Assembly: GCF_963576615.1 (NCBI RefSeq)
Contig: NC_088711.1
Span: 7,182,369-7,246,368 of the forward strand
DNA from: Watersipora subatra
Lineage: Eukaryota > Bryozoa > Gymnolaemata > Cheilostomatida > Watersiporidae
Direction: 5' to 3'
Length of the DNA: 64,000 bases
Shown: piece by piece, positions 1-64,000 of the stretch
Layout of the letters: each line of letters opens with the position of its first letter
Position numbering within the stretch: the first letter of the stretch is position 1
Translations under genes and position numbers: made by a program
Notes under the pieces: generated by a model
Seen by the model: only the letters and a program-made list of their open reading frames with translations
Databases searched by the model: none
Told to the model about the DNA's origin: nothing

Positions 1-352
1 AGATCTATGCGTAAGATCTATGTGTGATAAACTTGTTGCATGTTTTATCAATAATAGAGTGTCCCTCATCGAATGATTTTGAAAAATATTACCATTACTG
101 TAGGACTTATCAGTTTGTGCATCAAAAGATCTCTTGCCACAAATTAACCCACCCATATAGCTATTGCCACTTACTACATGTGTAAATAGCAAATTCATTC
201 CAAGTACTTTTCACCACATTATGCTTAAGTCATCATAATGCTATTCTATTGACACTCGGGCTAAGTATATTAGCTGGGCGTTTTTGCTTTACCATATTCT
301 ATCTGAGTTTGTTATAATAAATATGAGTATAAGTCTACTGTTTATTTTGTAG

Positions 353-507
353 TTTACACTTCTGAAAAGAAAGGTAATGATGACACTGGAGATGGTACAA
401 AGGAAAATCCCTTCAAAACTGTAAAAAGGGGTGTTCGAGAGTCGCTGGACAAGAATGGGGAAGTTTACAGTGATGCCAAGCCAACAGAAAACGGAGATGC
501 TCCAGCT
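353..507 (+). CDS. NARS1: NARS1 exon (first in window)
   Basis: Acceptor TTTTGTAG, then two bases finishing a split codon, then [19 protein letters not shown]. Ends at a weak donor (GTACGA). The next exon continues in phase 0. Confidence 0.8.
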
Positions 508-3500
508 GTACGATACTAGCAATAGTTCAATTTTCTTTTTGAAATATTAGTTTTGCTACTTTATTGAATGGTTTAATGGTGGATTGAATAATATTGGTCT
601 GTATAATTTACTGTACATGTATTCTCACTCAGGAGGAGTATGAACTAGTCGCGAAGGCACAGATTAAAAAATTGACAAAAATCTGCGCAAGGGAGAAGGC
701 GAAAGAAGCTGAAGCCGATATGCGTGCTGTAAGTGTCTGCTATTTTAGTGAATTTTAGTTTGTTATTTTGTCTCTGCGTTACTGTTGTTTATTCGCTGCC
801 TTTGCAGCAAGAAAGTGCAAAACGCCATGAACAGAATCTTGAGGCTGCGAGATCAATTACAATTACTGAAGACACGTCGTTGCCTGAAGCCGTTAAGATC
901 AAAATTCGGGATGCTGAGCAGTATCGGGGTAAGATTTGTTGCTTGGTCATTATGCCATCATAAATGAGACATTTACATTTATCCAATTGCATAAGAAGTA
1001 ACAAAGGTTTTCTACACACTCTAATATGCATTTTTTAAACCATTGTTAAACCTGATTTATAAAAATACTTGTTTACAGGAAAGAGGATTGCGGTAGAAGC
1101 CTGGGTACACAGGCTAAGACGTCAAGGCAAAAGTCTTATGTTTCTTGTTCTCAGAGATGGGTCAGGGTACCTGCAGGCAGTTTGCAGCAACGCTATGGTT
1201 CGTATATTTCCTTTTCATTTTGATTTCACTTATTCTATATTGAAGCAGACTGTAACTTTTCAAGTTTATTGCAGTGCCAGACATATGATGCTGTCAGGCT
1301 GACCACGGAATGCTCAGTAAGGGTGTGTGGCACACTGGAAGAAGTACCAGCAGGTCAGAAGGTCAGTGTCTCTCGTATTTACCTTTTGCTCCTTAGAGTT
1401 TGCTAGAAAGGTCATTCCTTTTGTGTCGCTATGAAAGCGTAGGAATAATTTTATTGTTTTTGTTTAAGAATTGATGAAAATGGATTACCGGTATAGTTAT
1501 AAACAAATATTTAGGATATTGAAGCTACCTGTAATATCCCCTTATCTCCACAATGTTCTGTTGGATTTGCAGGCTCCAGGAAACCATGAGCTGAAGGCTG
1601 ACTACTGGGAGATGATAGGGGACTGCCCACCAGGTGGCGCTGACAGTCTTTTTAATGAGGAAGCCAGTGTGGATATGCAGCTCACCAACAGGCACATAAT
1701 GATCAGAGGAGAGAATGTATGTCAGACATTTGGGCCAGAGAACTTGCTTTTTACGTTTGTGTACATTTCAAAGTAAATGTGATTGACTACATATGTGCGA
1801 CATATCTACTTGTAAGGTTGAACCTCTTACAAGTAAAATGAGTCGCTCTTAAGATTGGGTGTCGCGGTTATACCTGCCATAGCTCAAGCAATGGCTGACA
1901 ACAGTCGCTATCGTAGTAACATAGATCGGTCTCTTTTAGAACTGCAAGGAAAATATTTGTGATGGAATATAACAATGATTGCTATTAGCCGGATATTATA
2001 TATTTTTTTCTGTCCAAGTAAGTGTATTCTCTAGACTGTATAACTTACAGTGATCTCTGTGTGATATCTTATGACAATGCCTAATAACAGTTTTTCTCTT
2101 CACCGCCGATACAAGCTTTATACAGCCATGTGCAAACTTGGATATGCATGCAGAGCATTGTTTGTAGACATCAAAGATATTGAAGATGCGTTCAGTAGCC
2201 ACTCAGTGCCTACGGCAGCACTACTTCAGCAAGGGCTATTTTGAAGTCTGCCCACCAACACTTGTGCAAACCATGTGCGAAGGAGGCTCAACTCTTTTCA
2301 ACCTCGACTACTTTGGCGAGCCTGTGAGTTTTCTTAAGCGCATCACTACTTGGCAATCTCATATAGATTTGGTTTTTGTGTCGATCTTCTCCCCCTTTCA
2401 TTCTCTCCTAGGCTATCTCCTTATGCTAGTCTCACTCTTTGTATTATCTCTCGTTAGAGTAGTATGTCTGCTTCAGGGGCCAAACCATGTCAATGGCTTA
2501 AAAAACCTTGATGATCTTACGCAATAACTTACCTAGTAACTTACCTAGTAAATTGTTGTGTAAGGTTAAGTTAATAGGTAAGTTAATAGGTAGGTTACCT
2601 AGTAACTTGCCTAATAACTTAGCTAGTAAGTTACCAATGACAACACTCGCCTCTACTATGCAGCTAGTAGCCGCTCATATTTCACTCGACTTCACTCAAA
2701 GCAGATAGAAATTTTTAGAAAAATTTAAAGACTTTTACGTAGGATTTGTGTTTCACTTTGAAACCTGCTTTTCATGCTTTTGTGAATATTGTTGGATGAT
2801 GCACAATATTCCATGGGTAATATACAATTCACAGAAAGAACCAGCATGAAGTTGAATCTGTCGTGTGCCAGACTCTGTTAAAGATTAATTTGCACAAATC
2901 TCTAGTAAATTTTATCAGAAAGTATTAGTATTTTTCTTGACGTTTGACGTGATCTGATTGCCAGGATGTTTAAACCTGACCCTAAAAACCTGATTATAAA
3001 ACCTGATCACGATTAAAACATTGAAATCAATCCAAAGTGCGATTATGACGTCTATAATTTCAAAGAGACCGACAGAATAGAGACCCGTAATACCGTAACA
3101 CGAACACAATAGTCGTTATCAACTATCACAACGATAACAACTATTGATGCCATTTTGCATGTACTTTTCTTCTGAGCATTTTAACCACATTTTGTTGATT
3201 TTAATCTTGAAACTTCTTGGAAATTTGATCACCTCAAACATTAAAAACAATCGCAAATGATATATAACTATTGATACTTTCTGATAAAATCTACGAAAAT
3301 TTTGTCTAAGTTCATCTTCAAACCATTGCTTACTACAAGCCGCGTAGCGCGGTTCGACACATCATTTGTGTATGGCAAAGAGCTGCGCGTGACGGCTTTC
3401 GCAGGTAGGCTTAGTAGAAGACGATTCTGGTCGGTGAGTAGTTAATTAATTAGCCTATAATATCTTTAATTAAACGAAAGGAAACAATATGGTGGTCCCG

Positions 3501-6500
3501 TTGAGTGGAAGACATGTTACAGCCTACTTTAAGCTGAGTTTTACTTTGTCAAATCGTTTTTTTATCGCAATTTTCACTTTACGATGACCAGCCTTGTCAG
3601 ACGCATTACAGCCACCAATGTTTCACAAAACCAGATCAATCGACTTTTGATGATGCTCTATTTACTAATAGTGCTAGTGGCAGTAATTATTTTATTTTTT
3701 AACAGTTATAATAATAACAATTATAATAATAATAGTTATAATAATATTTCTATAACCCGCAGTAATAGTGATAACTCTTACTACTCGAAGCATGCAAAAG
3801 CATACTCACTGTAGTATGGAGAGGGAGTGGAAATGTTTTGAAGCTCATTCTTCATCACACTGGACCTTTATGGCATTGACTGATGTAAAATTTTCTTCTG
3901 ATTAATTTGGTATCAAAATATTTTTCATAGACATTGTGTATCAAAAGTTATGACAACTTATGTATATGCACCATTGCCAAATATTAAACCAGAACTGCCA
4001 CGAACAACTGTTATCGTTTTTTCTAGGTAAATCAGACACGCCGATTCTGATTTTGTACTTAAATAAAGATTGGTCCACTAACCTTCAAAGTCATGAAGGC
4101 TTTTTTACAGCGTTTTAATATCGGTCTCGAAAACAACACGATCGGCGCAACAAGCTCCGCCCATAAATACGTGACGTATGCTAGCTTTTCAGGAACGGAA
4201 GTTGGGGGATGTTTAGTCCGATTTAGAATGATACAGATGGGTGTCTTAAAACCCATTATTGTCTAAAGTCAGCCTTCAAAATAATCTCAGTCTTTTATGA
4301 AAGGTAGATAAACTATTTAAACTTGCTCATAGATTGTTACAGGATGTTTAATAGGCCGAATGCTGAGAAAAATGAGATCAAAAAAGCGCGATTTTATCAC
4401 AGGGTAGCGTTGTTACCGCGCTTTTTTGAACTCATTTTTCTCGGCGTTCAGCTTATTAAACATCTTTTAACAATCTATTAGCAATTTTAAATAGTTTATC
4501 TACCTTTCATAAAAGACAGATTATTTTGAAGGCTGTATTTAGACAGTAATGGGTTGTAAGACACCCATCTGTATCATTCTAAATCGGACTAAACATCCCC
4601 CAACTTCCGTTCCTGAAAAGCTAGCATACGTCACGTAATTATGGGCGGAGCTTGTTGTGCCAATTGTGTTGTTTTCGAGACCAACATTGAAACGCTGTGA
4701 AAAAGCCTTCATTACTCTGAAAGTTGGTGGACCAATCTTTATTTTTAGTACAAAATCGGAATCAGTGTGTCTGATTTACCTAGAAAAAACCAATAAAAGT
4801 TGTTCGTGGCAATTATGGTTTAAATTTTACTGAATATTTAATTGCGTCTGAGTAAAGAATTAATTGGTTAGGAAGAGTTAATACTTACATCTTGTGTGAG
4901 AGCAGAATGGAGCTTTTGGCATGTGCAAGTCTTTACATTCCATCTTGTTAGGCTTTAGCCCTAGTATGAGAAAAGATGTTTTTTATTGTGTCTGTTTTGA
5001 AGAGATATTCAAATACCTACTCGTACTATTTTTGTGATGAATTGCTTTCAATGCTCTGCTAAGATGGCAGTATTCCTCTTTTTTCATGCCAACCAGTTTT
5101 CACATAATCAACTTCGTTATATTTCATTTATCCAGTTTTCTTTGCTCCAGACTTGCCTTTGGTTTGTATAGCACCAGAAACCTGGTATTTGTTAGGAACT
5201 GAACTCTCATATTCTTGGTAAATATTTTCATCCACGAAAAGCCTACTTGAAACATCTCACCACATGTTATCAAACGCTTAGATATTGAGGTGTGAGAGAC
5301 TTATCAGATCAACTTCGCTCAGTGTCAGACTCCAGCGATATTTATTACTTCCTCTCGTGTCAGGCTATCGCATCCTGTTTCATGCTTGATCTGTCTTATT
5401 GTCGCCCATATACACAGTTTTACACGTGTCACCAGTTTGACTTTTAATACTAAATCTTTTTATAAGGTATATACACTGGTGAATATTATAAATGAAATGG
5501 CGTGTGGGAAGAAACTATATTGTAGTGGTAACCAGTAGTAACCATGTCAACAAATACACAAATTGTGACCATGTCATCACAAGCTTATTTATTAAGCCGA
5601 ATGGCGCAGGCCTGGCATACATGCGACTATCAATCTGTCTGTAGTAGAATTATAGGCTCATCCTGAAGTAGTATTTAACAATTATAGGCTATAGTTTGAT
5701 AGCAGGTCTATTATATATAGAGTCATCTATAATAGTTGTTAGTTGTCAGCTTTCGCTGACTAATTTGACCTTTTCATTGCCTTTCCTTTGACAAATGAAC
5801 TCGGAATTGACCAATTACCTTTTAACGCTCCTTCCTTTTTTTTTGTTTATTCTGATCTCAAATTATTTTTGTATTCGATAGTTTTTCTAATGAGGTGATT
5901 TAAAGTCTCATGAAGACCTCATGTAACAGTAACACAAAGCAGGATAAAATCTTTATTTTATAGATAGAAAATAGTACCATAGTTGTTCCATATAAAACAG
6001 CTAGAATCTATTTTTTGGTGATTTTTAGTTTTGTGTTCGCCATTAAATATTTGAAATCTGACTAAACTTTTTCCAAAAAAAAACACAAATTCTCATCTTT
6101 TACTCGTCGAATCATATGAGTGCTGTCTTTGCACGCGACAGCCAACAGTAAAGATCTGATGATTTCATAATTGCAAGTGATCACTTGTATAGGGATAGCT
6201 TGGCTTATAAGGGATGGTAATATATTCTCTAAGCAGACATTGACGGCCTTCAGGTTGGACTGATGTTTTGAATGTTGGTGTTAGATAATAGTCAATTGGC
6301 TGATGTATGTGCTGGTCTTTAAGCACTTCGCTGTTTATTAATCATCATGTACTCCTACCATCTCTATATGAAGTGTCATTCGTTAATGTTTGACAGGCTT
6401 ATCTGACTCAATCCTCTCAGCTCTACCTGGAGACAGTCATGCCAAGTATGGGTGATGTCTTCTGCATAGCGCAGTCGTATCGTGCAGAGAAGTCACGAAC

Positions 6501-9500
6501 TCGTCGTCATCTTGCCGAATACACCCAAGTGGAGGGTGAATGTCCATTCATAACTTTTCCTGAGCTCCTTGATGCTATTGAAGATCTTGTGTGTGACACA
6601 GTAGACCGAATTCTCAAATCTCCTTACAGTCAGCTGCTATATGACCTTAACCCGGTGAGTTGCAGCGCTGCTGCTTTGGCTAGGGAGTGTGCATTTTGGC
6701 CAGTTATACCAACTGTTTCACAATGCCATGATTGTTCCTAGATGTCGTTTAATTTTTATCGATTTGTTGTCGTTGGATTGACGACGGTTCATCGTCATTG
6801 CTTCCCATTTTTATTAGTTTGGATGCTGTAGGATTCCTTACGTGTACTCAAAAAGGCTACAGGGTGATTAAATATCGAAAAATATCTTTCTTTGACTGTG
6901 GTATGTGTTGAGTCATCTTTTCTGCCTCTGCTTATTCATAAGTTTGGAGTTATCTTCTATGTGACGCTCTCAATAAACATGTCGATTAGACACTGTAATC
7001 AAAGAAGGAATCCAACAAAACTATTTTTCGCAGTAAAAATGCATCTGTTCTACAGCGAGTGTTCAGTTATTTTATCCGAGCGGATATTTATGAAGGTAAT
7101 TATCTCAGGCTAGGATTTGTAATGGTGCTTCGAAATGCATCTTAAATGCTGTCAGGGAAGCTTGCAAGACTCGATATCGTCTACCTGCATTTACTCCAAT
7201 CAAAGCATAACTACTGTAATTCTTCTACAATTCTTTGGGGTGTGATTTGGAAGCCAAACACATCCAATTGTTTACCATTACAAACAGGGAATCCCAAGTA
7301 GCCTTGTTAATGACCTCTACAGATATTTGTAAATTCTAACGGCCAAGGTGGTTGAAGAAATTTTCTTTCTTCTAGGACTTCAAGCCTCCAAAAAGACCTT
7401 TTAGACGAATGGCTTATGCTGATGCAATAGTCTATCTTAAAGAGCATGACATCAGGAAGGATGATGGCACCTTCTATGAATTTGGAGAGGCGAGTTGTTA
7501 ACATGGTACTTCCTCTCGGCTTTTCAAAATGATAAGTATTTGTTGTCAGCTGTATGTTGCCTGTTAACCCTTTGGCTGGATTAAAGCCCCACAAAAACAC
7601 CCGAAATTTGTGTAATTTATTTTTGAAAATTCAATAAAATCGGTATTTTATGAACATGCATAGCTCAAACTGAAATTTATTTCTATGAACAAAATCTTTT
7701 TTACACAAACATTCATTTACATATTTAGTACTGTAAAAATAACTACAACCATGTACAACTGTCTCTGTATGAAATGCTTGGAAGCATTCCTTACGGTAGA
7801 GTCCAACGCTATAACGTAGCCATGCGAGCTACCATAACGATTGTTTTTTTTCTGTATATTCCAAGTATATTAAAAGTCCAAAGAGTTTACAATACTTCTA
7901 ACATCTGAATTATTTTTATTCTGATCAGACAAAAGATCACTAACGATCGCAGGATCAAATACATTTTTATTTTACCATTTTAAACGTCGAGCCGGTTTTG
8001 GCTGGTTTTTCCAACTTTTATTCTTTTCCAAGGAGGAGCCATTTCTTTAGCTTTTAGCACAAAGCAACGCTTCTCAGATAATGGTTTCATATGGTAATTC
8101 ATCGACTAATATCTTGTTGATGATATTTAAAACTTACTAGCGTTCATATTCTTTGTTTAACATTACTAGGCGACAGTTTTATAAACGTCTACCGAAAGCG
8201 ACATAAATGTCGTTTCCCCACGCAACCGATAAACGACATTTTTGTCATTTCTCCAGCCGAAGGGTTAATCATATAATTTTCATTCCTAGCTTGTGTAAGA
8301 TATGTAATCCACAGACGAACATCATGCTATCTACTGCGCAAGTCTTGTTGATTATGTTCTCATACTCTGTGGTAACCTGTTCGCAGCTATCTTGATTGGG
8401 CATATGGGACACATTAATTTGAAATTAGAGATGCCCTGATTCTAAATTCACCAGCCAATTCAGATACCGATCCAATATACCGATTATTATTAAAAAATAA
8501 TTTGGTTCAGATCATTTGTGTTGCATAAATAGTTGTTCATTTTATTATAGAAAATATAAATATTAATGTATTTGTGTGTATTTATTTATAAAAAAAAGAG
8601 ATCTATACATTCACATACTGACATACCGTGCATGTAGTAACAAAACACAAAACAAAACAAGCATGTAGTACAAGAAACACACTATGTTTCTTGTAATTTG
8701 TATTTAAAAATAGTAATTACTGTTAGTGGTACAGCTCTCTGTGATAATGAAGTCTCTCTTCTATTGCTGAAGGAACTGCTGCGCCTGTACAAGTTTAGGG
8801 CAAATCAATGTTTCTTTTAATTACTGTTAGTAATGCAATTCTCTCAGTGAAAAATCTTCTATCGCTCTAAATGTAGCCAGTCATACTGAAAAGGGACTCA
8901 CTTGCCAAAGAGGATGGAGGACAGGCTAAATGTGTATATAAATACAATAAAAGAGAAAAAAAATTACATTCACAACGCAAATAAACCCAATGAGAACAAC
9001 CCAACAAACAGCTATGTATCGTCAGGATCAAGAATGAGATAGATAACTTTATGCATCGTCTACTCAAATTACTTTCATAATGATAGTAAATAGAAATATT
9101 ACACTGCATTCTTGTTTCCCTTTGTTATCTTGTTCGTGATTGGCTTCAATAAATCCCATCGCTGTAATTGGGAAATACTACGCTTTGTGATCACGTCCTG
9201 ACTAAAGCAAAAAGGTTCCTCAGCTGTGTTGATGTTGATCAGGCTATAGACATGAAATAAATAGTGTGACAGGCTCGGGATTCATTAGGTAAAAGTAAGA
9301 AACTTGCAGCTGATGATCTTTATTAGTGTAACAGGCTAAAATATTGTTTTCGGCTAAATATTTCGGCTAAATATGGTGAAAAGTGTCGGAAGTTTCGGAT
9401 TTTCTCAGAGTAGATTAACCGATACTGATTCAGATGCTAAACACCCATATCGGCACCGATACAGATTCCGATACCAAAATTGGGACAACTCTATTTGAAA

Positions 9501-12500
9501 TCAAAAAAAGATAGTAGTTTTTTAAGCTGTTTGTTTATAGCTCACAAACATTTATGTCTGTGTCAGGATATCCCAGAGGCTCCTGAACGAAAGATGACCG
9601 ACCAGATAAATGAGCCAATCCTTCTCACAAGATTTCCGGCACCGATAAAATCTTTCTATATGCCAAGGTGTAAGGACGACACAAGAGTTACAGAGTCGGT
9701 AAGGTGCTACATATTGTGTAGAATGACCTGTAGGGGCTCAGAGGAAAGCGTCGTTACAAATGATGCTTAAGAGATTTGTAGCAGTATTCAAATGCCCTCT
9801 GTCATCAGGCCAGCCGTAACACTGCTCACGGATCTGTCCCCATTGCAGGTTGACCTACTCATGCCTGGTGTCGGTGAGATTGTCGGAGGTTCCATGAGGT
9901 CTCACAATATGGATGAGCTACTCGCTGGCTATAAGCGAGAGGGCATTGACCCAACCCCTTACTACTGGTACACTGACCAGGTATGGTTGGCTATGTCATC
10001 GTAACAACTTGATACACTCTGGTGTCTCAAGGCTGGTTCTCCAAAGCTAGTATACTAAGTTAGCTCTTTTTACTGATGTAATTCAACCTTTGTCTTTTCT
10101 GTATAGAATCACAGATAATCAGTCATATCGTGTTCGGAGCTGTATCAACTGATCATTCAGAGCAATGTTATCACCTGATCAGAAAAGTTGTTGAATTTGA
10201 CAAGATTGCTTGTATTTACGTTTTACTTTATTGGCTCATTGTGATACGATAACCAATCAGAAAATACATCAACACCCAGCGAGCGTGGTTTCATGTCATC
10301 CTGTACAACAATCAGTTTTACTTTTAAACCCGTTCATTGGTTTTTGTTAAATCTTTTGCCCATTTGTTTTTACAAACAGTCATCGTAATTCTAATTATTC
10401 AAACAAAGTTAATCACCTGCTTACAGCTAATCTTGAAATCAAAGTAAATTCTCTTGAGCAGAGTGTTGATATGCTACAAGAAGTTGATCAAACTTAGCGG
10501 TTAATTGGTTAACTCGTCAGTCTTTACTATAATAAGACCTGTGTCCGTCCTTTCATCTGTCCTTTCATCTGTCGGAAGCCATGGTTAGAGATTACAATAA
10601 ACGGAATTACAACTCGAGGCAATCAGCTTAGTAGACTGACACTGTGACACCTGCTCTGATCGACTGCGTTGCGGCGTGTCAGAACACAGTAGACGCTCCT
10701 GCAATGTGAATAATCCATTCCGGGGACGTTTACGTTATACAAACAGTAAAATAAATGTAAATTGCTTAATCCGTTCCAAGATCATCCAAATTCACCCTTT
10801 TGGCCCTTCATAAAGGAAAAAACTAGACTCAACTTTCTTCATTTAAAGACTACAATAACTGTAGTATTATTGGTATAAAAATTGTATCAACAACTCCTCT
10901 CCTTTTTATTATCACTTTCACTCGGTTTTTGGTCCATGATTCCAGCGATTTTACGATAAGCCAAGGGGAAGGCACACCTTCGTGTCGATTTACATAGATT
11001 TTTTCTTTTTTTTTAGACAGCAAAGCCTCTTCTAAAAAGAAAGATTACTTACAAATATTTTATGTCTAAAATTAAGGGTAACAAAAATATCTTTGCTATA
11101 ATAAAAATGGTGTCTGTCTGTTCGTCTCTTTGTCACCAGGGTTCGAGGTTAGGAAAAATGATAGCTTTCAACCAGACTCCAATTAGTGACATTCAGCTTA
11201 GTATACCAACACAGTAATACATGCACCAATCGATCGCCTTTAAGTATTTTTGAATAATTACGCAGCTGACAATCTATCACGGTGGACTAGACCGCTACGG
11301 TACTAGTCCCACGACCAAACAAGAGCGAAGCGATTGATTGGGAGATTTATAATAAATGCACATGTGCACACAACTCCCGAAAAATTATCCGTTATTGGCC
11401 GTCACCAAACCCTTGTAGCGAAATCCTATCAACAAATTTAACTATTTTTCAGTAAAGTCGTTTAAGTATAATAATAATACAAAACGCATATAAATCTATT
11501 TAAATATGTTACCAAGCCTTTGAGAGGTTACCGCAAATTCCTAAAACTAACCCATCTGATCGGATTATACATAAATAGACAGATTAATTCTGCCAAAAAT
11601 CGCCACAAAACGCTTGATCAGCTTGGTTTATTAATAGGTTCGACCAACCTACGAAACGCCAATAAAGCCGTGCAGTAGATAGTAGAACTATTTAGCAGTG
11701 CGCAATTCAGCACGAGAAAAACATGCTCATTTCACCAGTCTATGGCATTGTTTAATTGCCAAGAAGGTTTGTGTACTGTTTGAGGCGTAGACCGATTTAC
11801 AGGTACGAAAATGTGGTACACAGTTTACGAGCCTACGTTTTTGTCCAATTACCGAAGGTCTTTCAAATTGTCTAAAACATCAGCCAGATTTCTTTACATC
11901 TTATCTACAAGATAGGGCGTTACTACAACGCCCTTTTATAACAAGAACATTTCTTTATTTCACTCCAGTTTGCATAAAACTTCCAGACGCGTAAATGCCA
12001 ACGCTTGCTTTCTGTTACATGTCGCTGTCAAAACCATTCTACATTCACAACACAACCAACTTCCAAACTGTATATTACACATCAGCTTGCCGTTTAACTT
12101 TTAATATTACATTTCAGAGATATAATAAACATATTTCTTTATTGTTGTTGTTAGTTAAATTACGTACAGTAGGTTAGGTCTACAGCTTGAATTAATATTT
12201 ATTTTATTATTGTAAAACATAAGTTTGAGATAGTTAAATATTTATTTTATTAACATTTATTTCTGTTACATATCGTTGTCAAAACCGTTCTGCATTCAAC
12301 ACAACCGATTTTCAAACTGTATATTACAATATATTTTACTTTTAATATTGCATTTCAGAGATATAATAAACATATTTCATTATTGCTGTTGTTAGTTAAA
12401 TTACGTACAGTAGTTTAGGTCTACAGCCTGAATTAATATTTATTTTAACCAACAACCAACTTTCAAATTGTATATTACACAGCAGCTTGCCATTTTACTT

Positions 12501-14855
12501 TTAATATTGCATTTCAATATAATAAGAGATATAATAAACATATTTCATTATTGCTGTTGTTAGTTAAATTATGTACAGTAGTTTAGGTCTACAGCTTGAA
12601 TTAATATTTATTTTATTATTGTAAAACATAAGTTTGAGATAGTTAAATATTTATTTTATTAATATTTATTTCTGTTACATATCGCTGTCAAAACCGTTCT
12701 ACATTCAACACAACCAACTTTCAAACTGTATATTACAATATATTTTACTTTTAATGTTGCATTTCAGAGACATAATAAACATATTTCATTATTGCTGTTG
12801 TTAGTTTAATTACTTACAGTAGTTTAGGTCTACAACTTGTATTAATATTTATTTTAACCAACAACCAACTTTCAAATTGTATATTACACAGCAGCTTGCC
12901 ATTTTACTTTTAATATAGCATTTCAATATAATAAGAGATATAATAAACATATTTCATTATTGCTGTTGTTAGTTAAATTACGTACAGTAGTTTAGGTCTA
13001 CAGCTTGAATTAATATTTATTTTATTATTGTAAAACATAAGTTTGAGATAGTTAAATATTTATTTTATTAATATTTATTTCTGTTACATATCGCTGTCAA
13101 AACCGTTCTACATTCATCACAACCAACTTTCAAACTGTATATTACAATATATTTTACTTTTAATATTGCATTTCAGAGATATAATAAACATATTTCATTA
13201 TTGCTGTTGTTATTTAAATTACGTACAGTAGTTTAGGTCTACAGCTTGAATAAATATTTATTTTATTGTTGTAAAACATAAGTTTGAGATAGTAGTAGAT
13301 TAGGTCTGATTTTTATACAACCTTTTGTTTTGCATAATTGACCTTTTGAATTTAATTTCAAAACTATTTGACAACTACCATGGACATACAACCTCCCAGA
13401 ACATTACGTCGTCGCCTTTTTAGAGTCGTGCTCCCTCAAATTTATTTTATATCATCTCAAACAAGTCTCATTTACATTATACTCTGTCAATTCCTGCTGA
13501 GAACTACTTTTTCAGCAACCAACAGTACCCTTTCTTTTTTCCATTATTACTTTGGTCGCGGGCTGTATGACAATGGAATTTCTAGTAAATATAATAGAGA
13601 TAACCCTACAATACGAAGCGCAAACTCTACAGTTAACATAACTGTTATTTACATGATAAGAAGTAGACTTTATATGAGTGTCCGCTGTAATTCAACTACA
13701 GCGAATTGTTTAGACTTTATATGAGTGTCCGCTGTAATTCAACTACAGTGAAGTGTTTAGACTTTATATGAGCGTTCGCTGTAATTAAACTACAGCGAAT
13801 TGTTTAGACTTTATATGAGTGTCCGCTGTAATTCAACTACAGTGAATTGTTTAGTCTTTATATGAGCGTCCGCTGTAATTAAACTACAGTGAAGTGTTTA
13901 GACTTTCTATGAGTGTCCGCTGTAATTAAACTACAGCGAATTGTTTAGACTTTATATGAGTGTCCGCTGTAATTCAACTACAGTGAAGTGTTTAGACTTT
14001 ATATGAGCGTTCGCTGTAATTAAACTACAGTGAATTGTTTAGTCTTTATATGAGCGTCCGCTGTAATTAAACTACAGTGAAGTGTTTAGACTTTCTATGA
14101 GTGTCCGCTGTAATTAAACTACAGTGAAGTGTTTAGACCTTATATGAGCGTTCGCTGTAACTCAACTACAGTGAAGTGTTTAGACTTTATATGAGTGTCC
14201 GCTGTAATTAAACTACAGTGAAGTGTTTAGACTTTATATGAGCGTCCGCTGTAATTAAACTACAGTGAAGTGTTTAGACTTTATATGAGCGTTCGCTGTA
14301 ATTCAACTACAGTGAAGTGTTTAGACTTTATATGAGTGTCCGCTGTAATTCAACTACAGTGAAGTGTTTAGACTTTATATCAGCGTCCGCTGTAATTCAA
14401 CTACAGTGAAGTGTTTAGACTTTATATGAGCGTCCGCTGTAATTAAACTACAGTGAAGTGTTTAGACTTTATATGAGTGTCCGCTGTAATTGTGCAAGAC
14501 TGGAAAAACAACAGACCAATCACAAACAAGAGTACCTGATCTTTAATGTGTTACCATTTTGTCCTTAATTTCAGATTTTTCTAGCAATGTAACGCTTATT
14601 GTGTGTGCATGAAATGGGGGCCATAGGTTTTGACTGACCTTAGGCTATACCAAAGGAGGTTGTTGAGGGGCTAGTCAAAGGCCCCTTATAAATAGTGCTT
14701 ATACTGACTACTTCCTTCTGCAGAGAAAGTATGGAACATGCCCTCATGGAGGTTACGGAATGGGCTTGGAACGCTTCCTCACATGGATTCTCAACCGCAA
14801 CCATATACGAGACGTGTGTCTGTACCCTCGGTTTATCGAAAGATGTACTCCTTAA
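353..14855 (+). CDS. NARS1: Cytosolic asparaginyl-tRNA synthetase, 5' end missing
   Basis: Class IIb aminoacyl-tRNA synthetase charging tRNA-Asn with asparagine in the cytosol. Twelve coding exons join in frame: 353-507, 633-728, 808-928, 1079-1197, 1275-1361, 1573-1716, 2168-2323, 6397-6654, 7376-7489, 9567-9698, 9849-9980 and 14724-14855, giving 547 codons plus stop. Human NARS1 is 548 aa, so only a first exon with a few codons is missing upstream. Visible in order: the eukaryotic N-terminal extension ([12 protein letters not shown] and a charged helix), the OB-fold anticodon-binding domain ([20 protein letters not shown]), motif 1 region ([14 protein letters not shown]), motif 2 ([20 protein letters not shown]) and motif 3 ([15 protein letters not shown]). 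The protein ends in RCTP-stop like its orthologues. All catalytic motifs look intact. The introns are filled with transposon relics and tandem repeats. The intron after exon 9 (numbered within the window) starts with GC rather than GT. Confidence 0.96.
633..728 (+). CDS. NARS1: NARS1 exon, N-terminal charged helix
   Basis: Acceptor CTCACTCAG, donor GTAAGT, 32 codons. Lys/Glu-rich helix ([16 protein letters not shown]) of the eukaryote-specific N-terminal extension. Confidence 0.88.
808..928 (+). CDS. NARS1: NARS1 exon
   Basis: Acceptor TTTGCAG, donor GTAAGA, phase 1 at its end. Encodes the linker into the OB fold ([19 protein letters not shown]). Confidence 0.92.
1079..1197 (+). CDS. NARS1: NARS1 exon, OB-fold
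   Basis: Acceptor TTTACAG. Encodes [20 protein letters not shown], the anticodon-binding OB fold. The 3' end is placed at a weak donor (GTTCGT) because it keeps the frame into the next exon. Confidence 0.88.
1275..1361 (+). CDS. NARS1: NARS1 exon
   Basis: Acceptor TATTGCAG, donor GTCAGT, 29 codons in phase 0. End of the OB fold ([20 protein letters not shown]). Confidence 0.88.
1573..1716 (+). CDS. NARS1: NARS1 exon
   Basis: Acceptor GATTTGCAG, donor GTATGT, 48 codons. Contains [12 protein letters not shown] at the start of the class II core. Confidence 0.93.
2168..2323 (+). CDS. NARS1: NARS1 exon, motif 1 region
   Basis: Acceptor GTTTGTAG, donor GTGAGT. Encodes [20 protein letters not shown] and the motif 1 strand [14 protein letters not shown]. 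Confidence 0.93.
2523..2636. repeat. Short direct and inverted repeats of TAACTTACCTAG
   Basis: In a NARS1 intron. A roughly 12-base word (TAACTTACCTAG) recurs in both orientations, with TTAATAGGTAAG between, so the stretch can fold on itself. No element family recognised. Confidence 0.5.
2878..3322. mobile_element. Inverted-repeat element family A, copy 1
   Basis: Two arms of about 130 bases face each other. The left arm reads TTTTATCAGAAAGTATTAGT and later GTGATCTGATTGCCAGGATG. The right arm holds the complements (GATCACCTCAAACATTAAAA, then TACTTTCTGATAAAATCTAC). Related copies lie at 35040-35715 and, truncated, at 37152-37355. No open reading frame, so this is a non-autonomous foldback or MITE-like element. 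Confidence 0.65.
3986..4821. mobile_element. 836-bp foldback element (near-palindrome)
   Basis: Almost the whole element is an inverted repeat: about 400 bases read the same, with scattered mismatches, inward from both ends around a short centre near 4400. The ends are AAACC and GGTTT, flanked on both sides by TA, as expected of a Tc1/mariner-type TA duplication. Shared landmarks include TAGGTAAATCAGACAC near the ends and the complementary TGCTAGCTTTTCAGGAACGG / CCGTTCCTGAAAAGCTAGCA. No coding capacity. It sits inside a NARS1 intron. Confidence 0.8.
6397..6654 (+). CDS. NARS1: NARS1 exon, motif 2
   Basis: Acceptor TTTGACAG, donor GTGAGT, 86 codons. Carries [20 protein letters not shown], whose Arg and Glu contact ATP and the tRNA acceptor end in class II enzymes. 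Confidence 0.96.
7376..7489 (+). CDS. NARS1: NARS1 exon with a GC donor
   Basis: Acceptor TTCTTCTAG. Encodes [18 protein letters not shown]. The next base pair is GC (GCGAGT), not GT. Only this cut gives the conserved junction [11 protein letters not shown] with the next exon. Confidence 0.92.
8426..9493 (-). mobile_element. Decayed hAT transposon with intact target-site duplication
   Basis: The left end is TAGAGATGCCCTGATT; the complement of the right end is TAGAGTTGTCCCAATT. Both are typical of hAT termini. The element is flanked by a perfect 8-bp duplication, TTTGAAAT (8418-8425 and 9494-9501), the hAT hallmark. On the minus strand, 8870-8940 reads [16 protein letters not shown], resembling the hAT C-terminal dimerisation motif. 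A stop codon and a degenerate continuation ([19 protein letters not shown]) follow, so the transposase is dead. Inserted in a NARS1 intron. Confidence 0.85.
8780..9000 (-). pseudogene. hAT transposase C-terminal remnant
   Basis: Minus-strand translation around 8870-8960 gives the hAT-dimerisation-like peptide [20 protein letters not shown]. An in-frame stop at about 8867 follows, then more hAT-like residues in the same frame. The rest of the transposase is not recognisable. It lies within the 8-bp-duplication-bounded element, which supports the assignment. Confidence 0.65.
9567..9698 (+). CDS. NARS1: NARS1 exon
   Basis: Acceptor CTGTGTCAG, donor GTAAGG, 44 codons. Encodes [20 protein letters not shown] and [16 protein letters not shown]. 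Confidence 0.95.
9849..9980 (+). CDS. NARS1: NARS1 exon
   Basis: Acceptor CATTGCAG, donor GTATGG, 44 codons. Encodes the asparagine-site stretch [12 protein letters not shown] and [13 protein letters not shown]. Confidence 0.95.
12009..13293. repeat. Tandem repeat with ~409-bp period
   Basis: The landmark TTTCTGTTACATATCGCTGT recurs at about 12261, 12670 and 13079, that is every 409 bases, with an earlier divergent copy near 12009 only about 250 bases upstream that lacks part of the unit. Within each unit a ~160-base sub-block (from ACCAACAACCAACTTTCAAA) partly repeats the rest. Strongly A+T-rich and non-coding, in the last NARS1 intron. Confidence 0.75.
13664..14491. repeat. 47-bp minisatellite, ~17.6 copies
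   Basis: Units contain TAGACTTTATATGAGTGTCC followed by a near-palindrome CTGTAATTNAACTACAG. Two alternating variants (GTGTCC or GCGTCC, AGCGAA or AGTGAA) suggest higher-order duplication. It lies in the last NARS1 intron, about 230 bases before the terminal exon. Frames across it (such as one starting at 13368) are not convincing genes. Confidence 0.85.
14724..14855 (+). CDS. NARS1: NARS1 terminal exon, motif 3
   Basis: Acceptor TTCTGCAG; class II motif 3 [16 protein letters not shown]; stop TAA at 14853. A canonical AATAAA follows at 14955. Confidence 0.96.
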
Positions 14856-14954
14856 CCAACCATCTGCAAAGCATCTTTCATTTGCTTACATCATTTCTGT
14901 CCAACAGTGCTTATATTGTGCACATGCCTAGCACTACACGTATCTCTGTTCATC

Positions 14955-14960
14955 AATAAA
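14955..14960 (+). terminator. NARS1 polyadenylation signal AATAAA
   Basis: Canonical AATAAA 100 bases after the NARS1 stop codon, on the coding strand. Confidence 0.7.
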
Positions 14961-15212
14961 TGTCAGGCTATCGGGACCTTCTCAGTTTTCTATTTGCACC
15001 AAAAGGTGCTTATTTGTGAATTTAATTTTTACAACATACGCAATAGAATAGTGTGAGTTGAACATGTCCTACTGCAATATGTGTTACTGTTCCATGCCGT
15101 GAGACGTGCTTAAAACACAACTAGTTTCTGACCGAAATGAAACCACCTGTTAAGAGTTGTTATTGGTTTTATGGTACAACTCAGCAAGTCTCTTTATTAT
15201 TGTAGAGTGTAA

Positions 15213-15287
15213 TTACAGGCACTTCATTTGAAGCACCCACTCAGCTTCAATACTTCCTTTTGTGAACCTTCCATCAATATGTGTAAC
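15213..15287 (-). CDS. Putative terminal exon of the minus-strand gene
   Basis: Acceptor GGTTTTCAG, then VTHIDGRFTKGSIEAEWVLQ and a stop. AATAAA (complement at 15193-15198) lies about 15 bases beyond the stop. Confidence 0.45.
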   Translation of the reverse strand, partial: VTHIDGRFTKGSIEAEWVLQMKCL

Positions 15288-18200
15288 CTGAAAACCTATC
15301 GTTATCAAAGGCTATCTGTGGAATGAAATTGCAATTGATAAAGAATTTGGTTTGGCTTTCACTCATTCAAGGAAATTGAAGGTCATGGCACCACAGAATA
15401 AGTGCGTTTCTTATCACACGAATGAGCTACAATGACAGGAAGTAACATTGTATATTGCTATAAGAAGTTCCATTCAAATGACGCTGTGATTTCGAGTATT
15501 CATGAGAGGGGAGAATATATTTTCCTTAAAGTGGGCTTACAAATATAGAAGCATTAACGTGGTGTCTAGGAATATGGCTAGGAATGTCTGCAAATGTAGT
15601 GTAGCTTAGCGTTATTCCATAATCATTTTAACTTGCTCGAGTCCAACAGTAGAAATGTGGTTACATAATTAAACCGGATCGATAGTAGGAATTGTATGCG
15701 TGTGGTTACTGAACAACATCCGCACCTGTAACAGTTGACTTGCATTGGTATGATTTCACTAAGTTTAGCAATTCTAACAAAATGAATCAATTATTTAGGA
15801 AGACATAACATTTATGTCTCTAGTTAAGTTTGTGTATAATTAGAAGTAAATTATATCAACAAGATGGTGTTGGCAGTTTACTGTAAAATTGCGTGTAGCA
15901 CATGTCTTTCATACATGGGAATTTTCCATGTATGCCTGTCGATATCTAATATTGATGTTTTTTTAATTAGCAAGTAACTTCTTCAGAGTTGCCTGCAGTC
16001 ATGCTCAATTCCAATATCAAATCTATGCTTTATCTTGTTGTAGTAAAGTTGAAGCTGTCAAGCAATTGCATTATGACAATAAAGAATGATATCAAGGTTT
16101 AAAATGAAGCAAACAATACTTCAAAGTCTGGACCCGAGAACTCAAAAATACGTTTTTCCACCTGATCCTAACGAATGAGGAAACTCATGGCTTCATGGGG
16201 CATATACATACTATCAGCACAATTCTCAACTTTTAAATTGATTGGCGTATTAGTTCTAGAGAAACTGTCAAAATACTGGGGACATTTCTAACTGACAAGA
16301 AAGAATAAATTGCTGTCGTCAGAACATTGGGTTCTGATGGTGTTACTGGTTGAAATTCTTAGTAATGAAGATAACAAATAGACGAACTAACTAAAAGCAA
16401 ACTAACGCTTCTCTCCAGCAACAAGAGTTTTACAATAGAACTATTTGATTTTCTATTCATAAAATATACGCATTCTATTAAACTCGGTGTACATCAACCA
16501 TAATGCTTCTTCAGTTACTTCTAAAACATCACTTCTTTGAAAGAGCGTGGAAAAATACTATTTACTATATTTGATTTCCGGTTTTTTCATTGAGTTCTAC
16601 AAGCTTGAAGCTTCCATATAATATTCAGTTTAAAGGAATTGTGTTATTCTAAGTATTCTCACAGTAGATTGAAAGTAACTAACACAGTCTAGGGTCAGGG
16701 GTCTTATTTGTGTATAAAAGGTTAGGCTTGAAAGTTTTAACCAAAAACTTCGAGAGAACGCCACATTGTACAGCTGAACAATATGCCTTTTGATCACTCG
16801 AATGCCAGGCAGATGTAGACCATAGAACTGCAGCAGAACTTAAGAACATTCCAGCACTGTTAAGCTGTATTGGCATGCCGCTGATGAGCTGTTCGCTTGA
16901 ACTCTTAAACAGACTCCGAGTGCACTACCTACTTGAGTAAATACATCTCATCTCTGTAATAGTTGGTGCCAAGTTAGAGATATGCAACCTACAGGCTGTA
17001 TTTACGCAGCTGGAACTAGCCATTGCCTCTTGCAGTCTTTCACCAATTTTAAATTCGATACGTCTTAAATTACAGCAGCTGCGTGCTATAACTGTGCAAT
17101 GATACTATCATACAATTTTACCAGAGTTGACTATACAAAACTAAATTTACATTTCACATTTATGAATCGTCGCTAATAGAATTATATACGGAATTTACTT
17201 TCTAGTATTATGTTTCATCAAAAAGGTTTTTAAATAAGTTAGTTACCATACTAAGTAAGTTATGGGTGTATCTACTCGGTATTTATCACATCTGATCATG
17301 GTTGAAATATCAAGCTTCTGCATTATAGCAGGCTTTGAAATTGGATATTTTATTAAAAACATTCTGTTGTTTTAAAAGTTTGTTAGCCAGTTCTGGCTCT
17401 TTTTTAGCCTTTTACCTTTTCTGTATTACATGAGCCCACTGCTCCCATGGCAACAGGTGTGATGCTAGGCCTCGCTCTTCTATATTTGGTATCAAACTGA
17501 TATTGGAATGTATTGTTTAAAAACTATTGTTTTGTAGAAATGTGAATTTATTTCAAACTTTCCAGAAATCCTTGCTCATTAGCAGTTTCTTGCATCCGTC
17601 AAGTAAAATATTCAAGGTAGCCAAGATGGTTATCTCTCTACTTCCTGTTATATTGTCAGCCATTATAAGTTACTCCTTCTTTGTTATAATCCTTCCAGAT
17701 CGAGATGATTTATAACGGATACAGAGTTCAGTAAATTCATATTTAATCCGCTTCTCCAGGAAGGTCTGCATGCAGTTTTCAGCTGCCTAACCCATTATTC
17801 TAGTCAATATTCTGAAGAGTTAGGGAGCTGTAACCAATGACTTTTTCTCCGAGTTCCTTTCGCTTCTCTATTGCATCAGAGTAGGCAGTTTTATAGCTGA
17901 GATCTGCTGTTAATGCAGAGCTATTTCATAGACTTATTTCTCTTAGTAGAGTAACTGCTGATCAATTTAGCTGCATAGCATGTGCTCCTCATTCTTACCA
18001 TAGATTTACAAGCAAGTTCGGCTGAAACAGCTAAAACATAGGGGAAGATCTTTAGTTATTTGCTTGTTCATGAAGTCACTGGAAAATGGCACCTGATTTT
18101 TTCAGCATCACAAGCCATGCCATTGACAAGTAACTTGGCACTTACAGCTATAACACTGCGTCTGATACATTTCTCAGATGTCTTTCTCAACTTCTATCAA

Positions 18201-18317
18201 CTGAGCATAACTTTTTCAAATCAACATTAAGAGAAAACAAGCCAGCGTATTTACTACCCGCCTAAAAAGAACAGAGCAATCTTCAATTTTATCCGAAGCC
18301 AAAATTCTTGTCTCCAT
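15213..18317 (-). CDS. Unrecognised multi-exon gene (or recent pseudogene)
   Basis: Minus-strand segments bounded by splice signals read as protein: 18317-18258 (ATG start), 18193-18080, 18030-17999, 17922-17800, 17786-17670, 17496-17416, 17063-16933, 16903-16679 and 15287-15213 (stop). Several junctions agree in phase: the first two exons are both phase 0 across a 64-base GT-AG intron, and 17416/17063 pairs 2+1. AATAAA (complement at 15193-15198) follows the last stop closely. The encoded helices are Lys/Glu- and Ala/Ser-rich (DAIEKRKELGEK, CMQTFLEKRIKYEFTEL, KIGERLQEAMASSS). I cannot name a family. Some junctions are unresolved and stops occur at the segment ends at 17800 and 17670, so decay is possible. 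It starts head-to-head with the SLC6 gene, about 400 bases away. Confidence 0.5.
16679..16903 (-). CDS. Putative internal exon of the minus-strand gene (3' end uncertain)
   Basis: Open from a TTTAAG acceptor. Reads EQLISGMPIQLNSAGMFLSS and onward. The likely donor is GTTAAA after SKFL, which would join in frame to the terminal exon at 15287. The open frame itself runs to a stop at 16679. Confidence 0.45.
   Translation of the reverse strand, partial: SSSEQLISGMPIQLNSAGMFLSSAAVLWSTSAWHSSDQKAYCSAVQCGVLSKFLVKTFKPNLLYTNKTPDPRLC
16933..17063 (-). CDS. Putative internal exon of the minus-strand gene
   Basis: Acceptor TTTAAG, donor GTAGGT. Encodes RIEFKIGERLQEAMASSSC and CRLHISNLAPTITEMR. Confidence 0.5.
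17416..17496 (-). CDS. Putative internal exon of the minus-strand gene
   Basis: Acceptor ATATCAG, donor GTAAAA. Encodes NIEERGLASHLLPWEQWAH. Ends in phase 2, which fits the one-base start of the exon at 17063. Confidence 0.5.
18080..18193 (-). CDS. Putative exon 2 of the minus-strand gene
   Basis: Exactly 38 codons between TTGATAG and GTGACT, beginning KLRKTSEKCIRRSVIAVSAK. Phase 0 on both sides. Confidence 0.5.
18258..18317 (-). CDS. Putative first exon of the unrecognised minus-strand gene
   Basis: ATG at 18317-18315 with an in-frame TAG three codons upstream. Encodes METRILASDKIEDCSVLFRR and ends at GTAGTA. A 64-base intron ending in TAG leads in frame to the next exon. Confidence 0.5.
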
Positions 18318-18712
18318 CAAGTGCTAATATCGTGCCTTTGGCTGAACTACAGTCTTACAGACTTCTGGGTATCCATTCCTTTATTTTAGTCTTTTAATTT
18401 CTTGCTAAAAATAATTTAATAAAGGATAATTGATTTAATTCCTGCTGGCTCAACCAATTTTCAAATATCCTCTCTTACCAGTCTTTCAAATTCCATTGCC
18501 CAAACAATAAATTGGTAAAACAGTTAGTTTTATGTTAACACCCATTATAAATCAGGCACAAAGCCAAGTTATTGACTGAGTTATCCCTTGCCTTTAGTAT
18601 TATCCATGTGAATGGCTGAGAGCATAATTGAATGATCGGCTAATAGGAGCCGAGTGTAGCGCAATAGACTGCCTTTAGGATAGAAGAGTACTGGCCGCTG
18701 AACGATACAGTC
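18318..18712. promoter_or_regulatory. Presumed bidirectional promoter region
   Basis: The 395 bases between two divergent candidate start codons: the minus-strand gene (ATG at 18317) and the SLC6 gene (ATG at 18713). The right part is less A+T-rich than the surroundings and would be 5'UTR of the SLC6 transcript. No clear TATA box was recognised. The call rests on gene arrangement only. Confidence 0.35.
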
Positions 18713-18757
18713 ATGACTGATGCTAATGAAACCCTCTACCCTCCCATCCCGGCGCAG
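18713..18757 (+). CDS. SLC6A9-like: SLC6 first coding exon (long N-terminus)
   Basis: ATG with an in-frame TAG at 18665. Encodes [15 protein letters not shown] and ends at a strong donor (CAG/GTAAGA) in phase 0. This fits an acceptor (GGTTATCAG) at 23882 just before the TM1 exon. The junction is inferred. Confidence 0.6.
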
Positions 18758-21700
18758 GTAAGATAATCATTCATCACGATTAGGCAGAATTGAGCGAAGA
18801 CGCAAGTTTTAAACATCAAGCAAAGTTTTCGAAGGAATTGTGCAAAAAAGGTCATATCAAATTGTTGCCTGCTTGATTGTTGTATCAGTTCGTTCTCTGG
18901 TCACTACATATTTCTGAAACCTTTTATATATATTATAGGATATGCAACATCCTCGTCTATTTTTATATGTCAAGGTCATAGTTTTTCAACATTTATTTAA
19001 GAAAAAACTACTCAGAGCGATACTGCTTTTAGCATACCACCTTATATATTTATCATTTTTAAGTAAAGTATGCATTTTTTCAACAGAATTCGTAAATGAG
19101 ATATCTTACCTGCTGCTAGTGACAGCAGCACTTTTATCTAAACTTTGATAGCTTGACCAAGGGAAAAACCCTGAGTAGCTCCCCTTAAGGCTCTATCAAG
19201 TTTATCTTGAAAAATACGCAAGAGCATACATGGCAGCGATTTGTGTAAAATGTAAATAAGATTTTATAAAAGATAGAGAAACATGCTTGCTGTTAGTGTT
19301 TATAACAAGACTACCTTTCTTGCTTCTCCAGCTGAATATCATACTCTCTACTAGCTTAATGTTAAAATTTCTTTCAGCCTAATGAAAAATATATAATATA
19401 CATTGATATTTTTGTGCGGAGAAGTCACCGTTTGTATGCCATGTACCAATCCAGGCAGCAAAAGTCACCCGTGTTACGCCGTTTTCCTATTTTGGCTTGA
19501 ACTGTATAGTAGAGGCGCAAGAAAAATGGCATTAGATTCTCCTCTGATAAATTTAAAATTGTTTTCACCATGCACTTAGCTCTCTAAATCACTGCTTGCA
19601 GTTATTAATAACACCAGTATGTTGCTGCTAATGCTGTCAGTATGCCCACACTCTAAAATGTAACTTACCTTTTAAAAGGGTGGTGGTAGGTTAGACATTT
19701 AATATCATAGGTACTGGGAAACTAACGATTTACTTCTATAAACCCCTTTGAGTTTAACACAACTCTGATTTTGCCATCACATCAATTTGGTAGCATAAAG
19801 TAATTATCATAGAATGGATGAATGAAAGGCACCTATATCAGTGTTATAGCATCGTGTATTTCTCTCTTTATTTCTCTCTCTCACACCTCAGTGACTACTC
19901 GCAGTAAAAACACACTTGAAACAGTTATCAACTTGCATGGCACGAGATTTGGATAAACTAGCTCAGCGGGTTCGCCCTTTAAATAAAAATATAACCTTTC
20001 CTAAGGGACTACTCTTCGTAGAGGGGCTTTAGTGGCATCCAATACATTGACCTAGTGATCACTCTAAGTTGTGCACTGCTAGCCATCGTATCGGTAAAAG
20101 TGGTTTGTTAATTACACATCTATTGTAATTACTTGCAGGCTGGCTTGGGAAATTTCCATTGATAAGTATATTTACCATTAGCTGACTCTAAGTATAATAT
20201 ATTCAATCAATACGTTGAACAATCGCCGTCGACACTATGCAAGCAGATTTGTTTATATTCATGAATAATGCTTTATAAAGCTTTTTTTTGAAAGTATATC
20301 AAGCGTAGACGCAGTTAAAATAATTATGAGTACAATATATTGCGGAAATCTATTTGTGTATCTACGGAGCTGTCGAGAATATTCTATTTACAGACAGCTT
20401 CAAAGGCCCGTAAGGGTACTGTGGAAAAGTTTCGCACTAGTAATATTAGCTGTACAAATATGAATTTGAATATATTTGTATAGTAATTTCAGAAGGAGTG
20501 TTTGCTGTCTATGAACAATCAGGTTGAAGTCTTCACTAGACAACCATATAGGCTCAGGTATACAATCAATAAATTAATAGAGTTAACCATATAGACTCAG
20601 GTGTACAATTAGTATAATAATAGAGGTAATCATACAGACTCCGGTGTACAATCAGTACAATAATAGAGTTAACCATATAGACTCAGGTATACAATCAATA
20701 CATTAATAGAGTTAACCATATAGACTCAGGTGTACAATCAGTATAATAATAGAGTTAACTATATAGACTCAGGTATACAATCAATACATTAATAGAGTTA
20801 ACCATATAGACTCAGGTGTACAATCAGTATAATAATAGAGTTAACCCTATAGACTTAGGTGTACAATCAGTATAATAATATAGTTAACCCTATAGACTCA
20901 GGTGTACAATCACTACAATAGTAGAGTTAACCATATAGACTCAGGTGTACAATCAGTACAATAGTAGAGTTAACCATATAGACTCAGGTGTACAATCAGT
21001 ACATTAGTAGAGTTAACCATATAGACTCAGGTGTACAATTAGTACATTAGTAGAGTTAACCATATAGACTCAGGTGTACAATCAGTATAATAATAGAGTT
21101 AACCCTATAGACTTAGGTGTACAATCAGTACATTAGTAGAGTTAACCATATAGACTCAGGTGTACAATCACTACAATAGTAGAGTTAACCATATAGACTC
21201 AGGTGTACAATCAGTACATCAGTAGAGTTAACCATATAGACTCAGGTGTACAATCAGTACATTAGTAGAGTTAACCATATAGACTCAGGTGTACAATTAG
21301 TATAATAATAGTGGTAATCATACAGACTCAGGTGTACAATCAGTACAATAATAGAGTTAACCATATAGACTCAGGTATACAATCAATACATTAATAGAGT
21401 TAACCATATAGACTCAGGTGTACAATCAGTATAATAATAGAGTTAACTATATAGACTCAGGTATACAATCAATACATTAATAGAGTTAACCATATAGACT
21501 CAGGTGTACAATCAGTATAATAATAGAGTTAACCCTATAGACTCAGGTGTACAATCAGTACATTAGTAGAGTTAACCATATAGACTCAGGTGTACAATCA
21601 GTACAATAATAGAGTTAACCATATAGACTCAGGTATACAATCAATACATTAATAGAGTTAACCATATAGACTCAGGTGTACAATCAGTATAATAATAGAG

Positions 21701-24700
21701 TTAACTATATAGACTCAGGTATACAATCAATACATTAATAGAGTTAACCATATAGACTCAGGTGTACAATCAGTATAATAATAGAGTTAACCCTATAGAC
21801 TCAGGTGTACAATCAGTACAATAGTAGAGTTAACTATATAGACTCAGGTGTACAATCAATACATTAGTAGAGTTAACCATATAGACTCAGGTGTACAATC
21901 AGTACATTAGTAGAGTTAACCATATAGACTAAGGTGTACAGTTGATATGTGAATATAGCTGAAACTCATAGCATATTACTTCTTCTAAGAGATACGTATT
22001 AGCAAAAAAAACTTTTCTTGACTTTTGCTAGCAAATTGCTAGAAGTTGTAAGTTATCCTAGCATTTACTATAGCATCATTAATGACTCATGTAGCTTCCA
22101 ATGCAATGCAGTTGGAGTTTTGCCATGTTTTTGTGGTAGCACAACTCTCACTCAAAAACTGCATTAGCTCTGTAAAATGAAGGAGTTGATTTTAACCTTT
22201 TTAACTGACAACATGACAACACTAACAATATTACTCTCACCTTGACAACAATGTGACAGTGATACGTGATTACTATCAGCAACAGTACACGAACGAGTCC
22301 TCTTACAGAAATACGTGCAGGCCTTAGATTTCTACTGATCCAATCACATCCGTTCAAACTAGCCTCCGGTGTTATCCTTTGTACTCTCTTTATATAAAAA
22401 ATTAAATTAGCTATAGGGCCTATCCTATGAACCTTTGTAAAAATGCAATATAAAAAACTATGATTCTTGTCTTTATTAATAGTAGAGCATTTACACATTA
22501 TTTAAAATATATGTCTTTTTTTGCATCATTTTACTCAGTGATTTAAGGTTAAGCCCAAACAGAACATTATACTACATCTCAATGCTGCAGATGCTGCTCA
22601 CTATATGCGAACACCAAACTAAACATGCAGGTATGGATAATTCACACCTGCATGTTCATCTTGGTGTTCGATATCGTCTGTGGTGCTGCTAAGATGGCCG
22701 GTAGCACTAGATAACGCAGTCATTTGGCCTCCTATGTTTGGCTGTCTGCAGATGGTCCTCAGTGACACCAAATTAAAAAAAATTTTTTGTCATTCTATAC
22801 CAATTACATGTATATGTTTATTTTGCTGAAACATCCATCCAAATTGAGCTCATAAAAGCTAGGCTCTGTTTATTGTGCGATATCAGGGCAGCATCACAGG
22901 TCAGCACTCAATTTCTGAAAAAATTATATACAGAAATTCAAAAGTATGCAAACAATGAAAGTTCCTTATACCCAGCTCTGTGCAATACTAGTATTAGTAT
23001 CCCCATATCCTAAACATCCTAGCTCTATGCACTACTAGTGTTAGTATCCCCATATCCTAAACATCCTAGCTCATACGTTTGCAATTCATTAGCTACGAGG
23101 AATGAGAAGCCTTAAAACTGACTTCTATTCACTAGCTCAAAACCAGATTGACAAATATGATTTGCTATTGTTATACAGTTGTATGCTTTGACAGTGTCTC
23201 CACAATTAGATTCAAGTTTAGATGCTCATGTTTATGATTGCAATTGTCTTCTCTGATTAGGAAAAACCTTAACAATAAGGCCGGTTGCAGACTCCGCTAA
23301 CACTGACCAGTACAGGTCACTGTTAGCGGAGTCAAGCTAACACTGACCAGTACAGGTCACTGTTAGCGGAGTCAATCTAAACGTCACTTTCCACAGAGGT
23401 CAAACTTTAGTTGAATTTATAATCACCAACTTTATGTTTAGGATTATCTTTCCTCTGACTTAGTTGGCAAGCTGCCAAGCTTAGTTTACCCATGATAAGG
23501 CGTAGTGACAGTCTAGTATCAGATAGAAAAACTCTCACGTTATTTTCTCATTCAGCACACGGGTCATTCCACTCTAGTAACTAGTAAGTACTATTCTTCA
23601 AACATTTAAAAAGTTAAGCGGCTACTGTTGGCACAGGTGATAGCATGCTGGTCATTCTCATAAACATTCCCAGAATACTGCTCAATGATCCGGTTCGTTG
23701 TGGGCTCTTACTGCCAGTGCTTGCTGCCAGAGCCTCTTGCGCATAGCGAGCAGCCAACAGGTGTCACCAGTCATAGGCTAAGTGTTTATTTAAATGCTGA
23801 TAGCCGGAGAGGCAGTTAGTTGTGTGACAGTTTGGTAGGTGAGCGGAGCTTGAAAATATCTTCTTGTCATCTTGGTTATCAGGAGGGAAAGGACCTAGAG
23901 ATGGTTAACAGCGACGATGTAGAAGAAGGCTCGGTGGAAGCGCAGGAACGAGGCAACTGGACTGGCAAATGTGACTTTTTTATGTCATGTTTGTCATACG
24001 CTGTCGGGCTTGGCAACCTCTGGCGGTTTCCGTATCTGTGCTATAAAAATGGAGGAGGTAAGACAACCACCTCTGCCCACTTTTTTAATCTGTAGCTTGT
24101 TGTATTGTAACACAATAAGATATTATGAAGAATGCTCAGCGTATAGTTATTGATACGAGAGTTTTGCTGATAGCTGGGGATTTGGAAACTATAACAAAAC
24201 TTATCCATTTTTTATAGGAAGTCATTACAGCTGATTTATTGAAGCTCTGCTAGGCACCTAAATAGCTGCCTGATGCCTCCCCTCACCAGCTGCATGTTAT
24301 AACGTTATAACGATGCCTTGAAATCAATATAAAACCTACCTAAGATTACCGGTAGATGATCACTTGAACATGTTAGATATCTTAGCACGTCTCAGCATAT
24401 TAGCATACATAAACTTCAATAAAAGTGTTTACTCTCTGATCTCTTTTTATCAAATTGTTAGAGACGGTAGCGATTGGTACAGCAAGCAAGAGCTGAACAA
24501 ATTCTCTATATTTGAAACATATCTTCTCTTGCTCGCTGTCTGTTCATCTATCACTCTGTCCAGCGGTACACTCTGTCCTACAGTACACTCTGTCCGACAG
24601 TACACCCTGTCCTACAGTACACCCTATCCGACAGTACACTCTGTCCTACAGTACACTCTGTCCTACAGTACACTCTGTGTTACAGTAGTCTATCCTACAG

Positions 24701-27700
24701 TACACTCTGTCCGACAGTATACTCTGTCCTACAGTACACTCTGTCCTACAGTACACTCTGTCCGACAGCACACCCTGTCCTACATAACACTCTGTCCTAC
24801 AGTATACTCTGTCCTACAGTACACTCTGTCCTACAGTACACTCTGTCCTACAGTACACTCTGTTCTACCGTATCTTCTGTCCTACAGTACACTCTGTCCT
24901 ACAGTACATGTACACTGTTTTCTAGGAGCGTTCCTCATTCCTTACTGCTTGATGATGGTCTTTGCTGGCATGCCTCTATTTTTCATGGAGTTGTCATTCG
25001 GTCAGTTTGCAGCTACTGGGGTCATCAACATTTGGTCCATCAACCCTCTCTTCAAAGGTAAGTACCCGGATACACTTGTATTCACTGCGTAACCAGTGAC
25101 ATACCCCTTCACTTTCCTTTGCTCCTTTCCCTAACTAAGGGATGCCAATAAGATTTTACAGCCAATATTTTAAATTTGCAGCCAATCGCTTACAACAAGA
25201 CTAATCAATAATCAATTATTTATAAAATTTCTACTGATATTAACAACCTCTCTTGAGTAGGCAACTGTTTAGTGAAAGTAAGGAATTGTAGCACAGCCTT
25301 TCCGCTTGTATCAGACAACTATTTGCAATAGTTTAGCTATTTATTTTTCTTTCAAAATGGTTTACGGTTGTTGAGTTCACCAAAAAACCTTTACATTGTC
25401 CAGTCATTGTTTGAATTTCAATATCATCCATTACGTATTTCTGTATGCATATGTAATGGGACGTAGACATACAGTCCTGTCTTCCCAGGAAACTAGTCAG
25501 CGGGCTATAAAAAACAATTGTATATTATGGCAGCTGTTAACCTGCTCCTGACATCAAAGCTCTTTGAAAAGAATATAAACTCAAGTGTCACCATATTCCA
25601 TCTCTACATTTCTATTTCAGTTTTTGCGGCTACTGATTTGTCCATAAGCAGTAGATTGAATTACTTCACTCATTTGGGCTGCAGGCTGTTTTATCATTGC
25701 CGCTGCCTTTGAAGTAAAAGTTTATAAAAAAGTATAAGACTTCGATAGCCCTTGATCATAGATGATCGTTCCTTAAGTTGTCTCTCATGCTAAATACGCT
25801 CCCAATGCATAGAAATCTCAGGCTACATTGAAAACTTGTAGAACAGGCATCTAAAATTTCTCTGTTTACAAGCTGTTTACAAACATTGAATGTTAAGAGG
25901 TCATTATAGCTTGTGATCCTACTCGTAATGCTTTTAGGAATTGGCTATGCCATGTTCACCGTCTCATTCATGGTTGGAATTTACTATACCATGGTAATCG
26001 CGTGGGCGTTCTACTTCACCTTTGCCTCATTCGCCAAAGATGTGCCTTGGAAAACTTGTGACAACGAGTGGAACACAATCGGTAGGTGAATGACCCTGAG
26101 CCGCAGACACAGCTGAAGTAGAGAGCTATGGCATACATCCTGTCTATGCTTACCCAGTTAAATCATACAGCGTGTAATGATGCCGAAACCATGGCCAAAA
26201 AAGGCAGCGAAGGCCAAACAAGAGCACTAATACATAGCATTCAGTGTTAAATTTGCAGAAACATCCTTAGGTAACCGGTACTGTAATTAGATTGCCAGAC
26301 TAATGAGCTAGTTAGCCTGTGAGTGTTAGAGCGCGTAGGCGGGTGGGGGTTATGCATAAAGCTGTCGCTTATTCTATATTTAGCCTCAAGAATTTACTTG
26401 ACTGCGAATAGGGGCGGGCTGGTAGGTCTGTTTGGAACCCAGTGAAATTATGTATCAAGCCAAATTCATCAAGGATATTTCACATTATGCAAACTCATTC
26501 ACTCTGCGACTGCTTGTCTTCGATACAGCAAAAAGGCACCTTAAAATACATGTAGTTGACATTGATAATAAATGCATTATGATCCAGTTATATAGCATAC
26601 GCGTATTTGTTAATAGCACCTTTGTACATAGTTGTATAAGAATAACAAAAGAGTAACAGGGATATCATTCTTGTGCTCAGCGCTGATTGAGTTTGCACTG
26701 GCTCAACACTTGTGCGTTACGATACGCAAGACCTTTGCCAAGTTTCTTTTGTAACGTAGCTTAGTGTAGGAGCAGCATTATGCATATTGGAAAACATCTT
26801 ATACTCTTTGACTGTTAGCGGTGAATGGAATTTTGGGTGAAAACAGCATAAATCAGACCTACATAACGAAAGCTGTTTAACTAGATACAAGGAGAAGCAT
26901 GAATGAAATATTTGCCTTTGATTTTCTGAATTTGAATCCCCTAGACATCTGTAAACACGCTGTATTCTATGGCAGTTCTAGGTTTGACTATTTTATTTCT
27001 TGTGTTTTCATGAGAGGCTTGGCCTTCGGTCTAGGTGCTCACTAATGTGATCCGGTAGTGAAATGTTTACATATTTACACTCCATTGGTTAATAGCATGC
27101 AGTCAGCCCGAGCAGTTTCGCAACTGTTCATCATACAATGGCACGTGGTTCAACTCAACCTGCTGGACTGCGCTCAAGGATGGCGAAGATGTCTACCAGG
27201 AATATACTCTCAAAGCCAATGCTACAGGGAGACGTTCTGCCAGCTATGAATATTTCCAGTAAGTTCGCTACAGTACAAGTTGAGGAACCTTTTTACAAGA
27301 GCTCTCATTGGTCGATTTAACAAAGTCAACTTAATTATGCCTCACGAAAGAGTTTTGCGATGTTAGCCTTTTCCATGATATTGTAAATGAATACAAACAA
27401 GGAAAGTGCGCACCAAGTCTCTAGTTAATTGTGTTTCATGGGTGCAGCTGGCAGCTATCCAAATCTAATTCAATTCAGTAAGTCACGGAAAAGTGTTTTC
27501 CGCTAGCAAGCTTGATCAGTAGTGATGGCTTGGAAGTAGTGCAATGGATATTACTAATATCATAGTAGTGTACTATTTATATATATAGTTGGACCACACC
27601 TAGTATCATAGTGAAAACAGTGACTTGAAGTATAAGAGCTCACCATGATCAGTATGGTAGCAAGAGATGGTGGGCATGTCAAAGATTTGGTTATGTGATG

Positions 27701-30700
27701 GTGTACCGACGACTGCAACAAAGTTTATAACCAAGTGCAGTTTACAGTGTGGCTGAAGAATAATCAACACGCCAGTTTTAGTGTTAAGGGATCATTGCAG
27801 AGTTCCACATCTTTTAACATTTAAATAGCTTCAGCTTTCATTCATTTTTTTCTTTCCAATGGATAAGAGTATGCCAAGTAGCGCGCGTGATTTGCTTCTG
27901 AACAGAGACTTGTGATGTTACGTATAAACACACTTCTATGACGCATATCAGTCTTACAGCATTTGGACAGGCTGACTGGTCTTCATGTAACCCTAAATAA
28001 ACTCCTGATGTAACATTGTCTTGTGTATAGTTAAGCCTGGTTCCCATATACGCCGCAAGCCCCGGCGACGGCACCGCAGGGTTATCAGCAGTGAAATGTG
28101 AAACTAAGCGCCGAGTACCGCCGGTAGTTGCCGGCGGTCAACGCAAGAGTTCAGCGCTGTTCAACTTCCGCGAAGAGCCGCAGGCGAAGCCTACTCAAAA
28201 TGTACTGTACACGTGAAGGTCAGCACTTTCGGGACAGCAGCGTTATGGGAACATTAGCTGCCAAGCCTAACCTCGCAAGTGTTGTGCTGCGCAAGATTAC
28301 CGCCGGGGTCTCGCATTCGATGTGGGAATCAGGCTTTAGCGTGCTATCTTGACTAGCAGAGTTAGTGAACACTGCTAGTCAGAACTATATATCACACTAT
28401 ATCAGCGTAGCAGGCCTTATCAATAATAAACATTCTCATGAAATCTGAGCAAATGAATTTTAACATTGTCATAGGCAGCTATATAAAGCATAAAATAGTA
28501 TGAATGATAAAAGTTGGTTAACTGAATGGAAGAATATAAGGTTTAACAAAGACCTCCACAAAGTTGTCACGATACGTACATTACAAGAAATGATATCTTA
28601 GATCTATTAGATCTATGAAACAATAAACGTTAACGACAGACTAGTTGCACCATACCAGGTGACTCTAGCCATAGTCTACCAGGATGTTGGCTTTTAAAAT
28701 TAAACAGAAATACATCCAGTCTGCTTTTAAGATTTGTAATATTCCTTGTATTCCTTGAGAATAGGTGGGTGTGCAACAGCTCCGCATATTGTATGGATGC
28801 CTGACTGTAGTTAACGGTCAGGCAAGGCGAAGGAGTGTTAAACTGCTAGCTCAAATGAGATGACTTTTTTTCATTGCTGTTCTAAAGTCGGCAGTTCTAG
28901 TGAACCAGCTGCGAAAGCTGACATTTACCTTAACTTTTGCCCTTCTTCTAATCCTCTGTAATGCCCTATTGCACCCTTTACACCGCATTATTCTTATACC
29001 GAATGTAGCAAATAGGTCGATATGTCCTGGACTTCACTTAGTCATTATCACAGCCCTTGACACTTTGCACAACATAAACAGATGTTGACAATATTAAAAA
29101 TATTTTATGGGACTGGCAAAATGGGGAACATGTTGACTAATTCTTCTCTCATTTGTGACTTTAATCCCGCTTATCGGTTGTTTGTATGATTCTCAGTGTC
29201 CAAAGGTTCATTTAACAGCAGGAAGTTATTTGTAGTCGCTAAAACATTCAGCGTGATAGTCACTTAATTATTACTGAATATTCACAGGAAGTGAGAGCAA
29301 CTCAGTTCTGACACATACAAACTTGTTTCGGTTATGCTTTTCCTGCTGGGGACTCTCCATTTATTTTATGTTTTTGTCTGAAATATAATGACCATATTTG
29401 TTTAGGCATTTTCAGGTCACTATAAATCTTGCTCGTTCTTGTTTAATGCAGCCGTCGTGTTTTACAGCAATCGTGTCCTGGCTATCTCGGACAACATAGA
29501 TGAGATGGGGTACCCTCAGTGGGAGCACGTCTTATGCCTCCTCCTCTCCTGGTCTATTGTTTTTCTCTGCCTCATCAAGGGAATCAAATCATCCGGAAAG
29601 GTAGCCACTACTTGTGCTTCTGGTCTGTCTTGCCATAGAGTTGGTACTGTTAATATTTATGGAGTTATGCTTCTTGTCAATTTATTATAGTTTTACACTT
29701 ATTAATAGTATGTTTCTCTGCTGCTAGCAGTGATTATAGAATAAGGATACACAGTAAACTAAGATGCTGTGAGTTCCTCGGCTCACAAACCTATGTGAAC
29801 ATTTAATTTCAGAAAACATAATTTAAATGTAGCAAGCTAAAAGAATTTTCTCTAGTAGATAAGTAGTAATCGTGCAGGTATAATGGACGCCATTTGAGAA
29901 GAATGATTTCTTACAAGCACTGTAATACTAATACTAATACTAATTCTGTAATACTAACTTCTTTTTTGCCTTACAGAGTCAAAAGAAAACTGTTTACGAC
30001 ATCAAATTATCAAAGCTCAATGTTTTATGTTTAATTTACATTGATGTACTCATCAAGCTAGCTTCTGTTTATATGATTATGCTGGGAGCAAAACCAGCAT
30101 AATCATATGACCAGCAAGCCCAGTGTAGAAAGTATACAAGAGAGAACAACTTCATCAGCTTTATTAACTCCATAAAAATGAATATATATGGATTTATCTA
30201 ACACACAGAGCTAGGAGTGGTTACTCGACTTTTGACTGTTTGCATTTTACAGTTGAGTGATTGACTATTGCCTTTAGTTATGTATTAACTTCCGTTTATT
30301 ATGTGTACCTTATGCCCGAGGCATAATGCATACTTGATTAACACATAAGTATCTGAAATGCAGGCCATTGAAATCACCCCGATTGAACTTTACAAAAAAT
30401 ATTTTCGCATTTGTTTAGACTCATCGGGCTATTAAAAGAATACTTTAAATAACCTACTTCTCTGATTATTTTTACGGTTAGTTAATAGATTGATTATTAT
30501 TTGCTAATGTTGTTAAACCAACCATTTTTGAACTAAGCAGCTCTATGTAACCTGTATAGGTGCGCTGGTTAAAGGGGTGTATGTGCAAGAACTTCCCAAG
30601 TGCTTCACTCAATTGCTTTTAGTGTTGTTTCGCTATACTAAATTTTTGAGCTAACTTACTCATCATCATCACCAAGACGCTAGCCGATGGGAGACAGCTA

Positions 30701-33700
30701 TCAAATGAAGGCGCTGGCGCTTTCAGCTTTTTGGCAAGATTTCTGTCACCTAGCATACTTTGTTGTACAATCGGTCATTACCTCCAGCCACCAAACCGTT
30801 TTCAGTCATTCTATATCTTGTGATTTTCCAGCAACATGTTACTATTTGGTTATATAGACTCAGATGTACAGTCAGTACATTAATAGAGTTAACCATATAA
30901 ACCCAGGTGTACAATTAGTACATTAATAGAGTTAACCATATAAACCCTGGTGTACAATTAGTACATTACTAGAGTTAATCATATAGACTTTGTTGTACAG
31001 TCAGTACATTAATAGAGTTAACAACGTAAACTCAGGTGTACAATCAGTACATTTATAGAATTAACCATACGGACTCAGGCACACAATCAGTGCAATAATA
31101 GAGATACCGATATAAACTCGGATGCACAATTAGCGCTAGCTGTTTATACTTCATACTACAATTCTCTTGCAGGCTGTCTACTTCACGGCCTTGTTCCCTT
31201 ACGTGGTGCTCATAATTCTCCTGGGCAAAGCTGCCACGCTTGATGGAGCGATCAATGGCATCAAGTTTTATGTAACTCCCAAATGGGAGCGGCTCGGCAC
31301 CGCTGCCGTAAGTTGTACTCTTGCTCTCAATGCTCTGAGCAGCTTGCTAATGGATGTCTTCACTCCTTTAATAGTCCTAATTTCGGATCAGTCAGCGATA
31401 CACTGGCGCCTGCTGAACTTTGCCTAGAGGTTATTGGAGCCATGATAAAATAAAATGTGGGTCATTTTTAAGACCTCCCTACTTGTATAGTAAAAGTTTA
31501 GATCGGTGGTAAAAAATTTAACAAGTGTTGGCAATAAATGTCTACATTTACAACTCAAAGCCATCAAACATGCTCTGTTTTTATTGAAATCTCTTATGTA
31601 CATGCACGGTGAACTTACTTGCTTTCATAGGTCATGTTATAGGTCATTTTATAGGTCATTTTATAGGCCGTTTTTAAGTTTTCTTGTTCCTAGAGAATGA
31701 GCTGGCTTCAAAACGCTGACAGAGAGTATTTGACCAGCCAGCTTCCTTTCAAACATACCCATTCACAAATAAATGTATTCACGTTGAGTCTCCTATGTAA
31801 CTGTAGCATATATTCTTACACAGGTTTGGGGAGATGCTGCTGTACAAATATTCTTCTCTCTCTCACCTTGTTGGGGAGGACTCATCACTCTGGCCTCATA
31901 CAATAAATTCGATAACAATGCTCTGCGGTAAGTTGTTCCTCCTTAGGGTTTGACAACCGCAAGCATTATCCGCTACGCCCCTTCTTCTCCAATGGAACTG
32001 CACCACACTTGCTCTTAAGTATGTTTAGAAGTGTCAGGGCGTAATACTCGCAATAGCAGTTGATGACCTCATCTTGGGATAATTTAAGCTGTGGAAGTCG
32101 TGAGTTCATGCCGCGTCTGGAGTCTACTTTTCTAATCGTAAATTGTAATGGGCATGCTCCACTTTTCAACTACAACTGTAATGTTGGGTGACATTTTTAC
32201 AGCTCTGAAACAAAGTTTACAAAGTGACATAATTTTTAGCAACTAGATTAATAAGGATAGAAAAAGGAGTTGTCACCCCATGTAGCACCCTAATCCACAC
32301 CTCCTGCTTGCCAACTTCGTTTGCTAAGTCACTACAACTTACATGGTCATCTTTTGGAGGTGACTGGAAAGATGTCATTGTCCTTGACCTTTTGACCTGC
32401 TGACCCGTTAGCGCACTCTTCAAACAAATTGTTTGCTATTAACGCTGCTGGTGAAAGTTGTTTTGATAATAAGACTTTTCTGTTGGCAGTATAGACTTCC
32501 AGGTTGTTTCAAATTTTACTGCTGTATTCAAATGCTTCACATGAAATCTTTGTACTATATTTTCTCTCTTAGAGTTTTAAATAAATTAATAAGTATTTTA
32601 ATTCTTACAATTTGCCTTTTCACTTGCAGCTCTTGTCAGTTTTGTTTTGTGACAGATTGTTCACATTCTTGATAGCTTGGTGATTGGTCACTTGTTTAAA
32701 AAATCAAAACTTTAATAAAATAAGGCAATGGAGTGGAAAATCGCAAATAACTTGCAAAAACAACTAAAGTTTACACCAAAATTGTTGTTGGTTTCTCCAA
32801 GGACTATTTAAAACGTTGTAACTCCAAGTTGATTTGTTTGAGCCAGCCCGTGAAGACTAATGGGGAAAGACAACTCTGTATTATTTTAAATGGTGTCTGA
32901 AAACATCTTTGAGATCTAGTAGCAGTATTTCATCAGAGTTGAATATTAGCTATACTAGTAAATGAAATAAAACTAAAGTATAATAACAATATAATTTGTT
33001 GCAAGTGCCATACTAGTCAGCTTGTACTAAGCGTCAGACAAGATTGAATATTTTGTAAATAAGCTCCATCCTCCACGCAATTGACAAAAACACTTTACTA
33101 TGCAAATCTTTAAATGGGAACGTTTTGTGAGTTTACATCAAAGTTTATTTATGCAGAGACTCTGTGGTGGTAACGCTGTCTAACTGCGGCACCTCCTTCT
33201 TCGCTGGCTTCGTAATCTTTGCTATTATTGGTTTCATGGCTGAGCAGCTAAACATGGACATAGAAGACGCAGCGGTTGGAGGTAAGACCAATATTAATTC
33301 TCATATTTTCTGTATTTTCTGTCAGATTTCAGCTTTGAAAAGTCTTTAAAAGCTGCCATGAGGTAAAAATTAACAGTAGGACAAAGCAAGGGATACATAG
33401 GTTTATAGTGAGGTAATGTTGGAAGAGCTGCTACAGTTGTATCTAATCATATCATGATTGTTGCAGGTGCTGGCCTGGCTTTCGTTGCGTATCCTGAAGT
33501 TGTCGCCCAACTTCCAATTTCTCCTCTTTGGTCTATTCTCTTTTTTCTCATGCTCATCACACTCGGCTTAGGAACTCAGGTAATTTTAAAGTACTCACGC
33601 TACACGTAAAGAAAAGTCTGAATGTGAATATGATTTATATAGACTTCGTCAAAGACCTGTTTAGATTAAGTGGCTTTTGCACGAATAACTTCACACCTCT

Positions 33701-36700
33701 TTTACCAATCACAGACCGCTCCTAGCAATTCTCTCCACAAATATTGGCCACCATATATAAATACATATGCATGTCTAAATGTAGATATAGACTGTACAGT
33801 CGTTTGTTTGTCTCTTATTATAGCAACAATCACCATCATACTAGATTTGAACTTTTGACTTTCAAATCCCTAGTCTACTAACAAACGCACCTAACCACAA
33901 GGCTAAGCCGTTCTTACCATTCCCATCACTATTACCATAAACTGTATATCCTTTTCACGATTGTACAAGCTAAATGTGAACTTTTTATTATTAATTAAGA
34001 TTACCTTGTGCATTTGTTGTTTTTTTGAAATATTTTTCTAACCAAATTTTTTTACCATTACCCATTTTTTCAATTTGTAATTTTCAAATGTGCTGTTTCT
34101 ATTTCAAAAGTGCCATTAAACTCATATTTCTGGTTTTGGTAAATCTGTAAAAACTAAATGCTTTTTACGAACAAACCAACTGTATTATCTGGAATAAAAA
34201 TTGTCCCTAAATTTTCTCTGCATTCAATCAAACAAAAAAAGTCTGATATCTCATTTTTACGTTTGCACCAGAATTGAGAGGTACCTGTATTGTCCATCAA
34301 AACTTTGAATACAACGAGCTTCTGCTGCAACAGTAACCTTTTTGATACACACACACTTCCATTTACTCATTGTTTATTTTTTCTCTTAATTTGTTTGAAC
34401 TTTTATTCAAAAACACTTTTCTAATGTTATGAAGTTTGAAAGTTTTAATGGTAGACGTTGTATATGTTAAATAAAAAATGTTTTCTGCACAAATACCTTT
34501 TTATTACCCGAGCAACGCCGGGCATTCATTAGCATCATTAGCAGATATAAACAATAAGTATATTTGGGATTTGTCTCCCTTGCCTGCTCTGAGAGGCACT
34601 GGTGAGGCTTCGATAGCCAAAACAGTGCTGTCTGTAGCATGAGTATATATAAATATATATATACAAATAAAATATATATAGAAATATATATAAATGAAGT
34701 ATATATAAAATATACTATAATTTAAACATACAGAGGGAAAATTTGGACAATTTCTAACCAACCTAATCTATCTTTAAAAATATATATAAAAAAATACATA
34801 TATATATTTAATGTGTATCTCACTTTGTTCTAGATGACGACAGTCAACACTGTGCATACAACTATCCTAGATTTGTTCTCTGACAAGTTCAGGAAAGGCC
34901 ACAGACCAAAGATAGTTCTTGCCTGCGTCTGTTTTATAAGCTTCCTACTCGGATTAACTATGACTTGCAACGTGAGTAGATACGGCGTTCTCCTCACTGA
35001 CTCAACACTTTCACAACTATTGAACTGGATTTAAAAATTATCTTGCGAAACTGTTGGTAGATTTTATCAGAAAGTATCGATATTTTTCTATCATTTACGA
35101 TTGTTTTTGATTTTGAGATGATCTGACTGCCAGAATGTTTTAAGATTAAAATTGACAAAATTTGATCACGGTTAAAATACTCAGAAGAAAAAGGCATGCT
35201 CAGGCTTCCACAAAAATGAAGTCAGTAGTCGTGCCAACTGTTCATAAGTAATAAACATACGGTCTCATCGGTAGAGGGTATTTATATGTTTACACAACAT
35301 ACAGAGGAAAAAGTCGGACAATTTCTAATCAACCTAACATATCTTTAAATTATTTGAAACATCAATAGAATGTATCTGATGCTATATTTGTGAAGTTTTA
35401 TTTTAACAATTCAGAGCAAATACAAAATAAGATATATGTCAATAGAGACGCGTGACTGAATGCTATAGCCGATGTCATAACGAGAAGAACAAACAGGAAA
35501 CGCGACTACTGACATAATTTTAGAGAAGTTTGGGCTTCTTCTTCTTCTGAGGGTTTTAACTGTAATAAAGTTTTGTTAATTTAATCATGAAACATCCTGG
35601 CAGCCAGATCACCTCAAACATCAAAAACAATCGAAAATAATAAAAACATAAAAACATATCAATCCTTTCTGAAAAAATAAACTAAAGTTTTGTGCAAGTT
35701 CATCTTTGAAGATAAGCTTCACCTGTATTAGGATTTCCATTTTAATCATTCATGCGGACAAGAGCGGGTGGTACACTACCATACCCTCTACTTTTTGGTA
35801 GAGTAGAATGTGAAACCAGCCTATTTCTAATAGTTATCTCCCTCCTGAGGGTTGAATCTGTAGTCTTGATAATGCTCTCAATAAATCTGTAACTGTTTCC
35901 TTAGACTTAACGATGATGTATAAATAATCTGGTGCCTTCGCTCTCTATGCCAGTTTGTAAGCTGATCTCTAGTAGTTTGGAATTTTAATCGGATAGCTAA
36001 GATAAGCTGTAGTGAGTTCTGCTGGGCGCAGAAGGCAGCATCGTGATCTACCCAGGGTCAGCCTGCTTCTCTCACCTAAATAAACTTTCACATGCTTCTA
36101 AACAACCCATCATTTAATTATCTTGAATAATGTCCGCCTAAACCCATCAGATGCCATCAGTTCTCTCTGTGGATGATGTAAATTACGTATTTTGACAACT
36201 GTTTAAATTTTCATGGCCTGCATAACTTCCCATGGGGACCAAAAGAGTTTTTTGTCATTGACACCAGTGTTGCAAAAGTTAATTTGTTCATTATGACTTG
36301 TTTGATCTTGGAATTCCTTGCTGGCCATAACCTCGGTTTTACAGCGTTGGCAGCGTTAAACTCTGTTTACTGACCTCCTGTCGCAATGGGACCACTCGTT
36401 ACCGTATTTCAATAGCAAAGAGTTTTGCAAATAGCTGTCAGTATGCAATGCTGACCTACATTCCATTTGTATTGACAGTTTTTTAAGAATCCGGGTCAGT
36501 TTTGTGCCAATTTATTTTGGGAATGGAAAATGCCTTTGGATACTTGCAGCTAATAATAGAAACTCTCTGAAAGGACTCTAATGGCTTATTTATTGCTTGA
36601 AATTTCAGCTCTCTCACCCAGTCAGCCTTTTCTGTCTCATAGACCTTATCCTCAGCAACATATTTATAGTGATATATAATCATGTAGGCTACCGTATATA

Positions 36701-37842
36701 CACGTATATATATTATATTTACATATATATACTATATATACGTATAAAATAGCTGAAAGATACAGTAAGTGCAACTATTTTCAATAACTACTATATACAG
36801 TCAAACTCGGATAACTCGAACACTTGGTTAACTCGAACGGATTTGTTTGGTCAGTTCCCACGCAATAATAAATTGCTTTAAATAACTCGACCTTAACATC
36901 ATTAACTTGAACAATTTTTTGCCCAACGGCTACCGAGACAGTTGTTAATCACTTTAGAACATCACTTTATTCAAAGCCATAGAGATAAATATCAGTTTTT
37001 AGTAGCTCTCAGGCGGGGTTATTACCATCATCAGCAAAATATTTTCGTTAGCGACTTTTCTGAAGGTTTGCAAAAATCAAATGTTACCAAACATCCACTT
37101 TGCGATGGCCCTTTGCAAACAAGGAAAAGCGAGGTAACTTTCGGATAAACTCAGAGTAAAATCGGCAAAATTGATCTTGGTTAAAACGCTCAGGAAAAAA
37201 AGATGCCTTTTTTCTTAGTGTTTTAACCGCAATCATGTTTGGCCAATTTTAACATGAGGACATCCTGGCAGTCACATCACCTAAAACAACAAACAAATCT
37301 CAAGTGATAGAAAAATATTTATATTTTTTGATAAAAAGTTTTAAAAATTTGCATGAGAGGCCCTTTAACTTGCAACAAGCAATCTATGCTTTTGATTTAT
37401 ATATAGTTTGTATATGTACATGTATCTACTGATAAATACATGCACTTGTGACAGTGCTCTGATAACTTAAACGCTCTGATAACTCCCGTGAAGTTTGAGT
37501 TATCTGAGTTTGACTGTATATACGTAGATATGTATACGCATATATATATTATATATATAAATTATATATATATTATATATACACGTATATATGTTTCGCG
37601 CTTGCTGCTCGTCAGGCTGTGATGAGTCACAGCCTGACGAGCAGCAAGTGTGAAACGTATATAAGTATATACGTTGTATATATACGTATATATATACGTA
37701 TATATATATACATATATATGTTGTATATATATACATACATGCATATATATTTATATACGTATATATATATGTATATATATACGTTGTATATATATATGTA
37801 TATATACGTTGTATATATATATATGTATATATATACGTTGCA

Positions 37843-37883
<41 letters not shown>

Positions 37884-40800
37884 TGTCTATATCTTTAATG
37901 AAAAGATGCTTTTTGCTAGATAATTGGTTGTTGGTGTGTTGTAGGGTGGCATGTACATGCTAGATAATTGGTTGTTGATGTGTAGTAGGGTGGCATGTAC
38001 ACGCTAGATAATTGGTTGTTGATGTGTTGTAGGGTGGCATGTACATGCTAGATAATTGGTTGTTGATGTGTTGTAGGGTGGCATGTACATGCTAGATAAT
38101 TGGTTGTTGATGTGTTGTAGGGTGGCATGTACATGCTAGATAATTGGTTGTTGATGTGTTGTAGGGTGGCATGTACATGCTAGATAATTGGTTGTTGTTG
38201 TGTTGTAGGGTGGCATGTACACGCTAGATAATTGGTTGTTGATGTGTTGTAGGGTGGCATGTACACGTTAGATAATTGGTTGTTGATGTGTTGTAGGGTG
38301 GCATGTACATGCTAGATAATTGGTTGTTGATGTGTTGTAGGGTGGCATGTACACGTTAGATAATTGGTTGTTGATGTGTTGTAGGGTGGCATGTACATGC
38401 TAGATAATTGGTTGTTGTTGTGTTGTAGGGTGGCATGTACATGCTAGATAATTGGTTGTTGATGTGTTGTAGGGTGGCATGTACACGCTAGATAATTGGT
38501 TGTTGATGTGTTGTAGGGTGGCATGTACATGCTAGATAATTGGTTGTTGATGTGTTGTAGGGTGGCATGTACATGCTAGATAATTGGTTGTTGTTGTGTT
38601 GTAGGGTGGCATGTACATGCTAGATAATTGGTTGTTGATGTGTTGTAGGGTGGCATGTACATGCTAGATAATTGGTTGTTGTTGTGTTGTAGGGTGGCAT
38701 GTACACGCTAGATAATTGGTTGTTGATGTGTTGTAGGGTGGCATGTACACGTTAGATAATTGGTTGTTGATGTGTTGTAGGGTGGCATGTACATGCTAGA
38801 TAATTGGTTGTTGATGTGTTGTAGGGTGGCATGTACACGCTAGATAATTGGTTGTTGATGTGTTGTAGGGTGGCATGTACATGCTAGATAATTGGTTGTT
38901 GATGTGTTGTAGGGTGGCATGTACATGCTAGATAATTGGTTGTTGTTGTGTTGTAGGGTGGCATGTACATGCTAGATAATTGGTTGTTGATGTGTTGTAG
39001 GGTGGCATGTACATGCTAGATAATTGGTTGTTGATGTGTTGTAGGGTGGCATGTACACGCTAGATAATTGGTTGTTGATGTGTTGTAGGGTGGCATGTAC
39101 ACGTTAGATAATTGGTTGTTGATGTGTTGTAGGGTAGCATGTACATGCTAGATAATTGGTTGTTGTTGTGTTGTAGGGTGGCATGTACATGCTAGATAAT
39201 TGGTTGTTGATGTGTTGTAGGGTAGCATGTACATGCTAGATAATTGGTTGTTGATGTGTTGTAGGGTGGCATGTACATGCTAGATAATTGGTTGTTGTTG
39301 TGTTGTAGGGTGGCATGTACATGCTAGATAATTGGTTGTTGTTGTGTTGTAGGGTGGCATGTACATGCTAGATAATTGGTTGTTGTTGTGTTGTAGGGTG
39401 GCATGTACGTGCTAGATAATTGTTGTTGATGTGTTGTAGGGTGGCATGTACATGCTAGATAATTGGTTGTTGGTGTGTTGTAGGGTGGCATGTACATGCT
39501 GCAGCTTATGGATACGTACGCAGCCACATACTCCGTCCTTGTTATTGGCCTCTGCGAGTGTGTCGCCATCGCCTGGATTTATGGTTCGTGTTTCGATACT
39601 CGTTGAAAGATATTCAAAATTTTGTTTAATTTACTAAATGAATGCAATCATACAACTGTGCTTTGAATGCCCATGCTTTGTAAAATTGAGTTTATATTAG
39701 GCAATTATTAGGCACGTGTAAGCACTTGTAAGCACTTGTCAAGCCTAAACTCAAATTAAAACCAAATCAACTAGAACCTCATTAATTCCATTAGCTGTGC
39801 TCATCATGATTGCCAGAGATCTGTTTGCGCTAAGTTTGACTGTCAATTTACCAATAGGAAATTATGGTTGTTCTCTAGTGATCACACAGTTTTCGTGTAC
39901 GTACATGTCAAGTACATGTCAGTACATGTCAGTACATGTCAAGACCTGCTTATTGTTTATCTTTACAACAGAACAAATATGCCAAGCATTAATTTTGTAT
40001 GATGAATTCTATCAACCAGCATATTTGTTGCTATTATGATTGATATCCGACAAACTACTGATGTAAACAACAAAATTGCTTGTCCATATACATGTATGTC
40101 GCATTTGTCTCCAACTTGACTGCAACAGTTACGCATTCAAGTCAAGTACTAGTTTTAACGCAAACCTACCTTTGCTTTTACATGTAAAAGAACACAGTCT
40201 ATACAATATCAACAGAAGTATGGCATCTTGTAGTAGATTACTATGTCTGTGAGATGATATAAGATTTTCCCAACATGCTGATCTAGTCCTGGCTGTGCGA
40301 GCAGCAACTCATTGAAAAATATAATAATAACAGTGTCCTTGAATAGTGCTAGAGAACTGAACATAAACTAGCAAAGAGCAGGAATGTGTCTTCAGAAAAT
40401 CATACAGCCCAGCTTCTAGCAATCCTTTTGTTTAATGGGTGTTATCACCATAAAGTAGTAGTAGCAGCAGTCAAATATAGAGTTGTTTGAAATAAAATCA
40501 TCAAGAGACCCTGACTAAGGCAAACTTATGAAATTAATATAGGTGAACATGGTTCTGACTTACAGCAACTGAACATTGAAAGCTCAAAAGAATACAGGCT
40601 GCTGTCTGTATTCCATATCCAAGAATCCATCTCTGATTGCTGCTTTGAATCGTCCGCAGTTATTTAATTATTCAGCAGATTTAATGGAATCTCATAACTT
40701 AATTGACGAGAGATGACAACTCCTGAGTGACAGTTTCCTGTTTGTTCTGCTAAAATAACACACAGAATCAAAGTATTTGTATAGCAATTTAGATGTGGTG

Positions 40801-43800
40801 AAAGTTGAGAATTTAATGAGCATTAAAATGGTAATCTGAGTGTTTCTAAATTTGAAAAAATTGACTTTTAATTGTAGGCTGGCAGCGATTTGGAGATGAC
40901 ATCAAGTTGATGCTCGGACGGAGTCCTGCTTTATGGTGGAGAGTGATGTGGCAGGGAGTTACTCCACTTCTCATGTTTGTAAGCTGAGCATGTTTATACA
41001 TTATATAGGTTTCCATATTACAAACACATAACATATTGCAACATTGAGTTGTCTTCTCAGAGTTGAACAACTCTACTCTTTGCACTATGAAAATCATTTG
41101 ATACTAAGATTTTTAAAGTGCAAATTTTAATGTTTTTCTCCCATTTTTACTTGGTCTGACTCACTCTGTTTTATGGTCATACATTGATGAGACACTTTCA
41201 CCCTGCCTCTGATGCTTGCGCTATTTTAATTTAACTCTCCTGACAAACATTCTTTGCACGAAAAACTAAAAATAAATAACATTTTTGTAAGCGGTAAGCA
41301 ATGATGTGTTCAATTCATTCTTCCATGGATAGCTGAGCTAAAATTTAATATAGAATTTCAAAGGCTAATGAGATGTATAATAGCATTGAAGTGTTTCATT
41401 GTTTTGTATCTTTATACAAACCATATCGAGCAAACCTATAAAATATGTTAAAAACCACTATTGACTAATAGCAGAGTACAGCACAAACTGTTGCATAAAA
41501 ATTTATTCAGCACAATTTTAAATTACCACAAAAAATTTTACCTCCAGTTAAGTTTACTATTTTATAAAATAGTGAGCAGGAAATAGAAAATTGACCTATA
41601 TCCCAATTTTTACAAATGCTTATCCCTTCGCTCTAGATTAGATCTAATTATTCAGCTTGTTAACCTGAACCCAGTGCATGTGCCAATACAAAGTATGACT
41701 TTACTTTGGCCATAGTTCTAGAAAACTAGATTTAATGTCATTTGTCGGATCCCTAGATTCAGCGGATTATAGTTTGGCAATTTTCCTTGCTAGAGATCAA
41801 TCACTAACGGAAAGTTCAATTTTACTCAACATGTAGAATATCAGTCATTAGTCATAAAGCTTTTTTTTTTATGGACAGTTGTGCTTTGCTTCAAGATAAA
41901 CCTTATACAACAATTTAGACATTTTTTTATAAACTCTAAACTTTTTGCTTTCACATTAAGACCTGCTAAGAGCGGTGGTGAAAATGTGTGACACGCGTCT
42001 ATTAATTATTGCTCAACTGACTTGCACAATCCTCTTAAAGAGTCTCATAGATTTTATATAATTGCTTGAGATTCTTCACTGAAAAAGTTTGACTTCATCA
42101 GACTTTGCCTTTTGTAGTTCATCCTAATCTTCACATTTGTTGACTTTGAGCCAACTAAATACGATGGAAAAGTTTTGAAGACTTGGGCTGATGTGCTTGG
42201 CTGGTGTTTATCTCTCTTCTGCATGTCACCCATTCTTGTTGTCGCTGTCTACACATTCGTTATAACAAAGAGAGCTAATCCTGAAGCAAGCATTCGTCAG
42301 GTTAGTGGCATTCAATAGTTATTACGTCTAGAACTATGGGTTGTAAGACTGTTATATATATTATATACATATATAATATATATTATATATTATATGCATG
42401 TATGTAATACTCATGCTACAGACAGTACTGTTTCAGCTATTTAAGCCTTATCGGTGCATCTCAGAGCTGGCAAGGGAAATAACTCTCATTGCCAATGAAG
42501 GTTGACTTTCTGCCATGAAACAACTACGCTGCCTCAAAAAAGCCAATGAGCGACACAAGAGTACTAATTACTTTATTAGCAATAGTTTCATATTGCAAAA
42601 CCATAATCATCAGATAAAATTGCTAACACTAAAACATCGCGTAATTTTTACATTGTATTTTATTATTGAGCACTTTTACACAAGAGACTGCAAACACTGC
42701 CTCTATTATATATATTTATTATATATGTTATATATATGTAATATATACATTTTATATGTAATATATATACACATGTATATGTCTATTATAGATATATTAT
42801 ATATGTAACATATATGATATATATAATCATGTATATGTTTATACATATAAAAAAGTACATCGTAAAACAGTTGTATATCTACTAAAAAGCGGGCAGTCAG
42901 GCAAACAGGCGAACTTACAAGCGCCCTCTGGCAGCAAGAGAAACTCTGACAACATCAAAACAGTTTGAGAGTTGATATGAGGGCATTGACTGTTCTGAAT
43001 CATTACAAAGCCTTCCAGCAGGGAGTCAGTGTTTTATGGATTTATTTCTTTAAATGGATTAGGGAGATCGTATTAGGATAGCTTCAAAAGTTTTACTACT
43101 TCAATTTCTCTCCCAAGATATTCTACATAAGATGGTTTCCTGAATGTACCTGTGTACCAGGGGACTCACTGGGTTGGCCAATGTACCTGTGTACCAGGGG
43201 ACTCACTGGGTTGGCCAATGTACCTGTGTACCAGGGGACTCACTGGGTTGGCCAACCAAGCTAGTTATTAGTCATCACCTGTTTCAAATAATGTATTTTT
43301 GCATTCGGAAGAAAATGCTAATGATGTGGTTTAGTAGCTTCCATGCTGGAGGTACTTTGTATAAACAGAGGGTGTCTATTACTTGCTTTTAAGCAAATGT
43401 TCTTTTAGCGTGAACAGAGTGGGCCAAATAGAGTTCTCACGCTGGAGGCTGGTAGTTTGAGTCTTGGTTGCTCCTAGTTTAGGCCAAAAGTCTTTTCTGA
43501 TTCTCAAAAGAAGTTGAGGATCTCTGCGATCAGAGACTTGATCAAGTAAATTAGAAATCTGTAGCGCCTTGACGACCTCATTACGCAAAACTTCACCGTA
43601 CAATAAACAACTAAAAAAACTCACTTTACATGAAATTTGAGAGTGCTAATCTGCCCTCAAAGCTGGTTCACACTGTGTCCCCATTTGTTAGGCTGTCCTC
43701 TGTACGTAAACTGATGACATTGCCAAGGTAATGTGGATATGTCAGGAAACACTTGCAGCTGTCAAGATTTATTGATATTTCACCGAGCATTCACAGTAGT

Positions 43801-45096
43801 CTGCGCAATGTGTACCACTTCAGCGACTGCGATTGGCCGCTACGGATCGCTCAATCTATATTTCTCTTCATGATAGTTGCTGCGGGACTAAAATTTCATT
43901 ATTTCGGCGGCCATATTGTGTAATAAAAACGCTATGCTGCGGGCTCTTCGCTGATATAAACACAGATGAGTTTGTGATAGTGTGAACAGTGTTATCACAG
44001 ACGAGCACCGTTGTATTGCGAGATTAACGCCATTCGTACTGCAATATAGCAAAAACCAGTCGTTAGCTTACAAGAGTTAACAGTAGCTTGTAAAGTTTTC
44101 TGATACTCGAGTGCTGCAGCCGCTACGTTGACTAGCTTTCAGTGCATGTAGACATGACTTGTAGCAAATACTGTAGCATTGTTAGATCTTCTGCGTGAAC
44201 CCGTTCATAAACTCAACATAACAGAAGTTTGCAGAATATTTCCACGGCTCAAACACTCAGTATTTATATAAAACATCAAGCTTATCTATAATTTTTAGTT
44301 TCAGGTATTTGGGTGATAGGTTGATATGAACTGCACCTACAGTGGTGTGGATGTCGCATCTAACTTATATTTCGCCTTCTCATGCTATCCATATCCTGTG
44401 TTTATATTCACGGAACACACCTGCTCTGTAACGATTACGGTTAACTTGCACATATATTCTGAAGAGATGACCATCTGCTGTCTCGGTGTCTTCTATAGGC
44501 ATTTCCTGTACTGTGACAAGATTTTCCCAAAAGCAATGGCATGCATTAATAATGTACTCTGATCCCACAGTTAGTTGAACTTTAGCAGAAAATGGAAATG
44601 ACTAGTCATAAGGCTGTAGCTGCTTACCCTCCTACTAGCTTTAAACTATTAACTTTCTTAAAACTTTGACTACTAATCGAGACCTCAAGTCAATTACCCC
44701 TGCTAACCGATTATTAATATGGTGCTTCATAAAATTTATTGCTTTCCTAAACAATATTCATAGGATGATACAAAGTGTTTTAAAATAAGTGTAAATGTTT
44801 GTAGGATTATATGGTGCATGTAGAAATAAAAAGAGATAATTAATAAAGATTCTATTAAACTCAGTAAAATAAACAAATGGTCTAAAATAACAATTGTTTA
44901 GCCATCGTTTGATCAGAAACTTCTGTGATTTCTATCGCAGTGTTTGAAGATAGCTACAACTCCTACACCCGAGTGGGGGCCATCCAATTCAAAAGCAGCA
45001 CAAGGCTACCCCTATACAGTTCCCATGGTGATTATGAACTCACAACAACCACCAGGACAACCTGCTGAAGTAGGGCTACTCAACAGCAGTCATTAA
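18713..45096 (+). CDS. SLC6A9-like: SLC6-family Na+/Cl--dependent transporter, glycine-transporter-like
   Basis: Plasma-membrane symporter with 12 transmembrane helices (LeuT fold). Coding exons: 18713-18757, 23883-24057, 24926-25057, 25938-26081, 27096-27258, 29468-29600, 31173-31307, 31824-31927, 33157-33281, 33467-33579, 34834-34971, 39484-39583, 40878-40978, 42118-42300 and 44941-45096. They sum to 1947 bases, 648 aa; starting at the ATG at 23901 gives 627 aa. All phases agree. Landmarks: TM1 [14 protein letters not shown], an EL2 with two Cys and several N-glycosylation sites (NCS, NGT, NST, NAT), TM6 [22 protein letters not shown]7 [11 protein letters not shown] and TM8 LGLGTQ. Gln and Ser of the chloride site are present. 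TM6 and TM8 look most like glycine transporters; GLGTQ, with Gly where many SLC6 proteins have Asp, is as I recall it in SLC6A9. The substrate is inferred, not proven. Confidence 0.94.
20541..21941. repeat. 43-bp minisatellite, ~33 copies (locus 1)
   Basis: Units contain GAGTTAACCATATAGACTCA then GGTGTACAATCAGTA. Recurrent variants (GTATAATAAT, ATACATTAAT, ATACAATCAA) alternate in blocks, suggesting multi-unit duplication. It lies in the first SLC6 intron. The same family recurs at 30849-31133. Confidence 0.9.
22608..22670. repeat. 25-bp-arm hairpin
   Basis: CGAACACCAA..ACATGCAGGT, a 13-base loop, then ACCTGCATGT..TTGGTGTTCG, with a few mismatches. In the first SLC6 intron. Function unknown. 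Confidence 0.7.
22974..23072. repeat. 47-bp direct duplication
   Basis: Two nearly identical copies beginning AGCTCT.TGCA.TACTAGT and containing TCCCCATATCCTAAACATCC. Confidence 0.7.
23290..23373. repeat. Hairpin and partial tandem copy
   Basis: GACTCCGCTAACACTGACC pairs with GGTCACTGTTAGCGGAGTC (one mismatch) around a six-base loop. A second copy lacking the first arm's end follows directly. About 500 bases before the TM1 exon. Confidence 0.7.
23883..24057 (+). CDS. SLC6A9-like: SLC6 TM1 exon
   Basis: From acceptor TTATCAG (or from an internal ATG at 23901). Encodes [15 protein letters not shown], then [14 protein letters not shown] and the TM1 sodium/substrate motif [17 protein letters not shown]. 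Donor GTAAGA. Confidence 0.92.
24551..24905. repeat. 17-bp minisatellite abutting the SLC6 TM2 exon
   Basis: About 21 copies of TACACTCTGTCCTACAG. Each copy ends in a pyrimidine-rich run plus CAG, the form of a 3' splice site. No stop in any frame across most of the array, so the open frame from 24364 runs into the TM2 exon. Confidence 0.88.
24926..25057 (+). CDS. SLC6A9-like: SLC6 TM2 exon
   Basis: Acceptor GTTTTCTAG, donor GTAAGT. Encodes [20 protein letters not shown] and NPLFKG. A 17-bp minisatellite ends about 20 bases before it. Confidence 0.95.
25938..26081 (+). CDS. SLC6A9-like: SLC6 TM3 exon
   Basis: Acceptor GCTTTTAG, donor GTAGGT. Encodes [20 protein letters not shown] and the start of extracellular loop 2 ([11 protein letters not shown]), including the first conserved Cys. 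Confidence 0.95.
27096..27258 (+). CDS. SLC6A9-like: SLC6 extracellular loop 2 exon
   Basis: The acceptor (GGTTAATAG) was chosen by phase. The exon reads [20 protein letters not shown] with several NxS/T sites and a second Cys. It ends SASYEYF plus two bases at donor GTAAGT. Confidence 0.88.
28031..28339. mobile_element. GC-rich MITE with terminal inverted repeats
   Basis: The left end TTAAGCCTGGTTCCCATA faces the complement of the right end, TAAAGCCTGATTCCCACA. GC-rich subterminal inverted segments follow (GCCCCGGCG and CGCCGGGGT). The left flank is TTAA, which hints at a TTAA target, but the right flank reads TTTA. Non-coding, in the SLC6 intron before the TM4 exon, and far more GC-rich than its surroundings. 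Confidence 0.6.
29468..29600 (+). CDS. SLC6A9-like: SLC6 TM4 exon
   Basis: Acceptor TTTTACAG. One base completes His, then [20 protein letters not shown] and the TM4 helix. A competing acceptor 16 bases upstream (AATGCAG) would break the frame. Confidence 0.92.
30071..30109. repeat. Perfect 15-bp-arm hairpin
   Basis: ATATGATTATGCTGG and CCAGCATAATCATAT around a short loop, in the SLC6 intron before the TM5 exon. Confidence 0.65.
30849..31133. repeat. 43-bp minisatellite, ~6.6 diverged copies (locus 2)
   Basis: Same unit and orientation as the 20.5-21.9 kb array (ATATAGACTCAGATGTACAG, AATAGAGTTAACCATATAAA) but more diverged. It ends about 40 bases before the SLC6 TM5 exon. Confidence 0.85.
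31173..31307 (+). CDS. SLC6A9-like: SLC6 TM5 exon
   Basis: Acceptor CTCTTGCAG, donor GTAAGT, 45 codons. Encodes [21 protein letters not shown] 43-bp minisatellite ends about 40 bases upstream. Confidence 0.95.
31824..31927 (+). CDS. SLC6A9-like: SLC6 TM6 exon
   Basis: Acceptor TTACACAG, donor GTAAGT. TM6 unwound region [20 protein letters not shown] carries the chloride-site Gln and Ser. Confidence 0.95.
33157..33281 (+). CDS. SLC6A9-like: SLC6 TM7 exon
   Basis: Acceptor TTATGCAG, donor GTAAGA. TM7 [19 protein letters not shown] holds the Na1-site Asn and the chloride-site Ser. Confidence 0.95.
33467..33579 (+). CDS. SLC6A9-like: SLC6 TM8 exon
   Basis: Acceptor GTTGCAG, donor GTAATT. Encodes [20 protein letters not shown] and TM8 ending LITLGLGTQ. 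Confidence 0.95.
34430..34520 (-). mobile_element. Interspersed repeat fragment (family B)
   Basis: The complement reads CCCGGCGTTGCTCGGGTAAT then a diverged copy of the sequence at 56950-57060 (TTTATTTAACATATAACAAC in that copy). A fragment of the same element found twice near 57 kb. Confidence 0.6.
34834..34971 (+). CDS. SLC6A9-like: SLC6 TM8-TM9 exon
   Basis: Acceptor TTGTTCTAG, donor GTGAGT, 46 codons. Encodes [20 protein letters not shown] and TM9. Confidence 0.94.
35040..35715. mobile_element. Inverted-repeat element family A, copy 2
   Basis: Left arm ATTTTATCAGAAAGTATCGA to TGATCTGACTGCCAGAATG; right arm CATCCTGGCAGCCAGATCAC to CAATCCTTTCTGAAAAAATA. It matches the copy at 2878-3322, here with a longer centre. 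Non-coding, in an SLC6 intron. Confidence 0.65.
37152..37355. mobile_element. Inverted-repeat element family A, truncated copy 3
   Basis: Right-arm sequence (CATCCTGGCAGTCACATCAC and the following A-rich stretch) with only the inner part of the left arm. Related to the copies at 2878 and 35040. Confidence 0.5.
37505..37880. repeat. TATA/TACGTA-type microsatellite with embedded hairpin
   Basis: Long alternating A/T tracts with periodic ACGTATATATGT. At 37593-37656 they enclose a hairpin whose arms (CTTGCTGCTCGTCAGGCTGT and its complement) are perfect over 22 bases with a four-base loop. Open frames here (Tyr/Ile-rich) are artefacts. Confidence 0.85.
37914..39500. repeat. 44-bp minisatellite made from the intron 10/exon 11 boundary
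   Basis: About 36 head-to-tail units (43-44 bases). Each contains TGTTGTAGGGTGGCATGTAC: the 3' splice site and the first bases of the SLC6 TM10 exon. The last unit is the real junction at 39483/39484. The shared exon part is 17 bases (up to ATGCT), after which repeats read AGATAATTGG and the exon reads GCAGCTT. First and last units share the variant GGTGTG; inner ones mostly have GATGTG or GTTGTG. Confidence 0.93.
39484..39583 (+). CDS. SLC6A9-like: SLC6 TM10 exon, preceded by copies of its own 5' end
   Basis: Acceptor GTGTTGTAG. Encodes [20 protein letters not shown] and onward. The donor is weak (GTTCGT). The first 17 bases of this exon and its splice site recur ~35 times in the adjoining intron as a 44-bp minisatellite. 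Confidence 0.92.
40878..40978 (+). CDS. SLC6A9-like: SLC6 exon, intracellular loop 5 to TM11
   Basis: Acceptor TAATTGTAG, donor GTAAGC. Encodes [20 protein letters not shown] and PLLMF. Confidence 0.94.
42118..42300 (+). CDS. SLC6A9-like: SLC6 TM11-TM12 exon
   Basis: Acceptor CTTTTGTAG, donor GTTAGT, 61 codons. Encodes [22 protein letters not shown]12 and a basic cytosolic stretch. Confidence 0.94.
42350..42850. repeat. AT-rich microsatellite patches
   Basis: Two clusters of TATATA/TACATATATA repeats (about 42350-42405 and 42700-42850) in the last SLC6 intron. The 97-aa frame starting at 42515 ends in them and is not a gene. Confidence 0.6.
43143..43256. repeat. 37-bp tandem repeat, 3 copies
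   Basis: Three copies of a unit with ATGTACCTGTGTACCAGGGG then ACTCACTGGGTTGGCCA, in the last SLC6 intron. Confidence 0.85.
44941..45096 (+). CDS. SLC6A9-like: SLC6 terminal exon, cytosolic tail
   Basis: Acceptor TCTATCGCAG. Encodes [20 protein letters not shown] and a Gln/Pro-rich tail ending LLNSSH, stop TAA at 45094. The PxxxWGP context is typical of SLC6 C-tails. Confidence 0.9.
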   Translation, partial: CLKIATTPTPEWGPSNSKAAQGYPYTVPMVIMNSQQPPGQPAEVGLLNSSH

Positions 45097-45482
45097 CACA
45101 TCCTCTTGACAACTTGTAGCGTGTGATATATTTGACACCTTTGAACAGGTGCTGCTCATTGTGGTATCGTTAGGAATTTGGAAGCAGAATTTTCCATGAC
45201 AATCCAAGCATTTTATTTAATGATGACATCTAGTTATTTCTTTATTAAATCTTATTAACTTTTTAGGTTTGTATAGCAAATATCTATCATATTAAGAAAG
45301 AAATTCATTACCAATTATGGTTAATAATGCAGAAATTTTTATATTATTAAATTTATTTTTGCTTGTCTTGTTTAATGCATTTTGAGAGTTGGAATATATT
45401 ATAGTATACTATAGTGATAATTAATGAAATGAATTGTTCACAAGTAATCGTCATTAATTTATTATTGTGTGCTAAGGCGTTG

Positions 45483-45488
45483 AATAAA
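45483..45488 (+). terminator. Candidate SLC6 polyadenylation signal AATAAA
   Basis: First canonical AATAAA seen on the plus strand after the SLC6 stop, 387 bases downstream. Confidence 0.45.
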
Positions 45489-46901
45489 AGTCAATGCTTG
45501 CAGAGTCTGGAGTAGACTTGTCCTTCTCAGTCTCATATATGTGGCTAGTAAACTTTTTGTACTAGAAATATGAACGCTCTATGTGCCCTGCATGACTTGG
45601 TCAGTCTATTATTGCATTTCAACAGCAAATGTCATGTTAGTTGCCAACATATATACATGTAATTGCCTGTAGTCACCAGGTCTGATGGATTGCCTAGTTT
45701 CCTTCAATACATTGAGACATTATAGCTAGTTTCTCAGCTGCATGATCACATATCCTTTTAGCTTATGTCATCTTAAGAAAAGTTACATGGCTAGTGAGCA
45801 CTGCTAGGCTGTTGGCTCACTGAATGACGTTAAAGTGAAATAAAATATGGTAATCAAGGCCAGTGACAGCTACTCTGTGCTAGTCACAGGGAAACCATGG
45901 ATACTCGCTGGTGCCATTCATCACCTTGCTAACAGTCAACTAACAATCAACAACATTGACTGCCACACACATAGACATTTAACTGCAATACCTAAATTCA
46001 GCGTATGACATCGAATCCAATAATTATATTTTTATCCCATTTCACCTCCTTATCTGTCACAATAAAGAAGACTCTATGAGATGTTTATTGAGAACATGAC
46101 TCGAGCAGTCATGTAGCCTCTCACAGTCCTTAGAGTCCAGTTTTTAAACTTTATGCTAACAGCATATCTATAGTTTCAAACTATACGTATAGTCACTGAG
46201 TAGGGACAACATCCCACGTGCAAGTTTGATCCCATAATGCAGTGTACACTAGACATCGCAATTCCTATTCGTGATTTGGAATATTTATGAGCTCGTAAAG
46301 CAAATAGTTGAATTGTGCGCATTGGTTGTTACCAAGTTTAATAAAATCATGTTCTTGAAAAACTGCTACTTTATAAATTTGAAGATTTTTTTCTTTGTCG
46401 AGAGAACTTTAATATCAGTTCAGTAAACGGATTCATCTGCCCCGCCTATATTTACCTGGTTTATAAGCACTGTGAGTATTGCATCACGATTTTACTAAAC
46501 AATATGATGGACATCGGCTCAAACCCGTGACCTGGTAGTCTTACTTTTGTCATCATTTTTTAGTTGTAACAAATTGTTGTATCACTCGGTTTTTATACAA
46601 AATCACTATTATATTGTGCAGTCCTTTGGGTTAAACAACCCGGTGGAAATATTTAGATAAAAAACTTAACTTTGGAAAGAATTTAGTGTTTTCATGCCTT
46701 TTATTTGAAGAGTTTTGTTATTTGGACAACATCCGTTTGAGAACACACCAATCATCTTCGCCAATCCACATTATACGGTAAAATATTGTTGTGCAAAAGC
46801 ATTTTTTTCTTCCAATACGCATAACTTTATTCCCTATTATTTTATTGTCTCATGGTCTAATTTGCTTTGAACGACCTTGACCTTGACCAGTGATAATATA
46901 G

Positions 46902-46939
46902 TTCATATCTATCTATCTGTCTGTCCATCCGTCCGTCCG

Positions 46940-46979
<40 letters not shown>

Positions 46980-47066
46980 ACTATTTATCTAACTATCTAA
47001 CTATCTATCTATCTATGTATCTATGTATCTATGTATCTATGTATCTATCTATCTGTTAATCTGTTG
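46902..47066. repeat. (CTAT)n microsatellite
   Basis: Tetranucleotide CTAT array with GTCC, TTAT and GTAT interruptions, in the SLC6-DOK intergenic region. The Tyr/Leu/Ser frame is an artefact. Confidence 0.9.
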
Positions 47067-48446
47067 GTCTATTTATATATCCAAAGTGTATATAGGGTCC
47101 TCGAGCAGTCTGCTATCAGTCAATAAATTACAACATAGTTTGTTATTGTACCTATCATATCAACCGTACGATATTTCTGCAACATAATCAAAAACTCCAC
47201 CTCAAAGCAACAATTTCTATGATACAACTCATAAGTTACGATATAAGGAAATGCTAGAGGATACAAACATCATTGGAATGCATAACATCCTTGTTCAATA
47301 GTTACTACGTGCCACTTGACAAAATGACTATAAGTAACTTGTCTGGTGAATCCGGGCGCTTTTGTATTTCTGTAGGACTGTTGATCTGTTTGTGTCATTA
47401 TATGTCATGTCCATGATGGCATGCAGCTCAATTTTCTGAAAGAATGATCTTGCTAAAAGGAAAAATTGCGAAACTGATTGGTCTAAAATGTTTCACAAGA
47501 TCGACATTTGTCAATTAGCTCCATGACGTCTTATTCTATGCATTGATGACGTAGTAATAGCAGTGGCCTTGTCTGAGCTATATTAAAGTCACTACTGCAG
47601 CATGAACTGCAAAATTATAAAATGTGTATTTTTTTTCTAACGTATATATTCGCTTTTCTAACTTTTAATTTCTCCATTTAAAAAAATAATTTGGTATCTG
47701 AAATAATTGATCACTGCATTTAGCCAAACCAACAACATCACCACAAACCAATACTTACTGCAACCTTTAGAAATGAGTTTTTAGAGTCAACTTTGTTCCT
47801 GAGCAACATTTCCTAATCAGGATCAATCCTTAAAGATGTATAGCAACAGTTGTATTCACCAAATTTCTATTACATTGCAAGTTTGTACTAGTCTGATATC
47901 AATCTGCTGCCATATGTTCACTAGCCTTCTGGAGTATTAACTTTTTACCACTAAATTTTATTGATACTGAACATGCCTACATAGCGTTTAGCAATGCATA
48001 TTCGGACGTATTTGAATGCAATGCATATATTGTGAATCAGATGTTGCTATACAAGGGAAGAAAACTTAGAATTTGACAAATGCTAGCATACTAATCCATA
48101 CTAACAATTGTCGTAGCTGTTTTTGTTTGCAGTGTGTACTTGGTAGAATTTTTTTTATGCTTCTCTAGTAAGCAGGTGTCAAAAATCTTTTTTGTAGCAC
48201 ATTTTGGGTTCAAAATAAAAATGATTCTTTATCGGAGTAACTGAACCATCAGATATTTGTGTCAACATCTTCACTAGGAGAATAGAGCATACGGACTATC
48301 AGTTGATTCAAGGGGAGAAAAGAACAAACCTAACAGTCATAAGTTCATAACCCCTATTTATATGGCAGACATAAAATAAATATTTGGGTTCACAGAGTCT
48401 TTTGATGGCTGAAAACTTAAAAAATGCTGGTGATTAAAACTACTTA

Positions 48447-48706
48447 ACATGCAAATGACAAAATTGACATGCAGATAGCAAACTTGACATGCAGATAGCA
48501 AACTTGACATGCAGATAGCAAACTTGACATGCAGATAGCAAACTTAATATGCAGATAGCAAACTTGACATGCAGATTACACAAATATGATGCTTTTAGCA
48601 AACTTAACACAGAGATAGCAAACTTAACAGTCATATAGCAAACTTAACATGCAGATAGCAAACTTAAGATGCAGATAGCAAACTTAACTTGCAGATAGCA
48701 AACATG
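48447..48706. repeat. 20-bp minisatellite, ~13 copies
   Basis: Units AACTTGACATGCAGATAGCA with substitutions, in the intergenic region upstream of the DOK gene. Confidence 0.88.
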
Positions 48707-49499
48707 TGATGCAACATGCATTAAACACAGTTACGGAGATTACTTGAAAATCTTATTACATGTTCGAGAAACCTTGAATAGATGCTTGAAACTAGCCTTA
48801 GATTGGTTAAACATTCATGAGTCATCTTCATTTCTTTCAAGGTTATTTTAAGCTATTAATTAGTGCTCAGGCTATTTGTGTCAGAACTCGTTTCCTGTTC
48901 TGCACATAAAATCAGTTTTTTATTCAATAGTATAGGAAATCTTATAACCACAGCCTGAAGAAGTAGTTGTCCCTATAACTAGCGTTCTGAGCCATATTTT
49001 ATTATACCATAGGATGAGATGAACTTAGCAGCCGTTCTAAGCGAGACACTTAGTTTTTACAGCGTATTATCCTATGTACACGTTGGTGTATGTAAACAAA
49101 TACTTTTAGTAACGATTATTCACACATTCTAAAAAAATATGCCAGCAAACTCAGTAAATTAATTTCGAAAACATTTTAATCATTAAAATGAATCTTATAT
49201 GATTTGTTGAAGTTTTCGTGCGTCCGATATGACTAAGAGAAAACAGAATGAACATTACAATAGCTCACACTTGACATGATGTAAACAAGCTACTGTAAGC
49301 TGCTGCTAACTTGCTATAATGACAATTTTAACGTCAAGCTTACGCTTCAGCGCGCCTCCTATGATAAACAACTACAACGCTAAGAGCCTAACTAATTGGT
49401 GACATAATATTCTATTTATAGCGCAAGGGTAAGCCGAGCTATTAGGCGTGTAACTACAGTACAGTGTAACCGTTAGAGAGCTATGAATCAGAGGTAGAT

Positions 49500-49530
49500 C
49501 CTTCGGTCATGCGCAGTGTATCATGGCAAC
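49500..49530 (+). promoter_or_regulatory. Promoter-like motifs upstream of the DOK start
   Basis: TCATGCGCAGTG (complement CACTGCGCATGA, NRF1-like) abuts GTATCATGGCAAC (half of an RFX X-box-like palindrome), about 120-140 bases before the ATG at 49647. This suggests a transcription start here rather than an internal exon. Motif matching by eye only. Confidence 0.3.
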
Positions 49531-49646
49531 TGGTTACGTTACAAGAGTATGACACGCATGAACAATATCTATGCAAATCTCACCATTCTGATAGCAGTTG
49601 AGAGTCAAGCACTATCTACATCAGACGCATAAGTTACTACAGCAAT

Positions 49647-49749
49647 ATGTTACTACAGCAAGCTTTTAATCGTACTGCAACTTTGAAGACCGCGAAACAG
49701 CTGAGGAGGAAGATAGAGAACGAGGATGTATACAGCCAGACAAAGAGAG
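49647..49749 (+). CDS. DOK-like exon 1 (or first exon found)
   Basis: ATG then LLQQAFNRTATLKTAKQLRR and NEDVYSQTKR. Donor GTTAGT, phase 1. If the real exon is internal, an acceptor (CTACTACAG) just before the ATG could be used. Confidence 0.65.
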
Positions 49750-51552
49750 GTTAGTTTACTATACTTTTCACAGTTTTTGCTCTGAGATGACTTTAGTTGC
49801 CTGTTGGCCTTCTCAGTAGCCGTCTCAGAAATCACATCAATCGTGTGCCATGTCATTGATTTATACTAGTTTATATTATTATATATTGTATTGTTACTTT
49901 ATATTATTATATTTTCTTTGAAATGTGATAAAATTTCAAGGCACTGTTTATCTCTGAAACGCCTGAAAACATTGCTGGCTTCTTGCCACAAATTCATTCT
50001 ATTTTGATTGGTTCAAGGAAACAAAAAGTAACTTTACTTTTATCTCTTGTTGCCTCCCCAAAGCTTCCAATGAACTTATATTTCAAAATTTTAAAGTTTC
50101 AAGTTGATTTTTATCCATTTGTTTTGCTCTGTTTGTTGTAGCTCATGTCTTTCCAATCGTCGTTGTCGAAAACGAACAGGCACGCAGATGTGAGCTGGCA
50201 GGGCTATACGAACTGTCCGTGAACAGCTGTGACATTTCCATACAAAACATAGAGAAGAAGCAGGTGCTCTATTCCTGGCCATACCAGTACATACGCCGCT
50301 ATGGTCGGACTTCAAAAAACTTCCAATTTGAAGCCGGCAGAAAATGCGCATCAGGTAAGACGCTCAGCCAGCTGATTAACTGACTAGAGTTTGGCTGATA
50401 ATTGGCAGCACAAACCTGGATTAGTCTTCGCGAGCAAGCATTTTATTTGCTGATAAAATGTTGGCAACCTCTCAAAAATTAAATAGAGCTTCTTCCAAGC
50501 CGATGAAGTTGTAATGCAGCATATTAAATAGAGCTTCTTCCAAGTCGATGAAGTTGTAATGCAGCATTCAGCAAATCAGTGGTTGAGTACTGTGAATAGC
50601 TTCAGATCTTGAATGTTTCCAGGTATCAAGTAGGTAAGGACTTAGGCAATGATGAAATCGGTACTCATACACATGAAGCCTTGAAGAAGTGAGTGACTTT
50701 GGTGGTTATGACTGGAACATATGTTCGTAATTCATGAATTGCGAACATATTTGCAGTCTTCAGAGTTGTTGTTGTGTAGAAAACTGGTCAGCTCTACTTG
50801 TGTAGTGATGAGAATTAATGGAGTGCAATATGTGAATAATAACATGACATGTTTGGTTTCTCGCGATGCATAGCTGGTGTCACTCATCGATACGCTCCTG
50901 ATTAATATTAATGATCGTGCGTAGCTAGTTGCTAGGTCAACTAGTTAAGTACGTATATAATAGCTGGCTTTCGTCTTTTCCAGGTGCTGGTCTCTTTTCT
51001 CTAATCACTGATGACGGAGTTGGAGAGCAAATCTTTACGCAAGTCAGAAAAAGATTTGACATTATCCGCGAGAAGCTGGCCAACCACACGGCTGGTAGCT
51101 CATTCGACGAAGGCTCGTCAGAGGACGAGACATCCACTCCAGACCTACCTCCCAGAAACTATAAAGACGAAACTTTGAAATCTCTTTTCAGGCGTAACAA
51201 GGGAACTAAGAGCTTAGACTCTTGTGACACCGAGACATCTCGTCCCGTGTCAAGTAGCACGGGCATGCGGCCTCGGCTCCCTAGACAGACCAACTGCTAT
51301 GAGGAGATAGCTATAGAGGAAGAGACACCTTTAGAAGCACAAACTAAGTCACCATCTTTTTTTAACAACTTTATCATACAGAAACAGGGAAGCAAAACCA
51401 AAGCGCAGCATTCGCTGTCGAGCGCGAGCTCGTCAAGTGAAGAGAGTATGACAGATGACACCATTTACTCAGTTCTCTGTGACGAATCAAATAACAGAAG
51501 ATCAGCAATCGGACAAAATTACAGCGTAGTAGATCGCAACTCTCTGCGATAA
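49647..51552 (+). CDS. DOK-type adaptor protein with IRS-type PTB domain
   Basis: Cytoplasmic docking protein recruited to phosphotyrosine receptors. Exons 49647-49749, 50142-50354 and 50984-51552 join in frame to 294 aa. Residues ~24-30 (NEDVYS) resemble the segment preceding the PTB domain in DOK1/2. Residues ~36-137 form the IRS-type PTB domain, with YSWPYQYIRRYGR and FQFEAGRKCASG matching DOK proteins. The tail is Ser/Pro-rich and carries Y211 in YEEI (optimal Src-family SH2 site), Y267 in TIYSVL (ITIM/ITSM-like) and Y285 in NYSVV. No PH domain is visible: the start ATG is preceded by an in-frame stop at 49599 and promoter-like motifs. A missed upstream PH exon spliced into 49602-49647 remains possible. 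Subtype closest to DOK1/2/3, not resolved. Confidence 0.86.
50142..50354 (+). CDS. DOK-like exon 2, PTB domain
   Basis: Acceptor GTTTGTTGTAG, donor GTAAGA. Encodes HVFPIVVVENEQARRCELAG, then YSWPYQYIRRYGR and FEAGRKCAS. Confidence 0.93.
50479..50567. repeat. 45-bp direct duplication
   Basis: Two copies of a segment starting TTAAATAGAGCTTCTTCCAA, one mismatch, in the DOK-like intron 2. Confidence 0.75.
50984..51552 (+). CDS. DOK-like exon 3, end of PTB and tyrosine-motif tail
   Basis: Acceptor CTTTTCCAG. Encodes GAGLFSLITDD.VGEQIF, finishing the PTB fold, then the acidic Ser-rich tail; stop TAA at 51550. Confidence 0.92.
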
Positions 51553-51615
51553 CCTGTAAAGACATATTTTTGGTTTTTGTATTGACAGATGATATTTTAT
51601 TTATACACGCAACAA

Positions 51616-53060
51616 TCATTCATTTTGATAAAACTTTATTCTTGTACATAAATGCCTAGCATTATATGCAATACAAACTCCTACCCTTTCCTTCACTTGA
51701 AATCTGCAATAGAACAAGTAATGTTTATATGTCACATTTGCTCCAAAGATCTGTTTTCTCAGAGCGGCAGCCATTGCTGCAGCAATATCTACTTCAACTC
51801 CAGACCAAGATATCGGTATGATTATAGCTGAGCTATGAGTGTCAGTCAGCAGGGAGATACTTGTTGCTTTAGGTGTAACCTGTAGCCAATAGTAAAACTG
51901 TGATGAGATGAACAGGATAGATATTTAGGTTTAGGCTTGCTTAATAACTTTTTTAAGCGAGCCTCAACCTTGGTCAGTTCCTGATAGACAGCGAGTCAGT
52001 TCTTGATCGACACCAAGCCAGCTCTTGATTCACAGCGAGTCAGTTCATGATTGACAGCATGTCAGCTCATGATCGACAGCAAGTCAGTTCGCCATTGACA
52101 GCAAGTCAGTTTTATATTGACAGTGTATCAGCCATGATGAGCACACATCGAAGTGTTACAACTAACTCTATGTTTTATAAGGCAATGATATATTTTGGTA
52201 ATGCCTGGCTCAAGGGCCGAATTTTGTTGTTAAAAAAATTTGGTTTCGCATCGTTAGGTGTTATCAGGTCACCATGGAGACAACTAACATGGCAGTCAGA
52301 ATTACAGCCATCCCTAAAACCTTCACGGGTATCAGAGACTAGGCATATTTACAAGTCTAAACAAAACATATTTAGTCAGATTTCCTGTGTGAACTAGGAA
52401 GTACCTAAACCTGCATACATGATAAAAGTATATTATATTGTGTAGGCGTAGAGAGTACAGGAGTAGAGTGTAGGCTAACAGAAACAGTGGTTACACCTCC
52501 ACTCTCCACTATAAACTTGCGGAAGTTGGTTAAATGAGATGGTGATTCAGTCCCATAGAATGAACACATCTATCGTTTCATAAACAACTTATGATGCGTG
52601 CAATAACTCACAAGCATGGCTTCCAGTTTTAACGTCATATGATGATAGCATATGCGAGTCTGAGACCTTTCTTAGCCCTAGCCGTATGTACCGAAATCAC
52701 TTTGACGAAAAATGTTAGGCACTTCCAGACTTATACAAGGAACTCTGAGTATACATATGGGATAGACTGGGCTCCACAACTCACTGAGTTGAGACAGTCT
52801 CTTCGAAGTATAGCCCTGCTGACTGGTGACCTAGGAATGCTAGCAAGTTTGCTGTTTTAATGAAGCTCTCCGCTACCTCGGGCTACCTTGGGCTACATTA
52901 CATACCTAGTTAGATTGTGTACATAAACAATGCTGCTTTCAGCCTACTGCAGAGATAGTCTTAGCTCACAAATGTCCTGAGCTATTAGAGAACTATGTAG
53001 AGCTTCACGATGTAGCGATTCAATCAGTTGGTAGGGATTTTTAAATCGTCTACCTTAAAA
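51616..53060 (-). pseudogene. Coding-like minus-strand exons converging on the DOK gene
   Basis: Minus-strand segments with splice signals: about 53060-52906, 52851-52785 and 51879-51616. Phases agree (52906 ends with two bases, 52851 starts with one; then phase 0/0). Peptides: NPYQLIESLHREALHSSLIA, ESSIVYVHNLT, KLASIPRSPVSRAILRRDCL, and SAIIIPISWSGVEVDIAAAM with further residues. One in-frame TAG (minus strand, about 52944-52946) interrupts the first segment, and a minus-strand AATAAA (51635-51640) lies before the last stop. Decayed gene, or a gene with structure I have misplaced. Family not recognised. Confidence 0.38.
51975..52135. repeat. Degenerate ~24-bp repeat
   Basis: Imperfect units around GACAGCGAGTCAGTTCTTGA. 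About seven copies, strongly diverged. Confidence 0.65.
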
Positions 53061-53344
53061 ATTTAAAGAGATCTCGTCAATCGTATAAAGTATATAATCG
53101 TCTAATGGCGATTTATCACACACCTGATGATTTTCAGAATGAGCGATACTGCAACTAGAATGCATCTACCTTCCAGTCTTATGATAAGCTCATTGTATGA
53201 CCTTCACCGCACACAAGCATTCAAGAAATAAATGTTTCACAAATACAAAACAGTTTCTTTTTTAAGTTATAATATTGTGATACTTAGCGACTTGTCTATT
53301 TGCAATTTCGAATCGAACCATCCTATGTTTTTTGGAAGCCGTTA

Positions 53345-53540
53345 AGCTCTAAAAATATGGCAGCAATATCTATTCGACTGACATCTAAAAATATGGCAGC
53401 GATATCTATTCAACTGACAGCTAAAAATATGACAGCGATATCTATTCGACTGACATCTAAAAATATAGCAGCGATATCTATTTGATTGACATCTACACTA
53501 AAAATATGGCAGCGAGATCTATTCGACTGACATCTAAATA
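53345..53540. repeat. 36-bp tandem repeat, ~5 copies
   Basis: Units CTAAAAATATGGCAGCGATA then TCTATTCGACTGACAT. One unit has a short insertion. The 61-aa frame across it is an artefact of the 36-base period. Confidence 0.85.
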
Positions 53541-53786
53541 GCTAAAATCTGATATATACTAAATATACTTTTAGTTGATGAGCACTGGGTCAGGAGGCTC
53601 CCTTTTCATCTCTCATTTGCCTCTATGAAATACAGTCGCTGTCAACAATATGAATAATGGTTGCTCCTAACTAAGGAAAAGAGGAAGTGGTAAGCTCACA
53701 CCCAAAGATTTTCCAAAAAAAAATTTAAATCCTGCTCGACTATTTTGTGAACGCAATAATTGTAAACCTCGGCATCTGACATGCAG

Positions 53787-53901
53787 GCTCATCTGTGATC
53801 GCAAACTGGACTAGCCAATGGGCTGTCGTCGAAGGAATGCTGTACTGCCTGCCTAAAACAGTATTCACAAATAGTACCATTTTTACATATATGACTTGGA
53901 A
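53787..53901 (+). CDS. Exon of the unrecognised membrane protein
   Basis: Acceptor GACATGCAG, donor GTGAGC, phase 2 at its end. Encodes SSVIANWTSQWAVVEGMLYC and FTNSTIFTYMTW. Confidence 0.6.
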
Positions 53902-54648
53902 GTGAGCCAGATTGAACCAGTGAGGGTAGTATGTGAAAAAAACATTTCTGTAGGGAAGTGCCTTTCAAGCCTGCCCAAGAAGAGGGTTACCAGCAGTGGA
54001 CTGCCTGTGGCAAAAAGAGATTTGTGCTGTTTCTCCTTAGTTTATAAGTAACTATTGGGAGCGAGTGTCCTTGCCAGGACACGATACCCGGAATGGAGGC
54101 TTTGGTCAGGCAATTCGATCCTAGTGAGGCCAATGGTCTTTCAAGCACTATACATTACGGTATGGGAATGCCCTGAGAGTTACTCATAAGCACCTGGCGG
54201 CAAAAAATACGAGTGGCTTTTAAAACTTTTTTGAAACAGGACTTTATTTGACGATGTACAGCCAAATTCAAGTCACTCGTGTCACTGTTGACTATTGAAC
54301 ATAGAGCTCGCTATTTGGTTTTGAACATAAACTATGCCAATAATAAATAGATTTAATACCAGAATGATTTATTAGTTTTCCTGTTAGCTTATAACCACAC
54401 GGCGACGCTTCTGGAGGAGGTCAGAGGAATTCTATAATATTCTAGGTGATCGTCATCTGACAAAGAACCATTTTTATCCTGTCAACATTAATGGCACTGA
54501 TTTGTGGAGCTGTTCACAAGAGCCAATCGTTACATGGGTGCTGGAGAAGCTTGAAGGCCAGGCATCACAGCTGTTGCATGTTCGCGTCATCTCAAATATA
54601 TTATTATTGACCGTTCTTGTGATGATTGTGACAAAATGCTTAATCTAG
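53787..54648 (+). CDS. C-terminal part of an unrecognised glycosylated, tail-anchored protein
   Basis: Three exons join in frame: 53787-53901, 53954-54023 and 54388-54648, with the 5' end missing. They give 148 residues rich in Trp/Tyr/Cys, with N-glycosylation sites NWT, NST and NGT, and end in a hydrophobic helix (VISNILLLTVLVMIVTKC) two residues before the stop. The arrangement suggests a luminal or extracellular domain with one C-terminal membrane anchor. Landmarks: WTSQWAVVEGMLYCLPKTVF, TRRRFWRRSEEFYNILGDRH and HFYPVNINGTDLWSC. AATAAA follows at 54914. The middle exon has a weak donor (GTGCTG); without it the frame ends a few codons later at TAA 54045. I cannot assign a family. Upstream exons were not identified; a frame at 52639-52860 with a possible phase-1 donor could belong. 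Confidence 0.6.
53954..54023 (+). CDS. Exon of the unrecognised membrane protein
   Basis: Acceptor TTTCTGTAG. One base completes Lys, then EVPFKPAQEEGYQQWTACGK. The weak donor GTGCTG was chosen because it keeps the frame into the next exon. Confidence 0.5.
54388..54648 (+). CDS. Terminal exon of the unrecognised membrane protein
   Basis: Acceptor TTCCTGTTAG, 86 codons from LITTRRRFWRRSEEFYNILG to a C-terminal hydrophobic helix, stop TAG at 54646. Confidence 0.62.
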   Translation, partial: LITTRRRFWRRSEEFYNILGDRHLTKNHFYPVNINGTDLWSCSQEPIVTWVLEKLEGQASQLLHVRVISNILLLTVLVMIVTKCLI

Positions 54649-54913
54649 GACCATTAGAATTATGTATCGTATGTTTATATAGGTTTGTGTATTGTAAGTT
54701 ACCCTATTATGTGTGGTAAAATTAGTATTTCAAAATGTAGCTTAATTATTATTATGCATAATATAATTGTTATTATTATGTAAAGTAAAGTTATTATTGT
54801 ATATACATAGTATATTCGTTATTATGTTAATTAACAAGTGTATTTTCATTCTACGAACATAATATTTGTTGCTGTATTCAGGTTTATACTATGGAACATT
54901 TATGATACTATAC

Positions 54914-54919
54914 AATAAA
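54914..54919 (+). terminator. Polyadenylation signal AATAAA
   Basis: Canonical AATAAA 266 bases after the stop at 54648, on the same strand. Confidence 0.5.
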
Positions 54920-55218
54920 TAATTTCTATGACAACAAAAAGTTAGCCTAAATGCTAGTGATATGGTTGTATATCGAATAGACACAGTACTTTCAAGTATT
55001 TGACTCATCACAGATCATGTATGTCCGGAAGGTTCTATAGCTAGTGGGTGCTGTAGGAGTTAATAGACTCAGGGAGCCTCATATAAGTGTACCATAGTGC
55101 AAGTGACTCGTCACACACCAGGTGCGCGCGTAGGCTTTGAATAATACTAAAACTGGTTTGTTTACAAACAAATTTGTATGCTTGTATGTAAATTTTGTAA
55201 CTTTGTATGCAAATGTTT

Positions 55219-56157
55219 GCTCTACCCAATGTGTGTTGTGCCACCTATGCAAGGGCTCTGACCAATGTGTGTTGTGACACCTATGCAAGTGCTCTGACCA
55301 ATGTGTGTTGTGACACCTATGCAAGTGCTCTACCCAATGTGTGTTGTGACACCTATGCAAGTGCTCTACCCAATGTGTGTTGTGACACCTATGCAAGTGC
55401 TCTGACCAATGTGTGTTGTGACACCTATGCAAGTGCTCTACCCAATGTGTGTTGTGACACCTATGCAAGTGCTCTACCCAATGTGTGTTGTGACACCTAT
55501 GCAAGTGCTCTACCCAATGTGTGTTGTGACACCTATGCAAGGGCTCTGACCAATGTGTGTTGTGACACCTATGCAAGGGCTCTACCCAATGTGTGTTGTG
55601 ACACCTATGCAAGTGCTCTGACCAATGTGTGTTGTGACACCTATGCAAGTACTCTACCCAATGTGTGTTGTGACACCTATGCAAGTGCTCTGACCAATGT
55701 GTGTTGTGACACCTATGCAAGTACTCTACCCAATGTGTGTTGTGACACCTATGCAAGTGCTCTACCCAATGTGTGTTGTGACACCTATGCAAGTGCTCTA
55801 CCCAATGTGTGTTGTGACACCTATGCAAGGGCTCTGACCAATGTGTGTTGTGACACCTATGCAAGGGCTCTACCCAATGTGTGTTGTGACACCTATGCAA
55901 GTGCTCTACCCAATGTGTGTTGTGACACCTATGCAAGTGCTTTACCCAGTGTGTGTTGTGACACCTATGCAAGTGCTCTGTCCAATGTGTGTTGTGACAC
56001 CTATGCAAGTGCTCTGTCCAATATGTGTTGTGACACCTACGTAAGTACATTGACCAATGTGTGTTGTGACACTTATGCAAGAACTCTACCCAATGTGTGT
56101 TGTGACACCTATGCAAAGTGCTCTACCCAATGGGTGCTGTATAACCTTTGCAAGTGT
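55219..56157. repeat. 36-bp minisatellite, ~26 copies
   Basis: Units built on ATGCAAGTGCTCTACCCAAT and GTGTGTTGTGACACCT. Because 36 is divisible by 3 and the unit has no stop in two frames, long open frames arise on both strands (plus 55207-56427, minus 56116-55079), reading CDTYASALPNVC or HRCHNTHWVEHL over and over. No splice or start context supports coding. Confidence 0.93.
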
Positions 56158-56194
56158 TCTGACCAAAGCATGTTAAATCTCGACACAATCTCGA

Positions 56195-56303
56195 ATGAAT
56201 CATCAAGGGGAGATGAATCATCAAGGGGAGATGAATCATCAAGGGGAGATGAATCATCAAGGGGAGATGAATCATCAAGGGGAGATGAATCATCAAGGGG
56301 AGA
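56195..56303. repeat. 18-bp tandem repeat, 6 copies
   Basis: ATGAATCATCAAGGGGAG repeated six times with almost no change, just after the 36-bp array. Confidence 0.9.
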
Positions 56304-56937
56304 GCGTGCTGCCCATCCTCATTTACTAGAGTTTATCAAGCATATCAAATTCATAAGCTATTCATCTGGAACTTTCTACTCTTTACAAATGAGACAAACG
56401 ATGACTGCTAGTACAAGTAATTGTTAGTATAAATTGATTCTATAAATTCAGCATATTATCCTCTAATGTTTATAATATGACTCACTAGCGTGTGCTAATA
56501 CGGTTTATGGCATGACTCATTATGACTCATGAGTTGTACCGCTGCCTCTGTATTAAAATGGGCACGATTAATTCTATGAGTAACATTCATTGAGGTTGCC
56601 TCTATTGCCGAATCTGCATAAATCATCAAAGTTATTTTCACTAACCTCTGTGTGAACTGAACTGCGACAAAAGCAAATACCTTGATGCTTGAATGATCAA
56701 TAGGTTTTGGAGCAGTTAATAAAAATGCCTGGCAAATAAATGGAACTACTGCTAAATAATCTAACCATAAATTTGTTGATTTTAAATTTATTCGGATTTA
56801 AAACAATTCATATGCAGCTGTAAACTAGCGAACAAATGACAGTGGTGGGCTATCTTCACAACTCCATCATTTCTAAGTGTGACTACAAGATTGTATAACT
56901 CTTCTAAAAGTCTTGTAGATTACCGGATTATAGATTA

Positions 56938-57640
56938 ATACTAGCTGTGCTACCCAACATTGCCCGGGTAATAAAAAAGCCTTTGGACAGAAAATGGATT
57001 TTTATTTAACATATAACAACATTTGCCATTCTAACTATCAAACTACATATCATGCTAAAAGCGTTTTGTCTGATAAACTATGAGAAGTAGTGAGAGTTTT
57101 TGCTGTTGGCCTGCGCGCTATTATAGCTAGTACGTTTAATAATGTGAGCGAACAGCTTCTCGTGATATTATGCTATGACCCTGTCGTACGCAAAGCAGTT
57201 AGGTATTTGCTCTCATATAATGACTTATATTGGCTTGTTAGCAATTCGATTCCTGTAGTCTAGTGGTTAGGGTATCAGACTGGTGAATGGCAGGGTCAGA
57301 CAATCGAATCTTCTTCGGTACGGAAACTTTATTCCAAAATTTTAAGACCTATAGCCGGAAAATCAATCCTACAAACATATCCATGAACATACTTTGAGAA
57401 ATATACAATACTAGCTGTGCCACCCAGCGTTGCTCGGGTAATAGAATGCTTTGGACAGAAAGTTGGTTTGTGTTTAATGTATAACAACATTTGCCATTCT
57501 AACTTTCAAACTACATATCATGAGAAAAGTGTTTTGTCTTATAAACAATAAAAAGTAGTGAGAGTTGCTCGCTATTAGCCAGTTTAATAATGTGAGCGAA
57601 CAGCTTCTCGTGATGTTATGCTATGACCCGCGTCATATCA
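56938..57640. mobile_element. Interspersed repeat family B, tandem dimer (second copy truncated)
   Basis: Two copies begin ACTAGCTGTGCYACCCARC (56939 and 57410) and continue with GGGTAATA, TTTGGACAGAAA, CATTTGCCATTCTAACT and AATGTGAGCGAACAGCTTCT. Between them lies a tRNA-like head (57251-57323). A third fragment is at 34430-34520 in reverse. Probably a SINE family. Confidence 0.65.
57251..57323 (+). repeat. tRNA-derived SINE head
   Basis: TCCTGTAGTCTAGTGGTTAG carries a polymerase III A box like that of Glu/Asp tRNAs. CAGACAATCGAATC 40 bases on resembles a B box. The stems do not pair well, so this is a SINE head, not a working tRNA gene. Confidence 0.6.
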
Positions 57641-58294
57641 TAGTAATATAGTAGGCCTTAGCTTATTTTAATCAGAGACAATATTAATTTCTCTGATTGG
57701 TATGAGTAATCACCAGGCCATTCCAATTGGTGAAGATTGACATCTGCTACTGTGGTTATTATGTACCAGTTTCAGTACTAAAAATTTGGTAATAATATAT
57801 AATAACTGTTATCTGTTATTCAATCTTTACTATGTATTTTGAATAGATTATTCAATAATCTATTGTAATCAATAATTCTTGATTTTGTCTTTTCATTTTG
57901 TCCTCCTTTCAGCATGTCAAGGAAAACATTGTTTTTATGATTACCGATGCCAATAAAAAGTTATACACATGCATACATATTCTGTTGTTCTTTCACCAAC
58001 ATATATTAATCTCAAGGGTCGATATGTAGCATAATTATTGTTATGCATATTATTATTGTTGTATGTAGTACATGTGCGAGCTGTACCAGACTGTCAGTTT
58101 GTCTCGGTAACACGGCGAAAAATGTCAGGGTGGGCTAGTTGTAGCATCTTTGACTGTTAACCATGATGTTGGTGGTTCCAGTCCTGCTTAATGCCAATCT
58201 GAAAAAAAGCTCTCAGCGAGCTTTCAACTTTAAATTGCTGGGTCTTTTAGATCTAGATCGTAATTTGGAGACCCCATATACTACACTGCCATAG

Positions 58295-58515
58295 TGAGAA
58301 TGTTAAAGATCCACCTCTGTCTTCCACACACTGGGCAAGTGAAATGGCTACCTGGCTCTGTCAGTCTGGACGTATTACGAAATACTTCCCTTAAAGTTCA
58401 TCTGACAGTTCCAGAAACGGTAGATACTGAGAACTGCGTCACCTCTTCTCTACTATACTGCCTAATCCAAGCATCGCTAAGATGCAAGTCATTGTCGACA
58501 GACAGTCAGATGTAG
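58295..58515 (+). CDS. Orphan terminal exon, unrecognised
   Basis: Open from an acceptor (CTGCCATAG) to TAG at 58513. Encodes LKIHLCLPHTGQVKWLPGSV and NTSLKVHLTVPETVDTENCV, ending in a Cys-containing strand (LLYCLIQASLRCKS). Beta-sandwich-like pattern, faintly like the C-terminal domain of NHLRC2 as I recall it. No partner exons or polyadenylation signal identified. Confidence 0.35.
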
Positions 58516-58973
58516 AACATGTAATATCATGTGTAGATTAAGGAAATAGTGAGTCGAAAACGAAGAAGTGATTCTTGTTTGCATAATCACACTGCAGCAG
58601 ATGTTTCTCATAAGTTGAGTAGGCTTGACAAATATCACTGACAAAAAAGAATGAATTTAAATTAATTAATTTCACCTGAATATGTCTGTAGTTTGTGAAT
58701 AAAACACCCCAGTGAGTCAATGAAATATTAATAATTGAAAAGAGCTGTAGATATTGGCCAATGCACTAGGGCTTGTATGAGCCAACTGATTAAACTACCA
58801 ACTCATGATGAAAAGCATACCAGAGAGGTTGTAATCAACTAGATTATAATTGATCTGGTATGATTATATTGATTTGTGCTCTAATACTGATTCACAAGGC
58901 AGTCTGTGCATCTGATAAACATTCTTGTTGAGCCAATGCAAATACTAAATACACATCATAACATTCATCTATT

Positions 58974-61656
58974 TGAGATGTATAAAAAAAGTAGAGGTTT
59001 ATTAAAAAAGTAGAGATGTATAAGAGAAGTAGAGATGTATAAGAGAAGTAGAGATGTATAAGAGAAGTAGAGATGTATAAGATAAGTAGAGATGTATAAG
59101 AGAAGTAGAGAAGTATAAGAGAAGTAGAGATGTATAAGAGAAGTAGAGATGTATAAGAGGAGTAGAGATGTATAAGAGAAGTAGAGAAGTATAAGAGAAG
59201 TAGAGATGTATAAGAGAAGTAGAGATGTATAAGAGGAGTAGAGATGTATAAGAGAAGTAGAGATGTATAAGAGAAGTAGAGATGTATAAGAGAAGTAGAG
59301 ATGTATAAGAGGAGTAGAGATGTATAAGAGGAGTAGAGATGTATAAGAGAAGTAGAGAAGTATAAGAGAAGTAGAGATGTATAAGAGAAGTAGAGATGTA
59401 TAAGAGGAGTAGAGATGTATAAGAGAAGTAGAGATGTATAAGAGAAGTAGAGATGTATAAGAGAAGTAGAGAAGTATAAGATAAGTAGAGATGTATAAGA
59501 GAAGTAGAGATGTATAAGATAAGTAGAGATGTATAAGAAAAGTAGAGAAGTATAAGAGAAGTAGAGATGTATAAGAGAAGTAGAGATGTATAAGAGAAGT
59601 AGAGATGTATATGAAAAGTAGAGATGTATAAGAGAAGTATAAGAGAAGTAGAGATGTATAAGAGAAGTAGAGATGTATAAGAGAAGTAGAGATGTATATG
59701 AAAAGTAGAGATGTATAAGAGAAGTATAAGAGAAGTAGAGATGTATAAGAGAAGTAGAGATGTATAAGAGAAGTAGAGATGTATAAGAGAAGTAGAGATG
59801 TATAAGAGAAGTAGAGATGTATAAGAGGAGTAGAGATGTATAAGAGAAGTAGAGATGTATAAGAGGAGTAGAGATGTATAAGAGAAGTAGAGATGTATAA
59901 GAGAAGTAGAGAAGTATAAGAGAAGTAGAGATGTATAAGAGGAGTAGAGATGTATAAGAGAAGTAGAGATGTATAAGAGGAGTAGAGATGTATAAGAGAA
60001 GTAGAGATGTATAAGAGGAGTAGAGATGTATAAGAGAAGTAGAGATGTATAAGAGGAGTAGAGATGTATAAGAGAAGTAGAGATGTATAAGAGAAGTAGA
60101 GATGTATAAGAGAAGTAGAGATGTATAAGAGAAGTAGAGATGTATAAGAGGAGTAGAGATGTATATGAGAAGTAGAGATGTATAAGAGAAGTAGAGATGT
60201 ATAAGAGGAGTAGAGATGTATAAGAGAAGTAGAGATGTATAAGAGGAGTAGAGATGTATAAGAGAAGTAGAGATGTATAAGAGAAGTAGAGATGTATAAG
60301 AGAAGTAGAGATGTATAAGAGAAGTAGAGATGTATAAGAGAAGTAGAGATGTATAAGAGGAGTAGAGATGTATAAGAGAAGTAGAGATGTATAAGAGAAG
60401 TAGAGATGTATAAGAGAAGTAGAGATGTATAAGAGGAGTAGAGATGTATAAGAGAAGTAGAGATGTATAAGAGAAGTAGAGATGTATAAGAGAAGTAGAG
60501 ATGTATAAGAGAAGTAGAGATGTATAAGAGGAGTAGAGATGTATAAGAAAAGTAGAGATGTATAAGAGAAGTAGAGATGTATAAGAGAAGTAGAGATGTA
60601 TAAGAGAAGTAGAGATGTATAAGAGAAGTAGAGATGTATAAGAGAAGTAGAGATGTATAAGAGAAGTAGAGATGTATAAGAGAAGTAGAGATGTATAAGA
60701 GAAGTAGAGATGTATAAGAGGAGTAGAGATGTATAAGAGAAGTAGAGATGTATAAGAGAAGTAGAGATGTATAAGAAAAGTAGAGATGTATAAGAGAAGT
60801 AGAGATGTATAAGAAAAGTAGAGATGTATACGAGAAGTAGAGAAGTATAAGAGAAGTAGAGATGTATAAGAGAAGTAGAGAAGTATAAGAGAAGTAGAGA
60901 TGTATAAGAGAAGTAGAGATGTATAAGAAAAGTAGAGATGTATAAGAGAAGTAGAGAAGTATAAGAGAAGTAGAGATGTATAAGAGAAGTAGAGATGTAT
61001 AAGAGGAGTAGAGATGTATAAGAGGAGTAGAGATGTATAAGAGAAGTAGAGATGTATAAGAGAAGTATAAGAGAAGTAGAGATGTATAAGAGGAGTAGAG
61101 ATGTATAAGAGAAGTAGAGATGTATAAGAGAAGTAGAGATGTATAAGAGAAGTAGAGATGTATAAGAGAAGTAGAGATGTATAAGAGGAGTAGAGATGTA
61201 TAAGAGGAGTAGAGATGTATAAGAGAAGTAGAGATGTATAAGAGAAGTATAAGAGAAGTAGAGATGTATAAGAGGAGTAGAGATGTATAAGAGAAGTAGA
61301 GATGTATAAGAGAAGTAGAGATGTATAAGAGGAGTAGAGATGTATAAGAGAAGTAGAGAAGTATAAGAGAAGTAGAGATGTATAAGAGGAGTAGAGATGT
61401 ATAAGAGAAGTAGAGATGTATAAGAGAAGTAGAGATGTATAAGAGAAGTAGAGATGTATAAGAGGAGTAGAGATGTATAAGAGGAGTAGAGATGTATAAG
61501 AGAAGTAGAGAAGTATAAGAGAAGTAGAGATGTATAAGAGAAGTAGAGATGTATAAGAGAAGTAGAGATGTATAAGAGGAGTAGAGATGTATAAGAGAAG
61601 TAGAGATGTATAAGAGAAGTAGAGATGTATAAGAGAAGTAGAGATGTATAAGAGAA
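58974..61656. repeat. 19-bp minisatellite, ~141 copies
   Basis: AGAGATGTATAAGAGAAGT repeated over 2.7 kb with few variants (GAGGAGT, GAAAAGT, GATAAGT, AGAAGTATAAG). On the minus strand the unit has no stop in any frame. Since 19 = 1 modulo 3, all three frames stay open for about 890-930 codons and read the same 19-residue peptide. Not a gene. Confidence 0.95.
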
Positions 61657-61659
61657 GAC

Positions 61660-62010
61660 TCTGTACATTTATAAGGAAGACAAGCATTCACGCTTTATTA
61701 ACTGTTACAAAACCAACTCACTTGAGTCTATCAACCAGCTAGTTATCATTATGTTCTTGATGTGTAATCATGTAGATTTCCTCATAGAAGTTTTGCAGAC
61801 TCATGATGGTTTATTAGGATTTGCATCTATTTTAAGCCAACATTTATACCCATCACTCTGCAATTGTTATGATTTTCCTGAATAACCTCGTAAATCTGTC
61901 TGTCAGAAAATAGCTAGTGCACAAGAAAGCAAATGTCACCTTGACCCATTAAGCTCACCATCTCGACACACCAAAAAGGGAGCATAGTGCTAATCACTTA
62001 TGTATGTGCT
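61660..62010. other. Non-coding stretch
   Basis: Nothing coding seen. Lies downstream of the minus-strand dioxygenase gene and its polyadenylation signal. Confidence 0.4.
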
Positions 62011-62013
62011 GTG

Positions 62014-62019
62014 TTTATT
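62014..62019 (-). terminator. Candidate polyadenylation signal of the dioxygenase gene
   Basis: TTTATT on the plus strand, i.e. AATAAA on the minus strand, about 330 bases past the stop at 62346. Confidence 0.45.
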
Positions 62020-62187
62020 AAAAATGAATTTGCATGAAAAGGCTAGTATAACATATTGAATACTATGTATGTATTTACTGTATTCATAGGATGACAAGTT
62101 GTGCAAAAAGCCAAACCAGTTTTTAGCCCTACATCTATTGGTTAGCATATACAGTGGGTATGTGAGGCACCAAATACCTCTCACTAA

Positions 62188-62345
62188 AGAGCTATCATAG
62201 AGCTAAAATAGAGCTATCTTAGAGCTAATCTAGAGCTATTAGAGTGCGATTGTAGAACTATCTTAGAGCTATCATAGAGCTATTCTAGAGCTACCATAAA
62301 GTTATTATAGAGCTATTCCAGAGCTTTCATAGGGCTATCCTAAAC
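62188..62345 (-). repeat. Short AGAGCTATC(A/T)T repeat in the dioxygenase 3'UTR
   Basis: About 14 degenerate units of AGAGCTATCTT/AGAGCTATCAT, starting directly after the stop codon of the minus-strand gene, so it would be transcribed in its 3'UTR. Confidence 0.75.
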
Positions 62346-62465
62346 TTATCTTCGAGTTTCTGGCAAGCTATTATCAACTTCAGGTCCTGCAAAGAAGTTT
62401 CTGTTTCTTTGAATCTCTTTAGCCATGGCTGCAACTTGACTCTGTTTTATCACTGCATTAGGTAA
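62346..62465 (-). CDS. Dioxygenase terminal exon
   Basis: Acceptor GTATTTTAG. LPNAVIKQSQVAAMAKEIQR, FFAGPEVD, stop TAA at 62348-62346. Confidence 0.85.
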   Translation of the reverse strand, partial: LPNAVIKQSQVAAMAKEIQRNRNFFAGPEVDNSLPETRR

Positions 62466-63832
62466 CTAAAATACAAAGGGATATAGTTCTAGTTACTAAG
62501 CAGTAGCAGCACTCTGCATAAGTAAAGTAAAAGAATTGATATCAGAGTACCAAAATATTTACATTATTAAATGCTAAATACTATTTTCCAAGAAAAACTA
62601 ATATGACCTTTGCTATTCCCTTGCATGATACTTCCAGCTTACATTTTTGAATAGAATAACAAGGGTGGATAGTGGTAAGTGTATTTAGCCTCTCATTGAG
62701 AGGCAGCATGCGTGAGATATACCGGTGAGTAAGAGAAGACAAACCATGTGCAGAGGAGTGTACTGTGGATGATGATGCTTTATGACTGGGTTGTTACTTT
62801 TAGTGTTATAAGCTATCAGATATGCCCATCGTCGTCTGTCGCTGTGATTCTGCTCACTCCTGTAAAATTATATATTCAGTAAGGAGATCAAATTACAGAG
62901 ATGGACAATGGTCTATGTACGAATGGATGAGTTTCGTGACATGAATGGACTATGATCCACATAATAAAGATAGACCGTGATTCCCATTTCATGATGGGCC
63001 ATTGTCCACATAGCGTCTAAAGGTTATAAAGTTCTTGTAGTTCTTGTACCATACTTGACAGGTGTATACAAATGTGTCACGCGGCTATTATATGTTAGCA
63101 ATAACTATACACATTGAGAGTTGTTATGGCCACAGTCTACAACTAAAATGTCCATTTACTGAGTATCAAGTCAGCATATAACATTGGGTGTGACCCAAAC
63201 TCAAGCAAGCCTTACAGTTTTAGACCAGCTCACAAGCCAACAACAATTTTTCAAGCAAACAAATGTTCAAAAGACGTTGATGTTCATAATCAGGATTTCA
63301 GTTCACCTTGCCAACCTGCAGTATACACTCACTCTGTAGATACAATACACACAAAAACACTCTTCAGGCAAGATAGATATTATCTTGTAAACTTTATTGT
63401 GAGTTGTCACGCCATGTCAAAAAAAAAGATGAACCAATTTCCATGTTGACCTTTGCATTGGCTTATTATGTTTCAAGAGCTCAGTACAAATGTTAAAATG
63501 TAAAAAAAAAGAATGTTTTAAAAAATCGTTTTAAAAACTGTTAAAAACTCTGTTTTTAAAAAAGTAAGTGGCTACAAACATGCTGACTTCAGTAAACAGC
63601 AAGCTGTCAGGTGAGGACAATTTCAAATAAATCTTATGCAGGGTCAATTCTAGATAGCTCTTCACCTATGCAGTATGTTTGAATGGAAGAAGAGGCCGTC
63701 TCCAGCTTTCATCTCTACGTGATGAAGTCCAAGGGCATCTTGCAGCTGCTCAACTCTCTCCATGTCAGCTCCTGCCTGGTCACCCACCCGCACATGCTCT
63801 ATTCTGCCTGCCTTGTGTGATTTGGGAATTAC
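62346..63832 (-). CDS. Phytanoyl-CoA dioxygenase family protein, C-terminal exons
   Basis: Fe(II)/2-oxoglutarate-dependent oxygenase. Minus-strand exons 63832-63666, 62859-62745 and 62465-62346 join in frame to 133 codons plus stop; earlier exons lie to the right of the window. The sequence reads VIPKSHKAGRIEHVRVGDQA, then VEMKAGDGLFFHSNILHRS, where the last His (H of LH) is expected to be the distal iron ligand and the following Arg region (RRRWAYLIAYN) binds 2-oxoglutarate. It continues NPVIKHHHPQYTPL and ends LPNAVIKQSQVAAMAKEIQR and a short tail. It resembles invertebrate PhyH proteins often named proline-hydroxylase-like, not peroxisomal PHYH itself. The substrate is unknown. Confidence 0.87.
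62745..62859 (-). CDS. Dioxygenase exon with 2-oxoglutarate-binding Arg region
   Basis: Acceptor TTTTACAG. Completes Arg, then SEQNHSDRRRWAYLIAYNTK and HHHPQYTPLHM. The weak donor (GTTTGT) was chosen by phase and by family alignment. Confidence 0.85.
62860..63665 (-). other. Dioxygenase intron
   Basis: Intron between the first two exons seen. A/T-rich, no other feature recognised. Confidence 0.6.
63666..63832 (-). CDS. Dioxygenase exon with iron-binding His
   Basis: Acceptor GCTGCCCCCAG, donor GTGAAG, phase 0 in and phase 2 out. Encodes VIPKSHKAGRIEHVRVGD and GDGLFFHSNILH. Confidence 0.88.
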
Positions 63833-64000
63833 CTGGGGGCAGCGAATACCACTCATCATGTACTATATTATATGCTCTAAATATAATGCGTTTGTGAGTG
63901 CTTGAAACGACATGTTTTATGGCTACAGTGATTGTTACTGTTAATGAGTTTATTATGGAGTTGAGTCTTTTTATTGGGCTGTTCCAACTGAAATCAAGGT

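Follow-up and report, generated by a model that had tools for sequence, protein, structure and literature searches.

A minisatellite built from a splice junction covers the acceptor of exon 11 in an SLC6 transporter gene of the bryozoan Watersipora subatra. It is found at positions 37914-39500 of the window, by which we mean the whole stretch of 64,000 nucleotides analysed here (contig NC_088711.1 of assembly GCF_963576615.1, positions 7,182,369 to 7,246,368, forward strand). Tandem repeats over intron/exon boundaries are known as "mirages" from amphioxus, where they were described in Adh3 and in the globin genes BflGb6 and BflGb9 (PMC3087553). Judged from its structure, the bryozoan array is a long mirage, in a phylum that is new for such arrays as far as the literature was searched. 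We think it probable that the array arose through a duplication of the boundary followed by expansion of the inner copies, that splicing selects the exon-attached copy, that misfires are degraded and that the whole is a tolerated by-product.

The gene holding the array is located at 23901-42300 on the plus strand. Its 13 exons were set by hand, with GT-AG introns, and when joined they give 575 codons with no stop. The best solved relative of the joined protein is glycine transporter 2 (9wbr_A; phmmer E-value 1.1e-168, residues 8-550). This similarity across nearly the whole protein, together with the open frame, places the protein in the SNF family. At the level of exons, Pfam PF00209 matches exon 10 (E 0.014), exon 11 (E 5.9e-9) and exon 13 (E 0.00018), and exon 11 is the only one to pass the family cut-off when taken singly. 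From the frame and the similarity, the gene is judged to be an intact, glycine-transporter-like member of SLC6. The idea that the gene is broken, which would make its splicing irrelevant, was rejected in view of the open frame through all 13 exons.

Exon 10 (34834-34971, plus strand) ends in phase 0 with TGCAAC/gtgagt, a donor scoring 6.9. Exon 11 (39484-39583, plus strand) covers the TM10 region, i.e., PF00209 positions 408-442, and its donor is ATG/gttcgt. The intron that separates them, intron 10 (34972-39483), is with its 4512 bp the longest of the 12 introns in the gene, the others being 185-2209 bp long. The alignment with glycine transporter 2 runs without a gap through the joint of exons 10 and 11, which supports 34971-39484 as the productive junction.

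Tandem Repeats Finder (TRF) describes the minisatellite with a period of 44, 36.1 copies, 96% matches and a score of 2964. Cut unit by unit, this head-to-tail array on the plus strand consists of 36 near-identical units and a trailing TGCT; 35 of the units are 44 bp long and one, unit 35 (39410-39452), is 43 bp long, having lost one G. Each unit crosses the true intron/exon boundary, as it is made up of 27 intron bases (26 in the short unit) followed by 17 exon bases. A TAG acceptor occurs at the same place in all 36 units, as TTGTAG in 35 of them and as TAGTAG in unit 2, and each unit also carries a candidate branch point. The real acceptor, AG 39482-39483, lies in the last unit (39453-39500) together with the 17 bases that open exon 11; as far as the sequence tells, this terminal copy is the authentic boundary, and the other copies carry its splice signals. 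Upstream of it are 35 decoy acceptors (37943-39439), the first AG ending at 37944, the following ones each 44 bp further to 39396, and the final one at 39439. The 17 exon-derived bases, GGTGGCATGTACATGCT, are complete in 22 of the 35 decoys, and the other 13 retain 15 or 16 of them. Outside the array this 17-mer is absent from both strands of the window. In 20 dinucleotide shuffles of intron 10 and exon 11, no TRF array with a period of at least 20 and a score of at least 30 was found.

Only seven of the 44 unit positions are variable; they are scattered along the unit and are too few for a selection test. At position 21, a G is found in units 1 and 36 only, while the inner 34 units have an A (25) or a T (9). 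The first unit (37914-37957) retains in this way the variant of the real junction. The pattern, based on this single position, is that of homogenised inner units from which the edge units are excluded, and in minisatellites the edge copies usually keep an old variant as the inner copies turn over. The initial annotation had seen about 35 decoy acceptors in front of a coding exon, a unit built from a splice junction with the last unit as the true one, and a variant common to the edge units that is mostly lacking inside. All this holds when the array is cut by unit, and the number of decoys is exactly 35.

The real acceptor is hardly distinguishable from the decoys by sequence alone. An acceptor position weight matrix was trained on the 77 other acceptors in SLC6 genes of this genome. 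With this matrix, the real exon 11 acceptor reaches 7.66 bits and outranks 32 of the 77. Ten of the 35 decoys score higher (7.91 or 8.56), one is equal and 23 are lower by 0.01 bit; the weakest is the decoy of unit 2, at 3.1 bits, 4.6 below the real site. Without rounding, the real score is equalled or surpassed by 11 of the 35 decoys, and 34 of the 35 are within 0.02 bit of it or above, so the earlier claim that the spliceosome faces near-identical acceptors is upheld by the genome-trained model. None of the 143 AGs of intron 10 that lie outside the array reaches the score of the real acceptor. When scores are rounded to 0.1 bit, 34 AGs in intron 10 equal or exceed the real site, against 0 to 8 in each of the other 11 introns. 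A TAAT is located 20-21 nt before the AG end in all 36 units and is a possible branch point, although this is a weak guess; the fuller branch motif yUnAy, which 41 of 78 acceptors have, is missing from -45 to -14 of the exon 11 acceptor.

An early stop is predicted after each of the 35 decoys. In 33 of them it comes 60 nt into the decoy exon. One decoy, the one with the 43-bp unit coming next, meets its stop at 30 nt, and the penultimate decoy passes through exon 11 without a stop and meets one at 174 nt, in exon 12. The initial annotation had an inner copy reading 11 residues and then a TAG in the next unit, which describes most decoys and fails for the exceptions at 30 and 174 nt. Under the rules of nonsense-mediated decay, transcripts with such early stops should be degraded, and we infer this fate for the decoy-spliced transcripts. 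An intact gene means that splicing has to reach the last copy with sufficient frequency.

The exon part of the unit can be traced to the exon. Both the SNF profile and glycine transporter 2 align with the coding sequence of exon 11, and in the two paralogs where this acceptor could be called, the residues there are GGTYLFDILD and GGIYLLNLVD, the intron ends being unlike. The exon 11 sequence is thus ancestral, which indicates that the exon gave rise to the array rather than the array to the exon. The acceptor at the same position in two paralogs also makes intron 10 older than the array, and from this comparison a gain of intron 10 by the tandem duplication appears to be rejected. The unit is flanked by TGCT on both sides, in ttttTGCTagataatt before unit 1 and in acaTGCTgcag in exon 11 after the last unit. 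Such a pair fits the footprint expected from a tandem duplication at short homology, but four bases can match by chance. The suggestion of one boundary duplication followed by internal expansion agrees with this 4-bp microhomology as well as with the edge variant. Searching with the unit against the 784 Mb assembly (783,720,542 bases, 239 contigs) gave 18 matches, all at C4:7220303-7221839, i.e., in this array; the search skips very common words, and absence elsewhere is to be read at that sensitivity. A dispersed or mobile repeat as the source of the unit was rejected on the same result, with the same limit.

We suggest that the array evolved in four steps. First, as the footprints indicate, a slip of replication or repair between a TGCT tetramer that begins 31 bases upstream of the exon and a second one at exon base 14 would have duplicated 44 bp across the exon 11 acceptor. 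Second, ordinary minisatellite exchange would have raised the inner copies until the array had 36, the edges keeping the old variant, as read from the unit variants. Third, since the duplicated segment straddles the joint of intron and exon, its last copy would still read directly into the full exon, and the gene would stay intact as long as this copy is chosen. Fourth, a transcript made with any of the decoys carries an early stop in its frame and would be degraded. Use of the last copy is what the intact reading frame implies, and exon definition is the most likely reason for the choice, the last copy presumably being picked through the exon 11 donor 100 nt downstream and signals within exon 11. 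Easy exon definition is opposed by the weakness of that donor (5.5 bits, the 17th lowest among 85 in a leave-one-out scoring) and by the nearest decoys, which would yield exons of only 144, 187 and 231 nt. Taken together, the array is most likely a tolerated, neutral to slightly costly by-product of a minisatellite-rich genome and not a designed switch.

The frequency of such arrays was surveyed in a single gene family, using 24 regions around SLC6 genes and 26 kb of the window, in total 242 kb. Splice boundaries were called at conserved positions and gave 172 (84 acceptors and 88 donors), of which 22 are in the window; 163 were found exactly at the predicted place and nine were moved by a multiple of three, and one region (L031) gave none. 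Tandem arrays make up 16.3% of the 242 kb. They cross three of the 172 boundaries, the window acceptor and two donors, or two of 150 without the window. Intron positions 300 nt from the boundary lie within an array in 15 of 84 cases on the acceptor side and in 10 of 87 on the donor side; at 100 nt, the figures are 4 of 84 and 7 of 87. The crossing of boundaries by arrays is several-fold under-represented, as selection would do, yet it is recurrent and tolerated.

Both crossed donors are donor-side mirages on the minus strand. In exon 9 of L023 (C1:78702500-78712400, oriented 5085-5409) the array is 54 bp x 6, and its unit contains 17-18 bases of the exon end followed by gtatgt (gtacgt once), giving six donors of 4.9-5.1. 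The second is at exon 5 of L036 (C3:33696401-33704500, oriented 4518-4646), an array of two 43-bp units that have a 21-bp sub-repeat. Here the exon end AAG/gtaagt is present in four copies, through the 43-bp and 21-bp units, and the four donors are equal at 12.0 bits. These donor-side arrays fit exon definition, since in them as well the frame is kept by the exon-attached copy. At exon 8 of L033 an array starts 1 bp after the donor, without crossing it.

A further array was found by eye in the paralog L025 (C1:43962500-43972400, minus strand, oriented 6344-6855 and 7728). It is outside the three of 172, as the count was restricted to splice positions shared with the window gene and its donor is shifted and not conserved. 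The SLC6 matches of this paralog run unbroken through the positions of the window-gene introns at 322 and 363. Instead, an intron seems to start with TATAG/gtatcacc after NNIIKDTLVVTI and to end with ttgcag/GTAAC. The 5' end of the intron is an array of 46 bp x 9 with 31 exon-derived bases per unit, in which two inner donors outscore the outer donor (6.3 vs 3.9). This is a candidate for an intron moved or gained via a mirage array.

With a period of at least 8, a score of at least 80 and pure A/T excluded, tandem arrays make up 17% of the window. A 19-bp array at 58975-61657 is about 2.7 kb long, and a 36-bp array at 55218-56160 lies inside an open frame of 408 codons. In intron 1, a 17-bp array at 24552-24908 (CACTCTGTCCTACAGTA, ~21 copies) stops 17 bp short of exon 2 and looks acceptor-like. 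It was rejected as a second decoy array; none of its 20 AGs scores above 5.2, compared to 7.1 at the real site, and its consensus does not contain the exon start. A 43-bp array whose end is 42 bp upstream of exon 6 was considered as derived from a splice site and rejected, a like unit being present also at 20542-21940. Two separate arrays with a similar 43-bp unit, at 20542-21940 and 30852-31130, ~9 kb apart, indicate that some minisatellites are dispersed.

From the survey it can be speculated that Watersipora subatra has a mirage-rich genome, in which arrays repeatedly seize donors and acceptors, a strong exon-side rule copes with them by picking the exon-attached copy, leakage into decoys sets the output by allele length, and arrays occasionally move or create introns, with the L025 paralog as the candidate. 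Taken as a whole, we regard this picture as tentative and rather unlikely.

A regulatory role of the array in its own gene, with the decoys drawing an appreciable part of the splicing into dead-end transcripts and the transporter output being set by array length through nonsense-mediated decay, appears unlikely. In favour of such a poison array are the 34 of 35 decoys that match the real acceptor to 0.02 bit or better it, the early stop after every decoy, the weak exon 11 donor, and the 34 AGs that set intron 10 apart from the other introns. However, no sign of upkeep is seen in the seven variable positions of 44, which are spread over the unit (again, too few for a selection test), and the unit is found at a single locus at the sensitivity of the search. 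The under-representation of boundary-crossing arrays in the SLC6 sample is what a cost would predict, and the amphioxus mirages are reported with regular splicing (PMC3087553). Array length may conceivably tune the transporter, as the initial annotation proposed.

It is very improbable that some inner units are tiny exons or stepping stones of stepwise splicing. Each unit does have an acceptor followed by GT dinucleotides. Seven GT sites in the array, present in a single or a few units and including one that belongs to the last unit, reach 5.4-6.2, close to the donors of exons 10 and 11 (6.9 and 6.0 with the same matrix). A duplicated intron/exon boundary is also known to have made a new intron in the potato RdRp gene (PMC4974935). 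The GT sites that are common to at least nine units, however, reach at most 2.2 bits, the donor median being 8.6. An intron between neighbouring units would also be shorter than 44 nt.

Tandem repeats commonly cause assembly errors, but that the array, or its length, is such an artefact is hardly credible given the mixed variants among the units and the quality of the PacBio HiFi data. The tzWatSuba1.1 assembly of Watersipora subatra (783.70 Mb, 240 scaffolds and a mitochondrial contig) was made from 30.93 Gb in 5.33 million HiFi reads and has a QV of 63; dividing these figures gives ~5.8 kb per read, which can span the 1.6 kb array (PMC12902671). Also given in this genome report are the RNA-seq run ERR11641139 and the alternate haplotype GCA_963576605.1 (PMC12902671).

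The locus can be seen as a natural competition experiment, in which 36 near-equal 3' splice sites stand at a spacing of 44 nt before one short exon, their strength being almost constant. Junction counts would tell whether position relative to the exon or the order of transcription is the rule of splice-site choice. Laboratory constructs with duplicated 3' splice sites have been used for studies of this choice; there too like acceptors compete before one exon, but they are built by hand and have few copies, compared to the natural 36. Minisatellites are also known from vertebrate SLC6 genes, i.e., the VNTRs in intron 2 of the serotonin transporter and in the 3' UTR of the dopamine transporter. 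These are not built from a splice junction and are of independent origin.

In the potato RdRp gene, an intron was gained by a tandem duplication across an intron/exon boundary (PMC4974935). The likeness to the bryozoan array is that a duplication of the boundary carried a putative branch site, a pyrimidine tract and an acceptor into the copy. The potato case is a tandem duplication with the new intron in use (PMC4974935). The bryozoan array has 36 copies, with no sign of new introns.

The closest known system is that of the amphioxus mirages. The initial annotation implied that the bryozoan array is singular, and this is not borne out given the amphioxus arrays (PMC3087553) and the donor-side cases in SLC6 genes of the same genome. 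In both animals, tandem units lie across an exon/intron boundary, in amphioxus at 3' or 5' splice sites, and the inner units are homogenised with the edges excluded from this; the amphioxus report also describes that copy number varies between alleles. The bryozoan array is longer, with 36 copies against 6 and 3 in two BflGb6 haplotypes, and its unit of 44 bp compares to 150-160 bp in BflGb6 and 10-72 bp in Adh3 (PMC3087553). In amphioxus, the authors take the Adh3 data and their RT-PCR to suggest no interference with regular splicing, and they proposed that new introns can originate from mirages (PMC3087553). The bryozoan array is known from the sequence of one haplotype. Searching the open-licence literature, we found no report of mirages outside cephalochordates. 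The array described here suggests that mirages are not confined to that group, and the bryozoan genome offers more of them, donors included.
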